Positions 1-45,176 of a DNA stretch of 45,176 nt are shown here, one piece after another. The stretch's first letter is position 1. Each line of letters opens with the position of its first letter. A program made the translations under genes and the position numbers. Origin of the DNA: a virus; IMG/VR virus record IMGVR_UViG_3300043788_000151, positions 1 through 45,176 of that record. The stretch is one strand, 5' to 3'. The notes under the pieces were generated by a model, which worked only from the letters and a program-made list of their open reading frames with translations, made no database searches and was not told where the DNA came from.

Positions 1-99
1 CTTCTTCTAAGGAAATACGTAGTACTAAAGGGGGATAATCAGGCACCGATGTCCCGTATTGGACCTCGATTGCCTGATGTGTATGATTTCATTAGGATC
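1..99 (+). repeat. Regulatory repeat, copy 1 (matches 35323-35422)
   Basis: The first 99 bases recur at 35323-35422 with one difference, a run of three C here against four C there. The element contains a palindrome with arms ATCAGGCA (38-45) and TGCCTGAT (71-78), whose inner arms GTCC and GGAC also pair. A sigma-70-like promoter overlaps it. Both copies sit directly upstream of rightward genes, which suggests a shared control region. The copies differ, so this is a real repeat and not an assembly duplicate of one locus. What lies to the left of base 1 is not visible. Confidence 0.8.
59..87 (+). promoter_or_regulatory. Sigma-70-like promoter in repeat copy 1
   Basis: TTGGAC (59-64) and TATGAT (82-87) are separated by 17 bases, the optimal spacing for a housekeeping sigma-factor promoter. 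The -10 box matches the consensus at 5 of 6 bases and the -35 box at 3 of 6. The -35 box lies inside the palindrome described for the repeat, so a protein bound there would block RNA polymerase. It would drive the small terminase gene about 50 bases downstream. This is inferred from sequence only. Confidence 0.5.
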
Positions 100-137
100 T
101 GTCCGGTTCGTGTCTCGGATGCGATAAACTTGTCGTG

Positions 138-665
138 ATGGCTGTGTGGGACAGACAGGAACAGGAATCGGAAGAAAGCTGGGCGTTATTCAAGGCTTAC
201 AGAGATTCCAACCCCCCTAGGCGACTATATAACACCTGTGTCCCTGGCGATACCCGACGCCCGCCCCAGGTGCTGCTAGACCTGAGCCGCAACGGCGGCT
301 GGGAAGAGCGCGTGGTGGCTTACGATCGGCATCTAGACGGAATCAAACAGGAAGAGAACGAAAAGCTGCTTCGCCAGACGGCTCAGGAACGCCAAGCCAA
401 GCACCTTTGGCTAGTTCAGGACCTCAGGGATCTCGCCTATGACCAGGCGATGAAGCGGCTCTTAGAGGCTCAGTCCTCGGAGTTGCCAACGCTTTCCGTT
501 TCCGATATTATAAAACTTGCTGACACTGCCGTGAAGTTGGAACGTCTTTCGCATGGGGAAAGCACTGAGAATCTTGGAACGCCCAAGAACTTCAGGTCTC
601 TTTCCGATGAGGAGCTAGCCGCGTGGCGTAGGCTCGAAGCGAAAGTTCGTGGAGATGTCGAATAA
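138..665 (+). CDS. Terminase small subunit-like protein
   Basis: This 175-residue protein resembles a family of phage small terminase/DNA-recognition proteins. It has an N-terminal segment of the form WALFKAYRDSNPPRR, then a W-E-E-R-V-x-A-Y-D-R-H-L motif, and a charged helical middle ending in a segment like VKLERLSHGES, all typical of that family. Small terminases bind the packaging start site and load the large terminase. Here the large subunit is encoded 19 kb away on the other strand (19513-20958), which is unusual. ATG at 138 is preferred, with GTG at 135 as an alternative. The 3' end overlaps the HNH gene by 11 bases. The family assignment is from pattern memory and is moderately sure. 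Confidence 0.6.
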   Translation: MAVWDRQEQESEESWALFKAYRDSNPPRRLYNTCVPGDTRRPPQVLLDLSRNGGWEERVVAYDRHLDGIKQEENEKLLRQTAQERQAKHLWLVQDLRDLAYDQAMKRLLEAQSSELPTLSVSDIIKLADTAVKLERLSHGESTENLGTPKNFRSLSDEELAAWRRLEAKVRGDVE

Positions 666-921
666 GCACGGTTCGAAGTGGATCCGTAAAGAACGCAGGC
701 AAGCAATCTACGAACGTGACGGTTTCCGTTGCGTCTATTGCGGCAGATCTGCCAACTTGACGTTGGATCATAAAAAGCCTCGGTCGCTGGGGGGTGGGAA
801 CGAAACCGACAACCTGGTAACGGCTTGCCGGTCCTGCAACTCGAGGCGACAGGATCGGGTGTCGCACGTGGAGCAATTGAGGCTCTTTGAGACTTCAATC
901 TCTATAATTTTTTGCTCTTAG
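655..921 (+). CDS. HNH endonuclease next to the small terminase
   Basis: This 88-residue protein is a compact HNH nuclease. It shows CVYCG, then LTLDHKKPRSLGG (the HNH His is in the DH pair), N-E-x-D-N-L-V and CRSCNSRRQ, so the two CxxC pairs form the structural zinc site. HNH proteins encoded beside terminase genes are known to take part in cos-type DNA packaging in HK97-like phages, and that role is possible here. A free-standing homing endonuclease is the alternative. The ATG at 655 lies inside the end of the small terminase gene, so translation is probably coupled. Confidence 0.85.
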   Translation: MSNKHGSKWIRKERRQAIYERDGFRCVYCGRSANLTLDHKKPRSLGGGNETDNLVTACRSCNSRRQDRVSHVEQLRLFETSISIIFCS

Positions 922-1014
922 ATTTCAAAGACTTACGAGGACACTTTCGGGCATACCGGCATTCTAGGTAGTAGGATAGCTTGGAACTTTCGTTCACACC
1001 CCACTCTAATAAAA

Positions 1015-1074
1015 TCAAGCACTTAGCACTATGTAATGGCACGTATTTGACCTTGTGTAATTTCAAGCACTTAG
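1015..1074 (+). promoter_or_regulatory. Paired direct repeats flanking a TGGCACG element
   Basis: TCAAGCACTTAG occurs at 1015-1026 and again at 1063-1074. Between them lies TGGCACG (1037-1043), the same -24 heptamer found at the three sigma-54-type promoters of this window. Here it is followed by TATTTGACC, so the -12 half is imperfect (TTGA one base too close, or TGAC at the right distance). The downstream gene has a normal ribosome-binding site (AGGAGAG), unlike the genes behind the three perfect elements. The 160-base gap 922-1081 holds nothing else that I recognise. Confidence 0.4.
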
Positions 1075-1081
1075 GAGAGTT

Positions 1082-1360
1082 ATGAAAAGCACGGAAGATA
1101 AGAACGCGTACGAGGCGATGTTGATCGGTACGTCCTTGGACGAGCTGCCTTCGTTCGCAAGGAATCGCGTCTTGCGGCTAGCAGAAAAGAGGGGGTTCTC
1201 GGAAGGTCGCTGGACTTCTCGGAAGAACCTCACGCTATTAGCCCGAGCCGCCAGAATCGCCAGGGACAAGATGCTAGATGAGGGTCTGGTCCTGGGGTTG
1301 GATGAGACCGACCGTTTCATGCACCGAATGTGTTCCTGGCTTGGGCTCGCGGTTTCATGA
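1082..1360 (+). CDS. Small hypothetical protein
   Basis: I do not recognise this 92-residue, basic and largely helical protein. It is rich in Arg and Ala, and segments such as LLARAARIARDKMLDEGLV suggest amphipathic helices. It has a clear Shine-Dalgarno sequence (AGGAGAG) about five bases before the ATG. Its stop codon overlaps the start of the RuvC-like gene in ATGA, so the two are co-translated. A role beside the resolvase, such as DNA binding, is only a guess from position. Confidence 0.65.
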   Translation: MKSTEDKNAYEAMLIGTSLDELPSFARNRVLRLAEKRGFSEGRWTSRKNLTLLARAARIARDKMLDEGLVLGLDETDRFMHRMCSWLGLAVS

Positions 1361-1776
1361 TCGCGGTAGATCCTGGCAATAGCACCGGTATCGCCGTCTT
1401 CGCGAACGACCACCTAACCCACGTGTGGAGGGTGTCTGACATGGGCGAGGCGGAAATCATGGCGCCTCTCGAGGGGGAAAGGGTCATCATCGAACGCCCC
1501 ACCATCTACCCGAAGATGAGAGTTCCGCCGAACGATATTTTAACCCTAGCGATTAGGGTCGGGCGCTATCAAGAATGGTACGAGAGCCGAGGCGCGCGCG
1601 TGACCCTAGTGGAGCCTCGCACTTGGAAGGGGCAGGTCCCTAAGCCAATTCACCACAAGAGGATTATCGCCAAACTCTTCACGAACGAGCTGAGAGCATT
1701 GGGTGAATACCGCACCCAAATCGACGTGATAGACGCCGTAGGGCTCGGGCTGTGGGCGCTAAAGCGGCTGGTCTAA
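1357..1776 (+). CDS. RuvC-like Holliday junction resolvase/nuclease
   Basis: The 139-residue product has the RNase H-fold pattern of RuvC-type nucleases. MIAVDPGNSTG places the first catalytic Asp at residue 5, Glu46 lies in VIIERP, and a C-terminal D-V-I-D-A-V segment gives Asp123 and Asp126. Such phage enzymes cut branched DNA before packaging or during recombination. I chose the ATG at 1357 because it overlaps the preceding stop as ATGA and begins at the family's N terminus; an upstream ATG at 1330 would add nine residues. The 3' end overlaps the convergent fibre gene by 18 bases, and no terminator is visible between them. Confidence 0.8.
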   Translation: MIAVDPGNSTGIAVFANDHLTHVWRVSDMGEAEIMAPLEGERVIIERPTIYPKMRVPPNDILTLAIRVGRYQEWYESRGARVTLVEPRTWKGQVPKPIHHKRIIAKLFTNELRALGEYRTQIDVIDAVGLGLWALKRLV

Positions 1777-3075
1777 GGGCAGTCCGCTTCGGAGCGAGTT
1801 CTTGAAGAACAGGTTGTCGAACGTGAGGAAGCCCTGCAAGTTCGCGCAAATCCTCGCTCTGTTGTAGTTCGTCGCAGACCCTGAGTTGTTTGACGAAGGG
1901 AACCCCGACGATCCTGGCCACCAGTTTTGCCCGCCGTCGATAGAGAAGATCTGGTAGTTCGCGCCGGCTGCAACAGGCTCCGTGGTCGTGGCGACAACCA
2001 ACGCGCCAACAGCCGCCATGTCCGCTATTTTGAAACCTGTCCCGCTAGAGGTCCACAAGGGCGATGACGTAGACCACGTCATGCCGCCGTCCACGGATAG
2101 GTACATCACAGAGTTGCCGCCCGAAAGCTTCGCCGCAAGGATCCACGTCGGACCTCCAGTCAGAGACTGTTGGGTGAAGGCAAGGGCGCAAAGAGAAATG
2201 TTAGCGGGGAAGGTGTACGTAGCCGTATTCCACGTGAGCCCGCCGTCCAGCGAGTACTGCATCAGGCTGTTCGACCACATCAGGATCGTATAGGATTCTT
2301 CGAAAGCCGGCAGAGGCGTAGCCAATCGCACGGTGCCTAGGTTGACGATCGGCGGGGTGGTGTCGGTCCAAGATGAACCGTTGTAAGAACTGATGAGTCC
2401 AGCAGCCGGTCCCGTAGTGGGAGCAAGCACCACGATGGTATGCACGTTCAGGGACCCATCGACCACGCTGCAAATGTCGCAATCGTTGACCACGAAGCCT
2501 TGGCTGATGGTTCGGATGAGACTCCAGGAACCGCCAGAGAACTTGTAGACCTTCGCCGTGGTAAGAGCGTTGGCTGTCACGACCAGCCAATATACACCCG
2601 CGTTCTGGGCATCCGCCGTTATGGCGCACTTGGTGATACCAATGCTGGAATAAGGAATGAGCGTGCTGCCCAGCTGAGTCCAAGACGCTGCGATGTCCGT
2701 ACCGTTGCCGCGCCAAATGTTCAGGTTCGGGCTAGGGTTGCCGTCAGTATCAGCGATGATCCAAGACTGTTCCGTGCTCGAATCCCAGCAAGCCGCCAAC
2801 ACCGATCCGCCCGAGCCGCTAAGGGGCTGTTGGGACAGCATGAAGTTCAGCGCCGCTACCGAACCGTAAAGCCAACGCCCGTTTTCCAACCCTTGGGAGG
2901 TTTGGTTCCACAGCCAATTCGCGTTTTCCGCGGCAGGTTTCGTGTCGGGGGTGAAGTACGTTCCGCCTGGTTGCACCTTCAGCGGTGTGCCGGACCACGG
3001 CTGAGAACCTGCCGGGTAGTTCGTGCCAGGCGCCCAAACCGTCAACGGCGGCTGAAGTCCGATTTGCTCACTCAT
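1759..3075 (-). CDS. Tail fibre/receptor-binding protein with Asp-box repeats
   Basis: The 438-residue product begins with a short Pro/Gly-rich segment and then forms a probable beta-propeller. At least three Asp-box (BNR) repeats of the S-x-D-G-G-x-x-W type are visible: SLDGGLTW, SVDGGMTW and SIDGGQNW. Asp-boxes occur in sialidases and other propeller proteins, and in phages they occur in carbohydrate-contacting fibres. It is the last gene of the baseplate operon, directly after the tail protein I-like gene (ATGA overlap), which is the usual place for a fibre. I see no clear sialidase active site, so binding is more likely than cleavage. Confidence 0.7.
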   Translation of the reverse strand: MSEQIGLQPPLTVWAPGTNYPAGSQPWSGTPLKVQPGGTYFTPDTKPAAENANWLWNQTSQGLENGRWLYGSVAALNFMLSQQPLSGSGGSVLAACWDSSTEQSWIIADTDGNPSPNLNIWRGNGTDIAASWTQLGSTLIPYSSIGITKCAITADAQNAGVYWLVVTANALTTAKVYKFSGGSWSLIRTISQGFVVNDCDICSVVDGSLNVHTIVVLAPTTGPAAGLISSYNGSSWTDTTPPIVNLGTVRLATPLPAFEESYTILMWSNSLMQYSLDGGLTWNTATYTFPANISLCALAFTQQSLTGGPTWILAAKLSGGNSVMYLSVDGGMTWSTSSPLWTSSGTGFKIADMAAVGALVVATTTEPVAAGANYQIFSIDGGQNWWPGSSGFPSSNNSGSATNYNRARICANLQGFLTFDNLFFKNSLRSGLPLDQPL

Positions 3076-3692
3076 AATGTATCCTCACACGCCATTAGTA
3101 AACCACCCACGGCAGAATCCGAAACCGACGACCAACCCGCCTCACCTACCAGAGGATCAGACACTGAAGTCCAAGAAAAGTCGTTGCCGTCGACCCATGT
3201 CGAGTAGATAAAAAGACCTCGAGTTCCAGCACTCTTCGCCAGGTTCAGATAGTAAACAAAGTTGTTCGGTGTGGAGATGAGCGCGGTTTCGATGTCCGAA
3301 AGTTGCACCACGAACGTGGCATGAGGAACGACGTAGTAGATCGGGATGTTATCGCCTTGCGCCGCCAAGGTAGCCACGGCAACGATATCGGCGGAGGTGC
3401 CTTGGGAATTGTTCGCTCTTATCTGAAGGAGCACCTCTGCTAGCAACTCAGCATCGTTCGAGGTGTTGCGCTTCAACCCCACGATGCCCGCCAGCTGTGT
3501 CAGCGCATCGCCTATGGGCGGAGTCGACAACAGCCCAGCCGTGATAACCCCCCACAGCATGTTCTCAATCTCTTGGCATCTGTTCAGAAACGCCGTAAGA
3601 AGTCCGGAGATGACTCGCTTGGACTTGTAATGGTCCGTGAGAAACGCAAGCCCCTCAGAGAGATGGTTCGTGTCTTGGGTGGGGTAGGTCAC
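3072..3692 (-). CDS. Baseplate/tail protein, DUF2612-like
   Basis: This 206-residue protein matches the pattern of DUF2612-type tail proteins encoded after baseplate J. It has an N-terminal helical region with a segment like FLNRCQEIENMLW, an L-x-x-L-A-G-I-V-G-L-K-R segment, and N-N-S-Q-G-T followed by a small beta domain. In other contractile phages the protein in this slot links the baseplate wedge to fibres. The start is GTG in a GTGA overlap with the baseplate J stop. The stop in turn overlaps the fibre start. Confidence 0.65.
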   Translation of the reverse strand: MTYPTQDTNHLSEGLAFLTDHYKSKRVISGLLTAFLNRCQEIENMLWGVITAGLLSTPPIGDALTQLAGIVGLKRNTSNDAELLAEVLLQIRANNSQGTSADIVAVATLAAQGDNIPIYYVVPHATFVVQLSDIETALISTPNNFVYYLNLAKSAGTRGLFIYSTWVDGNDFSWTSVSDPLVGEAGWSSVSDSAVGGLLMACEDTL

Positions 3693-4885
3693 AGCCCGTT
3701 CACCACGATCCTAGAGGTGTCCCCAAGAGGGATGACAAGCTTCGTGAAGAACAGGTTAGCTGTCCCGGCCGGACTAGGCGACAAACCAAGGGTAAACGTG
3801 GGCACGTCGATAACGCCCGGGATGGTAAGAGCGATCGCACGAATAGCCAACGCCACTACTTCTGAACCCAACCCCAAGTTTGTGTTCGTGTAGGCGACTA
3901 CAGCGGCTTTTACCAAAGGGGCGATAGTGCTGGCGGTCACGCCCGTGGCGAGGGTGCAAGTGAAGGAAAAGTAAAGCAGGGCTTGAGTTGCACGGTCGAA
4001 CACCATGTCGTAGGTGTTGCCGTTCTGGTCCGTGGCGACCCCTGACAGGTTCCCGTTTCCGGGGATGCCGCTGGGTTGGTCGTTGAAGAGGGTTTGCGCG
4101 ATATCCGCGTTGGCAGCCAGTGGCGAAGGTCCGTCCCAAATCACGGCATGGTAGCTATGAGGGATGTCCCCAATGCCGTTGATATGGTCGGTGTCGTTCG
4201 TCAGCACAGCAGCATCGATGACGCCAGCTACCTCCAAAAGGTCGCCCTGCATCGCCGCCCAAGTCGAAGCGCCTTCAGCCGACAGCTCTTGATCTTGCCG
4301 TAAACGATATGCGGTGTCCGTCTCTTCATCCGTCCCTAGCGTAGCGTCTACGGCGTTGCTAATGCTGGTCCAGCCCGTTACAGGGACAGCGATGTTGTTT
4401 AGCGTGGTGGCGTTGGCGACGGTCGGACCGGTTTGCGTACAGATAAAAACCGCGTTCGAAACGGTCACAGGTGTGGTGCCTGTGACCGTAATATCATCCC
4501 TGTTGGTGAACTGGACGTCCGGCTGTCCCGAAACGTTCGCCGTAAGCGTGCCCGATTCGTAGACACCTGTCATCGAAAAGACGAGCGTGCATTCAAGAGC
4601 TACGGACGGGGTAGCCGTAAGACGTTTGGATCCGGTCAAGGTTCCGATGTTGTCGAGCTGAGGACCTTCGGCGTTGTCCCTAGAGAGGGAGTTGTAGGCG
4701 ACACCACCAAGCTCCCAAAGCTCAGCCAGCTTCTCCGCCATGATACCGTTCAGCTGTCCAATAGGCTCCTCCGGAGAGGTGTCGAGCTGTGCATCAATGT
4801 TGGTAAGCTCGTCCGCTTCGATATCGGCAAGGATGTCTTGTACGGTAGGAGCAACAAAGCCGACCGGTGTAACGCCCGTGCTCAT
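3689..4885 (-). CDS. Baseplate J-like wedge protein
   Basis: This 398-residue protein has the hallmarks of the baseplate J family (P2 gpJ, Mu gp47). The N terminus carries PTVQDILADIEADEL and a helix with EPIGQLNGIMAEKLAELWEL. Next comes L-D-N-I-G-T-L-T-G-x-x-R, and then a beta-rich core with a Y-R-L-R-Q-D-Q-E segment. It forms the wedges around the baseplate hub. The order gp25-like, J, DUF2612-like, fibre is the standard contractile baseplate order. Both ends overlap neighbours by four bases. Confidence 0.9.
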   Translation of the reverse strand: MSTGVTPVGFVAPTVQDILADIEADELTNIDAQLDTSPEEPIGQLNGIMAEKLAELWELGGVAYNSLSRDNAEGPQLDNIGTLTGSKRLTATPSVALECTLVFSMTGVYESGTLTANVSGQPDVQFTNRDDITVTGTTPVTVSNAVFICTQTGPTVANATTLNNIAVPVTGWTSISNAVDATLGTDEETDTAYRLRQDQELSAEGASTWAAMQGDLLEVAGVIDAAVLTNDTDHINGIGDIPHSYHAVIWDGPSPLAANADIAQTLFNDQPSGIPGNGNLSGVATDQNGNTYDMVFDRATQALLYFSFTCTLATGVTASTIAPLVKAAVVAYTNTNLGLGSEVVALAIRAIALTIPGVIDVPTFTLGLSPSPAGTANLFFTKLVIPLGDTSRIVVNGL

Positions 4886-5268
4886 CTCTTCACCACGAAG
4901 GGCGAACCAGGACCACCCGTAATCACGTAGGCGCCGTCTACCTCAGCTTGCATTTGCATCGAAGCCTGCCTCTGGTTATTGATCTTCACTGTCAAAAAGT
5001 CTACCTTCGTGACACCCGGCACGCTCAACACGATGTTAGTGAACAGGCGCTCAAGCACTGTAGGATCGGGGTTCTTCACGGCAATCAGTTGATAGAAAGG
5101 CAGCCCTTGAGAGGAGTCCAAGAACCACTCCCCAAGGAACAGAAGAAACCTGTTGGTCAACTTCTGAGCCGCACAATCCGCCACGTCCTTTATCAGCGTG
5201 AGGTGCTTCGAGCCGTTCGCCGCCGTAAGCAGCAAATCCCCGGTTCCGTCTTGCTGCAAACAGCTCAT
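4882..5268 (-). CDS. gp25-like baseplate wedge/sheath initiator
   Basis: The 128-residue product carries G-E-W-F-L-D-x-x-x-G-L-P-F-Y (within residues 46-60), characteristic of the gp25/Mu gp46-type wedge protein that starts sheath polymerisation. Downstream is a short beta domain typical of the family. It lies between the spike and baseplate J genes, which is its usual position, with ATGA overlaps on both sides. The length is normal for the family. Confidence 0.85.
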   Translation of the reverse strand: MSCLQQDGTGDLLLTAANGSKHLTLIKDVADCAAQKLTNRFLLFLGEWFLDSSQGLPFYQLIAVKNPDPTVLERLFTNIVLSVPGVTKVDFLTVKINNQRQASMQMQAEVDGAYVITGGPGSPFVVKR

Positions 5269-5939
5269 TGTGCCTTCACCAAAGCGCTCGCCACGTTCCC
5301 GGGGGAAGTGTAGGCGTGGGGGAAGGATGCGCCGCCTGAGCCCGGAACGAAGGTGGAGAAGGCGGTAGCGATCTTCGCCAACTCGCCGGCAACCAGGCTA
5401 GCCAGAGCCACGAAGTCCGAACCTGTTGCGCCTAGTTGGATAGAGGTCCCGTCAAAACGAATCTGGGCTTGGCTTCCGTCCGTTCCGATGATGGTGAAGG
5501 TCGATGTAGACGCCGCATCCGTCGCCACGTCCGCGTCACATAAGGCGGCAGGCAAGCAGAAAGCCGCATCAGGCGCGAACCTTCGGGTGTTGACGGGCGA
5601 CATGCCGGTTTGCCCAGCCGTGCGAAAAGCCGAATCGTCAAGGTCCTGGAAAAACACTTGGACCGTATCGCCAGGGTCTAGCGGACCTGCGATGATGAAA
5701 CCTCCGGCACGTGGCCACGCGACTTTGACCTTAGGATAGATGGGCCAATCCTCGTCGGTTCGCACGCCGGTTTGGGGGTCGAACCTAGGGTCTTTGACCC
5801 CAATCTGAATGTCCGCTTCGAAGGTCGCAGGGTAGTACGCCACGACCAAAGCCGGCAAGGCGTGGTAGTGGTTCGAGGTTTCGGTCTCTGCGCTAGCCCG
5901 CGCTAATTCACTGAGAGTGGTGGATCGAGTTAGGGACAC
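5265..5939 (-). CDS. Baseplate spike protein (gpV/gp138-like)
   Basis: The 224-residue product resembles the membrane-piercing spike. It has an N-terminal OB-like domain with HYHALPALVVAYYP and IYPKVKVAWPR, a D-P-G-D-T-V-Q-V-F-F segment, and a beta-helical region with FTIIGTDGSQAQIRFDG. Open reading continues upstream to 6035, but that part overlaps the HNH gene. I therefore prefer GTG at 5939, which follows AAGGTG and overlaps the HNH stop. A gpV-type spike gene normally follows the hub gene, but the hub here is on the other strand at 44251. Confidence 0.75.
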   Translation of the reverse strand: MSLTRSTTLSELARASAETETSNHYHALPALVVAYYPATFEADIQIGVKDPRFDPQTGVRTDEDWPIYPKVKVAWPRAGGFIIAGPLDPGDTVQVFFQDLDDSAFRTAGQTGMSPVNTRRFAPDAAFCLPAALCDADVATDAASTSTFTIIGTDGSQAQIRFDGTSIQLGATGSDFVALASLVAGELAKIATAFSTFVPGSGGASFPHAYTSPGNVASALVKAQ

Positions 5940-6433
5940 AAGAGCACCTTGCGCCTGGCTGCCGGCCAGTGGGAGAAGACCTCGGATGCTAACTCTTCGC
6001 CCCAATTGCTCATGGCGAGATTCACAGCCCAGCAAACCACTCGAATATTGTCGTACACGTAGCCTTTGGACGGTTCGATTCTGTCTAAAGATGCGCTGAA
6101 AGGGTCTGGTCCTAGTTTCCTTCCCCGCCCCTTTACCCCAAAAGGCAGCCCTGTAATTTCGCAGAAACCCGCACCAATTCGTGTTCTTAGTTGGGGTATG
6201 TAATCCCTTAGATTGAAGGGAATGCCTTTTCTTTTAGCTCGCTGCTCAGCATCTGAGACCATGTGCTGAGTAGGATCTTTTGCGTATCGGGATAGGCGGC
6301 TCTCCTTCTCTGGATGAGCTTTTCGATACGCTGTTTTATATTGTCGTTTACAGTCAATACACCAAAGAGGATAGTGTTCGTTGTTGTAGAACAGAACATC
6401 TTCCTTGAAAACCGAACAGCGAGAACATTGCCT
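5930..6433 (-). CDS. HNH homing endonuclease inserted between tube and spike genes
   Basis: The 167-residue protein starts with a zinc-ribbon-like CSRC...CIDC pair followed by basic helices. Its C-terminal nuclease region carries F-C-E-I-T-G-L-P, the D-P-F-x-A-S-L-D-R-I-E-P segment and NIRVVCWAVNLAMSNW, a pattern common in phage HNH homing endonucleases. ATG at 6433 begins at the first conserved motif, and an in-frame ATG at 6478 is possible. It sits exactly where most myophages encode chaperone, tape measure and hub genes between tube and spike. It also lacks a good ribosome-binding site. Confidence 0.8.
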   Translation of the reverse strand, partial: RQCSRCSVFKEDVLFYNNEHYPLWCIDCKRQYKTAYRKAHPEKESRLSRYAKDPTQHMVSDAEQRAKRKGIPFNLRDYIPQLRTRIGAGFCEITGLPFGVKGRGRKLGPDPFSASLDRIEPSKGYVYDNIRVVCWAVNLAMSNWGEELASEVFSHWPAARRKVLLCP

Positions 6434-6464
6434 CATGTAGAGTGTTCGTAGAACACATGTAGGA

Positions 6465-6911
6465 CTAGTTCCCACCATCCAATCTTGCTGAGGTAACCGC
6501 AGTAAGCTCCCAAACCCTCTCCGTCGCCTCGCGGTCGAACGTCATGTCCGGGGGCTTGCTGATCCAACACGAAGCCGCTGCGATAGCCGTAGTGCCTTGG
6601 AGGTCCGAAACCAACATAGGACCAACACCCGCGCCGTTCGAGCCGAGCTTGTCCAGCAAGTTGATTGCGCTAAGGAAGACGTTGCCACCCGAAGACTGCA
6701 TCAGGTGGAGCTTGATTTTGATGACTGCGTTGTTCGTCTTGGATCGCGTAACCTCGCCGTCAGTGCCGACCTTGACGGTGAAGTCCTCTGCCATTTGCTC
6801 GATTTCAAGGAACACGCCGTCGTTCAGACCACTCGAGATGGGCACACCCATGAAAACCATGGCGACCTGATCCGCGTCGTAAATCTTCGTGCTATTAGAA
6901 CCGAAAGACAT
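6465..6911 (-). CDS. Tail tube protein (DUF3277-like)
   Basis: This 148-residue protein resembles the small tail tube proteins encoded just after the sheath. It opens with YDADQVAMVFMGVPISSG, has an F-x-V-K-V-G-T-D-G-E-V-T-R-S strand and ends with a beta pair around ERVWELTAVTSARLDG. It polymerises into the inner tube around the tape measure. A GAGG ribosome-binding site precedes the ATG. Length and position after the sheath gene (gap of eight bases) fit the family. Confidence 0.85.
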   Translation of the reverse strand: MSFGSNSTKIYDADQVAMVFMGVPISSGLNDGVFLEIEQMAEDFTVKVGTDGEVTRSKTNNAVIKIKLHLMQSSGGNVFLSAINLLDKLGSNGAGVGPMLVSDLQGTTAIAAASCWISKPPDMTFDREATERVWELTAVTSARLDGGN

Positions 6912-6919
6912 TGATTACC

Positions 6920-8539
6920 TCAGGGAAGCACAAGGACGCCGGAAATCTGGAGGGTGTGAATCGCCCCCGCCAGAGTCCCTTGGAAGGAGACGTTAGGAAG
7001 ATTACGAGCGGCTACGTCCGGAATGTCCACATCACCAACCTTCGGCGCACTCACCGTAGGAGCCGGGTTGCTCGAAAGAAAGTTGTACTGGGGCGTAGTC
7101 GCCAGGTTCAGATCCTTTTGGATGACGCTCTTGATCATCGCCACACCGAGATCCGTATAGGGGACCTTCAACGAGCCTGCCAAGAGCGCGAAGACATCGA
7201 TCTGAATCGAGCTTTGGAGCCAATCAATACCCCACACGATATCAATGAACTCGCCAGCGCCGGAGATTCCGCCACCAGACTTGCCACTGATGACGTTGAT
7301 TCCGGCGATAGGAACGTAGTAGTTACCGTTCTTATTGGCAATGTTGCTCTGAATCGTCTCGGTGAGGTTGTCAGCCGGGACACCCGCAAGGGTCTTGTAG
7401 GCAAGCGTCTGGCTTCCGGGGTTCTGCGGAAGGAACTTGCCCATCGCCGCGCAACCCGAGAACGAAAGAAGCTGAGTCCCTGAGAAGAGACAGAACGTTC
7501 TGGTGTAGGAGTGGCTCTGAAGTTCCGCGAAAACATCCGTAGTGGAACTCGACTGCCAGTCACCGAAGTCCGAGTTGTTCGTGAAGAAGATGTGTGCGCC
7601 GTTCGACTCCGCCCACGCCGCTGCGGCTTGAATCTCCGCAGAAGAGTTGCTGTCCAACCCGATACCGTACCAGGAACCGGGAGGCGTGGCGTTCAGGATC
7701 GCCGAAAGGTCCGTTGCGATGCCAGGGTCTGCGGTGACGTCCGAAAGCTCCAGGATGTGGTTGTTTTTCACATCCCAATTCTGGACGTCGATAAGCTTCC
7801 CGCTCGCCGAAGCTTGCGTGAACACAAGGGTTGCCGTACTGACGCTAATCGTTCCTACGTTGGCGATGACCGTGGCGCTATAGGTGTCGCCAAGGACCGC
7901 CGTGCCGCCCGTGAAGTCCAGCGTGATGCCGGTACCTGAGAGCGCCACAGAAGAGCTGGTGGTAACGCCGGAACCGCTACACGTGCCAAGAGACCACTTG
8001 AACACGGACGTTCCTACAGCGCCTGCCGTGGTGATGGTAATCGAAAGAGTGCCCGTAACACCCGCAGGCGTCTCGACAGCCGTGACGGTCTGGTTACCGG
8101 TGTTCCCCGAACCCGCCACGACCGTAGGAGCCGTGAAGAGGTGCTCCAGGGTCACAACGTCCGTAGCAGGGACGCCCGTGGACTGTAGGCTGAGGTTGCT
8201 TTCGACGGCGTCCGTGCCCACTACGGTAAAGCCGTAAGTGTCGGACGCGGACGTGCTAGCCAAAAGCAGGTGCACGATTTGGGTGTTCGCAAGAGCCCTT
8301 CGCCCGACGTAGAAACTAGCCACGGCGGGGTTTTGGGAAAGGATCGCTTCGCACGCCAGGTACGTAGGTTCGGATGTGCTAAAACCATCGCTAACCATCG
8401 CCGCCAAGGACGAGTACTTCCGGGCGAGGTCCGTCCAGTGCGTGTGGTAACCCGCCACCAGCGGAGTACCGAAACCGGGCTTCGTAGGGCTTACGGTGCT
8501 TGCCGAAATGGTGACGCTAACGAGGTCCGAAAGACTCAC
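6920..8539 (-). CDS. Tail sheath protein (DUF3383-like)
   Basis: The 539-residue product matches DUF3383-type contractile sheaths. The N terminus carries S-D-L-V-S-V-T-I, a G-F-G-T-P-L-V-A-G-Y segment and P-T-Y-L-A-C-E-A-I-L-S-Q-N-P. The C terminus has PYTDLGVAMIKSVIQKDL and a proposed interlocking beta arm. A Ser/Thr/Val-rich region at roughly residues 110-265 looks like an inserted beta-sandwich domain, probably displayed outside the sheath. The start is GTG in a GTGA overlap with the upstream membrane protein gene. Contractile tail morphology for this phage rests mainly on this gene. Confidence 0.9.
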   Translation of the reverse strand: MSLSDLVSVTISASTVSPTKPGFGTPLVAGYHTHWTDLARKYSSLAAMVSDGFSTSEPTYLACEAILSQNPAVASFYVGRRALANTQIVHLLLASTSASDTYGFTVVGTDAVESNLSLQSTGVPATDVVTLEHLFTAPTVVAGSGNTGNQTVTAVETPAGVTGTLSITITTAGAVGTSVFKWSLGTCSGSGVTTSSSVALSGTGITLDFTGGTAVLGDTYSATVIANVGTISVSTATLVFTQASASGKLIDVQNWDVKNNHILELSDVTADPGIATDLSAILNATPPGSWYGIGLDSNSSAEIQAAAAWAESNGAHIFFTNNSDFGDWQSSSTTDVFAELQSHSYTRTFCLFSGTQLLSFSGCAAMGKFLPQNPGSQTLAYKTLAGVPADNLTETIQSNIANKNGNYYVPIAGINVISGKSGGGISGAGEFIDIVWGIDWLQSSIQIDVFALLAGSLKVPYTDLGVAMIKSVIQKDLNLATTPQYNFLSSNPAPTVSAPKVGDVDIPDVAARNLPNVSFQGTLAGAIHTLQISGVLVLP

Positions 8540-8820
8540 TTGACCACCTTGTCCACGGCAGAGTCCACCACGGCGATTTCCTCAGCCGTAGGGGCTTGTC
8601 CGGTAAGCAGTTGCACAACACCATCGCGGATCTTGGTGATATCGAAACCGAGGGCAGCCGCGACCCTAAGAGCGCCCTGGAGCCTGGGGTGTTTGGCAGC
8701 TTCATCCGACAACACGCCGAAAGCCCCCAACACGAGCATGGCAACCACCATCGGGTGGGCTTGTTCCCAAGCCAAGAGCCCAGAGCCAGCAAGGGCCAAG
8801 GCAGAAAGGATCTTATTCAT
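8536..8820 (-). CDS. Small membrane protein
   Basis: The 94-residue product has two hydrophobic stretches, about residues 4-17 and 23-38, followed by a soluble helical tail with many acidic residues near the C terminus. It could be a holin-like or spanin-related protein, but I do not recognise a family. ATG at 8820 is chosen because it begins the hydrophobic segment. No Shine-Dalgarno sequence is visible; instead TAAACT lies seven bases upstream. The gene sits in a cluster of small membrane and lipoprotein genes between tailspike and sheath. Confidence 0.6.
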   Translation of the reverse strand: MNKILSALALAGSGLLAWEQAHPMVVAMLVLGAFGVLSDEAAKHPRLQGALRVAAALGFDITKIRDGVVQLLTGQAPTAEEIAVVDSAVDKVVK

Positions 8821-8836
8821 CGAAGCTAGTTTACGG

Positions 8837-9166
8837 CTAGCACTCGAATACGACAGACACCGCAGTACTAGCGGGGGAGCTGCCCGCCGTGCCGGCAATT
8901 GCCACGAATTCCCCCTCAAGGATAGTAGCCGCCGCGACGGTGTAAGCCGTGAAGATCTTGGTAGTTCCGTTGTCGTCCAAGTCCCCCACACGAGCAACAG
9001 ACACTGTCCCTGAGCCATTACAGAAGATGCGCCGGATAACGCCCGAGTTGAACACGTTGGAGGCGAGGATGTCCGATGTGCCGATGGTCTGCCCCACGGT
9101 CATTTTGGTGATGTCGGCGGTCGTATCGGACCGGACATCTCGACCGGTAGGGAGCGTGCGAGCCAT
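8837..9166 (-). CDS. Small beta-rich hypothetical protein
   Basis: The 109-residue protein is not recognised. It is rich in Thr, Val and Ala, with the alternating pattern expected of a small beta-sandwich (segments like VSVARVGDLDDNGTTKIFTAYTV). It lacks a signal peptide. The length and composition fit a small virion-surface protein. Its ATG overlaps the stop of the 58-residue membrane protein gene (TAATG), so the two are coupled. Confidence 0.6.
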   Translation of the reverse strand: MARTLPTGRDVRSDTTADITKMTVGQTIGTSDILASNVFNSGVIRRIFCNGSGTVSVARVGDLDDNGTTKIFTAYTVAAATILEGEFVAIAGTAGSSPASTAVSVVFEC

Positions 9167-9342
9167 TATTTTACCATCTTTCGGTCAATGAAACGGAGGA
9201 GGATGTGCGTGAGTACGCCAACGATGACGCCACCAATCAGCTTGCCAATCCAAACCGCCAGGTCATCCTGCATCGACGTGGCAAGCCCACTAGCGACACC
9301 GGTAATCAGCGCTATGTGGTTGCTGTGTTCCGTAGAAACCAT
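9166..9342 (-). CDS. 58-residue single-pass membrane protein, holin-like
   Basis: This short gene encodes a 58-residue protein. Its C-terminal half (about residues 30-51, beginning VWIGKLIGG) is a strong membrane segment, and the last residues are basic (FIDRKMVK). A short N terminus precedes it. Size and charge resemble small holins and phage membrane proteins, but no family is certain. It has an AAGG-type ribosome-binding site and the element TAAACT eight bases before the ATG. It is coupled to the next gene by TAATG. Confidence 0.65.
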   Translation of the reverse strand: MVSTEHSNHIALITGVASGLATSMQDDLAVWIGKLIGGVIVGVLTHILLRFIDRKMVK

Positions 9343-9357
9343 ACAGCCTTAGTTTAC

Positions 9358-9999
9358 TTATCGGGCGCGTTGACCGGGCTTCTGTCTATATGATCGAACT
9401 CCTTGTGCCTGGATCATCGACCACTTTTTCTTGTCGGTATCGTAGTACTGGTTGTATCCACCCTCGCGGGTTTCGCCGGGCTCCGTGCACAAGCCCATGA
9501 AGTCGAAAGGACCTGCCCCTGAGGGTGGGGGTGCGAAATAGGAGGGCAGAGCGAAGTTGCTTACGGGCACATCGTCAATCTTGTACGAGTCGGCTTCGAC
9601 ACCGTCGCACACCTCAGCCGCGATGATTTTGCCGTCGTTGGTCATGAACGAGGCGTGCAACCAAGGATCGGCGAGCGCTTCGAGGGCTTCGTGGCTGGCG
9701 GTCACTTGCCAGTCCGCGCCGTCCTCCTTATCCAGTTCGGGATAGATATGAAGCACGGGGCAACCATCGTCCGTGACGGTGTGGTAGCCCAAGGCGCCTT
9801 GAGGTGCGGATTCTTTCTTATCCAGGGACAGCACCCAGTCGCCTGCTCTAGGGGCTGGGGAGCAATACACCACGACAGTGCCGCAGTTCCAATGCGGTGA
9901 AAAGTCCCTGTTGACCTGAACGGTCAGAGCCTTGGCGCAAGCATCCAGATCCTTCGAGTCGACCAACCCGTTAGGGTCCGTCAAGCAAATCGAGATCAT
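9358..9999 (-). CDS. Putative metalloprotease-like protein with HExxE motif
   Basis: The 213-residue product contains A-S-H-E-A-L-E-A-L-A-D-P-W (His103, Glu104, Glu107), then A-A-E-V-C-D and a Y-K-I-D-D-V-P-V-S-N-F-A-L-P-S-Y-F segment. I recall this arrangement from a widespread bacterial and phage family with a conserved SHE..E..ADP motif, which looks like a zinc peptidase but whose activity I cannot vouch for. ATG at 9999 overlaps the lipoprotein stop (ATGA). It might process virion or host surface proteins, or act in lysis. Confidence 0.6.
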   Translation of the reverse strand: MISICLTDPNGLVDSKDLDACAKALTVQVNRDFSPHWNCGTVVVYCSPAPRAGDWVLSLDKKESAPQGALGYHTVTDDGCPVLHIYPELDKEDGADWQVTASHEALEALADPWLHASFMTNDGKIIAAEVCDGVEADSYKIDDVPVSNFALPSYFAPPPSGAGPFDFMGLCTEPGETREGGYNQYYDTDKKKWSMIQAQGVRSYRQKPGQRAR

Positions 10000-10316
10000 C
10001 GAAGTGCGACGGCTTTGGCGAGGATGCGAAGAAGCTTGGCTTGCAACGGGCTCAGGGCAGCCGTGGAGGGTCCACCGTCGTTCGTAGGGGCTTGCTGCGC
10101 TAAGAGGGTTTCGACCACTTGGACAACGTCTTGGACGGTCGTACCGACGCACGCCGAGACAATAGCCAAGGGGTCCTCGACACCACCCGCAAGGACCTGA
10201 GTAGCGATACAGGCACCGGCAGGCTCAATATCGTCGACCACTTTCTGAGACGTAAGAACTGAGCAACCAAGCGCGACGCTGATAGAGAGGATGAGTCCAA
10301 GCAGTGCTTTCTTCAT
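9996..10316 (-). CDS. Small lipoprotein
   Basis: This 106-residue protein starts with a lipoprotein signal: MKK, a hydrophobic stretch, and a lipobox-like ALGC with the Cys at residue 18. The mature part is helical and has a Gln-rich V-Q-V-V-E-T-L-L-A-Q-Q segment. Small phage lipoproteins of this size are often outer-membrane spanins or superinfection-exclusion proteins, but nothing here decides between them. CGTAAACT lies just upstream of the ATG and no Shine-Dalgarno is visible. Confidence 0.6.
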   Translation of the reverse strand: MKKALLGLILSISVALGCSVLTSQKVVDDIEPAGACIATQVLAGGVEDPLAIVSACVGTTVQDVVQVVETLLAQQAPTNDGGPSTAALSPLQAKLLRILAKAVALR

Positions 10317-10325
10317 GGGTAGAGT

Positions 10326-10409
10326 TTACGTGGATAGGGGCAAAAAGTCGGTCCGAAGCGCAGATCCATACGATAGGAACCCTACACCTAACCCAAGTCC
10401 GAGAGTCAT
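10326..10409 (-). CDS. 27-residue hydrophobic peptide gene
   Basis: A 28-codon frame opens with ATG in an ATGA overlap with the preceding stop, as at most gene junctions in this block. It fills an otherwise empty 89-base gap. The peptide begins MTLGLGLGVGF, is hydrophobic and Gly/Leu-rich, and ends with a polar tail. Coupling and position support translation; function is unknown. Its TAA stop is part of the CGTAAACT element ahead of the next gene. Confidence 0.4.
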   Translation of the reverse strand: MTLGLGLGVGFLSYGSALRTDFLPLST

Positions 10410-10765
10410 ATCACCGTACCGTTGTAGGCGGCGAGTACCCACCAATTGCTGCCGTCGCCGGCGACGAGGATGCCGCCGTGCGCAAGATTGATTACATAGG
10501 TGGCCGACCCGTCGATATCGCCCGCCGCAGGCGTTACGGTAATGTTGTCCGTTCCGGCCGTCCCCGCTATGTCTTTGATGAAGCAGATCCGTCCGAGGGT
10601 GTTGGTGGGGAGGGTGACGGCGTGCCCCGCCCCCGTGAAGTTGCAAAGCACCACGACGTCGGGATAGGTCCCCGAGTCGAAGGTGTAGGCCCCCGTCGTT
10701 GTGACGACTTGGAGCTTGAGAAGAGCCCAGATTGCTTGGGCTATCTTGATTAGAGCTTGTGTCAT
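10406..10765 (-). CDS. Tail fibre-associated protein
   Basis: The 119-residue product has a short N-terminal helix (IKIAQAIWALLKLQ) followed by a beta-rich domain. That domain has the G-T-A-G-T-D-N-I-T-V-T-P and D-G-S-A-T-Y-V-I-N pattern seen at the C-terminal tips of many phage fibre proteins. ATG at 10765 overlaps the tailspike stop (ATGA). It is probably a separately encoded fibre tip or fibre-bound protein; a fibre-assembly chaperone is the alternative. Confidence 0.55.
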   Translation of the reverse strand: MTQALIKIAQAIWALLKLQVVTTTGAYTFDSGTYPDVVVLCNFTGAGHAVTLPTNTLGRICFIKDIAGTAGTDNITVTPAAGDIDGSATYVINLAHGGILVAGDGSNWWVLAAYNGTVI

Positions 10766-13556
10766 TGGTAGGCCGTAAACGTTGAGGTGAGCGTCGCAGT
10801 CCACGAGGTACCGAGCGAGGCGTGAGCCGTAATGTTGACGACGGCCGTAAAAGCTCCAGCGCTCCCAGAGAAGGACAACGTCGGCACGGTGAGACCCCCG
10901 ATATTGTCCACCACCTCAAGTTCGTCGATTGGGGTGATGAGCGACGTCGTCGAGTTGACCGTAAATCTCTGTCGGATCCGAAAGCTAGACGAAGTTCCAG
11001 GGGACAAGTACTCGTCGCACTGGACGACGGCCTCTAGGACACCACACCCATACGTCAGCGGGACATCGACGGTACAGATTGTTGACGGAGAGGCGCCCCC
11101 GGCAAGGGCAACCCAGCCCGTGCTCTTGACCGAGCGACCGCCCGTGACCGCGGTGTCATTACTGATGATCTGGTCCCACTCCTGGATACTTCCGCCATAA
11201 AAGCCTCCACTGTTCAGCGTAATGTCCCGATTATGATAAACGAACGCCGCACCCTGGCTCGGGTTCCGAATCTGCATCATCGGCACGCGGGTCGATGCGA
11301 CACCCACGGCCAACACGTCTAAATAAGCCGTGGGTGCGTACCAGTGCCCGATCGTTGTCTGGTAGGAGGCGGAGCCTCCCGTCCGATCTGGCCCACCCAC
11401 AAGCCCATCGGATATCCCTCCACCGCCACTCACTACGTTGCCGCCGAGGTTTGATACCGTGCCGTTTAGCCACGGGTTCGATCCTTGGATCATATTCCCG
11501 GGACCATCAAAGTTGAGGTTACCGAAAGTTAGGCTGTGCACGGACGATGAATACCCGTGGATCAGCGCACCTCCACCCGCGGCCGAAGCCTCGCCATCAG
11601 CAACCCGAAGATTGTAGCAGCCGGTATTGCCGCCGTTCGTGTCGTCGACGAGCTCAATGCAGTCGTAAGCCGTCGTGTCTCCCGCAAATGCCGCTGGCGA
11701 CTGCATATTCGTGCCGTCGTTTTGGAACTTTTCATACACCACAACCTCGCCACCACTGATGGTGGCCATGATGGGACACTCGAAATTGCAACGTGTCACA
11801 TGGTGATTGATCCCATCGTGGTGATATATCCCCTTGTACCCCTCGAACTGGCACTTATCGATGAACACCATATTCGCGACATCGTTACCCCCTGATCCAA
11901 AGAACGAACCGATCGCGATCGGGTAGGCCGAATGCGTAGAGTTGTTGCACCATAGATCGTTGACGAAACCATGACCCTGGACACCAACGTTGAAGTTACA
12001 ATTCTCAATCGTGACAATTTCACCTCCCGCAACAAGGCACCCATATTTAAATCCGCCTACCGAGCATCGCTCGACGTGTACGATCGAAGCCGTTTCAGGG
12101 AAGTAGAGTCCGCTTAGCGGTACGTGGGAGTTGGAGCAAGACGTGCCTCCGTAGACCAGCGTTCCCCCCGACGTCCACGCTGAATTTCCGGTCGAGCCGG
12201 TGTAATAGTTGACGTAAAGTTCGACGTGGTTGGCATCCACAACGTGCACGCGCCATGCGCCGTTGGCTGCCGTAGTTCCGCCGACCCCAGACACGTACAC
12301 AAGCTGTCCTTCCGTGCAGCCGTGCGCGGTAACTGTGAGCTCAATGGGTGACGCCGTACCGCTGGTGCCGGTTACCGCCACGCTAACGGGAGCATATCCA
12401 GAGCCCGTAAGGTTCGAGTACACACTGCCGTTGATCGAGAAGTGTGTCGAGTCAACGACCGTGATTGTGTGCGGCGTCGTGGGGTCGCTGTTTATGAGAC
12501 TCGGCGAGTTCGAGAAACCCGACACCCCAAACACGTTGATGAGATCACCCGTCGAATATCCATGTGCGCTGGACGTGGCCAGTTCGATGACGCCACCGGC
12601 GCCGGAAGACACTCCGGCGATGTTCGCAGACTGCGAAGGGTTCGCGATCGACGCCGTCGCCATGATGGCCAGATCCGTGTAGGTTTGGTACGCCGCAACT
12701 TGAATAAAGACCTGACCGACGCCGGAGAACTGGATGAATACGCCTTGCCCCATGGCGTAGTACGACGAATATCCATATGCGTACGCGCCCTGGAACTTGG
12801 TCCCGCCAGGGAACACGGGCCAAGGATTGCTGAACGTGTAGGTGCCGTATGGGAAGAAGATGAGAGCGGTCGCCCCCGCCCCCACAGCCGTTGAAGTAAC
12901 GTACGCCGAGACGGCTGCCTCAAGGGTCGCGATAGCCGAATCGTTGGCGTTGATGCCGGTCGGATCGAAGCCGTAATCTAGAACGTTGAACTCTCTAGGA
13001 CGGTGCACGCCGTTTCCCTGCAAAACGTAATAACTCGTGCCGCCGATGATCGTGCGTATGAACCGGGCGGAAGGCTGACCGCCGAGAGACAAGAAAGCAT
13101 CCTGATTCGTTCCCGTTACGATCTGATTCCCAGCGCTACTCCCACTGCTTAGATTTTTGATCGTTACCGGCGCCCCGGCCGTGCCCACGAATTGCACGTC
13201 GAACGGCACACCCGCGACGGGCTGTGGGGAGATATCCATGCCTCCTAGGATGCAGGACGTTGTGTAACCGTCGAACTGTAGCGATGATACGCCTGTAGGT
13301 ACCGTGACGTTGTCGTTGACGATAGCGTCCGTTAGCGCGATCGTGTTCTGAGAAGCTCCGACAGCGGAAACGACGGCGGGCGCCCAAGCCGAACCGTTCC
13401 AAGCCAGGACTTCATTAGTAGACGGCGTTGTAGACACAACAGGCCGGCCCTGAAGACCCTCTACAGTCCCGCCGACCGAGCCGGAATCCCCGGCACGCCC
13501 TGGGGTCCCTGGGGTCCGATGAACAGCGCCGTTTTGCGTGCGGAAAACAGACTCAT
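10762..13556 (-). CDS. Tailspike with pectate-lyase-like domain, frame break in collagen-like stalk
   Basis: The main frame encodes about 890 residues. Near residue 150 it carries R-E-F-N-V-L-D-Y-G-F-D-P-T-G-I-N-A-N-D-S, the N-terminal signature of pectate-lyase-3/right-handed beta-helix tailspikes, followed by long Gly/Ser/Val-rich beta-helix sequence. Such proteins usually bind or cut surface polysaccharide. The annotated-looking GTG at 13437 is probably not the true start. An ATG at 13556 overlaps the preceding stop (ATGA) and encodes 31 residues with GPQ-GPQ-GVP collagen-like triplets before TAG at 13463-13461. A minus-one shift at the G4 run (13491-13488) continues the triplets as GDS-GSV-GGT into the main frame. 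The cause is a one-base loss, a sequencing error or programmed frameshifting. Confidence 0.75.
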
Positions 13557-13864
13557 GAAGTGAAGACCTCTACGTAGATGTTACCGGGCGTTGGGGTGAC
13601 CGGGCTAAGCGTGCTGTTGATTAGGTAGACCGCTACGGTACTCGGCGCTGTGACCTGAGCCCATAGCCAACACCCGTCGGGTAAGGCGACCGAATACGCG
13701 CACACCACGGGCAAGCCCACCACGGCGCCCGTGACCGTCACGACCGTCTTGGCGAAACCCCCAGCCGCGACGCTACCTGGGGTCCAAGACGCGGGCGTGC
13801 CTTCGATGACTCCAGGTGGTCCGGGCGGTCCCTGGATGAGAGTGGTCCTACGGAGCGCGCTCAT
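13553..13864 (-). CDS. Short tail fibre protein with collagen-like N terminus
   Basis: The 103-residue product begins MSALRRTTLIQGPPGPPG, close to the start of the adjacent tailspike, then has a small beta-rich domain. The GPP triplets suggest a trimeric stalk. Its N terminus and that of the tailspike look like duplicated attachment sequences, so the two may bind the same tail site or form one branched fibre. ATG at 13864 overlaps the upstream stop (ATGA). Confidence 0.65.
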   Translation of the reverse strand: MSALRRTTLIQGPPGPPGVIEGTPASWTPGSVAAGGFAKTVVTVTGAVVGLPVVCAYSVALPDGCWLWAQVTAPSTVAVYLINSTLSPVTPTPGNIYVEVFTS

Positions 13865-14166
13865 GAAACTATCACCTCGCCATATCCTGTAGCCCCGATA
13901 GATCCGTCCGTGTATGTGGTACGGATGTAGTAGGACCACAAGCCCGTACCTAGAGCCGAAATCACCGTGTTCGACACCTTGACTTGGAGTTGGCTGACGT
14001 TCGGGGAAGGGATGCTAAGGGTCATGTCGTAACCCACGTCGTTCAGAAAAAAGACGGATGTGGTGCCTGTAAGATCGAGCGGATCGATCTGAAAACCCCA
14101 GACAAGATCCGTCCCTAACGGACAATCAACGTCTTCGTACCAATCCAGGTTCGAATCTAAGTCCAA
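13861..14166 (-). CDS. Small beta-sandwich virion protein
   Basis: The 101-residue protein is unrecognised by name. Its strands, such as WGFQIDPLDLTGTTSVFF and GLWSYYIRTTYTDGS, follow the pattern of small Ig-like or BppU-type domains found in baseplate and fibre proteins. The start is TTG after a GGAG ribosome-binding site. It opens the fibre cluster and is coupled to the next gene by ATGA. Confidence 0.55.
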   Translation of the reverse strand: MDLDSNLDWYEDVDCPLGTDLVWGFQIDPLDLTGTTSVFFLNDVGYDMTLSIPSPNVSQLQVKVSNTVISALGTGLWSYYIRTTYTDGSIGATGYGEVIVS

Positions 14167-14188
14167 AGAGTTCTCCGCTCGTCAAAGT

Positions 14189-14752
14189 TTACGTGATGGG
14201 GTACAGGGGTGGGACAGCCGGGACCAGCCCGGTCGTGTTCACCGTTTCGATGATTCCGCCTGTGTCGTCCGTCGCCACTTCGGTAACCATCCAAGCTAAT
14301 TCCACGTCGAGTTGGCTCACGGACGTGACTCGAGTGTCAGCCGGCTTAGGGACGTCCACCGTGGGGTGGAAACGGACCAGCGCCAGGTTAGCCGCCTGGA
14401 TCTCGCTCTTCGCCGTCACGCTCCTGAGACGCCTACGAAGGGTCTCCGCCACATCGAATGCCGGGGTAAGAAAGTCGTAAGAAGAGCACTTCATCCCAAC
14501 GGTATAAACCCGGTACCCGTACGTTAGGGACACGTTCGCGTTGACCGAAGGGTTGTCATCGTAGCTCTGTCGATAGTCGTCTACCCCGACGTTCCTGGAG
14601 GCTTTTATCGAAAGCTCGACCCAATAGCCCGGCTTGGCGTTGATTACCCCGACCATAGGGATGCGCTCGCCGTCCCAAGGCACGAAGCCGTCCGGAAGTT
14701 CCAAAAGCTCTTGGACCAACTCTGACAGCTCAGCCCGCGGAAATTTGAGCAC
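14189..14752 (-). CDS. Neck/tail-completion protein
   Basis: This 187-residue protein resembles neck-terminator (gp12-like) proteins of small myophages. It has a segment like IKASRNVGVDDYRQSYDD, strands with YGYRVYTVGMKCSSYDFL, and a helix with ETLRRRLRSV. Such proteins cap the tail where it joins the neck. GTG at 14752 overlaps the upstream stop (TAGTG). The order DUF4054-like, gp10-like, this gene is the usual head-to-tail connector order. Confidence 0.55.
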   Translation of the reverse strand: MLKFPRAELSELVQELLELPDGFVPWDGERIPMVGVINAKPGYWVELSIKASRNVGVDDYRQSYDDNPSVNANVSLTYGYRVYTVGMKCSSYDFLTPAFDVAETLRRRLRSVTAKSEIQAANLALVRFHPTVDVPKPADTRVTSVSQLDVELAWMVTEVATDDTGGIIETVNTTGLVPAVPPLYPIT

Positions 14753-15189
14753 TACTCCCCCTCTTTCACGCGAAAGGTGACGTTTTGCCGAAGCTGCCCG
14801 GTGTTGATCAGAGGAACCGACGAACCCTTAGCCTTCACGGTGCTGGGCGCGTTAGGGGGCGGGATGCTGTTGGCGATGCGCTGCTGTATCTGCCCCACAG
14901 CCCAAAGACCGAAAAGCTCGTAAGCCTTCTTAGAGTCCTTCTGAAGAAGCTCCAATAACTTAGACTTACCTACTTCACGGTTTTCGTCGAACCAGGCTCC
15001 GATAAAAGAGCGTGCCGGAATCTTATCCGTACCAAACTCGTTCCACGTCGCTACGTCCAACACGGTCACCCCGCCATGGTCCTTGGACCCTTCGGCGTCG
15101 TGCACCCCGACGGTCACTGACTTCTTCTTAGCCAGTTCCTTCATGAGCTTTTTATAGCCCTTGTCGGTATCTTTGATTTTAGCAGACAC
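14752..15189 (-). CDS. Head-tail connector protein, gp10/virion-morphogenesis-like
   Basis: The 145-residue product carries the pattern of HK97 gp10-type connectors: a basic N terminus, K-S-V-T-V-G-V-H-D, then V-A-T-W-N-E-F-G-T-D-K-I-P-A-R-S-F, and a C-terminal I-N-T-G-Q-L-R-Q-N-V-T segment. All are characteristic. I chose GTG at 15189 because the longer reading frame overlaps the DUF4054-like gene and adds unrelated residues. It overlaps that gene by 11 bases. Confidence 0.75.
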   Translation of the reverse strand: MSAKIKDTDKGYKKLMKELAKKKSVTVGVHDAEGSKDHGGVTVLDVATWNEFGTDKIPARSFIGAWFDENREVGKSKLLELLQKDSKKAYELFGLWAVGQIQQRIANSIPPPNAPSTVKAKGSSVPLINTGQLRQNVTFRVKEGE

Positions 15190-15475
15190 GGTACCCACTA
15201 GCCACTTTGGCGATGAGCGCCTGGTACCGAGTCCAGTACGTGCTATGCCCACCTCCCCCACCCTTGACACCATCCGCCACAAGACGCACGTTTTGACCGA
15301 AGGGGGAGGTAGCTAGCATGTCGGCGGCGCAGTACATCTGTCCTTGATCGGCGAGGTTACCCCATACGGACTGGTCTATCTCGAGGTAAGCCGCGTCCAA
15401 CATCGCCTGGACAAGGTTCGCGTCCGTGGCGGCGAATTCGGGGAACTGAGTCACCAGTTGAGAGTAGGTAACCAT
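15179..15475 (-). CDS. Head completion protein, DUF4054-like
   Basis: The 98-residue product has an N-terminal T-Q-F-P-E-F segment, a helix with V-Q-A-M-L-D-A-A-Y-L-E-I and Q-S-V-W-G-N-L-A-D-Q-G, and an A-A-D-M-L-A-T-S-P-F-G-Q helix. This matches DUF4054 connectors, which bind the portal ring. ATG at 15475 starts at the family N terminus. CGTAAACT lies seven bases upstream and no Shine-Dalgarno is visible. Normally this gene follows the capsid gene, but here the capsid is on the other strand. Confidence 0.75.
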   Translation of the reverse strand: MVTYSQLVTQFPEFAATDANLVQAMLDAAYLEIDQSVWGNLADQGQMYCAADMLATSPFGQNVRLVADGVKGGGGGHSTYWTRYQALIAKVASGYRVC

Positions 15476-15485
15476 CAGGTCAAGT

Positions 15486-15695
15486 TTACGAAGCCGTAGC
15501 CCTTCGTACCAACTCGGGCTTGTGCGCCAGAAGTTCCGCCACCACAGCATTTTTCTGGTGCTGGGTGCCCTCCACAGCTCTTTCAAGCAGCTTGGCGAAG
15601 GCTATAAGTTTTTCCGCCGAGTTAAGGCAGAACTCCGCGTCTTTATAGAGTTGATTGACTACCAGCTTTAGCGTAACGTCAATGATTTCAGACAT
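15486..15695 (-). CDS. Small helical hypothetical protein
   Basis: This 69-residue, mostly helical protein is unrecognised. It has alternating hydrophobic and charged residues consistent with a coiled coil (LVVNQLYKDAEFCL and LIAFAKLLERAVEG). The ATG comes two bases after the protease stop, with no clear ribosome-binding site, so it may rely on coupling. Its TAA stop is part of the CGTAAACT element. Confidence 0.6.
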   Translation of the reverse strand: MSEIIDVTLKLVVNQLYKDAEFCLNSAEKLIAFAKLLERAVEGTQHQKNAVVAELLAHKPELVRRATAS

Positions 15696-15697
15696 GT

Positions 15698-16387
15698 CTA
15701 TTTCTTAGCAAGGAACGGACCAATTAGGTTGACCGGCACCCACCACGAGAGCGCGTTCACGGACGTCGCCATAAAACTACACACACCCACCAGGTTTCCG
15801 TCCACATCGAAAGCCCCTCCCCCGGAATCGCCGTGGTTGATACTGGCGTCTAGCTGTAGCCGGGGTTCATCCAATCCCAGCGACACTTGAGGGTTACTCA
15901 CGAAGCCGTGGGTGTAGGACCAGAGTGAGCCCATCGGATGTCCCACCAGGTGCACGGGGTCTCCCTGGAAAACCGGCTTGGACCTGAGCTTGGCGATAGG
16001 ATGCGCCGGAGGGTCGGATACCGATACCAATCCCAGGTCATGCACCTCAGAGTAACGAACCAGGACCCCTGTACGATCCTTGTCGTCGCTCCTAGCCTGC
16101 CAGTGCGCCGTCTTGCCTATAGGGTCGTAATCGGGGAACGCTACTAGACTCTCGGTTCTGAGCTGCTGTTCGATAGGGTTCAGTCCTAGGAACTTGACGC
16201 AATGCCCAGCCGTCAAGAACTCGCTCTCGCTCACCCACACCCCAGCGCACCTCAGCTGTCCGTCCTCCGTAAGGGCGACGGTCATGTAGAGCAGGTCCTG
16301 GATGGTTACAGGTTTAGGTACGACGGGCGGCGAAGGAATCGTGGCACAGCAAGCGACCAGAAGAAACGCCCAAACCAACCGCCACAT
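15698..16387 (-). CDS. Secreted trypsin-like serine protease (lipoprotein)
   Basis: The 229-residue protein has a complete chymotrypsin-type triad: His62 in LTAGHC, Asp117 in VHDLGLV and Ser188 in HGDSGGG. The N terminus is a lipoprotein signal with LVAC and Cys13 or Cys14, so the enzyme is probably lipid-anchored outside the inner membrane. A GAGGTAGG ribosome-binding site precedes the ATG. Neighbours are connector genes and two glycosyltransferases. Phage-encoded S1 proteases with lipoprotein signals are uncommon; alteration of the cell envelope, superinfection blocking or lysis are possible roles. Confidence 0.85.
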   Translation of the reverse strand: MWRLVWAFLLVACCATIPSPPVVPKPVTIQDLLYMTVALTEDGQLRCAGVWVSESEFLTAGHCVKFLGLNPIEQQLRTESLVAFPDYDPIGKTAHWQARSDDKDRTGVLVRYSEVHDLGLVSVSDPPAHPIAKLRSKPVFQGDPVHLVGHPMGSLWSYTHGFVSNPQVSLGLDEPRLQLDASINHGDSGGGAFDVDGNLVGVCSFMATSVNALSWWVPVNLIGPFLAKK

Positions 16388-16398
16388 TTCGACCTACC

Positions 16399-18012
16399 TC
16401 ATCTTAGTTTCAACGCATTGATCCACAAGGGCAACAGCTTCGCAACGGACAGGTCCCTAGGCTCGGACGCCTCTCGGATGCCGCACGCGTTATGCCCCAC
16501 GCAAGACACGTCGAATTCCAAGCCCTGTTGCGCTGCAATTTGAACCGTGATAGGGAAGCACTCTTCGTAGGTGTTTCGGATGAAGAGCCCGGACGATTCG
16601 GCGATAAGCGTCCTAAGCAGTTCGGGCGTGACCTTCTCGAAACCTACGATACCGTGCTTTTCAGCGGAAGGCGTGTCCTGGTAGGTGTTCGCCAAGACTA
16701 GGGTGTCGTACTTCTCGGGGTTCTCTTGGTGCTTCTTTTCCCACGACCATATCGTGGACTCCAAACCCTTCACAGGCGAGCACGGGAAGATCCATTGTCC
16801 AGGAACTCTTAGCGTCGGAGGTTCAACAGGCTCCAGGAAAGGGGGAATGATCCAACCGGACCTGTTGCCCCTCTGCCACTCGGAGACCCAGATCACCCGA
16901 GTCGGGTACGGGTAAGACTCCTTATCTTGAGCGTAGGTCACCGCGTGTTTCGAACGGATGTGCAAGGGCTTGGGGCTGTATCGGGAGATGACCAGCGTCT
17001 TGCAACTCGAGGGGTTGTCTTGGTTCGTAAGCAGGACCTTATAACCAGCTGACTCCAGAGCATGCTTCAACGTCACCAGCTGAATCTCCGAACCGCCGTG
17101 CGGGGGATTGTAGGACCCTACGGTGTCGTAAATCACCACATCCCAAGAGTGATCCGAATCGAAACGGAACTCACGTTGCCGATGTTTCTTAGGACCGGCG
17201 TTCTGGACCATGTCCAGGATGATTTCGTAGTGAGGGTGCGTCGGAGGAGGTAGAGGCTCTACAAGTAACCGGCTCATGGCGTAGGCTTTTTCGACTTGTC
17301 TGTATTCGGGTTTCATGTGGGTGCATAGCCACCAGAAGACGAAGCGGAAAGTGAAACCAACGTCCACCACATCACCTTCGTGCTCCTTATATTCGCCCTT
17401 GATTACTACAGGCTGGCGGTACTCGGTTTCGTCATTCGCGAATAACGAAGGGGCAGAGGTGTTGTGTCCCCACAAGCCCGGAAGAGGGTGCAAGAACCTT
17501 GTCCCTGAGTGTAGCCCCCACAGGGCGATTAGGGTGTCCTCGCCCCGCTCTAGGTGCCGGGTATCCTCGGTGATACATCTCTCGGTCCAATCCAGGAACC
17601 GCCTCAGGGACTGCATGGGAAACACGTAGGCGTTGCCTATGATGCCGTCGTAAGAGGAAGCCCACGACGCGCCGTTCAGCCAAGCCTCAGCAAACTTCCA
17701 ATGATGCGCGCTAAGGGCTATGACGTCGCCAGGTCTTTCGTTCACCCTACGAAGAACGTCCTTTTGGAAATCCTCATCGATGACCAAGTCGTCTTGAACG
17801 AACAGGATGTGGCTCGCGCCTTCCTTGTACGCCAGCTCTAGCCCCTCTACCCACGCACCGAAGGACCACTCCCACGTTTTGCCCGGACGGTCCTCCACGT
17901 AATCGACTTGGAGTCCCTTATCCAACATCGCCCGAAACGATGTGACCCTCTCAGGTACATGTCTCGCGTGAATGGCGACGGTTAGGAGCGACGCTTGAGA
18001 AGACGAAAGCAT
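16399..18012 (-). CDS. Two-domain glycosyltransferase
   Basis: The 537-residue protein seems to join two glycosyltransferase units. The N-terminal 250 residues look like a GT-A fold: L-T-V-A-I-H-A-R-H-V-P-E-R at the start and HILFVQDDLVI with a DxD-like QDD pair near residue 70. From about residue 300 a GT-B/GT4-like half follows: VGSYNPPHGGSEIQLVTLKHAL, a V-I-W-V-S-E-W segment and NTYEECFPITVQIAAQQG, the EExF-like donor-site region. It may glycosylate virion proteins, host surface glycans or modified DNA. The start region overlaps a possible 46-codon gene. Confidence 0.65.
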   Translation of the reverse strand: MLSSSQASLLTVAIHARHVPERVTSFRAMLDKGLQVDYVEDRPGKTWEWSFGAWVEGLELAYKEGASHILFVQDDLVIDEDFQKDVLRRVNERPGDVIALSAHHWKFAEAWLNGASWASSYDGIIGNAYVFPMQSLRRFLDWTERCITEDTRHLERGEDTLIALWGLHSGTRFLHPLPGLWGHNTSAPSLFANDETEYRQPVVIKGEYKEHEGDVVDVGFTFRFVFWWLCTHMKPEYRQVEKAYAMSRLLVEPLPPPTHPHYEIILDMVQNAGPKKHRQREFRFDSDHSWDVVIYDTVGSYNPPHGGSEIQLVTLKHALESAGYKVLLTNQDNPSSCKTLVISRYSPKPLHIRSKHAVTYAQDKESYPYPTRVIWVSEWQRGNRSGWIIPPFLEPVEPPTLRVPGQWIFPCSPVKGLESTIWSWEKKHQENPEKYDTLVLANTYQDTPSAEKHGIVGFEKVTPELLRTLIAESSGLFIRNTYEECFPITVQIAAQQGLEFDVSCVGHNACGIREASEPRDLSVAKLLPLWINALKLR

Positions 18013-18122
18013 TTCGCCAGGAATCTCCGACCGTGTCTGTTATGGGCGCACAAGCCCGGCTGGCTTGTCCAAGCGCTAATCGCGTCCGTAATCTTCTTTT
18101 TTGACTTTCCTCGGATTCTCAC
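17982..18122 (-). CDS. 46-residue basic peptide gene
   Basis: A 47-codon frame starts with GTG in a GTGA overlap with the glycosyltransferase stop, as at other junctions here. It fills the 106-base gap before the next glycosyltransferase and overlaps its start by 31 bases. The product is very basic (RGKSKKK near the start, RRFLAK and LLKRRS near the end) with a Cys-His-His-Cys grouping, CAHNRHG...C, that might bind zinc. The function is unknown and expression is inferred only from coupling. Confidence 0.4.
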   Translation of the reverse strand: MRIRGKSKKKITDAISAWTSQPGLCAHNRHGRRFLAKCFRLLKRRS

Positions 18123-18754
18123 ACCGTCAACCGCCCTTCGAACTTATGAACACCGAAATGTGTCACCACAGCCGGGTGATAGATCCAAGTTCCGTACCCG
18201 AGGTTGTTAGCCCGTGTGCACAGCGTGTAGTCTTCGGACAGCCGAGTGGGTCTGTTGTCCGGCATATCCGCAAAGTCGTTGGCGTAGACGTAAGGAATCG
18301 GCTCATGTCCATGCATGAAGAAACCGTGTTCCCTGGCTAGGGCGAACAGGACCTGGGTCTTGACAGCCATAGCCCCTGAACCAACCGCCGCGACTTTCAC
18401 CCAATCCCCTGCGACCCTCGGCTTGCCGGGCAGACACACGAAGTTGAAATCTACTTCCTCCTTCTTCTTTCGAATAGCCAGCGCCGAAATCGGAAACTCC
18501 GACTCGATTAGCGCCATGAGGTTCTCAGGGTCCGTGTACTGGTCCGAGTCGAAAGTTAGGAGCACATCGGCACCGGCTTTCAATGCTTCGTGCACAGCAG
18601 CGTTGCGAGCCAAGACAAGATCCGAGATTCCGAACCTAGGGGCTTTGATTAGGTCGAAGGAATTTCGTGCCAGGTTCGACAAGCCCTCAAGGGTCGCCAA
18701 CCATCCGGCTGAGACTTCATTACCAGCAACAGGTGTGGAAACGAAGACTCTCAC
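18119..18754 (-). CDS. GT-A glycosyltransferase
   Basis: The 211-residue product is a single-domain glycosyltransferase-like protein. Residues near the N terminus read V-R-V-F-V-S-T-P-V-A-G. A nucleotide-sugar-binding D-x-D appears in V-L-L-T-F-D-S-D-Q-Y-T-D-P-E-N-L (about residue 66), and the C-terminal part contains R-L-S-E-D-Y-T-L-C-T-R-A, typical of family 2-like enzymes with an E-D acceptor motif. GTG at 18754 overlaps the methylase stop (GTGA). It probably acts in the same pathway as the two-domain enzyme next to it. Confidence 0.75.
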   Translation of the reverse strand: MRVFVSTPVAGNEVSAGWLATLEGLSNLARNSFDLIKAPRFGISDLVLARNAAVHEALKAGADVLLTFDSDQYTDPENLMALIESEFPISALAIRKKKEEVDFNFVCLPGKPRVAGDWVKVAAVGSGAMAVKTQVLFALAREHGFFMHGHEPIPYVYANDFADMPDNRPTRLSEDYTLCTRANNLGYGTWIYHPAVVTHFGVHKFEGRLTV

Positions 18755-19299
18755 TGAACCACCACAGCCCCCAAACTTTCGAAGCACTCCCTGAACAGGG
18801 ACTTGTTTTTTCCTAGGTACAGGATTGCGCTGGCGTGAGGCGGGGACTTGCCCCTACCCCCTCCCGGGGTGTTGTAAGCGATGCGTCTAGACGGGATACA
18901 AAAGGTTCTACGAATAGGCGGAACACTCTCGGCTTGCACCTGGGTTGTTTGCATGACCTCAATCGAGAAAGCAATGAAGACAGCCTCTTCTACAGATCCT
19001 GACTCGTATTGCTGAGCAAGTCTCCAATACCAGGCTTTCTGGCTTGACTTGTTACCGGAGGTGCGCCCCCCCGGGGGATTCAGGAACACCTTGCCGTTCC
19101 AAGGCAGAGACAAGCCGTCTTGCTCTTTCGTGAAAAAGGTCTTCGCTCTTACAACCTCGTTGGCTTCAGGACACGAAGCAGGGTCTAGATCTATGACCCC
19201 TCCGAACACACTTCTCACCCGTTCGACGATGTCTCTAGGTGTGTAGTGTTCCACCGATGCCGAGCTGTGTTGAACTAGCGAGCGTCTTACGTTATCCAT
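18751..19299 (-). CDS. Phage DNA N6-adenine methyltransferase (Dam family)
   Basis: The 182-residue product matches the short phage Dam family. Diagnostic segments are S-V-E-H-Y-T-P-R-D-I (about 15-24), G-V-I-D-L-D-P-A-S-C (35-44), D-G-L-S-L-P-W-N-G (61-69) and the catalytic N-P-P-G-G (74-78). It methylates adenine in DNA, often to escape host restriction. ATG at 19299 starts at the family N terminus; a longer upstream frame overlaps the Zn-ribbon gene. A second adenine methylase of a different family lies at 26592-27356. Confidence 0.85.
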   Translation of the reverse strand: MDNVRRSLVQHSSASVEHYTPRDIVERVRSVFGGVIDLDPASCPEANEVVRAKTFFTKEQDGLSLPWNGKVFLNPPGGRTSGNKSSQKAWYWRLAQQYESGSVEEAVFIAFSIEVMQTTQVQAESVPPIRRTFCIPSRRIAYNTPGGGRGKSPPHASAILYLGKNKSLFRECFESLGAVVVQ

Positions 19300-19516
19300 T
19301 TTCACCCAAGAGCTTGCAAAAGCCGAGCCGTTTCCCACAGCGAACACAAGCCTTTTCGAGACGGAACCACACCCCGGAACTTGTGGAAAGAATCCGCTCG
19401 TACAAGTTGTTCCCCGCGATAGGCATCCCACACGGACACCGGCAACCATCCAGCCCCGTCGCACTCTTACCCGAAAGAAGGGATGAGCGGAGGGTAGCCA
19501 CGTCGATTTCGTTCAA
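19292..19516 (-). CDS. Small zinc-ribbon protein
   Basis: This 74-residue protein has four or more Cys in CxCxCG and CVRCGKRLGFC arrangements (about residues 25-29 and 57-67), consistent with a zinc ribbon. The start is TTG, overlapping the large terminase stop as TTGA. It overlaps the methylase gene by eight bases. I cannot say whether it binds DNA or protein. Confidence 0.6.
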   Translation of the reverse strand: MNEIDVATLRSSLLSGKSATGLDGCRCPCGMPIAGNNLYERILSTSSGVWFRLEKACVRCGKRLGFCKLLGENG

Positions 19517-20958
19517 AAGATCATCTCCTTCGCGTTTTTCACGAACGCTGCATAGTCAGTCTGTTTCGAGTACAGGTAAGCCAGAGCCTGTGTGGTAGCG
19601 TCGACCACATCGTCGTTTTTTCCGAAAGGAAACGAGAGCATTTCTTCCTGAGCCGGACCCTCCCACGCATGCAATTCCGGGTCCGGATGCAGGACACTTC
19701 CGGATTCGTACAGCGGGGTAATGGCGTTAGCTCGGGACTCCTTACCCCCCAGCGGGTTGACCGGGACGATGCCAGGAACCTTCTTCTGAAGGACCTCGAT
19801 AACCGCCGTGCCGTTCGCCTTATCCTCCACCAGGATCGTCATGGCTTGGGGGTAGCGCCCGCGCATGGCGAGAATCTGGGCGCAAGTCTCTTCGAAGCCC
19901 CAGTGACCTCGTGCCTGATCGATCTTGTAGAACTTGCCGCCTGTCATACCCCATACCTGTCCTACCACGTAGTCGGAACCGTCGGTATCTTTGAAGGCGC
20001 AGTCCCACGACTGAACCAGCGTCATGCCGGAAGTGGGCAGCGTCTTCCACGTCTGAAACCATTGCCTCTTGAAAATGGCGCCTTCGGCGGGGCTAGGGCG
20101 TTGCTGCAACTGAGCCGCCGTACCTCTAGAACCCAGGTTCGTCTCCAGCTCTTTTACGGCACTCTCGGGCATGCGATCCGGACACAGCAACTCGCCGTCT
20201 TGTGTCCTAGGATCACCGATAGAGAAAGCCGTCTTCTCGAAACGCATCGGTAAGCGAAGGTGCTCGAAGTCCCCGCCGCGCAGCACCTCGCCGGACAGAT
20301 CATCTTCGTGAAGCCGCTGCATGATGATGACCTTGGCGGCTCTGGACGCGTCCCTGAACCTGGTGGGGACCGTCTCGTGCCACCAGTCGTTCACCTGTTG
20401 CAATGTGGTCTTAGAGATAGTGAGGGGTTTGACCGGATCATCCACCACGAAATCGTGGCAGTGCCTACCCGTCACGGGACCTCTCACGGACGTGGAGTAA
20501 CGAAAGCCGCCCGACATGTTCTGAAAATCTGTTACGGGCTGGTCCGCTTTCATGACGAACTTGCCCGGCCAGAGAGCCTTGTACCACTCCGACTCCAGGA
20601 TCAGTAGGGTCTTGCGCGCGTCCCTGGTGGTGAGTTTGATATCGTAACTGGCGGAAATCTTACACGTACCCGGACCGTAGGGTCTTGAGCCGTTCTTGCC
20701 GGGGTCGAGGGTCCACTCCCACGCCGGCCAAAACACCTGGACAAGAATCGACTTGGAGAACGACGGGGGGATGTTGATCAGTAGGTTGCGGATCTGTCCT
20801 TCCGTTACGGCCTGGAGCCTTTCGCAAATCAGGTCTATGTGCCAAGAGGACTTGTATTGTTGGGAAGGTTCGACAATTGGCCAAGCCTCCTTCACGAAGG
20901 CTCTTAGCCTGTATCGGCGGATGTATTCGAAAGCCAAGCCCCTCTGAATCTCGTTCAT
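19513..20958 (-). CDS. terL: Terminase large subunit
   Basis: The 481-residue packaging motor has the full two-domain layout. The ATPase domain has N-I-P-P-S-F-S-K-S (62-70), a degenerate Walker A of the PPxxxKS type, and F-V-V-D-D (170-174) as Walker B. The RNase H-like nuclease domain has Q-S-W-D-C-A-F-K-D near residue 317 and V-E-D-K-A-N-G later on. It pumps DNA into proheads and cuts concatemers. Its start overlaps the sigma-factor gene stop (ATGA). No portal gene follows, contrary to the common order, and the small subunit is distant. Confidence 0.95.
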   Translation of the reverse strand: MNEIQRGLAFEYIRRYRLRAFVKEAWPIVEPSQQYKSSWHIDLICERLQAVTEGQIRNLLINIPPSFSKSILVQVFWPAWEWTLDPGKNGSRPYGPGTCKISASYDIKLTTRDARKTLLILESEWYKALWPGKFVMKADQPVTDFQNMSGGFRYSTSVRGPVTGRHCHDFVVDDPVKPLTISKTTLQQVNDWWHETVPTRFRDASRAAKVIIMQRLHEDDLSGEVLRGGDFEHLRLPMRFEKTAFSIGDPRTQDGELLCPDRMPESAVKELETNLGSRGTAAQLQQRPSPAEGAIFKRQWFQTWKTLPTSGMTLVQSWDCAFKDTDGSDYVVGQVWGMTGGKFYKIDQARGHWGFEETCAQILAMRGRYPQAMTILVEDKANGTAVIEVLQKKVPGIVPVNPLGGKESRANAITPLYESGSVLHPDPELHAWEGPAQEEMLSFPFGKNDDVVDATTQALAYLYSKQTDYAAFVKNAKEMIF

Positions 20959-21671
20959 AACAAGTTTCCCAACGACACCCGAAGAACAACTAGCCCCTTG
21001 TCGTGAAGTTCCTGAGCCTGTTTTTTGGTGATGCCCAGACTCTTCGCCACGGATCGAACGGATGGTGCATCCTCGCTATACAGGCGCACGATAACGTCCC
21101 TAACGGGCGGCTCCAAGCCGGACAGCGCCAACAGGATCCGGCTCTTCTGTTGCCTGTCGGACAGGATGGTTTCGGGGTCACCCTCACACCCTAGGGAGTC
21201 CTCGTGCGCCTCCTCCAATCTCGGAGTGGCGCGCGCCCAGACGTCCCACAGGCGTTCACTCACGCCTAGCAGCTCGGCGGTAGGTTCCACGCCCTGTGCT
21301 CGGAGGACGATCGCCTTGCTCTGCATCTTCCAAGGCATAGTGGAAGCTATCGGTTTTCGGACCACAGGATTCCTCTCCGCCAACTTGCCGATTTCGGATC
21401 TGATATAGAACGCCAACAGCGTAGACACCTGGCGATTCGGATCGATGAAGTCCAGTCGCTCGAAAAGACGCATCACCCCGACGTAACCCGCTTGGAGAAG
21501 ATCCTCCTTGTCGATGCTATCAGGAAGGTGTTTGCTGTACTTCAACACCAACTTCCTGATCAAGCGGTCGTTCGCCTTGATCATCTTGCCAGCCCACATC
21601 GCGGCTAGCTTTTTATTGCCCTTCTTCGAAGCCTTCTTGTACTGCTCAAAATCCGAAATTGTGAATGCCAT
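20955..21671 (-). CDS. Sigma-70-family sigma factor
   Basis: The 238-residue protein has a recognisable sigma region 2 at about residues 36-95: L-I-R-K-L-V-L-K-Y-S, then D-K-E-D-L-L-Q-A-G-Y-V-G-V-M-R-L-F-E-R-L-D, and T-L-L-A-F-Y-I-R-S-E-I. A region 4-like helix-turn-helix follows at about 183-232: L-S-G-L-E-P-P-V-R-D-V-I, then S-V-A-K-S-L-G-I-T-K-K-Q-A. It probably directs host RNA polymerase to a class of phage promoters. ATG at 21671 is just after the upstream stop and follows AGGGA. The gene lies directly before the large terminase. Confidence 0.8.
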   Translation of the reverse strand: MAFTISDFEQYKKASKKGNKKLAAMWAGKMIKANDRLIRKLVLKYSKHLPDSIDKEDLLQAGYVGVMRLFERLDFIDPNRQVSTLLAFYIRSEIGKLAERNPVVRKPIASTMPWKMQSKAIVLRAQGVEPTAELLGVSERLWDVWARATPRLEEAHEDSLGCEGDPETILSDRQQKSRILLALSGLEPPVRDVIVRLYSEDAPSVRSVAKSLGITKKQAQELHDKGLVVLRVSLGNLL

Positions 21672-21678
21672 GTCCCTA

Positions 21679-22419
21679 TTAGGACACAAGCACCCCTTCA
21701 ATCACACACTTCCCGTCAATGATGGGTACTAGCTGGATGTGCGTGGTACCGTTCGGTTCGCTGTATCCGACGCCGAACGCGTGTTGCCACGAACGAGTCA
21801 CTTTGGCAGGCTCCAGGTACTGGATCGCTTTCACGGACCCTAGCCAACCGCACTGCACAGCCACATGGCTTTTACCCTTGGCGTTGCCGGTGTAGCTAAG
21901 CGCTGCGTGGTGGGTATGCCCGATACAGACCGACTCTTGGAACACCTCACCGCTCCTAATGTGAGCGTAGGGACCTAGCGCCCCGGTGTCGTGCGTATAG
22001 TTCACGCGTCCGATCTTGATATGGTCTCCGTACTTGACGTGAGACCAGCCGCGTTCCTTGAGACGAAGGACCTTCGGGATAGTGAGTGTATCGTACAGGG
22101 ACAGAGCTTGGCGCTTCAACAGGTTCGCTAAACGCGCCTCGTGGTTGCCTTCGATGAACACCTTGTGTTTCGCACCCAAGGCGTCTACCTCATCCAGCCG
22201 CTCATTCACCTTCATCATCTCGAAATCGAATTGGACGGCGGCTTCGCTGGGTTTCTTGTCGAAGCCTGAGCACGACAAGAAATCGCCGAAGTCCCCCAGG
22301 ACGATGATCCTGTCGGGCTTGAACCTCTTGCCCGCCTTCAACATCAGGTCGAAAGCTTCGGGGTCCTCAAACGGGATGTGACAGTCCGGGACGATGAGCG
22401 TTCGTTCTAGGCGCTTCAC
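21679..22419 (-). CDS. Calcineurin-like metallophosphoesterase
   Basis: The 246-residue product has the metallophosphoesterase metal ligands: P-D-C-H-I-P-F, V-L-G-D-F-G-D-F, F-I-E-G-N-H-E-A-R (the GNHE block) and C-I-G-H-T-H-H-A. Phage enzymes of this type include nucleotide and RNA phosphatases and nuclease subunits. GTG at 22419 is chosen because it overlaps the preceding stop (GTGA); the frame is open further upstream but would overlap the previous gene by 100 bases. Confidence 0.85.
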   Translation of the reverse strand: MKRLERTLIVPDCHIPFEDPEAFDLMLKAGKRFKPDRIIVLGDFGDFLSCSGFDKKPSEAAVQFDFEMMKVNERLDEVDALGAKHKVFIEGNHEARLANLLKRQALSLYDTLTIPKVLRLKERGWSHVKYGDHIKIGRVNYTHDTGALGPYAHIRSGEVFQESVCIGHTHHAALSYTGNAKGKSHVAVQCGWLGSVKAIQYLEPAKVTRSWQHAFGVGYSEPNGTTHIQLVPIIDGKCVIEGVLVS

Positions 22420-22757
22420 TTTCTCTTCGGCATCTTCAAAAAGCCGTTCCGTGTGAGAAGGTCGTAAAGAATCGGTTCCAAGAAAGAGACGATCTTCTCT
22501 TCCCGGTTTCCGAGACACATCTTTTGCAAAGTCTCGCTAGCGGAAGTGCAAGCCACGTGAAGCAGCTCGTGTAGCAGCGTGCTTCTCATCTTCTCTTCGC
22601 TTTGAGACGAATCGATGACTATGGCGGAGTGTTGAGGGAAGAACACGCCGTAGACAGGACCTTCGTACTCGGGCTGATGGGTCGTAAACACGTCCAGCTT
22701 CCCGATAGCCGAATCCACCACCAACCACTTACGAAACTTCTTAGGCTTCTTTTTCAT
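22416..22757 (-). CDS. Small zinc metalloprotease-like protein
   Basis: The 113-residue product has the zincin motif L-L-H-E-L-L-H-V-A near residue 63 and little else. Short phage proteins of this kind resemble minimal M48- or ImmA-like peptidases. An ImmA-type antirepressor-cleaving role is possible, but no partner is visible. The start is 17 bases before the end of the nucleotide hydrolase-like gene. Confidence 0.65.
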   Translation of the reverse strand: MKKKPKKFRKWLVVDSAIGKLDVFTTHQPEYEGPVYGVFFPQHSAIVIDSSQSEEKMRSTLLHELLHVACTSASETLQKMCLGNREEKIVSFLEPILYDLLTRNGFLKMPKRK

Positions 22758-23103
22758 TGTCGAACCACTCTAGAAAGAGACAGTTACAGATAGCGTGAGC
22801 TAGATGAGGCAAACCACTCTCTTGATCCTTCGCCTCGCCTCTGAGGTAGGCAAGCACGTGCCTGAGGAGCGCGTCTCGATATCGATCCGGATGCACCTTC
22901 ATCCAATTTGACAAGGAGTACTTGCGGGCTCCGTATTCGATGACCCTGGCTACATCCCCCAGGGCACCTTGGAAGGTCCCCAGGTGCCTCATGGGCGGCT
23001 TACCCAAGTCAAACTTCACGCCCGACAAGAGACAGGTGTTGCACAAGCCGGGCACACCACCCACGTTATCCAAACAGACCGCCTCACACACCTTGCAAAT
23101 CAC
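22741..23103 (-). CDS. dATP/dGTP diphosphohydrolase-like protein (DUF5664)
   Basis: The 120-residue product starts with a four-Cys zinc ribbon (CKVC...CNTC). It then matches DUF5664: K-F-D-L-G-K-P-P-M, V-I-E-Y-G-A-R-K-Y-S...N-W, R-Y-R-D-A-L-L-R-H and E-S-G-L-P-H-L-A-H-A-I-C-N. Members are MazG-like and are reported to hydrolyse purine deoxynucleotides in phages with altered bases, where they shape the dNTP pool. GTG at 23103 overlaps the polymerase stop (GTGA). Confidence 0.75.
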   Translation of the reverse strand: MICKVCEAVCLDNVGGVPGLCNTCLLSGVKFDLGKPPMRHLGTFQGALGDVARVIEYGARKYSLSNWMKVHPDRYRDALLRHVLAYLRGEAKDQESGLPHLAHAICNCLFLEWFDNEKEA

Positions 23104-25913
23104 GGCCACACTCCTAGCCTACCGTCCTCTTTCAAAACAGGTGCGGCTTCTTTGGACCAGTACCGGCACAACAGTGGTTCTACGGGCGGCACCATATCGG
23201 GAAGGTACCTCGATGCCCCTAGCTTCATCAGCCGCACGGTCTCTTGTGCAGCGTTGTGAGCCTTGTCATTGTCAGGCGTTTCGATAAGCCACTGATCGTG
23301 GATGAACGCAACCGGGCGTGAACCGAACAGGACGCTGTCTTCTTCGATGTAGCAAGCCTTCGCGATCAACCAACCCGCCTCTTTCGCTGCATCCGACGCG
23401 GGACCTTGGAACCTGGTGTTGCAGCACTCCGTGAATCGGAGACCTCCACGAACGCGATTCGACCGCGGTAACACGACAGTGCCCCTACCATCCGCCGTAG
23501 CCGTTTCTCGAGTCCAATATTCGAAGTAGGGTCTCATCTCGGGCCAACGCGCGAACCACTGCTTTTTCAGCTCTACTGCTTTTTCTCGAGTGAGTACAAC
23601 ATCGTAAGTCTTGCGAGCAAAGAGAACCAACTTGTCCGCACCCAAACCGCCAGGCAGCCCAAAGTTACCCACCTTGCCGGTCTGCCTAGCATTGTCAAAC
23701 TCTTTATCCTTCTTATCTTTCTTGCGCTTGGCAGCTTCTTCATAAGAGATACCTAGCAAGTCCCCTGCCAAGGCTGTGTGGGGATCCTTGCCGGACTTCA
23801 GAACCTCCGCCAGCTCCGAGGCTCCGAACATATCAAGACACGCCTGAGCTAAGCTGTAGAGTTCTAGGGCGTTGTAGTCGGCGTCTATGAACACATAGCC
23901 GGGGCGAGGGACGAAAGACTCTCGGATGCCAGGCATGCGGCGAATGTTCTGGACGTTAGGCTTAGAATTGTGTACACAGAGCTCGTTAGCGATAAACGAG
24001 GATGTGTGCTCCACCTCAAGATCGTACACGTCACAAGTTCCGGAAGGCTCTACAGACAGTACTTCGTGATTGTTGGATAATCCCCAAAAATCAACCAGTT
24101 CAGGAAATCTGTAATAGCTGACGTGCAAGGACTTGTGTCTGTCATTCCCCCTCAATCCCATAGCCAACCGCACGACACGCTTCGATAGGTATTTCCCGTC
24201 CAGGTTATATCTCTTACGCAACGACATAAGGTTGATGCCGTGCGAATCGCACTTAGATTGAATAAAAGAGTGGTCGTGTCCGGTCAACCTAGACATGCTG
24301 GTGACTTTTCCGGCGCACTTAGCAGCCCACCGAAGCAGCGTTGTCTTAGAAACTTCCTCCCATAGTGCATGATCCGAGCCTGTCTTCAAAGCCGCTAACT
24401 GACGTCTTCGTGTTTCCGGATTCAACAGCGCTGCAATTTTCTTGTCCAACGTTTCTGGCGACTGCTGTTCAGCGTGAAGCCTGTGGTGATTGGTTGCAGA
24501 CATCCCCTGAAGATTGTCAGGATTGTTGTTATCCTTGTCGTGGTCCTTGTGGTGAACAGCGTCTTGTTTCTGTCCGGTAATCGACTCGTTTACGAAAACG
24601 TGCTCTCTAAAACTCTCGGAGCCTCGAGCGTATAAGTACTGATACCTGGCTTCCCCACAGCCCTTCGGTCTGCAAGACAACGCTGTTATTCTATCGCCAG
24701 GTCTTAACTCGCCAGCCTCTCGCCACACACCCTCAAACAGCATCACACGGTGCTCTTTCGTTAGCAGGAGTTCCCCCGAATGTTTTCTGCCCTGCCCTCT
24801 CCAAGAGACCTTCACCACAGGTTTATGGCCTGTCATGCCAGCCCATAGAACTTTTTGTAGATATAGATTTCCTGACAAGTCGTAAGAATAGACTAAGTCC
24901 CCTGCCCTAATCTCTTCAATCGGCTTACCCTGAGGGTAGTCGCCCCTGTGACAGGGGGTCTGCACAAACGCACCTTTAGCTATGCAGGAAGTGGTGCGTC
25001 CAGTCCCTGCCAATCCGTATCCAGTATGTACTAATGATTGTTGCAAGATTGGTACATCAGTCGATAGGACTTTCGTGAGGGTGGTGTAATCGGAGTAGGC
25101 TTCCAGAAGAGGGTCCCCTGAGAGCGTGCAAGAATCACTGTCGAGGCAAGGCTTTCCGGTAGGAGTGAGCCGAGGCTCTCCCATGACGGCGAGCATCCGC
25201 TCTTGGGCGGCTTTGGTGTCTCGTACTCCGTTTGCTCGTACAAGTCCGTTCTCCTCCAGCATGCGCCTAATTCTGTTGCGTTCCTTGAGGGTTTCTTGCT
25301 CTAAGAGGTACGCCTTCTGAGGGTCGGTTTTGATGCCCCACACCGACATGAGACGAAGCCAGAAATCGTAGCGACACTGTTCCGCCAAGTTCGGGGCGGG
25401 ACCTCCCTGTGATTGCCATACCTGGAGCGTGCTCAGGGCATCCAAGAGGGAGTAAGTCTTCGCGTCTTCAGGCCACGTTTCGAGCGGCACATCGATAAGC
25501 TCCGAGTACCTTAGCCTCCAGGAATCCGCGCTCTTGTCCAGCTTCCTGCCAAGCCGCGTCGTGCTCAGACGATCCAGAGAGTACCGACCCTTGGCGTTGA
25601 AAAACTCGCCCTTGGCGATGTCCAACAGCTTTTCGTTGATACCGGTGTCGAAGATACGACCGGCTTCGTAGGCGGCGAAGAATAGCTCGATATCGACACC
25701 AGCCGCCACCAGGACCGCCGTATCGAACGCCGTGTTGTGCCCCACCAAGAAACGGTCGGGATCCTTCAACCAGCCCGTCACCAGCGAAACAGCTTCGTTC
25801 GGCTTGACGAGCTGGGGTGTGCAGCCTTCATCGCAGTAGGACATGCAAACCAACCGAGGGGCTTGCTGCCCTACATCGATCAGGAAAGTCTCCGTGTCGA
25901 ACGCCGTTATCAT
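23100..25913 (-). CDS. polA: Family A DNA polymerase with in-frame intein
   Basis: The 937-codon gene encodes a 597-residue polymerase interrupted by a 340-residue intein. The proofreading domain shows F-D-T-E-T-F (5-10), V-G-H-N-T-A-F-D and Y-S-L-L-D. The polymerase domain shows motif A D-A-D-Y-N-A-L-E-L, motif B around K-V-G-N-F-G-L-P-G-G-L-G and motif C I-H-D-Q-W. It replicates the phage genome. ATG at 25913 overlaps the HD-gene stop (ATGA). The intein interrupts the conserved GRTTS/SKPNVQN segment, so splicing is needed for activity. Confidence 0.95.
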   Translation of the reverse strand: MITAFDTETFLIDVGQQAPRLVCMSYCDEGCTPQLVKPNEAVSLVTGWLKDPDRFLVGHNTAFDTAVLVAAGVDIELFFAAYEAGRIFDTGINEKLLDIAKGEFFNAKGRYSLDRLSTTRLGRKLDKSADSWRLRYSELIDVPLETWPEDAKTYSLLDALSTLQVWQSQGGPAPNLAEQCRYDFWLRLMSVWGIKTDPQKAYLLEQETLKERNRIRRMLEENGLVRANGVRDTKAAQERMLAVMGEPRLTPTGKPCLDSDSCTLSGDPLLEAYSDYTTLTKVLSTDVPILQQSLVHTGYGLAGTGRTTSCIAKGAFVQTPCHRGDYPQGKPIEEIRAGDLVYSYDLSGNLYLQKVLWAGMTGHKPVVKVSWRGQGRKHSGELLLTKEHRVMLFEGVWREAGELRPGDRITALSCRPKGCGEARYQYLYARGSESFREHVFVNESITGQKQDAVHHKDHDKDNNNPDNLQGMSATNHHRLHAEQQSPETLDKKIAALLNPETRRRQLAALKTGSDHALWEEVSKTTLLRWAAKCAGKVTSMSRLTGHDHSFIQSKCDSHGINLMSLRKRYNLDGKYLSKRVVRLAMGLRGNDRHKSLHVSYYRFPELVDFWGLSNNHEVLSVEPSGTCDVYDLEVEHTSSFIANELCVHNSKPNVQNIRRMPGIRESFVPRPGYVFIDADYNALELYSLAQACLDMFGASELAEVLKSGKDPHTALAGDLLGISYEEAAKRKKDKKDKEFDNARQTGKVGNFGLPGGLGADKLVLFARKTYDVVLTREKAVELKKQWFARWPEMRPYFEYWTRETATADGRGTVVLPRSNRVRGGLRFTECCNTRFQGPASDAAKEAGWLIAKACYIEEDSVLFGSRPVAFIHDQWLIETPDNDKAHNAAQETVRLMKLGASRYLPDMVPPVEPLLCRYWSKEAAPVLKEDGRLGVWP
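23967..24986 (-). other. Intein with HNH endonuclease domain in the DNA polymerase
   Basis: Residues 310-649 of the polymerase gene form an intein. It begins with Cys (CIAKGAFVQTP), has a block B T-K-E-H-R-V with the conserved Thr and His, and ends with F-I-A-N-E-L-C-V-H-N followed by Ser as the first C-extein residue. All splice-site residues (Cys1, terminal His-Asn, Ser+1) are intact. In the middle, H-H-K-D-H-D-K-D-N-N-N-P-D-N-L is an HNH nuclease core, so the element should be able to home. Confidence 0.95.
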
Positions 25914-26452
25914 GGCATCAGTCGAGTGTAGTACTGCAAGAAACGTGACGCTGCGGCGCTGCTCTCGAGGGGCTTGATCTGGTACCCATCGTTCCAAGGT
26001 TCGTAAGATAGCCCCCAATCCTTTTCACACTTGGACATGATGTCTCGCTTCTCGGTAGCCAAAGTTCGCATATCCGATAGCTTCACCGCCTCGGATGTGA
26101 CCAGCTCGTAAGACACGCGCCAGCGTTGGCAAACCGCACGTATCATCCGCTCGTCTAGCTCACGGAAGGCGTCTCCACACAAGCGCTTGACCGGGCTGGT
26201 GATATCCCCGATAAAAGCCTCATGAGCGTCGTGCATCAGCCCGGCATACGCCATTGCCTTTCCGTGAGGCTCGAGATGCTTCGCCACGATGACGCTATGG
26301 TGGGCGACGTTGTACGGAAGGAGCGTGTGACCCGAGAACCTGTTGATACGACTAAGGGCTACAGCCACTTCGTCTATCGAGACTTCCGTCAAGTCGGGGT
26401 TATGTAGCTCCACCACGTGTCCGTGGAGGGTTTGGATCCAGGGGCTGGACAT
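25910..26452 (-). CDS. HD-domain nucleotidase (YfbR-like)
   Basis: The 180-residue product has the HD hydrolase ligands H-H-S-V (51-52), M-H-D-A-H-E-A (His74, Asp75) and G-D-I-T-S-P-V-K (Asp83). The pattern is that of YfbR-type 5'-deoxynucleotidases, and the enzyme probably adjusts nucleotide pools. It sits between the Zn-binding gene and DNA polymerase. Its 5' end overlaps the upstream gene by 64 bases, so a later start is possible. Confidence 0.8.
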   Translation of the reverse strand: MSSPWIQTLHGHVVELHNPDLTEVSIDEVAVALSRINRFSGHTLLPYNVAHHSVIVAKHLEPHGKAMAYAGLMHDAHEAFIGDITSPVKRLCGDAFRELDERMIRAVCQRWRVSYELVTSEAVKLSDMRTLATEKRDIMSKCEKDWGLSYEPWNDGYQIKPLESSAAASRFLQYYTRLMP

Positions 26453-26595
26453 GTTTTCTTATTCCTATCTCGGAAAGCCTTGCACTCACAGCCTCGGGCT
26501 AAGCAGTCCCCGGGACCTTTCGTATCGAAGTAGTGGCTAGCTCGGTTGTGTCCACACTTGCACTCTTTTATGACGTATTCTGTTTCGTTGTTCAT
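26389..26595 (-). CDS. Small cysteine-rich protein
   Basis: The 68-residue product has about five Cys and two His in C-K-C-G-H...C-L-A-R-G-C-E-C, consistent with a small zinc-binding module. A similar C-x-C-G-H-x-x-x-S-H pattern occurs in small phage proteins of unknown function. ATG overlaps the D12 methylase stop (ATGA), and the end lies inside the HD gene. Confidence 0.6.
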   Translation of the reverse strand: MNNETEYVIKECKCGHNRASHYFDTKGPGDCLARGCECKAFRDRNKKTCPAPGSKPSTDTWWSYITPT

Positions 26596-27356
26596 GAGCT
26601 GATCAGAAGTTCTTTCTTGCTTTCCCAGGTCTGCTTAGCGCCCTTGCCACAATATCGCACGGGCACCTCTTCGATTCTGCATCCTTCGTACAGTCTTCTA
26701 ATTTCAGGAGCGTCATCGTAAGAAAGAAGCCACGAACCTTCTCTTCTGTCCTGCAAAGACCCTGCCAACTGTTCGTGATTTACTGACTTACGGTAAAGAG
26801 CCTTACCCTGTTTATAATAGGGCGGATCCGCGTAGACGAAGCCAGCCCACATACGGCTAAACGAAGCATCGAAACCGAACACGGAAGTTCTACCCCGCAA
26901 CAGAACATGAAGCTGCATGATGTCTGATGCCAGCTTCTGGGCGTTCCACCGACACCCCACGGTCCACCTAGATGTCTGGTTCCTGCCACCAATGGGACTT
27001 GCGTGTAGAATTCCGGCAAACGCCATTCTGTTCAGCGCAATTCCGGCGAACGCGGAGTCTTTCTCTTCCTGTAAACGGTAGAAAGCCTCAACCGAAGGTG
27101 TGAAACAGAGGACCTTTTCTATCAGATCCTGAGGACCTGATACCACTTCCTGCCAGAAGGACCTGACGCAGGAATCGGCTTCGTTGATAATCAGTACGGT
27201 GTCGTGTCGTGACTCGGCTACAGCGATGGTGACCGAACCCCCGCCAACGAAGACGTCGCAGAAGGCGGGAAGTTCTTCAGGCAACCTGGATAGGATCTGT
27301 GGCAACAGCTTAGCTTTAGACCCTGGGTACCTAAAGGGAGATTTCAACGCAGTCAT
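26592..27356 (-). CDS. D12-class DNA adenine methyltransferase
   Basis: The 254-residue product has the D12 Dam pattern: S-P-F-R-Y-P-G-S-K-A-K near the start (S-adenosylmethionine binding), D-V-F-V-G-G-G-S, I-I-N-E-A-D, and the catalytic D-P-P-Y-Y-K in the second half. It methylates adenine N6 and belongs to a different family from the methylase at 18751-19299. The 5' end overlaps the upstream gene by 26 bases. Confidence 0.85.
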   Translation of the reverse strand: MTALKSPFRYPGSKAKLLPQILSRLPEELPAFCDVFVGGGSVTIAVAESRHDTVLIINEADSCVRSFWQEVVSGPQDLIEKVLCFTPSVEAFYRLQEEKDSAFAGIALNRMAFAGILHASPIGGRNQTSRWTVGCRWNAQKLASDIMQLHVLLRGRTSVFGFDASFSRMWAGFVYADPPYYKQGKALYRKSVNHEQLAGSLQDRREGSWLLSYDDAPEIRRLYEGCRIEEVPVRYCGKGAKQTWESKKELLISS

Positions 27357-27624
27357 CTTTCGGAATGAAGTAACAGCCCCCGTTGCCGTAGCCTTCGAAG
27401 AATCTGACGTTTTCTACATCGCGGCGGAGAGCCCATACGTACACGCGATTGCCACCCTCCCAACCGAACACCACAAGGCTCTCTTCAGGAATCATCAGAT
27501 ATCTGTCGTAGTCTTCTTTATCTATGCCGAATTCCCAGATACCGGTTTTCCGGGTAAAGGTCGGATCCGATTTGGACCTAAGAAAAAGAGGGCACCCTAA
27601 CTCTTGGAGACTAGAAAGATTCAA
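27331..27624 (-). CDS. Hypothetical protein with uncertain start
   Basis: The C-terminal half, with V-V-F-G-W-E-G-G-N-R-V-Y-V-W-A-L-R-R-D-V, looks like a genuine small protein but is not recognised. The first usable start in frame is TTG at 27624, which lies in the loop of a hairpin terminator. The first ATG is at 27495 and would give 54 residues. Protein-like sequence continues upstream of that ATG, so the truth may lie between. The 3' end overlaps the D12 methylase start by 26 bases. Confidence 0.5.
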   Translation of the reverse strand: MNLSSLQELGCPLFLRSKSDPTFTRKTGIWEFGIDKEDYDRYLMIPEESLVVFGWEGGNRVYVWALRRDVENVRFFEGYGNGGCYFIPKDDCVEISL

Positions 27625-27633
27625 GGTGCCCTC
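27580..27633 (-). terminator. Hairpin terminator on the minus strand
   Basis: On the minus strand GAGGGCACC (27633-27625) pairs with GGTGCCCTC (27596-27588), a nine-base GC-rich stem with a 28-base loop. It is followed by TTTTTCTT (27587-27580), a typical rho-independent ending. It lies just after the stop of the 28098 gene and splits the long minus-strand block, so genes to the left may be expressed at a lower level or from another promoter. Confidence 0.75.
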
Positions 27634-27639
27634 TCTGAA

Positions 27640-28098
27640 TCAACCCGGTTGCCAGTTGAAAACGGTGAAGTCCTTCTTATCTTTCTGCGTCTTGATCATC
27701 TTCGTCTCGACACGAAGCTTCGTCCCTTTCATGGGGTTCTTGGCGTCGCAAGCCTCAGCGGCGATTTGCTCCAGCTTGGGGTCCACCGTCTTCTCGATTT
27801 CGACCTTATCGTCGGGGTAGTTGTATCCCAGCGCGGCGTAAAAGAGCGGCTTCAAGTTGCTGAATGCCGTGATCTTGTTTGACATCTTCTGGCACCAAGA
27901 AATCTTGGAGCCAACCGGATGCTCCGCCATGGTGGAGGTGTTCACTCGGAACTCGGCGAAGAAACATACGCCCTTGTCGACGGTGTCTCGCACGAGCATG
28001 CGTTCCACCGTAAGATCAAAGAAGCCGTTTCCGTTGACGAACGTCCCGCGCTCAAAAACCTGAGCGTTCTTCAAACCATCAAATACGCTTGCAGTCAT
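27640..28098 (-). CDS. Hypothetical replication-region protein
   Basis: The 152-residue protein begins M-T-A-S-V-F-D-G-L-K-N and shows an alternating beta-strand pattern (G-T-F-V-N-G-N-G-F-F-D-L-T-V-E-R-M-L-V) with many basic residues near the C terminus. The strand pattern and the position among replication genes would fit an OB-fold single-strand DNA-binding protein, but the sequence does not prove this. The gene is followed by a terminator, which suggests it ends a transcript and may be strongly made. Confidence 0.55.
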   Translation of the reverse strand: MTASVFDGLKNAQVFERGTFVNGNGFFDLTVERMLVRDTVDKGVCFFAEFRVNTSTMAEHPVGSKISWCQKMSNKITAFSNLKPLFYAALGYNYPDDKVEIEKTVDPKLEQIAAEACDAKNPMKGTKLRVETKMIKTQKDKKDFTVFNWQPG

Positions 28099-28135
28099 TT
28101 TCCTATTTCCTTGTTTGGCTACCCTTGCGGGTGTC

Positions 28136-29023
28136 TTACTTCGTTGCAGGTGCCGTGCCAAAAACTATTCGAAGCGCTTCTAACTCTGCCGCCGCGATGG
28201 TGCCTCCTAGCTCCCCGCTATCGAGCATTGCGAAGGCTTCTGCGCTAGAGACGCCAAGCATGTTTTGCGCAGCTAGTTCAACAATCTCAACTGCGCGCGA
28301 CTTTGATACGACTTGGGAGAGCCCGCACGCATCACACCAAAAAACTACATAGTCATGAAACTTCTCAGTCAAGTGCTTCCAGCGTCTTGCAATGCTCTTG
28401 CCAAGCTCGAAATCTCGGAGACCGAGATTGCAATCCCGACACAAGAGACCTCGCGCCTTCGGCTTGCCGGGATATTGCGCTTCCGGAAAATGGTCGTGCT
28501 CCGCGCTATCCAGTTCGCCCACAGTCTTCTTCAGAGGACGGCTACATATGGCGCAAAGCCCGCGCTGCTTTATCCAGTAGATTTCGGATCTGGAGACAGA
28601 CCAGCCTCTAGATTTTAGATTATTGTTCTTACTTCTTCGCGCGTATTTATCGGGGTTATTTAGGCGCCACCTACGGTCCTTCGCGGACGACTTCTCGGGA
28701 TTATTGCGGTGCCACTTGCGGCACGCCTCGCGCCCCTTCTCAAGATTCCTTTTTCTGTACTGGCGTTCCTTCTCTAACACCTTCTTGTGGTTCTTGAAGC
28801 GGTACTCAAGACGGTACCTGATACTGCACGGTCTACAACCTCCACTCGAAAAACGATCCGTAGCCTTGCACTTCCGGCACGGCTTATCCTTCAGCCGCTT
28901 CGCGTTCTCCTTCACTATCTCGTCCAGAGTCAACTCTTCGGGGTTCTTGTCGGTGTCGCCCAAGAGCGGTAACTCGGGGTTCGCTAGCTTTTCGCCAGGG
29001 GCTAAGCCGGTAGGAGGTTTCAT
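28136..29023 (-). CDS. Endonuclease VII-like homing endonuclease, composite
   Basis: The 295-residue protein has a N-terminal zinc ribbon C-R-K-C...C-R-P-C-S (about 49-66), a very basic helical middle with repeated R-x-W-x-x-N-N-P segments, and an endonuclease VII-type core near residues 155-200 (C-A-I-C, E-H-D-H and G-L-L-C-R-D-C-N). The last 70 residues, from Y-V-V-F-W-C-D-A-C-G onward, do not fit the nuclease and look like a separate small domain. The gene may be a nuclease fused into another phage gene. Confidence 0.8.
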   Translation of the reverse strand: MKPPTGLAPGEKLANPELPLLGDTDKNPEELTLDEIVKENAKRLKDKPCRKCKATDRFSSGGCRPCSIRYRLEYRFKNHKKVLEKERQYRKRNLEKGREACRKWHRNNPEKSSAKDRRWRLNNPDKYARRSKNNNLKSRGWSVSRSEIYWIKQRGLCAICSRPLKKTVGELDSAEHDHFPEAQYPGKPKARGLLCRDCNLGLRDFELGKSIARRWKHLTEKFHDYVVFWCDACGLSQVVSKSRAVEIVELAAQNMLGVSSAEAFAMLDSGELGGTIAAAELEALRIVFGTAPATK

Positions 29024-29160
29024 GCTCGGTGTCTGAAGTAGAGGTTCTTGAAGTCTTGTAAGTCAATGTGTTTCAAGAAGTGTTCAACGCCGTCCGCTCG
29101 GATGCGCACTTGGCAAGCCATTCTCCACCCGAAACGAGCACAAGATCTAGGGATTTTCAT
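29020..29160 (-). CDS. 46-residue hypothetical protein
   Basis: A 47-codon frame starts with ATG inside the end of the preceding gene and stops in an ATGA overlap with the endonuclease VII-like gene, closing an otherwise empty gap. The product begins M-K-I-P-R-S-C-A-R-F-G-W-R and is basic with a polar C terminus (DFKNLYFRHRA). Expression is inferred from the overlaps at both ends; function is unknown. Confidence 0.45.
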   Translation of the reverse strand: MKIPRSCARFGWRMACQVRIRADGVEHFLKHIDLQDFKNLYFRHRA

Positions 29161-29467
29161 GAGAGTTAGTCACCAGCGTGGAAATTGCAATAGTTGTGCC
29201 TAGGTGTTTTTCTAGGAATTCGAGCCAAGCGATACCCTCTTGCTCGGGCTTGTTAGGGTCCAGATTGGCGAAAATGTTAGCCTGCTTCAACACATCCGAA
29301 CATGTGTCGCAAAGAAACAAAGAGCACTCAAGGTCATTCCAACCGAAACTGTACTGTCTAAAACCGAACGGAAGAAAGCCCCTGATGTTTCCGTTCGGGA
29401 CGGTGGAGTAAGCCGCATAACCGCCGCAAAGATCACAACCGACTTTGAACACCAGCTCTACGCTCAT
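29147..29467 (-). CDS. Zinc-binding hypothetical protein
   Basis: The 106-residue product has paired Cys in C-D-L-C-G-G (10-13) and C-D-T-C (about 53-56), which would form one zinc site, plus an aromatic central region. It is not recognised. ATG overlaps the upstream stop (ATGA). Neighbours are a helicase and small Cys-containing proteins. Confidence 0.6.
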   Translation of the reverse strand: MSVELVFKVGCDLCGGYAAYSTVPNGNIRGFLPFGFRQYSFGWNDLECSLFLCDTCSDVLKQANIFANLDPNKPEQEGIAWLEFLEKHLGTTIAISTLVTNSHENP

Positions 29468-29673
29468 GGCTTATGGTACTCGCACATCGCTCTAGACATC
29501 CCGCAAGGACACTCCTCCGAAAGAGCCACAGGCGTGCTGGCGGGCGCCGGGTTAGTGGACGGCGTGCTGGTAGGCTGACGGTTAGTGGGCGGCGGGACCA
29601 CGTCCCTACCAAACAACTGTAGACGCGTGCACCAATCTAGAAATCTGGCATGTCTCCTTTCAGCGTATGTCAT
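29464..29673 (-). CDS. Small proline-rich protein
   Basis: The 69-residue protein has a basic helical start (M-T-Y-A-E-R-R-H-A-R-F-L-D-W-C), a Pro/Thr/Ser-rich linker and a C-terminal C-P-C-G-M...C-E-Y-H that may bind zinc. ATG at 29673 overlaps the helicase stop (ATGA), so it is likely made with the helicase and could be its partner. Confidence 0.55.
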   Translation of the reverse strand: MTYAERRHARFLDWCTRLQLFGRDVVPPPTNRQPTSTPSTNPAPASTPVALSEECPCGMSRAMCEYHKP

Positions 29674-31322
29674 TTTCTCCACCTAGGACTTGGCATGCAC
29701 GGATCGGGCCAGATCACATCAGCCATGAGAATCTTCTGGGGCGAACCCAAGGACTCGAGTTGCATCCTCGCATCCTCTCGCGCACGCTCCAACGATTCGA
29801 AGTCCTCGCGGCAACCGATCATGCAGTCCACCGTGACCTCATCAGACTCTTGCCCGGTCCGATGCGTCCTACCGATGGTCTGCTCCCACCCATCAGCCCC
29901 TGACTCGGGGGAGGTGAACAAATTCCTATCGAAAACCTTCTGAAGGTTCCGCCCCGTGGAATTTGCCCTCACGCTGGCGATGATTGCCCTCTTGCCGTCC
30001 TCTTCTTCGATGAATCGACCCTTGGCATCTAGACCCTTGCGCCCGTAGTAAGGCAGCCCCGTGAGCCTGCTCAACTCCCTGGCGAAGAAGCCATGGCACG
30101 TCCACACGATGCCGGGCTCTTGTGCCCAACTTGCTGCCCACTTCAGCGCGCTGTCATCGTGCCACACCGGTACCGAGTTGATCTCGAAAGACGGCTTGAT
30201 CTCGCGCCAGGCTTTCAGCGCGCCCATGTCGTCCACGTCCCCCGAGTCCACGGCATGCGCTACCTGCACCTCGCTGTCCAAGTGCCTTGACCTCGAGAGA
30301 GTGTCCCGAACGAACCTCGCCCATACCTTCCGAGCTTCTAACCACTCTGTGGGAGGTGTAGGGGACCAGGCGTAATGCAGGCCAAGCGAGAGCTCCCTCG
30401 CATGCCTCCACACATCGACCGCCGTACTAAGAGCCCAGCCCGACGGCGTCTCCCACAGCTCTCTCAACGTGCGAAAGTTCTCTTCCGTGACTGGCGAGAC
30501 TGAATAGACGTGACCGGTGATTCGGAGAGAGCACGATACGTCATTGCCAAGGCTACAGACAACTCCAGGCGTGTTGCTAAGTCGGCTTTGAAACCACCTT
30601 CGCGCATCCTCTTGCGTAACTCCGAGAACGCCTGCATCAAGCTTGCGCACGAAATCGTCTTGGTTGTCGATTGCATTAGCCCACTCTTCCAACGTGTCCC
30701 TCTCTAGGGGCAACGGCGATCCTTCTTTCAAGGACCATGCCGCCAGGTGCCCGAAGTCTTTCAGGGAGTGTTTCACCAGCGTGCCCGACATAGCGACCAC
30801 TTTGCACATGGGGTTCTCTTTCACGTACCTCGCCACGCGTCGAGTCACGGCGGCTTTAGGGTTCTTGACCCGGTGCGCTTCGTCTAGGACGATCAAGTCC
30901 GGCTTGTACATCGTGAGAAAGTTCGCCGCCGCGACACGTCCCAACGACTCGTAGGACTGCAAACGCAGCGATCGGCTTACCTGCCAGTTCTTGGCGTATG
31001 CTCGGCGCTCGCTCTCCGTCTTCTGGATCAACGCGGCGGGAAGCAAGAGCAGCGGGCGCCTAGCTTCACACACCACGGGTGCGAGCATTGACACCAAGGT
31101 TTTGCCCTTGCCTACGCTTATCGCTCCGAGCAAACCCCCCACGGTCCCTATGTCGTGAAGGGCTTGGTTTTGCTCGGGTAGCAGGCGCTGCACACCGTCG
31201 TGGGTCTTCAGGTACGGTGTCAAGTCAGGCGCGGGACCTTCGCGTAAGGGCAGGCTCTTGATCCGCTGGTAGTCCTTCGAGTTCTGGACGGCTTGCCCTG
31301 GTGATGCGAAGAGGCTATTCAC
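29670..31322 (-). CDS. SNF2-like superfamily 2 helicase
   Basis: The 550-residue product has SF2 motifs in order: G-A-I-S-V-G-K-G-K-T (Walker A, about residue 65), L-I-V-L-D-E-A-H-R-V-K-N (DEAH, motif II), A-M-S-G-T-L (motif III), T-G-R-N-L-Q-K-V (motif V) and Q-T-I-G-R-T-H-R-T-G-Q (motif VI). Phage SNF2-like enzymes act in replication, recombination or fork remodelling. The start is GTG, overlapping the end of the small membrane-protein gene by eight bases. Confidence 0.9.
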   Translation of the reverse strand: MNSLFASPGQAVQNSKDYQRIKSLPLREGPAPDLTPYLKTHDGVQRLLPEQNQALHDIGTVGGLLGAISVGKGKTLVSMLAPVVCEARRPLLLLPAALIQKTESERRAYAKNWQVSRSLRLQSYESLGRVAAANFLTMYKPDLIVLDEAHRVKNPKAAVTRRVARYVKENPMCKVVAMSGTLVKHSLKDFGHLAAWSLKEGSPLPLERDTLEEWANAIDNQDDFVRKLDAGVLGVTQEDARRWFQSRLSNTPGVVCSLGNDVSCSLRITGHVYSVSPVTEENFRTLRELWETPSGWALSTAVDVWRHARELSLGLHYAWSPTPPTEWLEARKVWARFVRDTLSRSRHLDSEVQVAHAVDSGDVDDMGALKAWREIKPSFEINSVPVWHDDSALKWAASWAQEPGIVWTCHGFFARELSRLTGLPYYGRKGLDAKGRFIEEEDGKRAIIASVRANSTGRNLQKVFDRNLFTSPESGADGWEQTIGRTHRTGQESDEVTVDCMIGCREDFESLERAREDARMQLESLGSPQKILMADVIWPDPCMPSPRWRK

Positions 31323-31467
31323 GTGGCGAATAGAAGCAAGATATTAGCCACACGATTGAGATGAACAGCGCAGCGGCTTTGAAAAAAGGCTTCTCCTCCA
31401 GCATCGACACGACCAACCATCCCGTGGTGGCTGAACACGTGGCATAGAGGTGTGGCGAGGGCTTCAT
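31315..31467 (-). CDS. 50-residue membrane protein
   Basis: A 51-codon frame fills the gap between the nuclease and helicase genes, with ATG one base after the upstream stop. The product has two hydrophobic stretches, around residues 15-22 and 30-46 (A-A-L-F-I-S-I-V-W-L-I-S-C-F), separated by E-E-K. It looks like a small membrane protein. There is no clear ribosome-binding site, so coupling to the nuclease gene is assumed. Confidence 0.5.
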   Translation of the reverse strand: MKPSPHLYATCSATTGWLVVSMLEEKPFFKAAALFISIVWLISCFYSPRE

Positions 31468-31468
31468 T

Positions 31469-32665
31469 TCAACCACACGTACGGATCACGATGTCCGCGA
31501 TAGATGACAGGTAGTTCAGCGCGATCTGAGCCTCTGGCGTGGAGGGGTAGGTCACGACCAACAGGGCTGTGTGCTCAGCAGCTTCCACGACTTGCTTGAT
31601 TGCCTGGAGAAGTGCCGCGGGTCCTTTGCCATAGGGCACCTGGCGGTAATCGGTCACCAGGCTCCCCTGATCATCCTTCAGCTTCGTAGCGGTCACGATC
31701 GCGCAAGCCTTCGTGAGCACCTGTTCGAAACGAACCGCCTTCTTCCCGCTTGGCTCACACCCCACGAACAGCCAGCCGATCAAGGGTTTGGTTGTTGGCG
31801 CCGTGGACTTGGCGATAGGAGTTTCGGCTTGCGTCGGAGGTTCAGGCTTGAACTCCGGAGGGTCTTGGACGGGAGGAATCGGAGGGGCGGGTTGCGTGTC
31901 GTGCACGGGAGGCGGGTTGATTGCTTGTCGCTTGGACAGGCGCGTGAGAAGGCTATCGGTGCTTGTGGTTGACATGATGCTCCTAAGGGTATCTTCGGCT
32001 GTTAGGTTGCAATGTGAGGCGAACGGACACAACGTGTTGTAGGCACGGCACGCTGTGGCGTTGTACGGCACCTGCAAAGAAGGTACCGTTTTCGTCGCGT
32101 CCATTTCGTCGGCTACACGCTCTGTTTCTTCGAACGCGAGGGCGACGATTTCTCTGGGCAGGTACTGTCGAACGGGCAGGGACTTTCGGGTGCCTCTGGT
32201 TTGCCCGTAGGTCCACTGGACGAACACCCCCGGCGCTTCGGGGTAGTCCACTAGGTACGTGGTGGCGTATAGTATTGCTTGGACGTCGGTTTCTAGGTCC
32301 TTCTTTGCCCACTTCAGATCTGAAGTGGTCTTGTGGTCGTAAACGTGCGTTGGCGTGCGCAAGTCTATCAGACCGTAGTACTTGTGGTTCTTGGACTTGA
32401 GTAGGAACTCTTGTTCCGGGGATGTGACCGGCGACCTTGGCGGAAGGTGCTTCTGTATCTCCGCTGCGATGTAACCGGCTGGTGTGGTGTAGTCCAGCGG
32501 CGCGTTAGACAGGTAATACTCTTCTAGCTGCCGATGCACTTCCACCCCAAGGGACTGGCTGGCTGTCTCTTGTTTCGTTACTTCTACTTTGGTCACGTAC
32601 TGCCAGTGCCACCTGCGTGGGCATTGCAGGTATAGCGAAATCTGGCTAGCGCTTTTCCAACTCAC
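31469..32665 (-). CDS. PD-(D/E)XK nuclease with Fe-S-type cysteines (RecB/Cas4-like)
   Basis: The 398-residue protein starts S-A-S-Q-I-S-L-Y-L-Q-C-P-R-R-W, as in RecB/Cas4-type nucleases, and has G-L-I-D-L...Y-D-H-K-T-T (catalytic Asp and the D-x-K pair) and a Q-A-I-L-Y-A helix. Cys15 plus three later Cys (A-C-R-A-Y-N-T-L-C-P-F-A-S-H-C, near 206-220) fit the four-Cys iron-sulfur arrangement of this group. A Pro-rich linker (about 245-290) leads to an unrecognised C-terminal domain of about 100 residues. It probably acts in phage recombination. The start is GTG (GTGA overlap). Confidence 0.8.
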   Translation of the reverse strand: MSWKSASQISLYLQCPRRWHWQYVTKVEVTKQETASQSLGVEVHRQLEEYYLSNAPLDYTTPAGYIAAEIQKHLPPRSPVTSPEQEFLLKSKNHKYYGLIDLRTPTHVYDHKTTSDLKWAKKDLETDVQAILYATTYLVDYPEAPGVFVQWTYGQTRGTRKSLPVRQYLPREIVALAFEETERVADEMDATKTVPSLQVPYNATACRAYNTLCPFASHCNLTAEDTLRSIMSTTSTDSLLTRLSKRQAINPPPVHDTQPAPPIPPVQDPPEFKPEPPTQAETPIAKSTAPTTKPLIGWLFVGCEPSGKKAVRFEQVLTKACAIVTATKLKDDQGSLVTDYRQVPYGKGPAALLQAIKQVVEAAEHTALLVVTYPSTPEAQIALNYLSSIADIVIRTCG

Positions 32666-32970
32666 TTTCTACGCCTGCATTCTACGCAGGTTCCGTCGCT
32701 CGCGTATCTTTTTCGGGTTAGACATCTTTTGCAAGGCTTTTTTGACTCTAAGAACTTCGTGACTTTTCGAGTAACATGCGTTTGGGTGAAGGTCAACGAC
32801 CGACTAATCTCCGCCGCACGATCCAAGTAGAAACGCTCAACAGTCTTCTTATCTTCTGCGCTAAGCCAGTCAGGCTCTGCCGTGGACATCAGGGGTAGCG
32901 GGTACCCGGCTCTGAAGTACTCTCGTCCGAGTTTCGATGCCTCTGAAAATATTTCTAGGACCTCAATCAT
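32662..32970 (-). CDS. Small protein with C-terminal zinc ribbon
   Basis: The 102-residue product has a helical N terminus and a C-terminal C-K-R-C...C-V-E-C-R-R-R-K zinc ribbon. That ribbon resembles the one at the start of the endonuclease VII-like protein at 28136-29023. The central part, with A-E-I-S-R-S-L-T-F-T-Q-T-H-V-T-R-K-V, could be a helix-turn-helix. It may bind DNA next to the primase-helicase. ATG overlaps the primase stop (ATGA). Confidence 0.6.
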   Translation of the reverse strand: MIEVLEIFSEASKLGREYFRAGYPLPLMSTAEPDWLSAEDKKTVERFYLDRAAEISRSLTFTQTHVTRKVTKFLESKKPCKRCLTRKRYASDGTCVECRRRK

Positions 32971-35192
32971 TTATCGAATTTTCGCAGTCTAAGTTCAGCT
33001 TCAGATGGTTGCAATTCCCGTACCCAAGGCTCCAAGATCCACATGTGTTCCGTTCTACCTGAAACTTTGCGCGTGCTAGGGCGAGCCAACCTTCTAAGGG
33101 ACTGGTTGATTCTGGTCGCCTTACGGTTATCAAACCGGTCCAGACTCCCCGGCTCGGAGCTTCCAATGCGCGCCTGCCACACCTCTTGCGCGTTTTTCAC
33201 GAAGTCTTTCCCAGCGCAGTATTGAAGTATCGTCTCGTGCCACTCGGAAACACTCTCAAACTTCTTTTGGTGATCCTCTAAGACCTCGGCATCTTCGAAC
33301 CAGTGCTCGAAAGTTCGGTCGAACGCCAACAGATAAGCGTTCGCCCACAGCGCGTCGCGAAGCTTACGTGTTGCGTGAATGTCAATGTCCTCGCGAATCT
33401 CCACAGGCAACCAACGTCGAGCCCCTGAAGGGTCTTTCAGGATGTCCGGTTCGTTCGTGGTGCCTACGAAGATGCAGGATCGCGGACGTTCTATTTTCTG
33501 CCCAGTGCCAAACTGGCGATACGCCTCAGTCCGACGCGACAAGAAAGCCTTGATCGAAGTGTCTTTATGGGTCGCCATGACCCGATCCAGCTCCTCAAAC
33601 TCAATGCCCCAATAACCCTCCAAGGCATGACTAGCGTCTCGCCCCTCCAATGAAGGCATCTGGGCTCGGTACCAAGGCTGGAACATCGCTTCAATCCAAG
33701 AAGATTTGAACCGCCCTTGACGAATGCTGTAGAGTACAAGCATCGTGTCGCACTTGCAACCAGGTCTGTAGATTCGCCTCACGGCAGCCACCAAGGACTT
33801 TTCTACGAAGTCTTTCTCTAGCTCGGTAGAAAGCTTCATGACCTCTTCGCAGTACTTCCGGATGGTGCCGTGTGTCCCTGGCGGGAGTTCTTCGAGGTAC
33901 TCTTTCACCGAGTGAAATTCGAATTGTTGCGCGGCATTTTCTATCGCCTTGTAGCAGTCCTCGTGAGACACCTTGAAACCCTTGTACGCGAACCAGCAAC
34001 GCAAGGAAGTGACGTCACTGTCCCTGAGCCCGTTACCATCTGAGGCTCGCAGCGGCACGGGAGGGTCTGTACAAATCAACTTGTCCGCGAAGACATCGTA
34101 AGAAAACACTCCTCCCCAATCCTCGCCAAGGACAAGCTGGTTCACAACATCGTTCATTGAGAGAGGCGCCAACTTCCCTGATTGAGCTGGCAAGTATGAC
34201 GTTAGAGTTGGCGCATAGTTCGGCGAATGTTTACGACGTTTGAGTTGACCATCTTCTGGCATTGATTTGCAAGGCGGCGGAATGATCGGAAACACCTCGT
34301 TCAACTTTTCCGAAGCACGGGGGCACAGTTCCCTGAGCGTTCGAAACGCGGTCACGGCTCCTCCGGAAAGTCTGTTCACCACGGTGTCCCTAGCAGCTCG
34401 GCGTTTCGTGTCGAGCTTCGCGAACCCCGCGACCCTAGAGGCTTCGAAAACGAATTCCGGGATCGCGGTGTGAGGCATACCGACCAGATCGAACAACGCT
34501 CCGGCAAGTGCCATGGCAGCGAAATGCCTCGAACCCTTCGGCACTTTCGCTAACTCCCTTCCGACACAATCCGCTTTTGGTTCTAGGTCAGTTCGTAAAC
34601 CTTCATCGAACAACACTTCCGACTTGCCACCAAGAACCGGCAATCGGGGGACCTCAGAGGCAGTCGCCAACAGCGCATCGAAATCGTTGGTCCCTGGAAT
34701 CACCTCGAACACGCAACCGCGCACCGGAACGAACCAGCCCCTGTTGGGATTCGACGACTCCGGACCAACCGAGGGAAGCAACCCCGCCACGTGTCGCCAG
34801 AGCTTCCGGTGCTCATCCACCGACAACGGACGACAAGGTAGGATAACCCGCCAGCGATCCACAGCCCCGTCCGACTCGAAGCCAGGCTTTACTTTCTGGT
34901 GGTAGTAGGACGATGTAATGATTCCTGATAGCTTGTGAGCTTCCAGGGCGGCTTTCAGCGAGGTGAAGGTGGGTGTAGGAACCTTATCCACATCGAAGCA
35001 CAGTGCCGACACGCTCACTACATTGGAGACTTCTTTCCCTCCCCCGTCGAACGATGCCGGCGACCACAGCGGCAGCTCATCCTTGGGCGTGACCGGGCTT
35101 TGCAGCTCGTCCCTGAGAAACGACGCCAAATTATCTACGAAGTGGGGATGAGCAACAGAGGACTCCTTGTTTATAAAAAGAGAGATATTCAT
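32967..35192 (-). CDS. Primase-helicase with VirE-like ATPase domain
   Basis: The 741-residue product joins an archaeo-eukaryotic primase-like N-terminal part (C-F-D-V-D-K at 65-70, then S-S-Y-Y-H-Q, then W-R-V-I-L-P) to a virulence-associated E-type ATPase. The latter is seen in a P-loop-like Q-G-R-F-K-S-S, E-L-D-R-V-M, and F-V-G-T-T-N-E-P followed by G-A-R-R-W-L-P-V. It likely primes and unwinds DNA for the intein-bearing polymerase. It is the first gene of the long leftward block, and its ATG lies only 13 bases after a sigma-54-type -12 box, so its mRNA should have almost no leader. Confidence 0.85.
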   Translation of the reverse strand: MNISLFINKESSVAHPHFVDNLASFLRDELQSPVTPKDELPLWSPASFDGGGKEVSNVVSVSALCFDVDKVPTPTFTSLKAALEAHKLSGIITSSYYHQKVKPGFESDGAVDRWRVILPCRPLSVDEHRKLWRHVAGLLPSVGPESSNPNRGWFVPVRGCVFEVIPGTNDFDALLATASEVPRLPVLGGKSEVLFDEGLRTDLEPKADCVGRELAKVPKGSRHFAAMALAGALFDLVGMPHTAIPEFVFEASRVAGFAKLDTKRRAARDTVVNRLSGGAVTAFRTLRELCPRASEKLNEVFPIIPPPCKSMPEDGQLKRRKHSPNYAPTLTSYLPAQSGKLAPLSMNDVVNQLVLGEDWGGVFSYDVFADKLICTDPPVPLRASDGNGLRDSDVTSLRCWFAYKGFKVSHEDCYKAIENAAQQFEFHSVKEYLEELPPGTHGTIRKYCEEVMKLSTELEKDFVEKSLVAAVRRIYRPGCKCDTMLVLYSIRQGRFKSSWIEAMFQPWYRAQMPSLEGRDASHALEGYWGIEFEELDRVMATHKDTSIKAFLSRRTEAYRQFGTGQKIERPRSCIFVGTTNEPDILKDPSGARRWLPVEIREDIDIHATRKLRDALWANAYLLAFDRTFEHWFEDAEVLEDHQKKFESVSEWHETILQYCAGKDFVKNAQEVWQARIGSSEPGSLDRFDNRKATRINQSLRRLARPSTRKVSGRTEHMWILEPWVRELQPSEAELRLRKFDK

Positions 35193-35205
35193 GACCCGTT
35201 CTATA

Positions 35206-35220
35206 GCAATACTCGTGCCA
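35206..35220 (-). promoter_or_regulatory. Sigma-54-type -24/-12 promoter for the leftward block
   Basis: On the minus strand TGGCACG (35220-35214), four bases, then TTGC (35209-35206) match the sigma-54 consensus perfectly, with GG and GC at the correct 12-base distance. The start should be near 35194, two bases before the ATG of the primase-helicase at 35192. The element is one of three with nearly the same geometry. No ribosome-binding site would be on the transcript. Confidence 0.75.
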
Positions 35221-35231
35221 GTGAGGCTAAG

Positions 35232-35258
35232 TATCCGGTTTATCCGGGGAATATCCGG
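35232..35258. repeat. Three TATCCGG repeats
   Basis: TATCCGG occurs at 35232, 35241 and 35252, and the last copy lies in the palindrome ATCCGGAT. They lie just upstream of the leftward sigma-54-type promoter and about 220-230 bases upstream of the rightward one. Repeats of this kind in such a hub may bind an activator or repressor, but this is inference. Confidence 0.45.
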
Positions 35259-35311
35259 ATCGTATCAGACCCCTAACTATATGAAAATCTTGGCGAATCA
35301 GGGTATCCTAT

Positions 35312-35330
35312 TTCTTCTTCTTCTTCTTCT
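35312..35330 (+). repeat. TTC triplet run
   Basis: Six consecutive TTC units form a polypyrimidine tract just ahead of the 100-base repeat. The first bases of the window (CTTCTTCT) look like the end of a similar run before copy 1. Triplet runs vary in length by slippage and could alter spacing between control elements. Confidence 0.7.
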
Positions 35331-35422
35331 AAGGAAATACGTAGTACTAAAGGGGGATAATCAGGCACCGATGTCCCCGTATTGGACCTCGATTGCCTGA
35401 TGTGTATGATTTCATTAGGATC
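35323..35422 (+). repeat. Regulatory repeat, copy 2 (matches 1-99)
   Basis: These 100 bases equal bases 1-99 except for one extra C (run at 35375-35378). The palindromic arms are at 35360-35367 and 35394-35401. It lies in the 288-base hub 35193-35480 between divergent promoters, which otherwise holds the TATCCGG repeats, the TTC run and the two sigma-54-type elements. Similarity stops abruptly after AGGATC in both copies. Confidence 0.85.
35382..35410 (+). promoter_or_regulatory. Sigma-70-like promoter in repeat copy 2
   Basis: TTGGAC (35382-35387) and TATGAT (35405-35410), 17 bases apart, form the same predicted promoter as in copy 1. It would start near 35417 and give the 35481 gene a leader of about 60 bases, unlike the sigma-54-type promoter downstream. 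The capsid operon may thus have two promoters of different classes. The -35 box is inside the palindrome. Confidence 0.5.
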
Positions 35423-35452
35423 GCATTCTAGGAACGCCCGGAGTATCGGAGC

Positions 35453-35467
35453 TGGCACGCGGTTTGC
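35453..35467 (+). promoter_or_regulatory. Sigma-54-type -24/-12 promoter for the capsid operon
   Basis: TGGCACG (35453-35459), four bases, then TTGC (35464-35467) followed by AA match the sigma-54 consensus perfectly. Predicted transcription starts near 35479, two bases before the ATG at 35481, exactly as at the leftward promoter. The distance from the -12 box to the ATG is 13 bases in both cases. Confidence 0.75.
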
Positions 35468-35480
35468 AATACTTTTTACT

Positions 35481-35705
35481 ATGAAAAACACCACCCCTGT
35501 TCTCGTTTCTATGAAAACCGATGATGTAAAAAACCTTGAAGCCCTTTCCCGTCGCTATTTCGGCGAAGGGAAAGTCTATAAGACCAAGACCGTTCGGGAA
35601 GCCCTCGCTAGGTGCGCCGAAGCCGAGCTAGGCATTGCCAGGCTGAAGACGGACGTGTCCTCCCAAACTGTAAGCTTGGAAAGTGATGAGAGTCCTACGA
35701 CATGA
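35481..35705 (+). CDS. Small ribbon-helix-helix-like protein
   Basis: The 74-residue product begins M-K-N-T-T-P-V-L-V-S-M and has a short basic strand followed by helices (D-V-K-N-L-E-A-L-S-R-R-Y-F, then K-T-V-R-E-A-L-A-R-C-A-E-A-E-L). This resembles ribbon-helix-helix DNA-binding proteins. It is the first gene of the capsid operon, next to the palindromes of the hub, so an autoregulatory role is plausible. The ATG has no Shine-Dalgarno and lies 13 bases after the -12 box; an alternative ATG at 35511 has none either. The last 20 bases overlap the next gene. Confidence 0.6.
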   Translation: MKNTTPVLVSMKTDDVKNLEALSRRYFGEGKVYKTKTVREALARCAEAELGIARLKTDVSSQTVSLESDESPTT

Positions 35706-36810
35706 CGTAGCCAAGCTAAGCAAGGCTACGCCTACGCCGCAAGGCGGTATTCAAATCCCAGCGACCCTAACCCGTACTGGAATCCTCGAGTACAGGAACC
35801 AAGACGGTTCGGTTCGGCGCGAACTTCGATTACCTGAGGAGGTCTTTTCGAAGGAACACCTGGACAGCCTGAAGGGGGCGACGGTCACGGTAGGGCACCC
35901 GGGAGCCGTCACCCCTGAAAACTTCAAAACGCACGCTGTAGGTCACGTGCGCGACGACGTTGGCAGGGACGGCGGGCTGATTACCGCGAACGTGATGGTC
36001 CAAGACGCTGCGACCATTGCGATGATTCAGGACGAATCGCAGAAGGGTCTTCGTGAGATTTCGTTGGGTTATTCCGTGGAGTTGGACCCTACGCCGGGAG
36101 TTTGGCAGGGACAGCGCTACGACGCAGTTCAGCGACGGCTGGTGACGAACCACGTAGCGCTTGGTCCGGAGGGTTGGGGGCGTTGCGGATCCGAAGTTGG
36201 TTTGCGACTTGATTCCGGCGATGCGGTGTCGGATCTCGGCGCCGTAAACTACGATGGTATGGATCCTAACATCGAAAAACTCACCGCAGAACTTGCCGCC
36301 GTCAAGGGTGAGAACACGGCACTCAAGGGCGAAAACGCCGCGCTGAAATCGCGTGCGGATTCTTTGGCTGGCGAAAACGAGGTTCTGAAGACTCGCGTGG
36401 ACAGCGCTGTGAGTCCGGACAAGCTCGATTCGCTGGTGGAAAAGCGCGTAACGCTGGTTCAGGATGCGAAGAAGATCCTGGGCGCGGAGTACGACGCGAA
36501 GGGTAAGAGCGACATCGAAATCGTGAAAGCCGCGCTGGCGAAGGAACTGCCGAAGTTCAAGCAAGACTGTAGCGACGACAAGCTTCGCGGTGCTTTCGAT
36601 GCCGTGGTTGCGGGGCTGAAGGACGGCGAGGAGAAGGTTGCCAAGCGCTTGACCGTGGTGAACGCGGACGGTGCCGGCGAGCCTCAGGTCACGAAGGTTG
36701 AGAAGCGGCGCGCCAAGTTCGAACAGGATTCGATCAACGCCTGGAAGCAAGACTCCGCGGTCCCGACTGGTCGTGTTGTGCAGACTGCATTGAACGCGAG
36801 GGCGGTGTAA
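35686..36810 (+). CDS. Capsid maturation protease/scaffold (DUF2213-like)
   Basis: The 374-residue product has the DUF2213 N terminus: a T-R-T-G-I-L-E-Y segment, R-E-L-R-L-P-E-E-V-F-S, V-T-V-G-H-P and then G-Y-S-V-E-L-D-P. A coiled-coil region near residues 200-245 (repeats of E-N-T-A-L-K-G-E-N-A-A-L-K) suggests a scaffold part. In related phages this gene lies just upstream of the cement and major capsid genes, as here. ATG at 35686 is preferred; GTG at 35683 would add one residue. Confidence 0.75.
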   Translation: MRVLRHDVAKLSKATPTPQGGIQIPATLTRTGILEYRNQDGSVRRELRLPEEVFSKEHLDSLKGATVTVGHPGAVTPENFKTHAVGHVRDDVGRDGGLITANVMVQDAATIAMIQDESQKGLREISLGYSVELDPTPGVWQGQRYDAVQRRLVTNHVALGPEGWGRCGSEVGLRLDSGDAVSDLGAVNYDGMDPNIEKLTAELAAVKGENTALKGENAALKSRADSLAGENEVLKTRVDSAVSPDKLDSLVEKRVTLVQDAKKILGAEYDAKGKSDIEIVKAALAKELPKFKQDCSDDKLRGAFDAVVAGLKDGEEKVAKRLTVVNADGAGEPQVTKVEKRRAKFEQDSINAWKQDSAVPTGRVVQTALNARAV

Positions 36811-36812
36811 TC

Positions 36813-37376
36813 ATGGGTGGTCAGACTTCAGTTAATCTCACGACGAGCATCGCGGTTCCGGGGCAACTCGCTGATGAGAACCTTGATGACAAGATCGTTT
36901 CGTACCCCGCGGGCGAGGCAATTGAGTTTGGTCGCTTGTGCGAAGTTTCGAGCAACGGACAGATTTTCAAGGTCCGCGGCTCAGGTTCGACCATCGCCGC
37001 TTTCCAGGGCGTGGTCGGTGTTTCGGTGTTCGACGTCGCGCGAGAGCAGCAACTGGCGGCTACGGGTGGTTCGGCGGGCTCGGGTAACTATCAGTCCGGC
37101 GACATGGTTCCGGTCCTCCGGAAGGGTCGCATCTTCGGGGCTTGGGACGGTTCCGGTAGCCAGAGTGTTTTCGGCACCCCGGCTGTGAACCATCCCTCCA
37201 CGTCAGACCCCTCGGACCTTCGTGGCGTATTCTCGAACGGCTCGGTCACCACTACGGCAGGCTCGGAGATTACGGCTCTTCCGGCTTCGTACCTCGAGAT
37301 CAAAGACGTCTCCACCAAAACCAACTCGGGCGACCCTCTGGTCTGCCTTCTTGAGCTGAATTTGCCGGGTGTATAG
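36813..37376 (+). CDS. Capsid cement-like protein
   Basis: The 187-residue product is beta-rich. It starts M-G-G-Q-T-S-V-N-L and has F-Q-G-V-V-G-V-S-V-F-D and a V-L-R-K-G-R-I segment, the pattern of DUF2190-type head-decoration proteins that occupy this slot between protease/scaffold and capsid genes. A related pattern occurs in the product of 42409-42972. The spacer TAATCATG, with the upstream stop two bases before the ATG, recurs before the major capsid gene. Confidence 0.65.
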   Translation: MGGQTSVNLTTSIAVPGQLADENLDDKIVSYPAGEAIEFGRLCEVSSNGQIFKVRGSGSTIAAFQGVVGVSVFDVAREQQLAATGGSAGSGNYQSGDMVPVLRKGRIFGAWDGSGSQSVFGTPAVNHPSTSDPSDLRGVFSNGSVTTTAGSEITALPASYLEIKDVSTKTNSGDPLVCLLELNLPGV

Positions 37377-37385
37377 AAAACTCGG

Positions 37386-37820
37386 ATGCGTAGAGGAGAA
37401 GCCGAGCGTTTGAAGTCTTTGGATCCGGCAGCCTATGCCGAATATCGTAGACGGAGAAACGCATCTACTCGCAAATGCGCCGCTTCACGAAAGGCGAGAG
37501 GGTTGCCCGGTTATGGCAACAGTGTCGACCAGAGGAAGTGGCATCTGCAAAAAACCTACGGTCTTAGCTTAGAGCTCTTTCAACAGATGTTTGAGAATCA
37601 AGAGGGGCTGTGCGGTGTGTGCGGTTGTTTGATGAACAACGCAAAGCTTGTCAGCAACTCGAAGTGTTGTGTTGACCACTGTCATAACACCGGTGTTGTG
37701 AGGGGTCTTGTTTGCCATGCTTGTAATAAGGGCATGGGCGCGTTGAAGGATGATCCTTGGATTCTTCAGGGCGCTGTAAACTTCCTTCAGACCCCTATGC
37801 CCTCTTATTCAGAGAACTAA
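37386..37820 (+). CDS. Endonuclease VII-like homing endonuclease
   Basis: The 144-residue product has a basic helical start and an endonuclease VII core: C-G-V-C-G-C (about 76-81), C-C-V-D-H-C-H (catalytic DH) and G-L-V-C-H-A-C-N-K-G. It separates the cement and major capsid genes, which are adjacent in relatives. It is most simply a free-standing homing nuclease that inserted there. Insertion between essential genes protects the element from loss. Confidence 0.85.
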   Translation: MRRGEAERLKSLDPAAYAEYRRRRNASTRKCAASRKARGLPGYGNSVDQRKWHLQKTYGLSLELFQQMFENQEGLCGVCGCLMNNAKLVSNSKCCVDHCHNTGVVRGLVCHACNKGMGALKDDPWILQGAVNFLQTPMPSYSEN

Positions 37821-37822
37821 TC

Positions 37823-38926
37823 ATGATTTATCGCAATACAGGTGCTTTTGCTGCCGCGGCTGGCGTGCCCCTCTTCCGCTTCGACGGGGACTTTGAGTTC
37901 TCAGTTCGGTCGGGTTTGGAGCAAATCACGGGTAAGCGCGCGGACGCGAATGAGACGGCGTTCTTCGCTCGTGAGCTGGAGTACGTCTACACCCAGACGT
38001 ACGACATCAAGTACCCGAACCTAAAGGCTCGCCAGCTCTTCCCGGTCGAGACGCGAGTTCCCCCGGGCGCGGACAGCTTCACCTACTCGCAGTTCGATAA
38101 GAAGGTCGAGGCGGAAATCGTCCACAATTACGCCCAAGACTTCCAGAACGCCGAGGTGATGGGTAAGCAGTTCAAGCAGGGCGTGGTCTCTGTCGGCGAC
38201 TCTTACCAGTACTCGATTCAGGATCTCCGTGCAGCTGCCATGGCTGGACGTCCGCTGGAGACGATGAAGGCTGAGGTGGCTCGCTGGGGCATCGACTACA
38301 AGCTCGAAAACCTCGCGGCGATTGGTGATGTGAACACCGGACTTACCGGCATCTTCAACACGCCGTCGTTGGTCGCTACCACGAAGGTTTCGCAGAACAA
38401 CGCAGGGTCCACGACGGTTACTTGGGCGGCACTCATCAGCGATGCGCTCGCCAAGGGCAATCTCACGGCGGCTGTCCAAGAGATTCTCAAAGACGTCTCC
38501 GCCATGTCCCGACAGATTTCGGTTCAGTCCGACGGTCTGTTCATGGGCGACACTCTCGTCCTTCCGGTCGCTTCGTACTTCCTCTTGGCGAATACGCAGC
38601 GCGCGCCGGGCTTCACGGATGACACGATCCTTCAGTACATCCTAAAGACGGTCCCCGGACTTCGCAGCATCGAGTTCTGGCCTCAGGCGAACGCGGTTGC
38701 TTCGTCGGTGCTCTCGGGCGCTGGCGGCAACGGCGTGGCTCTGATGTACCAGAAGACCCCGGACGTTGTTCAGCTCGTCATCCCCCAGGAATTCGAGCAA
38801 TTCGCTCCGCAACCCCGCAACATGAGCTGGATCATCCCCTGCCACATGCGAACGGGCGCTATCACGGTCCGCTACCCGATCGCAATGACTTATATGCTTG
38901 GTACGATCACAGCCTCGGGTGGCTGA
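37823..38926 (+). CDS. Major capsid protein (DUF2184-like)
   Basis: The 367-residue product matches DUF2184 major capsid proteins. It has an E-L-E-Y-V-Y-T-Q-T-Y-D-I-K-Y-P-N segment, V-P-P-G-A-D-S-F-T-Y, a long central helix around M-A-G-R-P-L-E-T-M-K-A-E-V-A-R-W, and a C-terminal M-R-T-G-A-I-T-V-R-Y-P-I-A-M-T strand. ATG at 37823 follows TAATC, as at the cement gene. A strong terminator follows. Confidence 0.9.
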   Translation: MIYRNTGAFAAAAGVPLFRFDGDFEFSVRSGLEQITGKRADANETAFFARELEYVYTQTYDIKYPNLKARQLFPVETRVPPGADSFTYSQFDKKVEAEIVHNYAQDFQNAEVMGKQFKQGVVSVGDSYQYSIQDLRAAAMAGRPLETMKAEVARWGIDYKLENLAAIGDVNTGLTGIFNTPSLVATTKVSQNNAGSTTVTWAALISDALAKGNLTAAVQEILKDVSAMSRQISVQSDGLFMGDTLVLPVASYFLLANTQRAPGFTDDTILQYILKTVPGLRSIEFWPQANAVASSVLSGAGGNGVALMYQKTPDVVQLVIPQEFEQFAPQPRNMSWIIPCHMRTGAITVRYPIAMTYMLGTITASGG

Positions 38927-38950
38927 AAAAGGTCTCCCTAAAAGAGAGAA

Positions 38951-38983
38951 AAAGCCGGGACTAAAAAACCCGGCTTTCTTTTT
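38951..38983 (+). terminator. Rho-independent terminator after the capsid gene
   Basis: AAAGCCGGG (38951-38959) pairs with CCCGGCTTT (38969-38977) around a nine-base A-rich loop and is followed by TTTCTTTTT. It ends the capsid operon 24 bases after the stop. Its T-tract runs directly into the next sigma-54-type element, so end and start of two transcripts overlap. Confidence 0.95.
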
Positions 38984-38997
38984 GGCACGTGTCTTGC
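38983..38997 (+). promoter_or_regulatory. Sigma-54-type -24/-12 promoter for the lysis-tail operon
   Basis: TGGCACG (38983-38989), four bases, then TTGC (38994-38997) followed by TT match the sigma-54 consensus perfectly. The predicted start is about 39009, three bases before the ATG at 39012. It lies between a terminator and the first gene of a new operon, the expected place for a promoter, which makes chance an unlikely explanation. Confidence 0.8.
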
Positions 38998-39011
38998 TTC
39001 GTAAAGAACTC

Positions 39012-39155
39012 ATGACCAGGGATGAGTTCATCAAACAAGCCACGATGCAGTTTGCCGCGTCCCTTCTTTTGATGGGGACTTACGATACCGCCAAGGCTCG
39101 TAAACTTGCTTACGAGCTTGCGGCTACGTTCGATTGGAAGGAAAAGACGAAATGA
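39012..39155 (+). CDS. 47-residue hypothetical protein
   Basis: This short helical protein (M-T-R-D-E-F-I-K-Q, ending F-D-W-K-E-K-T-K) is not recognised. Its ATG lies 14 bases after the -12 box of the preceding promoter and has no Shine-Dalgarno, so the mRNA would be nearly leaderless. Its stop overlaps the next start (ATGA). Being first behind the promoter, it may serve to load ribosomes on the operon. Confidence 0.6.
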   Translation: MTRDEFIKQATMQFAASLLLMGTYDTAKARKLAYELAATFDWKEKTK

Positions 39156-39388
39156 AACCGGGTCTTAGTCTTACGGCATCCCATCACGATTCGGACGATG
39201 AGGACGAAGGCGATGATGTGAGGAAACAGGCGGCGCATGCGCACACCATGTCCCACCACGCTTTGGAGATGGGTGAGCCCGGTGCGCACAAGGCGGCAGC
39301 CGACGCCCATAAGAAGCTTGCCAAGATGCACACGGAGAAGGCTCACGACCTGGTAGACGAAGATGATGACGAAGACGAGGATGATTGA
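39152..39388 (+). CDS. Acidic and histidine-rich protein
   Basis: The 78-residue product is unusual in composition. Runs of Asp/Glu occur at both ends (D-S-D-D-E-D-E-G-D-D and E-D-D-D-E-D-E-D-D), with a His/Ala/Lys-rich centre (H-A-H-T-M-S-H-H-A-L and A-D-A-H-K-K-L-A-K-M-H). It could bind metal ions or mimic DNA, but nothing confirms either. ATG at 39152 overlaps the previous stop (ATGA). Confidence 0.6.
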   Translation: MKPGLSLTASHHDSDDEDEGDDVRKQAAHAHTMSHHALEMGEPGAHKAAADAHKKLAKMHTEKAHDLVDEDDDEDEDD

Positions 39389-39530
39389 TCTGTTCCTAGC
39401 TCTTTTCCTGTTTTCATGTGGTGGTAGAATTTACACCAGCCCGCATCTTCACGTAGGCGTCCGTCCCGCCTTCGAGTACCCCAACGGCTACGCTCTTACC
39501 GTTCAAATCAGCACCGACCGCTTACCGTAA
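39381..39530 (+). CDS. 49-residue lipoprotein, spanin-like
   Basis: A 50-codon frame overlaps the end of the acidic protein gene and stops ten bases before the lysozyme. The product starts M-I-D-L-F-L-A-L-F-L-F-S-C-G-G, a lipoprotein signal with Cys13, and has a short mature part with aromatic and Pro residues. Short lipoproteins beside an endolysin are often outer-membrane spanins, so a lysis role is a good guess. No inner-membrane spanin partner is obvious nearby. Confidence 0.55.
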   Translation: MIDLFLALFLFSCGGRIYTSPHLHVGVRPAFEYPNGYALTVQISTDRLP

Positions 39531-39539
39531 GCTTCTTAC

Positions 39540-40280
39540 ATGGGTCTTGTCGCAGGCATCGACGTAAGCAGCATCCAGAACTCCGCCTACGCTCATAAAG
39601 GCTCAGGTCCCGGCACTCTCCCCTGGGGCGCGTTGCAGCTCAGGGGCGTGAAGTTCGCCTACCTCCGGTGTGGTGTTGGTAACGATGCCCCGGACGCGTG
39701 CTTTCAAAAGAACGTCCTAGACGGTAAGCCGTCCATGGCGTTGGGCGCCTACCATTTCGTCTATCCTTTGCCGCACATCGACCCTAGGGACCAAGCTAAC
39801 AAGTTCATCGATCTGTGTGGCGGGCACTTGACCCTACCTACGATGCTGGACTTGGAGTGGCCTCTCTCGAGTCTTTTCACGAAGTGGGGTTGCACGTCCG
39901 AACAGATCCTCGACTGGACTCTTGCGTGTTTGGATCAGTACTCCAGCCAGACGAAGCGAAAGGCTGGACTCTACACGTACCCTTCTTTCTGGCAGGGGCT
40001 CGGCGGTGCTGCCAGGACGGAGTTTTCGCAGTACCCTCTCTGGTGCGCCAGCTACGTGAACAGCGGTATCTGCCCCTTCCCTAAGGACACCGATGTCCCG
40101 CCCCATAACTGGGCTCCGTGGGCTGGCTGGACCGTGTGGCAATACACGGGCGGGGGGGTGACGATGCCTGGTGGTGTTCCGTGTGACGGCGATGTGATGC
40201 AGCAAGAGACCCTAGACGAGCTTAGCTTAGACTATCTTAGGTCCCCACTAAAAGGAAATTCGGATTCTCATGCTGCGTAA
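39540..40280 (+). CDS. GH25 lysozyme (endolysin)
   Basis: The 246-residue product is a glycoside hydrolase family 25 muramidase. It has G-I-D-V-S-S (Asp8), Y-H-F-V-Y, M-L-D-L-E-W (Asp104, Glu106), A-G-L-Y-T-Y-P-S-F-W and V-W-Q-Y-T-G-G-G. It cleaves the glycan strands of peptidoglycan at the end of infection. No signal peptide is visible, so a holin would be needed. The end overlaps the tail chaperone gene by 11 bases. Confidence 0.9.
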   Translation: MGLVAGIDVSSIQNSAYAHKGSGPGTLPWGALQLRGVKFAYLRCGVGNDAPDACFQKNVLDGKPSMALGAYHFVYPLPHIDPRDQANKFIDLCGGHLTLPTMLDLEWPLSSLFTKWGCTSEQILDWTLACLDQYSSQTKRKAGLYTYPSFWQGLGGAARTEFSQYPLWCASYVNSGICPFPKDTDVPPHNWAPWAGWTVWQYTGGGVTMPGGVPCDGDVMQQETLDELSLDYLRSPLKGNSDSHAA

Positions 40281-40689
40281 AAGCGAGTCTAAGGTTATTG
40301 GTGAGTACACATACAACGTGACCCAGCTAGGAGCAGTCACGGGCTCTAAGGTGTTCCTTCGGGTGTTGAAGGTTCTTGGTCCGCTGGTTGGCGCCAAGGA
40401 CGTAGGGGCGCTGTTCGATAGGCTCAAGGAAGAGGACTTCACCTACCTCTGCGAAGAGTTTGCGAAGATGTCCACGGTCCAACTCGAGAAAGGAGCACCC
40501 CAGCTCAACGCAATTTTCGATGTGCACTTCGCAGGTAAGTACGGCGAACTTATCGAGTGGCTTCGGTTCTGTATCGAGGTCAACTTCGGCGAGGTGCTCA
40601 AAGGCGACGTCCTAAAAAGCGTAGGGCGCAAAGCGGCGGCGTCCGAATCGACTGGCCCGAGTCCGCTGACTGGAATGTCTGGCGGGTGA
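40270..40689 (+). CDS. Tail assembly chaperone, short form
   Basis: The 139-residue product begins M-L-R-K-S-E-S-K-V-I-G-E-Y-T-Y-N-V-T-Q-L and has V-F-L-R-V-L-K-V-L-G-P, like myophage tail assembly chaperones encoded before the tape measure. Its last 25 residues are low in complexity. A second frame, shifted by minus one, overlaps this end and continues to the tape measure, as expected for the frameshift-made long form of such chaperones. Confidence 0.7.
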   Translation: MLRKSESKVIGEYTYNVTQLGAVTGSKVFLRVLKVLGPLVGAKDVGALFDRLKEEDFTYLCEEFAKMSTVQLEKGAPQLNAIFDVHFAGKYGELIEWLRFCIEVNFGEVLKGDVLKSVGRKAAASESTGPSPLTGMSGG

Positions 40690-40829
40690 TGACGTCCGGT
40701 AAGTTCAGCGTGTCGGCTCAAGAGCTGGAGACCTTCTGGTCCTTCGAAGGGCTCATGTCCGCGCATCAAGTTCTCAACGCTCTTGAGGATGCAGAGGCTC
40801 GCGCACGAAGAGAGGCTCAGAAGAAGTAA
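40617..40829 (+). CDS. Tail assembly chaperone, minus-one frameshift extension
   Basis: The frame at minus one relative to the chaperone encodes D-W-P-E-S-A-D-W-N-V-W-R-V-M-T-S-G and a helical end. This matches small proteins usually encoded after the chaperone (a W-x-x-W-R-x-V-x-x-G pattern, DUF6889-like). The likely slip site is the A-run at 40614-40618, read as A-AAA-AGC in the zero frame. A GTG at 40686, overlapping the chaperone stop, could start it separately but would lose the conserved W-N-V-W-R segment. Confidence 0.6.
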   Translation, partial: KRRAQSGGVRIDWPESADWNVWRVMTSGKFSVSAQELETFWSFEGLMSAHQVLNALEDAEARARREAQKK

Positions 40830-42409
40830 TGTCCGCGCTCCGGGAGCTCATAGCCACGTTCGGCGTGGAGGTAGACGAGAAGCCCCTAGAGCATTTGGAA
40901 GGGTCTATCGAGAGCTTCAAAGAATCCGTGAAGGGCGTGGCGGAAGTGGTCGCCGAGGCTTTCGCCCTCAAGGAGCTATCCGAATTTGTGCTAGGCACCG
41001 TCGAAGCCGCCGCACACACGCAAGACCTGTCCGAACAGCTAGGTATCGGAACCGACGAGCTTCAGAAGTTCGCTTTTGCTGCCAAGCTCGGAGGTGTGGA
41101 CGCCGAGAGCGCCGCGCACTCTTTGGGTCTCTTCCAGCGCACGATCGGTGAAGCTACGAGCGGTAGTAAGGAAGCCGCCGAGAAGTTCGCCAAGCTGCAC
41201 ATCTCCCTGAAGGACACTGGTGGAGGAACGAAAGACACCCTCGAGTTGCTAGGCGATGTGGCTGACAAGCTGAAGGACACGGACCCTCAAAAGCGCGCGG
41301 CGATAGCGATGCAGCTATTCGGTCGATCCGGACTCGCCATGATCCCGGTCCTGAAAGAGGGTAAGGAGGGGGTAGAGGATCTCTACAAGGAATTTGACGA
41401 GCTGGGCGGAGGGATGTCCAAGGAATTCGTGGAGAACGCGAAAAAAGCCGATGACCAAATGGTCAAGCTGAAGTTCTCTTTTGACTCAATCAAAGCGAAG
41501 ATCGTTGCCGCTGTGCTCCCGACCTTGACGATGCTGGTCAATGGTGTGAAGCCTATCGTGAAATGGTTCGGTGAAGTGGTGACGAAGACCCACGCCGTGG
41601 CGCACGCTATCGACACCTTGAAGATCCTGGCTATCGTAGGTGCGATGACGAAGGTAGTTACGGTCCTGAAGGCAATCGCAGCGGGCGAAGCTTTGGTGGA
41701 TCTGCTAGATCCTTTTACTCAGATGGTCATCGCCATTGGCGTGCTTTATCTGGCGGTAGACGATTTCCTTACCCTGATGGAGGGTGGCAACAGCGTAATC
41801 GGCGATCTGCTAGGACCGGATAAGCAGGCATTCGTAGATTCGCTCCGTGAGTCTTTCGATGCACTGAAAAAAGCGTGGGAGGAGTCCAAGCCCCAGATCG
41901 TCGAGTTGGGGAAAGAGCTGGAAGGTGCGCTGAAGAGTGCTGCCACGGAGTACATCCCCGAGATCCTGAAGAACCTTCCTGGCATGATCAAAGGCTTCCA
42001 AGACGTGGTGGAGGTGATCCGAGACGCCGTTGCGCTCATTGTCAAGTTCAGGGACTTCAGCTACAGCCTAGTCGGTGCCGGACCTCAGAGTGATGGACAA
42101 CAGCAGGCACAAGACATCATCAAGAATGCCAACCCTCTGAACAGCCTGCTAGGTTTGGTCACGCCTAGTACGGTAGCGGATCCTTCACTGCCTTCGGGTA
42201 CGCCAAGTCTGCCTCCTAACTTGAACGGCGGAGATACTAGCCACAGCGTAAGTCAGGAAAACCACTTCGGGGACATCAACATCTACTCGGGCGGAAAAGC
42301 GGACGGCTCTAGCTCCGGAAAAGAGACGGGTCGAGCTGTGGGACAGGGGATTACCGATAAGCTGCAACTCAGCATGCAGTCGGCACTGATAGCCTTGAAG
42401 AGGGCATAG
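40829..42409 (+). CDS. Tape measure protein
   Basis: The 526-residue product has a long helical N-terminal part with tape-measure features: L-S-E-Q-L-G-I-G-T-D-E-L-Q-K-F-A, then A-A-I-A-M-Q-L-F-G-R-S-G and S-F-D-S-I-K-A-K-I-V-A-A-V. It then has a hydrophobic segment at about 255-320 and a Ser/Gly-rich end. It is short for the family, suggesting a short tail (length scales with the tape). ATG overlaps the preceding stop (TAATG). Confidence 0.85.
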   Translation: MSALRELIATFGVEVDEKPLEHLEGSIESFKESVKGVAEVVAEAFALKELSEFVLGTVEAAAHTQDLSEQLGIGTDELQKFAFAAKLGGVDAESAAHSLGLFQRTIGEATSGSKEAAEKFAKLHISLKDTGGGTKDTLELLGDVADKLKDTDPQKRAAIAMQLFGRSGLAMIPVLKEGKEGVEDLYKEFDELGGGMSKEFVENAKKADDQMVKLKFSFDSIKAKIVAAVLPTLTMLVNGVKPIVKWFGEVVTKTHAVAHAIDTLKILAIVGAMTKVVTVLKAIAAGEALVDLLDPFTQMVIAIGVLYLAVDDFLTLMEGGNSVIGDLLGPDKQAFVDSLRESFDALKKAWEESKPQIVELGKELEGALKSAATEYIPEILKNLPGMIKGFQDVVEVIRDAVALIVKFRDFSYSLVGAGPQSDGQQQAQDIIKNANPLNSLLGLVTPSTVADPSLPSGTPSLPPNLNGGDTSHSVSQENHFGDINIYSGGKADGSSSGKETGRAVGQGITDKLQLSMQSALIALKRA

Positions 42410-42972
42410 TGTATAACGGCTCGTACCCCGGGATGTTGTGGGACTGGGCAAATTACAACCCCAGGTTCCCCATCCAACAGTCGAACGACCTTCGCATGAT
42501 CTCGTGCGTGGCGAGCGAGCTCATCCAGCCAGGCAACTTGGTGCAAGTCGTGCCAGGGTCCTCGGGCGGTACGGTTCTGGTACGGAACGCCAGGGACGCT
42601 ACGGCGCTGGTAGGTATCGCGACCCTAGACCCCTTCCGATACAACCCCCAGACTTGGACTTGGGCTCAGTACACCGTACTGCCGGTGTGCAGGCGCGGGC
42701 GGGTGTATTGCTCGTTTCAGGGAGCGAACGCGCCGGGCATCGGACAACCAGCCGCGTTCTACTCGGGAGGGGCGTTGACGTCCGACGAAGCCGGCATCCT
42801 GGTGCCTAACGGACGTGCGTGTTTCGGCACGGCGGCAGATCCGTATTACGACAACCAAGACGCTACGTTGTGGGGTGCGGCAGACACGATACCCTCACCT
42901 GCGCCCAACCCCGTAGGTGTGAGCGACACTCTGTTCGGCTTTGGTTGCGCCCTGGTCGAGATGAACCTCTAG
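42409..42972 (+). CDS. Beta-rich structural protein, cement-like
   Basis: The 187-residue product is rich in Gly and aromatic residues. It carries I-Q-P-G-N-L-V-Q-V-V-P-G-S-S-G-G-T-V, A-L-V-G-I-A-T-L-D and a V-C-R-R-G-R-V strand, close to the pattern of the capsid cement-like protein at 36813-37376. Its place between tape measure and Dit-like genes instead suggests a tail component. The start is GTG in a TAGTG overlap. Confidence 0.5.
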   Translation: MYNGSYPGMLWDWANYNPRFPIQQSNDLRMISCVASELIQPGNLVQVVPGSSGGTVLVRNARDATALVGIATLDPFRYNPQTWTWAQYTVLPVCRRGRVYCSFQGANAPGIGQPAAFYSGGALTSDEAGILVPNGRACFGTAADPYYDNQDATLWGAADTIPSPAPNPVGVSDTLFGFGCALVEMNL

Positions 42973-42983
42973 GTTCAGGGTCT

Positions 42984-43070
42984 TTATTTTTCAGCTCCTT
43001 TTTTGATTCGGTTCTTGAGTGTTTCAAGGCGTGCGATGGTTGCTTCCAGCTGCTTGATTGTGTCTACCAT
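42984..43070 (-). CDS. 28-residue antisense coiled-coil peptide
   Basis: In the 137-base gap between two plus-strand genes the minus strand has a 29-codon frame beginning M-V-D-T-I-K-Q-L-E and ending G-A-E-K. It reads like a coiled coil (K-Q-L-E-A-T-I-A-R-L-E-T-L), and coding-like sequence continues upstream of the ATG. There is no ribosome-binding site and no visible promoter, so it may be a remnant. I see nothing else in this gap except the CGTAAACT element at its right end. Confidence 0.25.
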   Translation of the reverse strand: MVDTIKQLEATIARLETLKNRIKKGAEK

Positions 43071-43109
43071 ATCATATTCTACGGCTTCCGCTACGTAAAC
43101 TTAAGGGCA

Positions 43110-43910
43110 ATGGGAGCTTTTTTAGCATGGCCACCGGGGTCCGAATCGACCTTCCTGGCGTTCGATGTGGTCTTAGATGAGCAGGTGAAACGCCCTGTAG
43201 GCGTGGCGGAGCATGTTGTAGAAGCCGGTCCCAACATCTCCGATAACCTACGTGTAGGTCTTACACAGGTGACTTTGGAGGTGTTCGTCACGAACGAGCC
43301 GATAGACCAAAACCCTCAATGGGGCTCTGGGTCTACCTCCGCTTTTGGACAGGTCTCCACTCCCGCCCCGGACCAAGACACGCCTCTCCCTACGCTGGTC
43401 ACGGTGCCTCAGTGGTTCTCTTTGCCCATCGGCATCCCCGGGGTTGGTTCCCTGATCTCTTCGTTGGTAAACCCGACCGAAACAACCTTCAAGCCCAACA
43501 TCGGACTACAACCCACCCCCGGTTTCGCGATCAACCCCACGGTCCTTCAATTCTCGGACGCCTTCGACGCCGTGCAACAGACCCACGATCAACTCGAGAT
43601 TCTGAGGCAGGCGGGCACTCTGTTGACGGTCTACGGCAGCAAGGGCGTGTACAGCCCCATGGCCATAGAAGAATGGGGGATGCAACGAAACTCCGAGACA
43701 GGTACCGGAGCGACGTTCACCATACAGTTGAAGGAGATCCGCCAGGTCACCACGTCCGTAAGCACAGCAACCCCCACGGTCCCTAGAGCTGTTGCGGCTG
43801 TTAGCAACGGACAGCAAGCCACTACGGACGCGAACAGCGGACAGATTAGCAGCGTGCTTAGCCAGATCGTCCAGCTCTTCCAAGGCACCACACCCCCGAG
43901 CCCGCCATGA
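43110..43910 (+). CDS. Baseplate Dit-like protein
   Basis: The 266-residue product has a Dit-like N-terminal domain with F-D-V-V-L-D-E-Q-V, then V-G-V-A-E-H-V-V-E-A-G-P-N-I-S-D-N-L and L-E-V-F-V-T-N-E-P-I. A Pro-rich middle and a second part with I-L-R-Q-A-G-T-L-L-T-V-Y-G follow. This is the pattern of the protein after the tape measure in small myophages. ATG at 43110 follows AAGGG and the element CGTAAACT. It is coupled to the next gene (ATGA). Confidence 0.7.
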   Translation: MGAFLAWPPGSESTFLAFDVVLDEQVKRPVGVAEHVVEAGPNISDNLRVGLTQVTLEVFVTNEPIDQNPQWGSGSTSAFGQVSTPAPDQDTPLPTLVTVPQWFSLPIGIPGVGSLISSLVNPTETTFKPNIGLQPTPGFAINPTVLQFSDAFDAVQQTHDQLEILRQAGTLLTVYGSKGVYSPMAIEEWGMQRNSETGTGATFTIQLKEIRQVTTSVSTATPTVPRAVAAVSNGQQATTDANSGQISSVLSQIVQLFQGTTPPSPP

Positions 43911-44251
43911 GCGCTACCGACAACTACCAGGTCATCCCTACCACGTCCGACCCTTTCCAGAGCATGACGGTCACACTGGACGGCGTATCGTTCATCTTGA
44001 CGTTCTATTACAACCAAAGGGAAAACTGTTATTACACGTCCGTTACCCAGCCCGATGGGACGGACCTAGCCGTAGGGGTGAAGTGCGTCACGTCTTGGCC
44101 CTTGCTGCACAAGTGGAGCACTCCAGACCTTCCCGCGGGTGAGTTTCTGATTAGCCCCAACACAAGCGACACCGGTCCGGCTACGTTGGGGCAATTGGGT
44201 CCGGGGCTGGGCTGGACACTCTTCTACATTCCCGTGGCGTTGCTGCCGTAA
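43907..44251 (+). CDS. Baseplate plug protein (Pam3 gp18-like)
   Basis: The 114-residue product has F-Q-S-M-T-V-T-L-D-G-V-S-F-I-L-T-F-Y-Y-N-Q-R and Y-T-S-V-T-Q-P-D-G-T-D-L-A-V-G-V-K-C. This is the pattern of the small plug domain that seals the tube in the cyanophage Pam3 baseplate. It lies between Dit-like and hub genes, its normal place. Confidence 0.65.
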   Translation: MSATDNYQVIPTTSDPFQSMTVTLDGVSFILTFYYNQRENCYYTSVTQPDGTDLAVGVKCVTSWPLLHKWSTPDLPAGEFLISPNTSDTGPATLGQLGPGLGWTLFYIPVALLP

Positions 44252-45072
44252 TGGGCAATCTGCTTTTCCAGCGATCCTGGTCTATTATCGCCGGACCCTT
44301 AGACGTAAGCAACCTTGACGCAGATTTCAAGGTGCGCCGATCGCTTCGTAGTGAGCCGAACACCTGTGACCTAAAAATCTACAACTTGCAGCCGGACAGC
44401 GTTGCCCAGATCATGCAAAGCTCGTCTACGCCGAACGCCATAGTCCCTGTGTCGATACAGGCCGGCTATGGTGGGGTGAACGAGACTATCTACCAAGGCA
44501 ATCTTCGCGCCGCTATGACCGTTACAAGCGGCAGTGAACAGGTGACGCAACTCAGCAGCGGGGACGGCGAAACGAACATAGCTTACTCGAGGGTCAACTT
44601 CGCAGCGGCGCCGGGCTCTTCTACTCGTACTGTCCTTACGCAGATAGTAGCTGCGTTGGGTGTCGGTGAAGGGAACGCCGAGCAAGCCCTAGCCGGCATG
44701 TCACAGACGTACTGTTCGAAAGGCGTGATTCTAAAAGGCAACGCCGCGGACTATCTAGAAGACTTGTGCGCGGCGAACGGTCTTGAGTATAGCATCCAAG
44801 GCGGAGCACTTCAAATACTGCCTTTGAACACACCCCTGCCTGGACAAGCCCTAGTTCTGTCGTCAAACTCAGGGCTCATCGGCTCACCCACCGTGGACTC
44901 GAAGGGGGTTCTCTCTGCTACAGCCTTGATTACCCCCGGACTAATACCTGGCGGGTTGGTTACGATTCAGGGCGAGAGCGTTTCCGGTTCTTACCGGATT
45001 GTCGTCGTCGAGTACGAGGGTGACACTTTAGGGAACCCTTGGTACGCGAAGATCCAAGGCGAGGTTTACTGA
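44251..45072 (+). CDS. Baseplate hub protein (gp44/gpD-like)
   Basis: The 273-residue product has a hub pattern: a first domain with A-D-F-K-V-R-R-S-L-R-S-E-P-N-T-C-D-L-K-I-Y-N-L, a central helical part, and a late domain with G-L-E-Y-S-I-Q-G-G-A-L-Q-I-L-P and G-L-I-G-S-P. It forms the central ring to which the spike binds. The spike gene, normally next, lies at 5265-5939 on the other strand. The start overlaps the plug stop (TAATG). Confidence 0.75.
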   Translation: MGNLLFQRSWSIIAGPLDVSNLDADFKVRRSLRSEPNTCDLKIYNLQPDSVAQIMQSSSTPNAIVPVSIQAGYGGVNETIYQGNLRAAMTVTSGSEQVTQLSSGDGETNIAYSRVNFAAAPGSSTRTVLTQIVAALGVGEGNAEQALAGMSQTYCSKGVILKGNAADYLEDLCAANGLEYSIQGGALQILPLNTPLPGQALVLSSNSGLIGSPTVDSKGVLSATALITPGLIPGGLVTIQGESVSGSYRIVVVEYEGDTLGNPWYAKIQGEVY

Positions 45073-45176
45073 TTTTAGGTTTCGGCAAAAGTTCCGCGTC
45101 GAAAGCTGCCACGAAAGCCGCAACAGCGACTCTCTTGTCTGCCGGTGCATCATTCACGCCAGAGATACCCAACCCT
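45069..45176 (+). CDS. Partial gene at the right edge
   Basis: A frame opens directly at the hub stop and continues off the end of the window. The visible 36 residues include G-F-G-K-S-S-A-S-K-A-A-T-K-A-A and are not recognised. No ATG, GTG or TTG is available at the beginning; CTG at 45069 overlaps the hub stop as CTGA, in the style of the other junctions, so CTG may be the start. Confidence 0.45.
   Translation, partial: MILGFGKSSASKAATKAATATLLSAGASFTPEIPNP

Follow-up and report, generated by a model that had tools for sequence, protein, structure and literature searches.

Does a phage run its main operons from sigma-54-type promoters, with messages that begin almost at the start codon? The question is raised by three perfect sigma-54-type boxes in the window (the whole 45,176-base virus record analyzed here), each followed by an ATG at nearly the same short distance. 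Phages are usually thought to seize the housekeeping sigma factor of the host or to bring their own. Sigma-54 (RpoN, SigL) acts at -24/-12 promoters that serve, for example, glnA, pspA, nif, and flagellar genes, and its transcription start requires an ATP-driven activator. The boxes and the genes around them are:

35206..35220, minus strand: site 1, TGGCACGAGTATTGC, predicted perfect sigma-54-type -24/-12 promoter, 13 bases upstream of the ATG at 35192 (replication unit)
32967..35192, minus strand: first gene after site 1, a 741-aa VapE/primase-helicase that opens the minus-strand unit running to 1759
20955..21701, minus strand: phage-encoded sigma-70-family factor, not sigma-54
35453..35467, plus strand: site 2, TGGCACGCGGTTTGC, predicted perfect sigma-54-type promoter, 13 bases upstream of the ATG at 35481 (head-gene unit)
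35481..35705, plus strand: first gene after site 2, a 74-aa protein with no assigned function
35683-36810, plus strand: prohead protease/DUF2213, after the 74-aa gene in the head-gene unit
37757-38926, plus strand: major head protein, head-gene unit
38951..38982, plus strand: terminator-like hairpin, AAAGCCGGG/CCCGGCTTT and a T-run, with a 9-bp GC-rich stem, behind the major-capsid gene and ending directly at site 3
38983..38997, plus strand: site 3, TGGCACGTGTCTTGC, predicted perfect sigma-54-type promoter, 14 bases upstream of the ATG at 39012 (lysozyme/tail unit)
39012..39155, plus strand: first gene after site 3, a 47-aa protein with no assigned function, then GH25 lysozyme and tape-measure genes

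The window belongs to an uncultured tailed phage that, by its matches to baseplate-J and DUF3383 (and GH25), is probably a myophage. Minus-strand genes run from 35192 down to 1759, with replication first, followed by a DNA polymerase with an intein, the sigma-70-family factor, terminase, and tail genes; plus-strand genes occupy 35481 to 45072 and 135 to 1776. Sites 1 and 2 stand back to back, at either end of the 288-bp gap separating these divergent gene blocks. A tRNA search found none, and an Rfam search gave no match. A ribbon-helix-helix assignment for the 74-aa first protein was dropped, as Pfam gave no match and its model was poor (pLDDT 52). An earlier note had placed each box before the first gene of a transcription unit, which holds for the divergent sites 1 and 2 and is only likely for site 3, which follows the terminator-like hairpin; this hairpin is absent from the list of a generic scan whose loop limit is 8 bases. 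That the three units are the main operons can fairly be inferred from the gene order. The phage-wide use of sigma-54 put forward in the same note is too strong a claim, since a sigma-70-family factor is among the phage's own genes, and another sigma may thus direct part of the program; a second transcription program through this factor may exist.

A search of both strands of the window for TGGCACG-N4-TTGC returned exactly three copies, those at sites 1, 2, and 3, so that the claim of three perfect copies at these places and on these strands, and of no other, is borne out. Under a first-order Markov model, 0.028 perfect copies are expected in the window, and the Poisson probability of three or more is 3.4e-6. 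All three are intergenic, each upstream of and pointing to a gene start. Set against the consensus (GG at -24, GC at -12, 10 bases between), each site matches at 11/11 conserved bases; of the places that combine a GG-N10-GC core with 8/11 or more matches, only these three reach 11/11. The N4 bases differ between the sites, which are therefore not recent copies of one sequence. We also scored the window with a matrix derived from 29 Salmonella sigma-54 sites, all intergenic (PMC3844500). Sites 1 and 2 have the top two scores in the window (21.3 and 19.1; Salmonella training median, 19.5), and in simulated, window-sized sequence the maximum score averages 12.7 and at its highest reaches 17.6. 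Site 3, with 15.0, ranks fourth in the window, beneath one intragenic place, because the TTC after its TTGC is less typical. One weak fourth candidate is found:

31336..31350, minus strand: TGGCTAATATCTTGC, 8/11 matches, 13 bases upstream of the GTG start of a 550-aa helicase gene

The three sites thus resemble bacterial sigma-54 promoters in all 11 conserved bases and in spacing, with sites 1 and 2 scoring equal to real Salmonella sites; they differ in standing before the main operons of a phage that has no gene for an activator carrying the usual domain, and in having a start codon 13-14 bases past the -12 box. The identity with the sigma-54 consensus noted earlier is well supported by sequence, and sites 1-3 are likely to be sigma-54 promoters.

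In the standard sigma-54 geometry, GC lies at -13/-12 and transcription starts 11-13 bases past the -12 C. The C of TTGC is separated from the A of the ATG by 13 (35205-35193), 13 (35468-35480), and 14 (38998-39011) bases at sites 1, 2, and 3, as had been claimed, and the predicted leaders are therefore about 1-4 nt long. By geometry only, the three mRNAs are predicted to have their 5' ends no more than about 5 nt from the start codon. At the ATGs behind sites 1, 2, and 3, the strongest anti-Shine-Dalgarno pairing amounts to -0.7, -1.1, and -0.2 kcal/mol. The Shine-Dalgarno sequence is in moderate use elsewhere in the phage, where 29% of the gene starts tested, vs 14% of random places, pair at -5 kcal/mol or lower. 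Since these starts are without Shine-Dalgarno and others in the phage make moderate use of it, leaderless translation is the simplest reading and, given the promoters, a probable one. The earlier statement of a leader of 2-3 bases without Shine-Dalgarno stands in its second half, and its first becomes a prediction from geometry of about 1-4 nt.

The sigma-54 promoters could be real and the genes nonetheless not leaderless, either because translation begins at later starts or because longer mRNAs arise from additional upstream promoters. Candidate starts exist in frame at codon 22 of the 35192 gene, codon 11 of the 35481 gene, and codons 12-21 of the 39012 gene, and the genes behind the same boxes in other viral contigs mostly have ordinary leaders, as in L057, where the ATG lies at 51-53 bases with a Shine-Dalgarno, and in L063. 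Against this, no Shine-Dalgarno was found at the later in-frame starts, nor at the three ATGs (anti-Shine-Dalgarno duplex energies between -1.1 and +1.7 kcal/mol), and the gaps at sites 1-3 agree to within one base. A scan of 31000-40000 for sigma-70-type promoters turned up a single weak match; shuffled sequence yields more, and a sigma-70 promoter in the divergent gap was rejected on this ground. We regard ordinary leaders at the three genes as unlikely.

The other viral contigs place the boxes in a wider setting. Divergent pairs of perfect boxes 217-247 bp apart occur in 18 viral contigs, a few of which nearly duplicate one another, with roughly 0.1 expected by a back-of-envelope estimate, and the whole records of these contigs hold 2-13 copies of TGGCAC-N5-TTGC vs 0-1 reversed controls per strand. 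The pairs and the excess over reversed controls indicate that the perfect sigma-54 boxes found between viral genes form a real class. A scan of viral contigs for box-to-ATG gaps of 5-35 bases yielded, in a sample, an apparent peak at 13-14 (17/106 among the matches listed), in which 7 of the ATGs, among the matches listed, are part of inverted sigma-54 boxes (CATGCCA). With the inverted boxes removed, 10/95 of the matches listed have a gap of 13-14 vs about 6 expected, so that a general enrichment of this gap in viruses is not clear.

Among 143 genomes belonging to a single bacterial class, the one that includes the Steroidobacteraceae MAG L313, gaps of 11-14, 17-20, and 32-35 bases returned 31, 21, and 34 matches, each with far fewer reversed controls; the short gap is thus not specially favored in that class. 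Individual genes do have it. An ATG follows 12 bases past a perfect box in flgA of a Steroidobacteraceae MAG, in flgA of a gammaproteobacterial MAG, and in a MotA-like gene of a Sphingomonas MAG, and two fliK-like genes have a perfect box-to-ATG gap of 14 (all named by eye from sequence). The two flgA starts open a signal-peptide-like N-terminus, and their boxes provide cellular parallels for near-leaderless sigma-54 starts. Like the present sites, these flagellar genes carry a perfect box 12 (fliK-like, 14) bases before the ATG, and several are divergent from a second sigma-54 unit; unlike them, they are cellular and lie in flagellar clusters, whereas here the boxes precede phage operons.

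A different factor might read the boxes, be it an activator encoded by the phage or the sigma-70-family factor that it carries, with TTGC forming part of an extended -10 and TGGCACG serving as an accessory element. The phage does encode such a factor, TGC-TATAGA at site 1 and TGC-AATACT at site 2 are each 4/6 like an extended -10 and are correctly placed for a start at the ATG, and an extended -10 motif has been described upstream of leaderless mRNAs and leaderless phage genes (PMC4842269). Site 3, however, has TTCGTA at the -10 place (1/6), TGGCACG would sit at about -27 to -21 and not at -35, so that an extended -10 leaves it unaccounted for, and all 11 conserved bases match the sigma-54 consensus, which makes this explanation very unlikely. 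That the boxes bind sigma-54 but serve as decoys or regulatory sites, as the dense and partly face-to-face arrays elsewhere might suggest (13 perfect boxes in <1 kb in L066/G048, 10 in L065/G047, and face-to-face pairs 2-4 bp apart in L354), is hardly credible for the window, which has three single boxes with equal distance and orientation to a gene start and no box dyads or arrays.

The reading we prefer, in which host sigma-54 together with a host activator fires sites 1-3 and gives near-leaderless mRNAs, is fairly likely on the sequence taken as a whole. Host RNA polymerase with sigma-54 would bind at the three sites as a closed complex, which an AAA+ enhancer-binding protein of the host would then open. 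We infer an activator of host origin since no phage gene for one with the usual domain is present: PF00158 is absent from the window, as it is from the 16 other sigma-54-box records searched. Sites 1 and 2 would fire divergently out of the 288-bp gap, site 1 toward the replication genes and site 2 toward the head genes, and site 3 would restart transcription past the capsid-gene terminator, toward the lysozyme and tail genes. With transcription beginning 11-13 bases past the -12 C, the mRNAs, with leaders of about 1-4 nt, would be read as leaderless. Several findings count against this reading: the missing activator gene and enhancer motif, the sigma-70-family factor of the phage, the ordinary leaders behind most boxes of other viruses, the unclear enrichment of the 13-14 gap, and the near-absence of the motif from records with related capsid proteins.

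An activator would need a place to bind, and two candidate control elements lie in the gap between the divergent promoters:

35323..35422, plus strand: 99-100 bp element between the divergent promoters, containing the hairpin ATCAGGCA..TGCCTGAT (35360-35401)
35232..35260: three TATCCGG copies and the dyad ATCCGG-N7-CCGGAT, adjoining site 1

The 99-bp element recurs at window positions 1-99 with a single 1-bp indel, this second copy lying at the contig end. Measured from the -24 boxes, the first copy is about 30-130 bp away for site 2 and 100-200 bp away for site 1. Sigma-54 enhancers are often found about 70-150 bp upstream (PMC3844500), and the position of the element fits this usual range; an enhancer role is a guess. 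The TATCCGG/dyad region is a possible protein-binding site. No known enhancer motif was identified in the divergent promoter gap, despite the dyads and the 99-bp repeat there. An enhancer shared by site 3 and the divergent gap was rejected, as the region upstream of site 3 and the gap have no 8-mers in common.

The earlier note had proposed looking for the motif in related phages. Queries of IMG/VR with the primase/helicase and DNA-polymerase proteins found no close relatives, and the capsid protein query returned 47 loci at about 29-42% identity. The motif is essentially absent from 33 records with a related capsid protein, which at this identity are remote and may have other hosts: TGGCAC-N5-TTGC has one stray match in total among them. 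Over that distance, the motif does not characterize the family. The earlier note had named absence from relatives as an outcome that would speak against its reading; this outcome is seen here among remote relatives and has no bearing on close kin or on kin that share the host. Selection on promoter and start as one unit, which the note read from the fixed spacing, is a conjecture. MW202816, the closest DNA-polymerase record, has no perfect boxes.

The components of the proposed arrangement have precedents. The lambda cI message from PRM is a leaderless phage mRNA. The Thermus phage phiYS40 has leaderless mRNAs with extended -10 promoters, as cited in PMC4842269, and leaderless mRNAs occur in several bacteria (PMC5243855, PMC3616915). 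The messages predicted here resemble those of phiYS40 and lambda cI in beginning at or beside the AUG, and differ from them in that those arise from sigma-70-type (extended -10) promoters. Searches of an open-access library found no account of phage operons that run from sigma-54-type promoters, in agreement with the earlier statement that the arrangement is not described. Because leaderless phage mRNAs and near-leaderless sigma-54 flagellar starts are already known, each component is familiar and only the combination is new. The unusual part is the apparent use of near-leaderless sigma-54 starts for the main operons of a phage.

A more far-reaching version is tentative: the replication, head, and lysis/tail operons would all depend on host sigma-54 and a host activator of the stress or nitrogen type, their messages would be leaderless, infection would be gated by host signaling, and the 99-bp hairpin element would act as a shared enhancer. 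The viral contigs found suggest that sigma-54 boxes in phages are commoner than the literature shows. If the reading is true, main operons on sigma-54 would make the phage life cycle depend on a signal in the host, for instance envelope stress, nitrogen state, or motility, and sigma-54 initiation would be joined to leaderless translation in a compact promoter-plus-start unit.

Two weaker sigma-54-like sites lie in the window, and the ATG downstream of the second is provided with a Shine-Dalgarno.

31336-31350, minus strand: TGGCTAATATCTTGC, with the GTG start of a 550-aa helicase 13 bases on
1037-1051, plus strand: TGGCACGTATTTGAC, with an ATG at 1082, 30 bases on

Several other viral contigs carry face-to-face sigma-54 boxes, in which TGGCAYR-N4-TTGC is followed after 2-6 bp by its inverted copy, forming dyads of 33-38 bp; the two boxes of a dyad could hardly be used simultaneously. 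Perfect boxes in both orientations are also clustered in two viral contigs, L066 and L065 (records G048 and G047).

L354, 4821-4954: face-to-face dyad, recurring about every 50 bp
L052, 12539-12706; L102, 10274; L233, 640: face-to-face dyads
L066, 7749-8719: 13 perfect boxes in ~1 kb
L065, 219-927: 10 perfect boxes in ~0.7 kb

The phage also encodes a sigma-70-family factor (20955-21701, minus strand), which scores above the TIGR02937 cut-off. Its gene lies a short way upstream of that for the terminase, and no target promoters for it were found. The DNA polymerase A gene has an intein-like insert that contains an HNH endonuclease-like domain, and one of several free-standing HNH or endonuclease-VII-like genes sits between the head-protein genes.

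23100-26018, minus strand: DNA polymerase A gene with insert
28136-29023, minus strand: free-standing gene, family match
5930-6478, minus strand: free-standing gene, by eye
37386-37820, plus strand: free-standing gene, by eye
649-921, plus strand: free-standing gene, by eye

A direct repeat of 99-100 bp occurs at the contig start (1-99) and within the gap separating the divergent promoters (35323-35422), the copies differing by a single 1-bp indel. It encloses an imperfect hairpin, ATCAGGCA..TGCCTGAT (z -2.8, DNA fold), and may be an enhancer, an origin-like element or a contig-end artefact.
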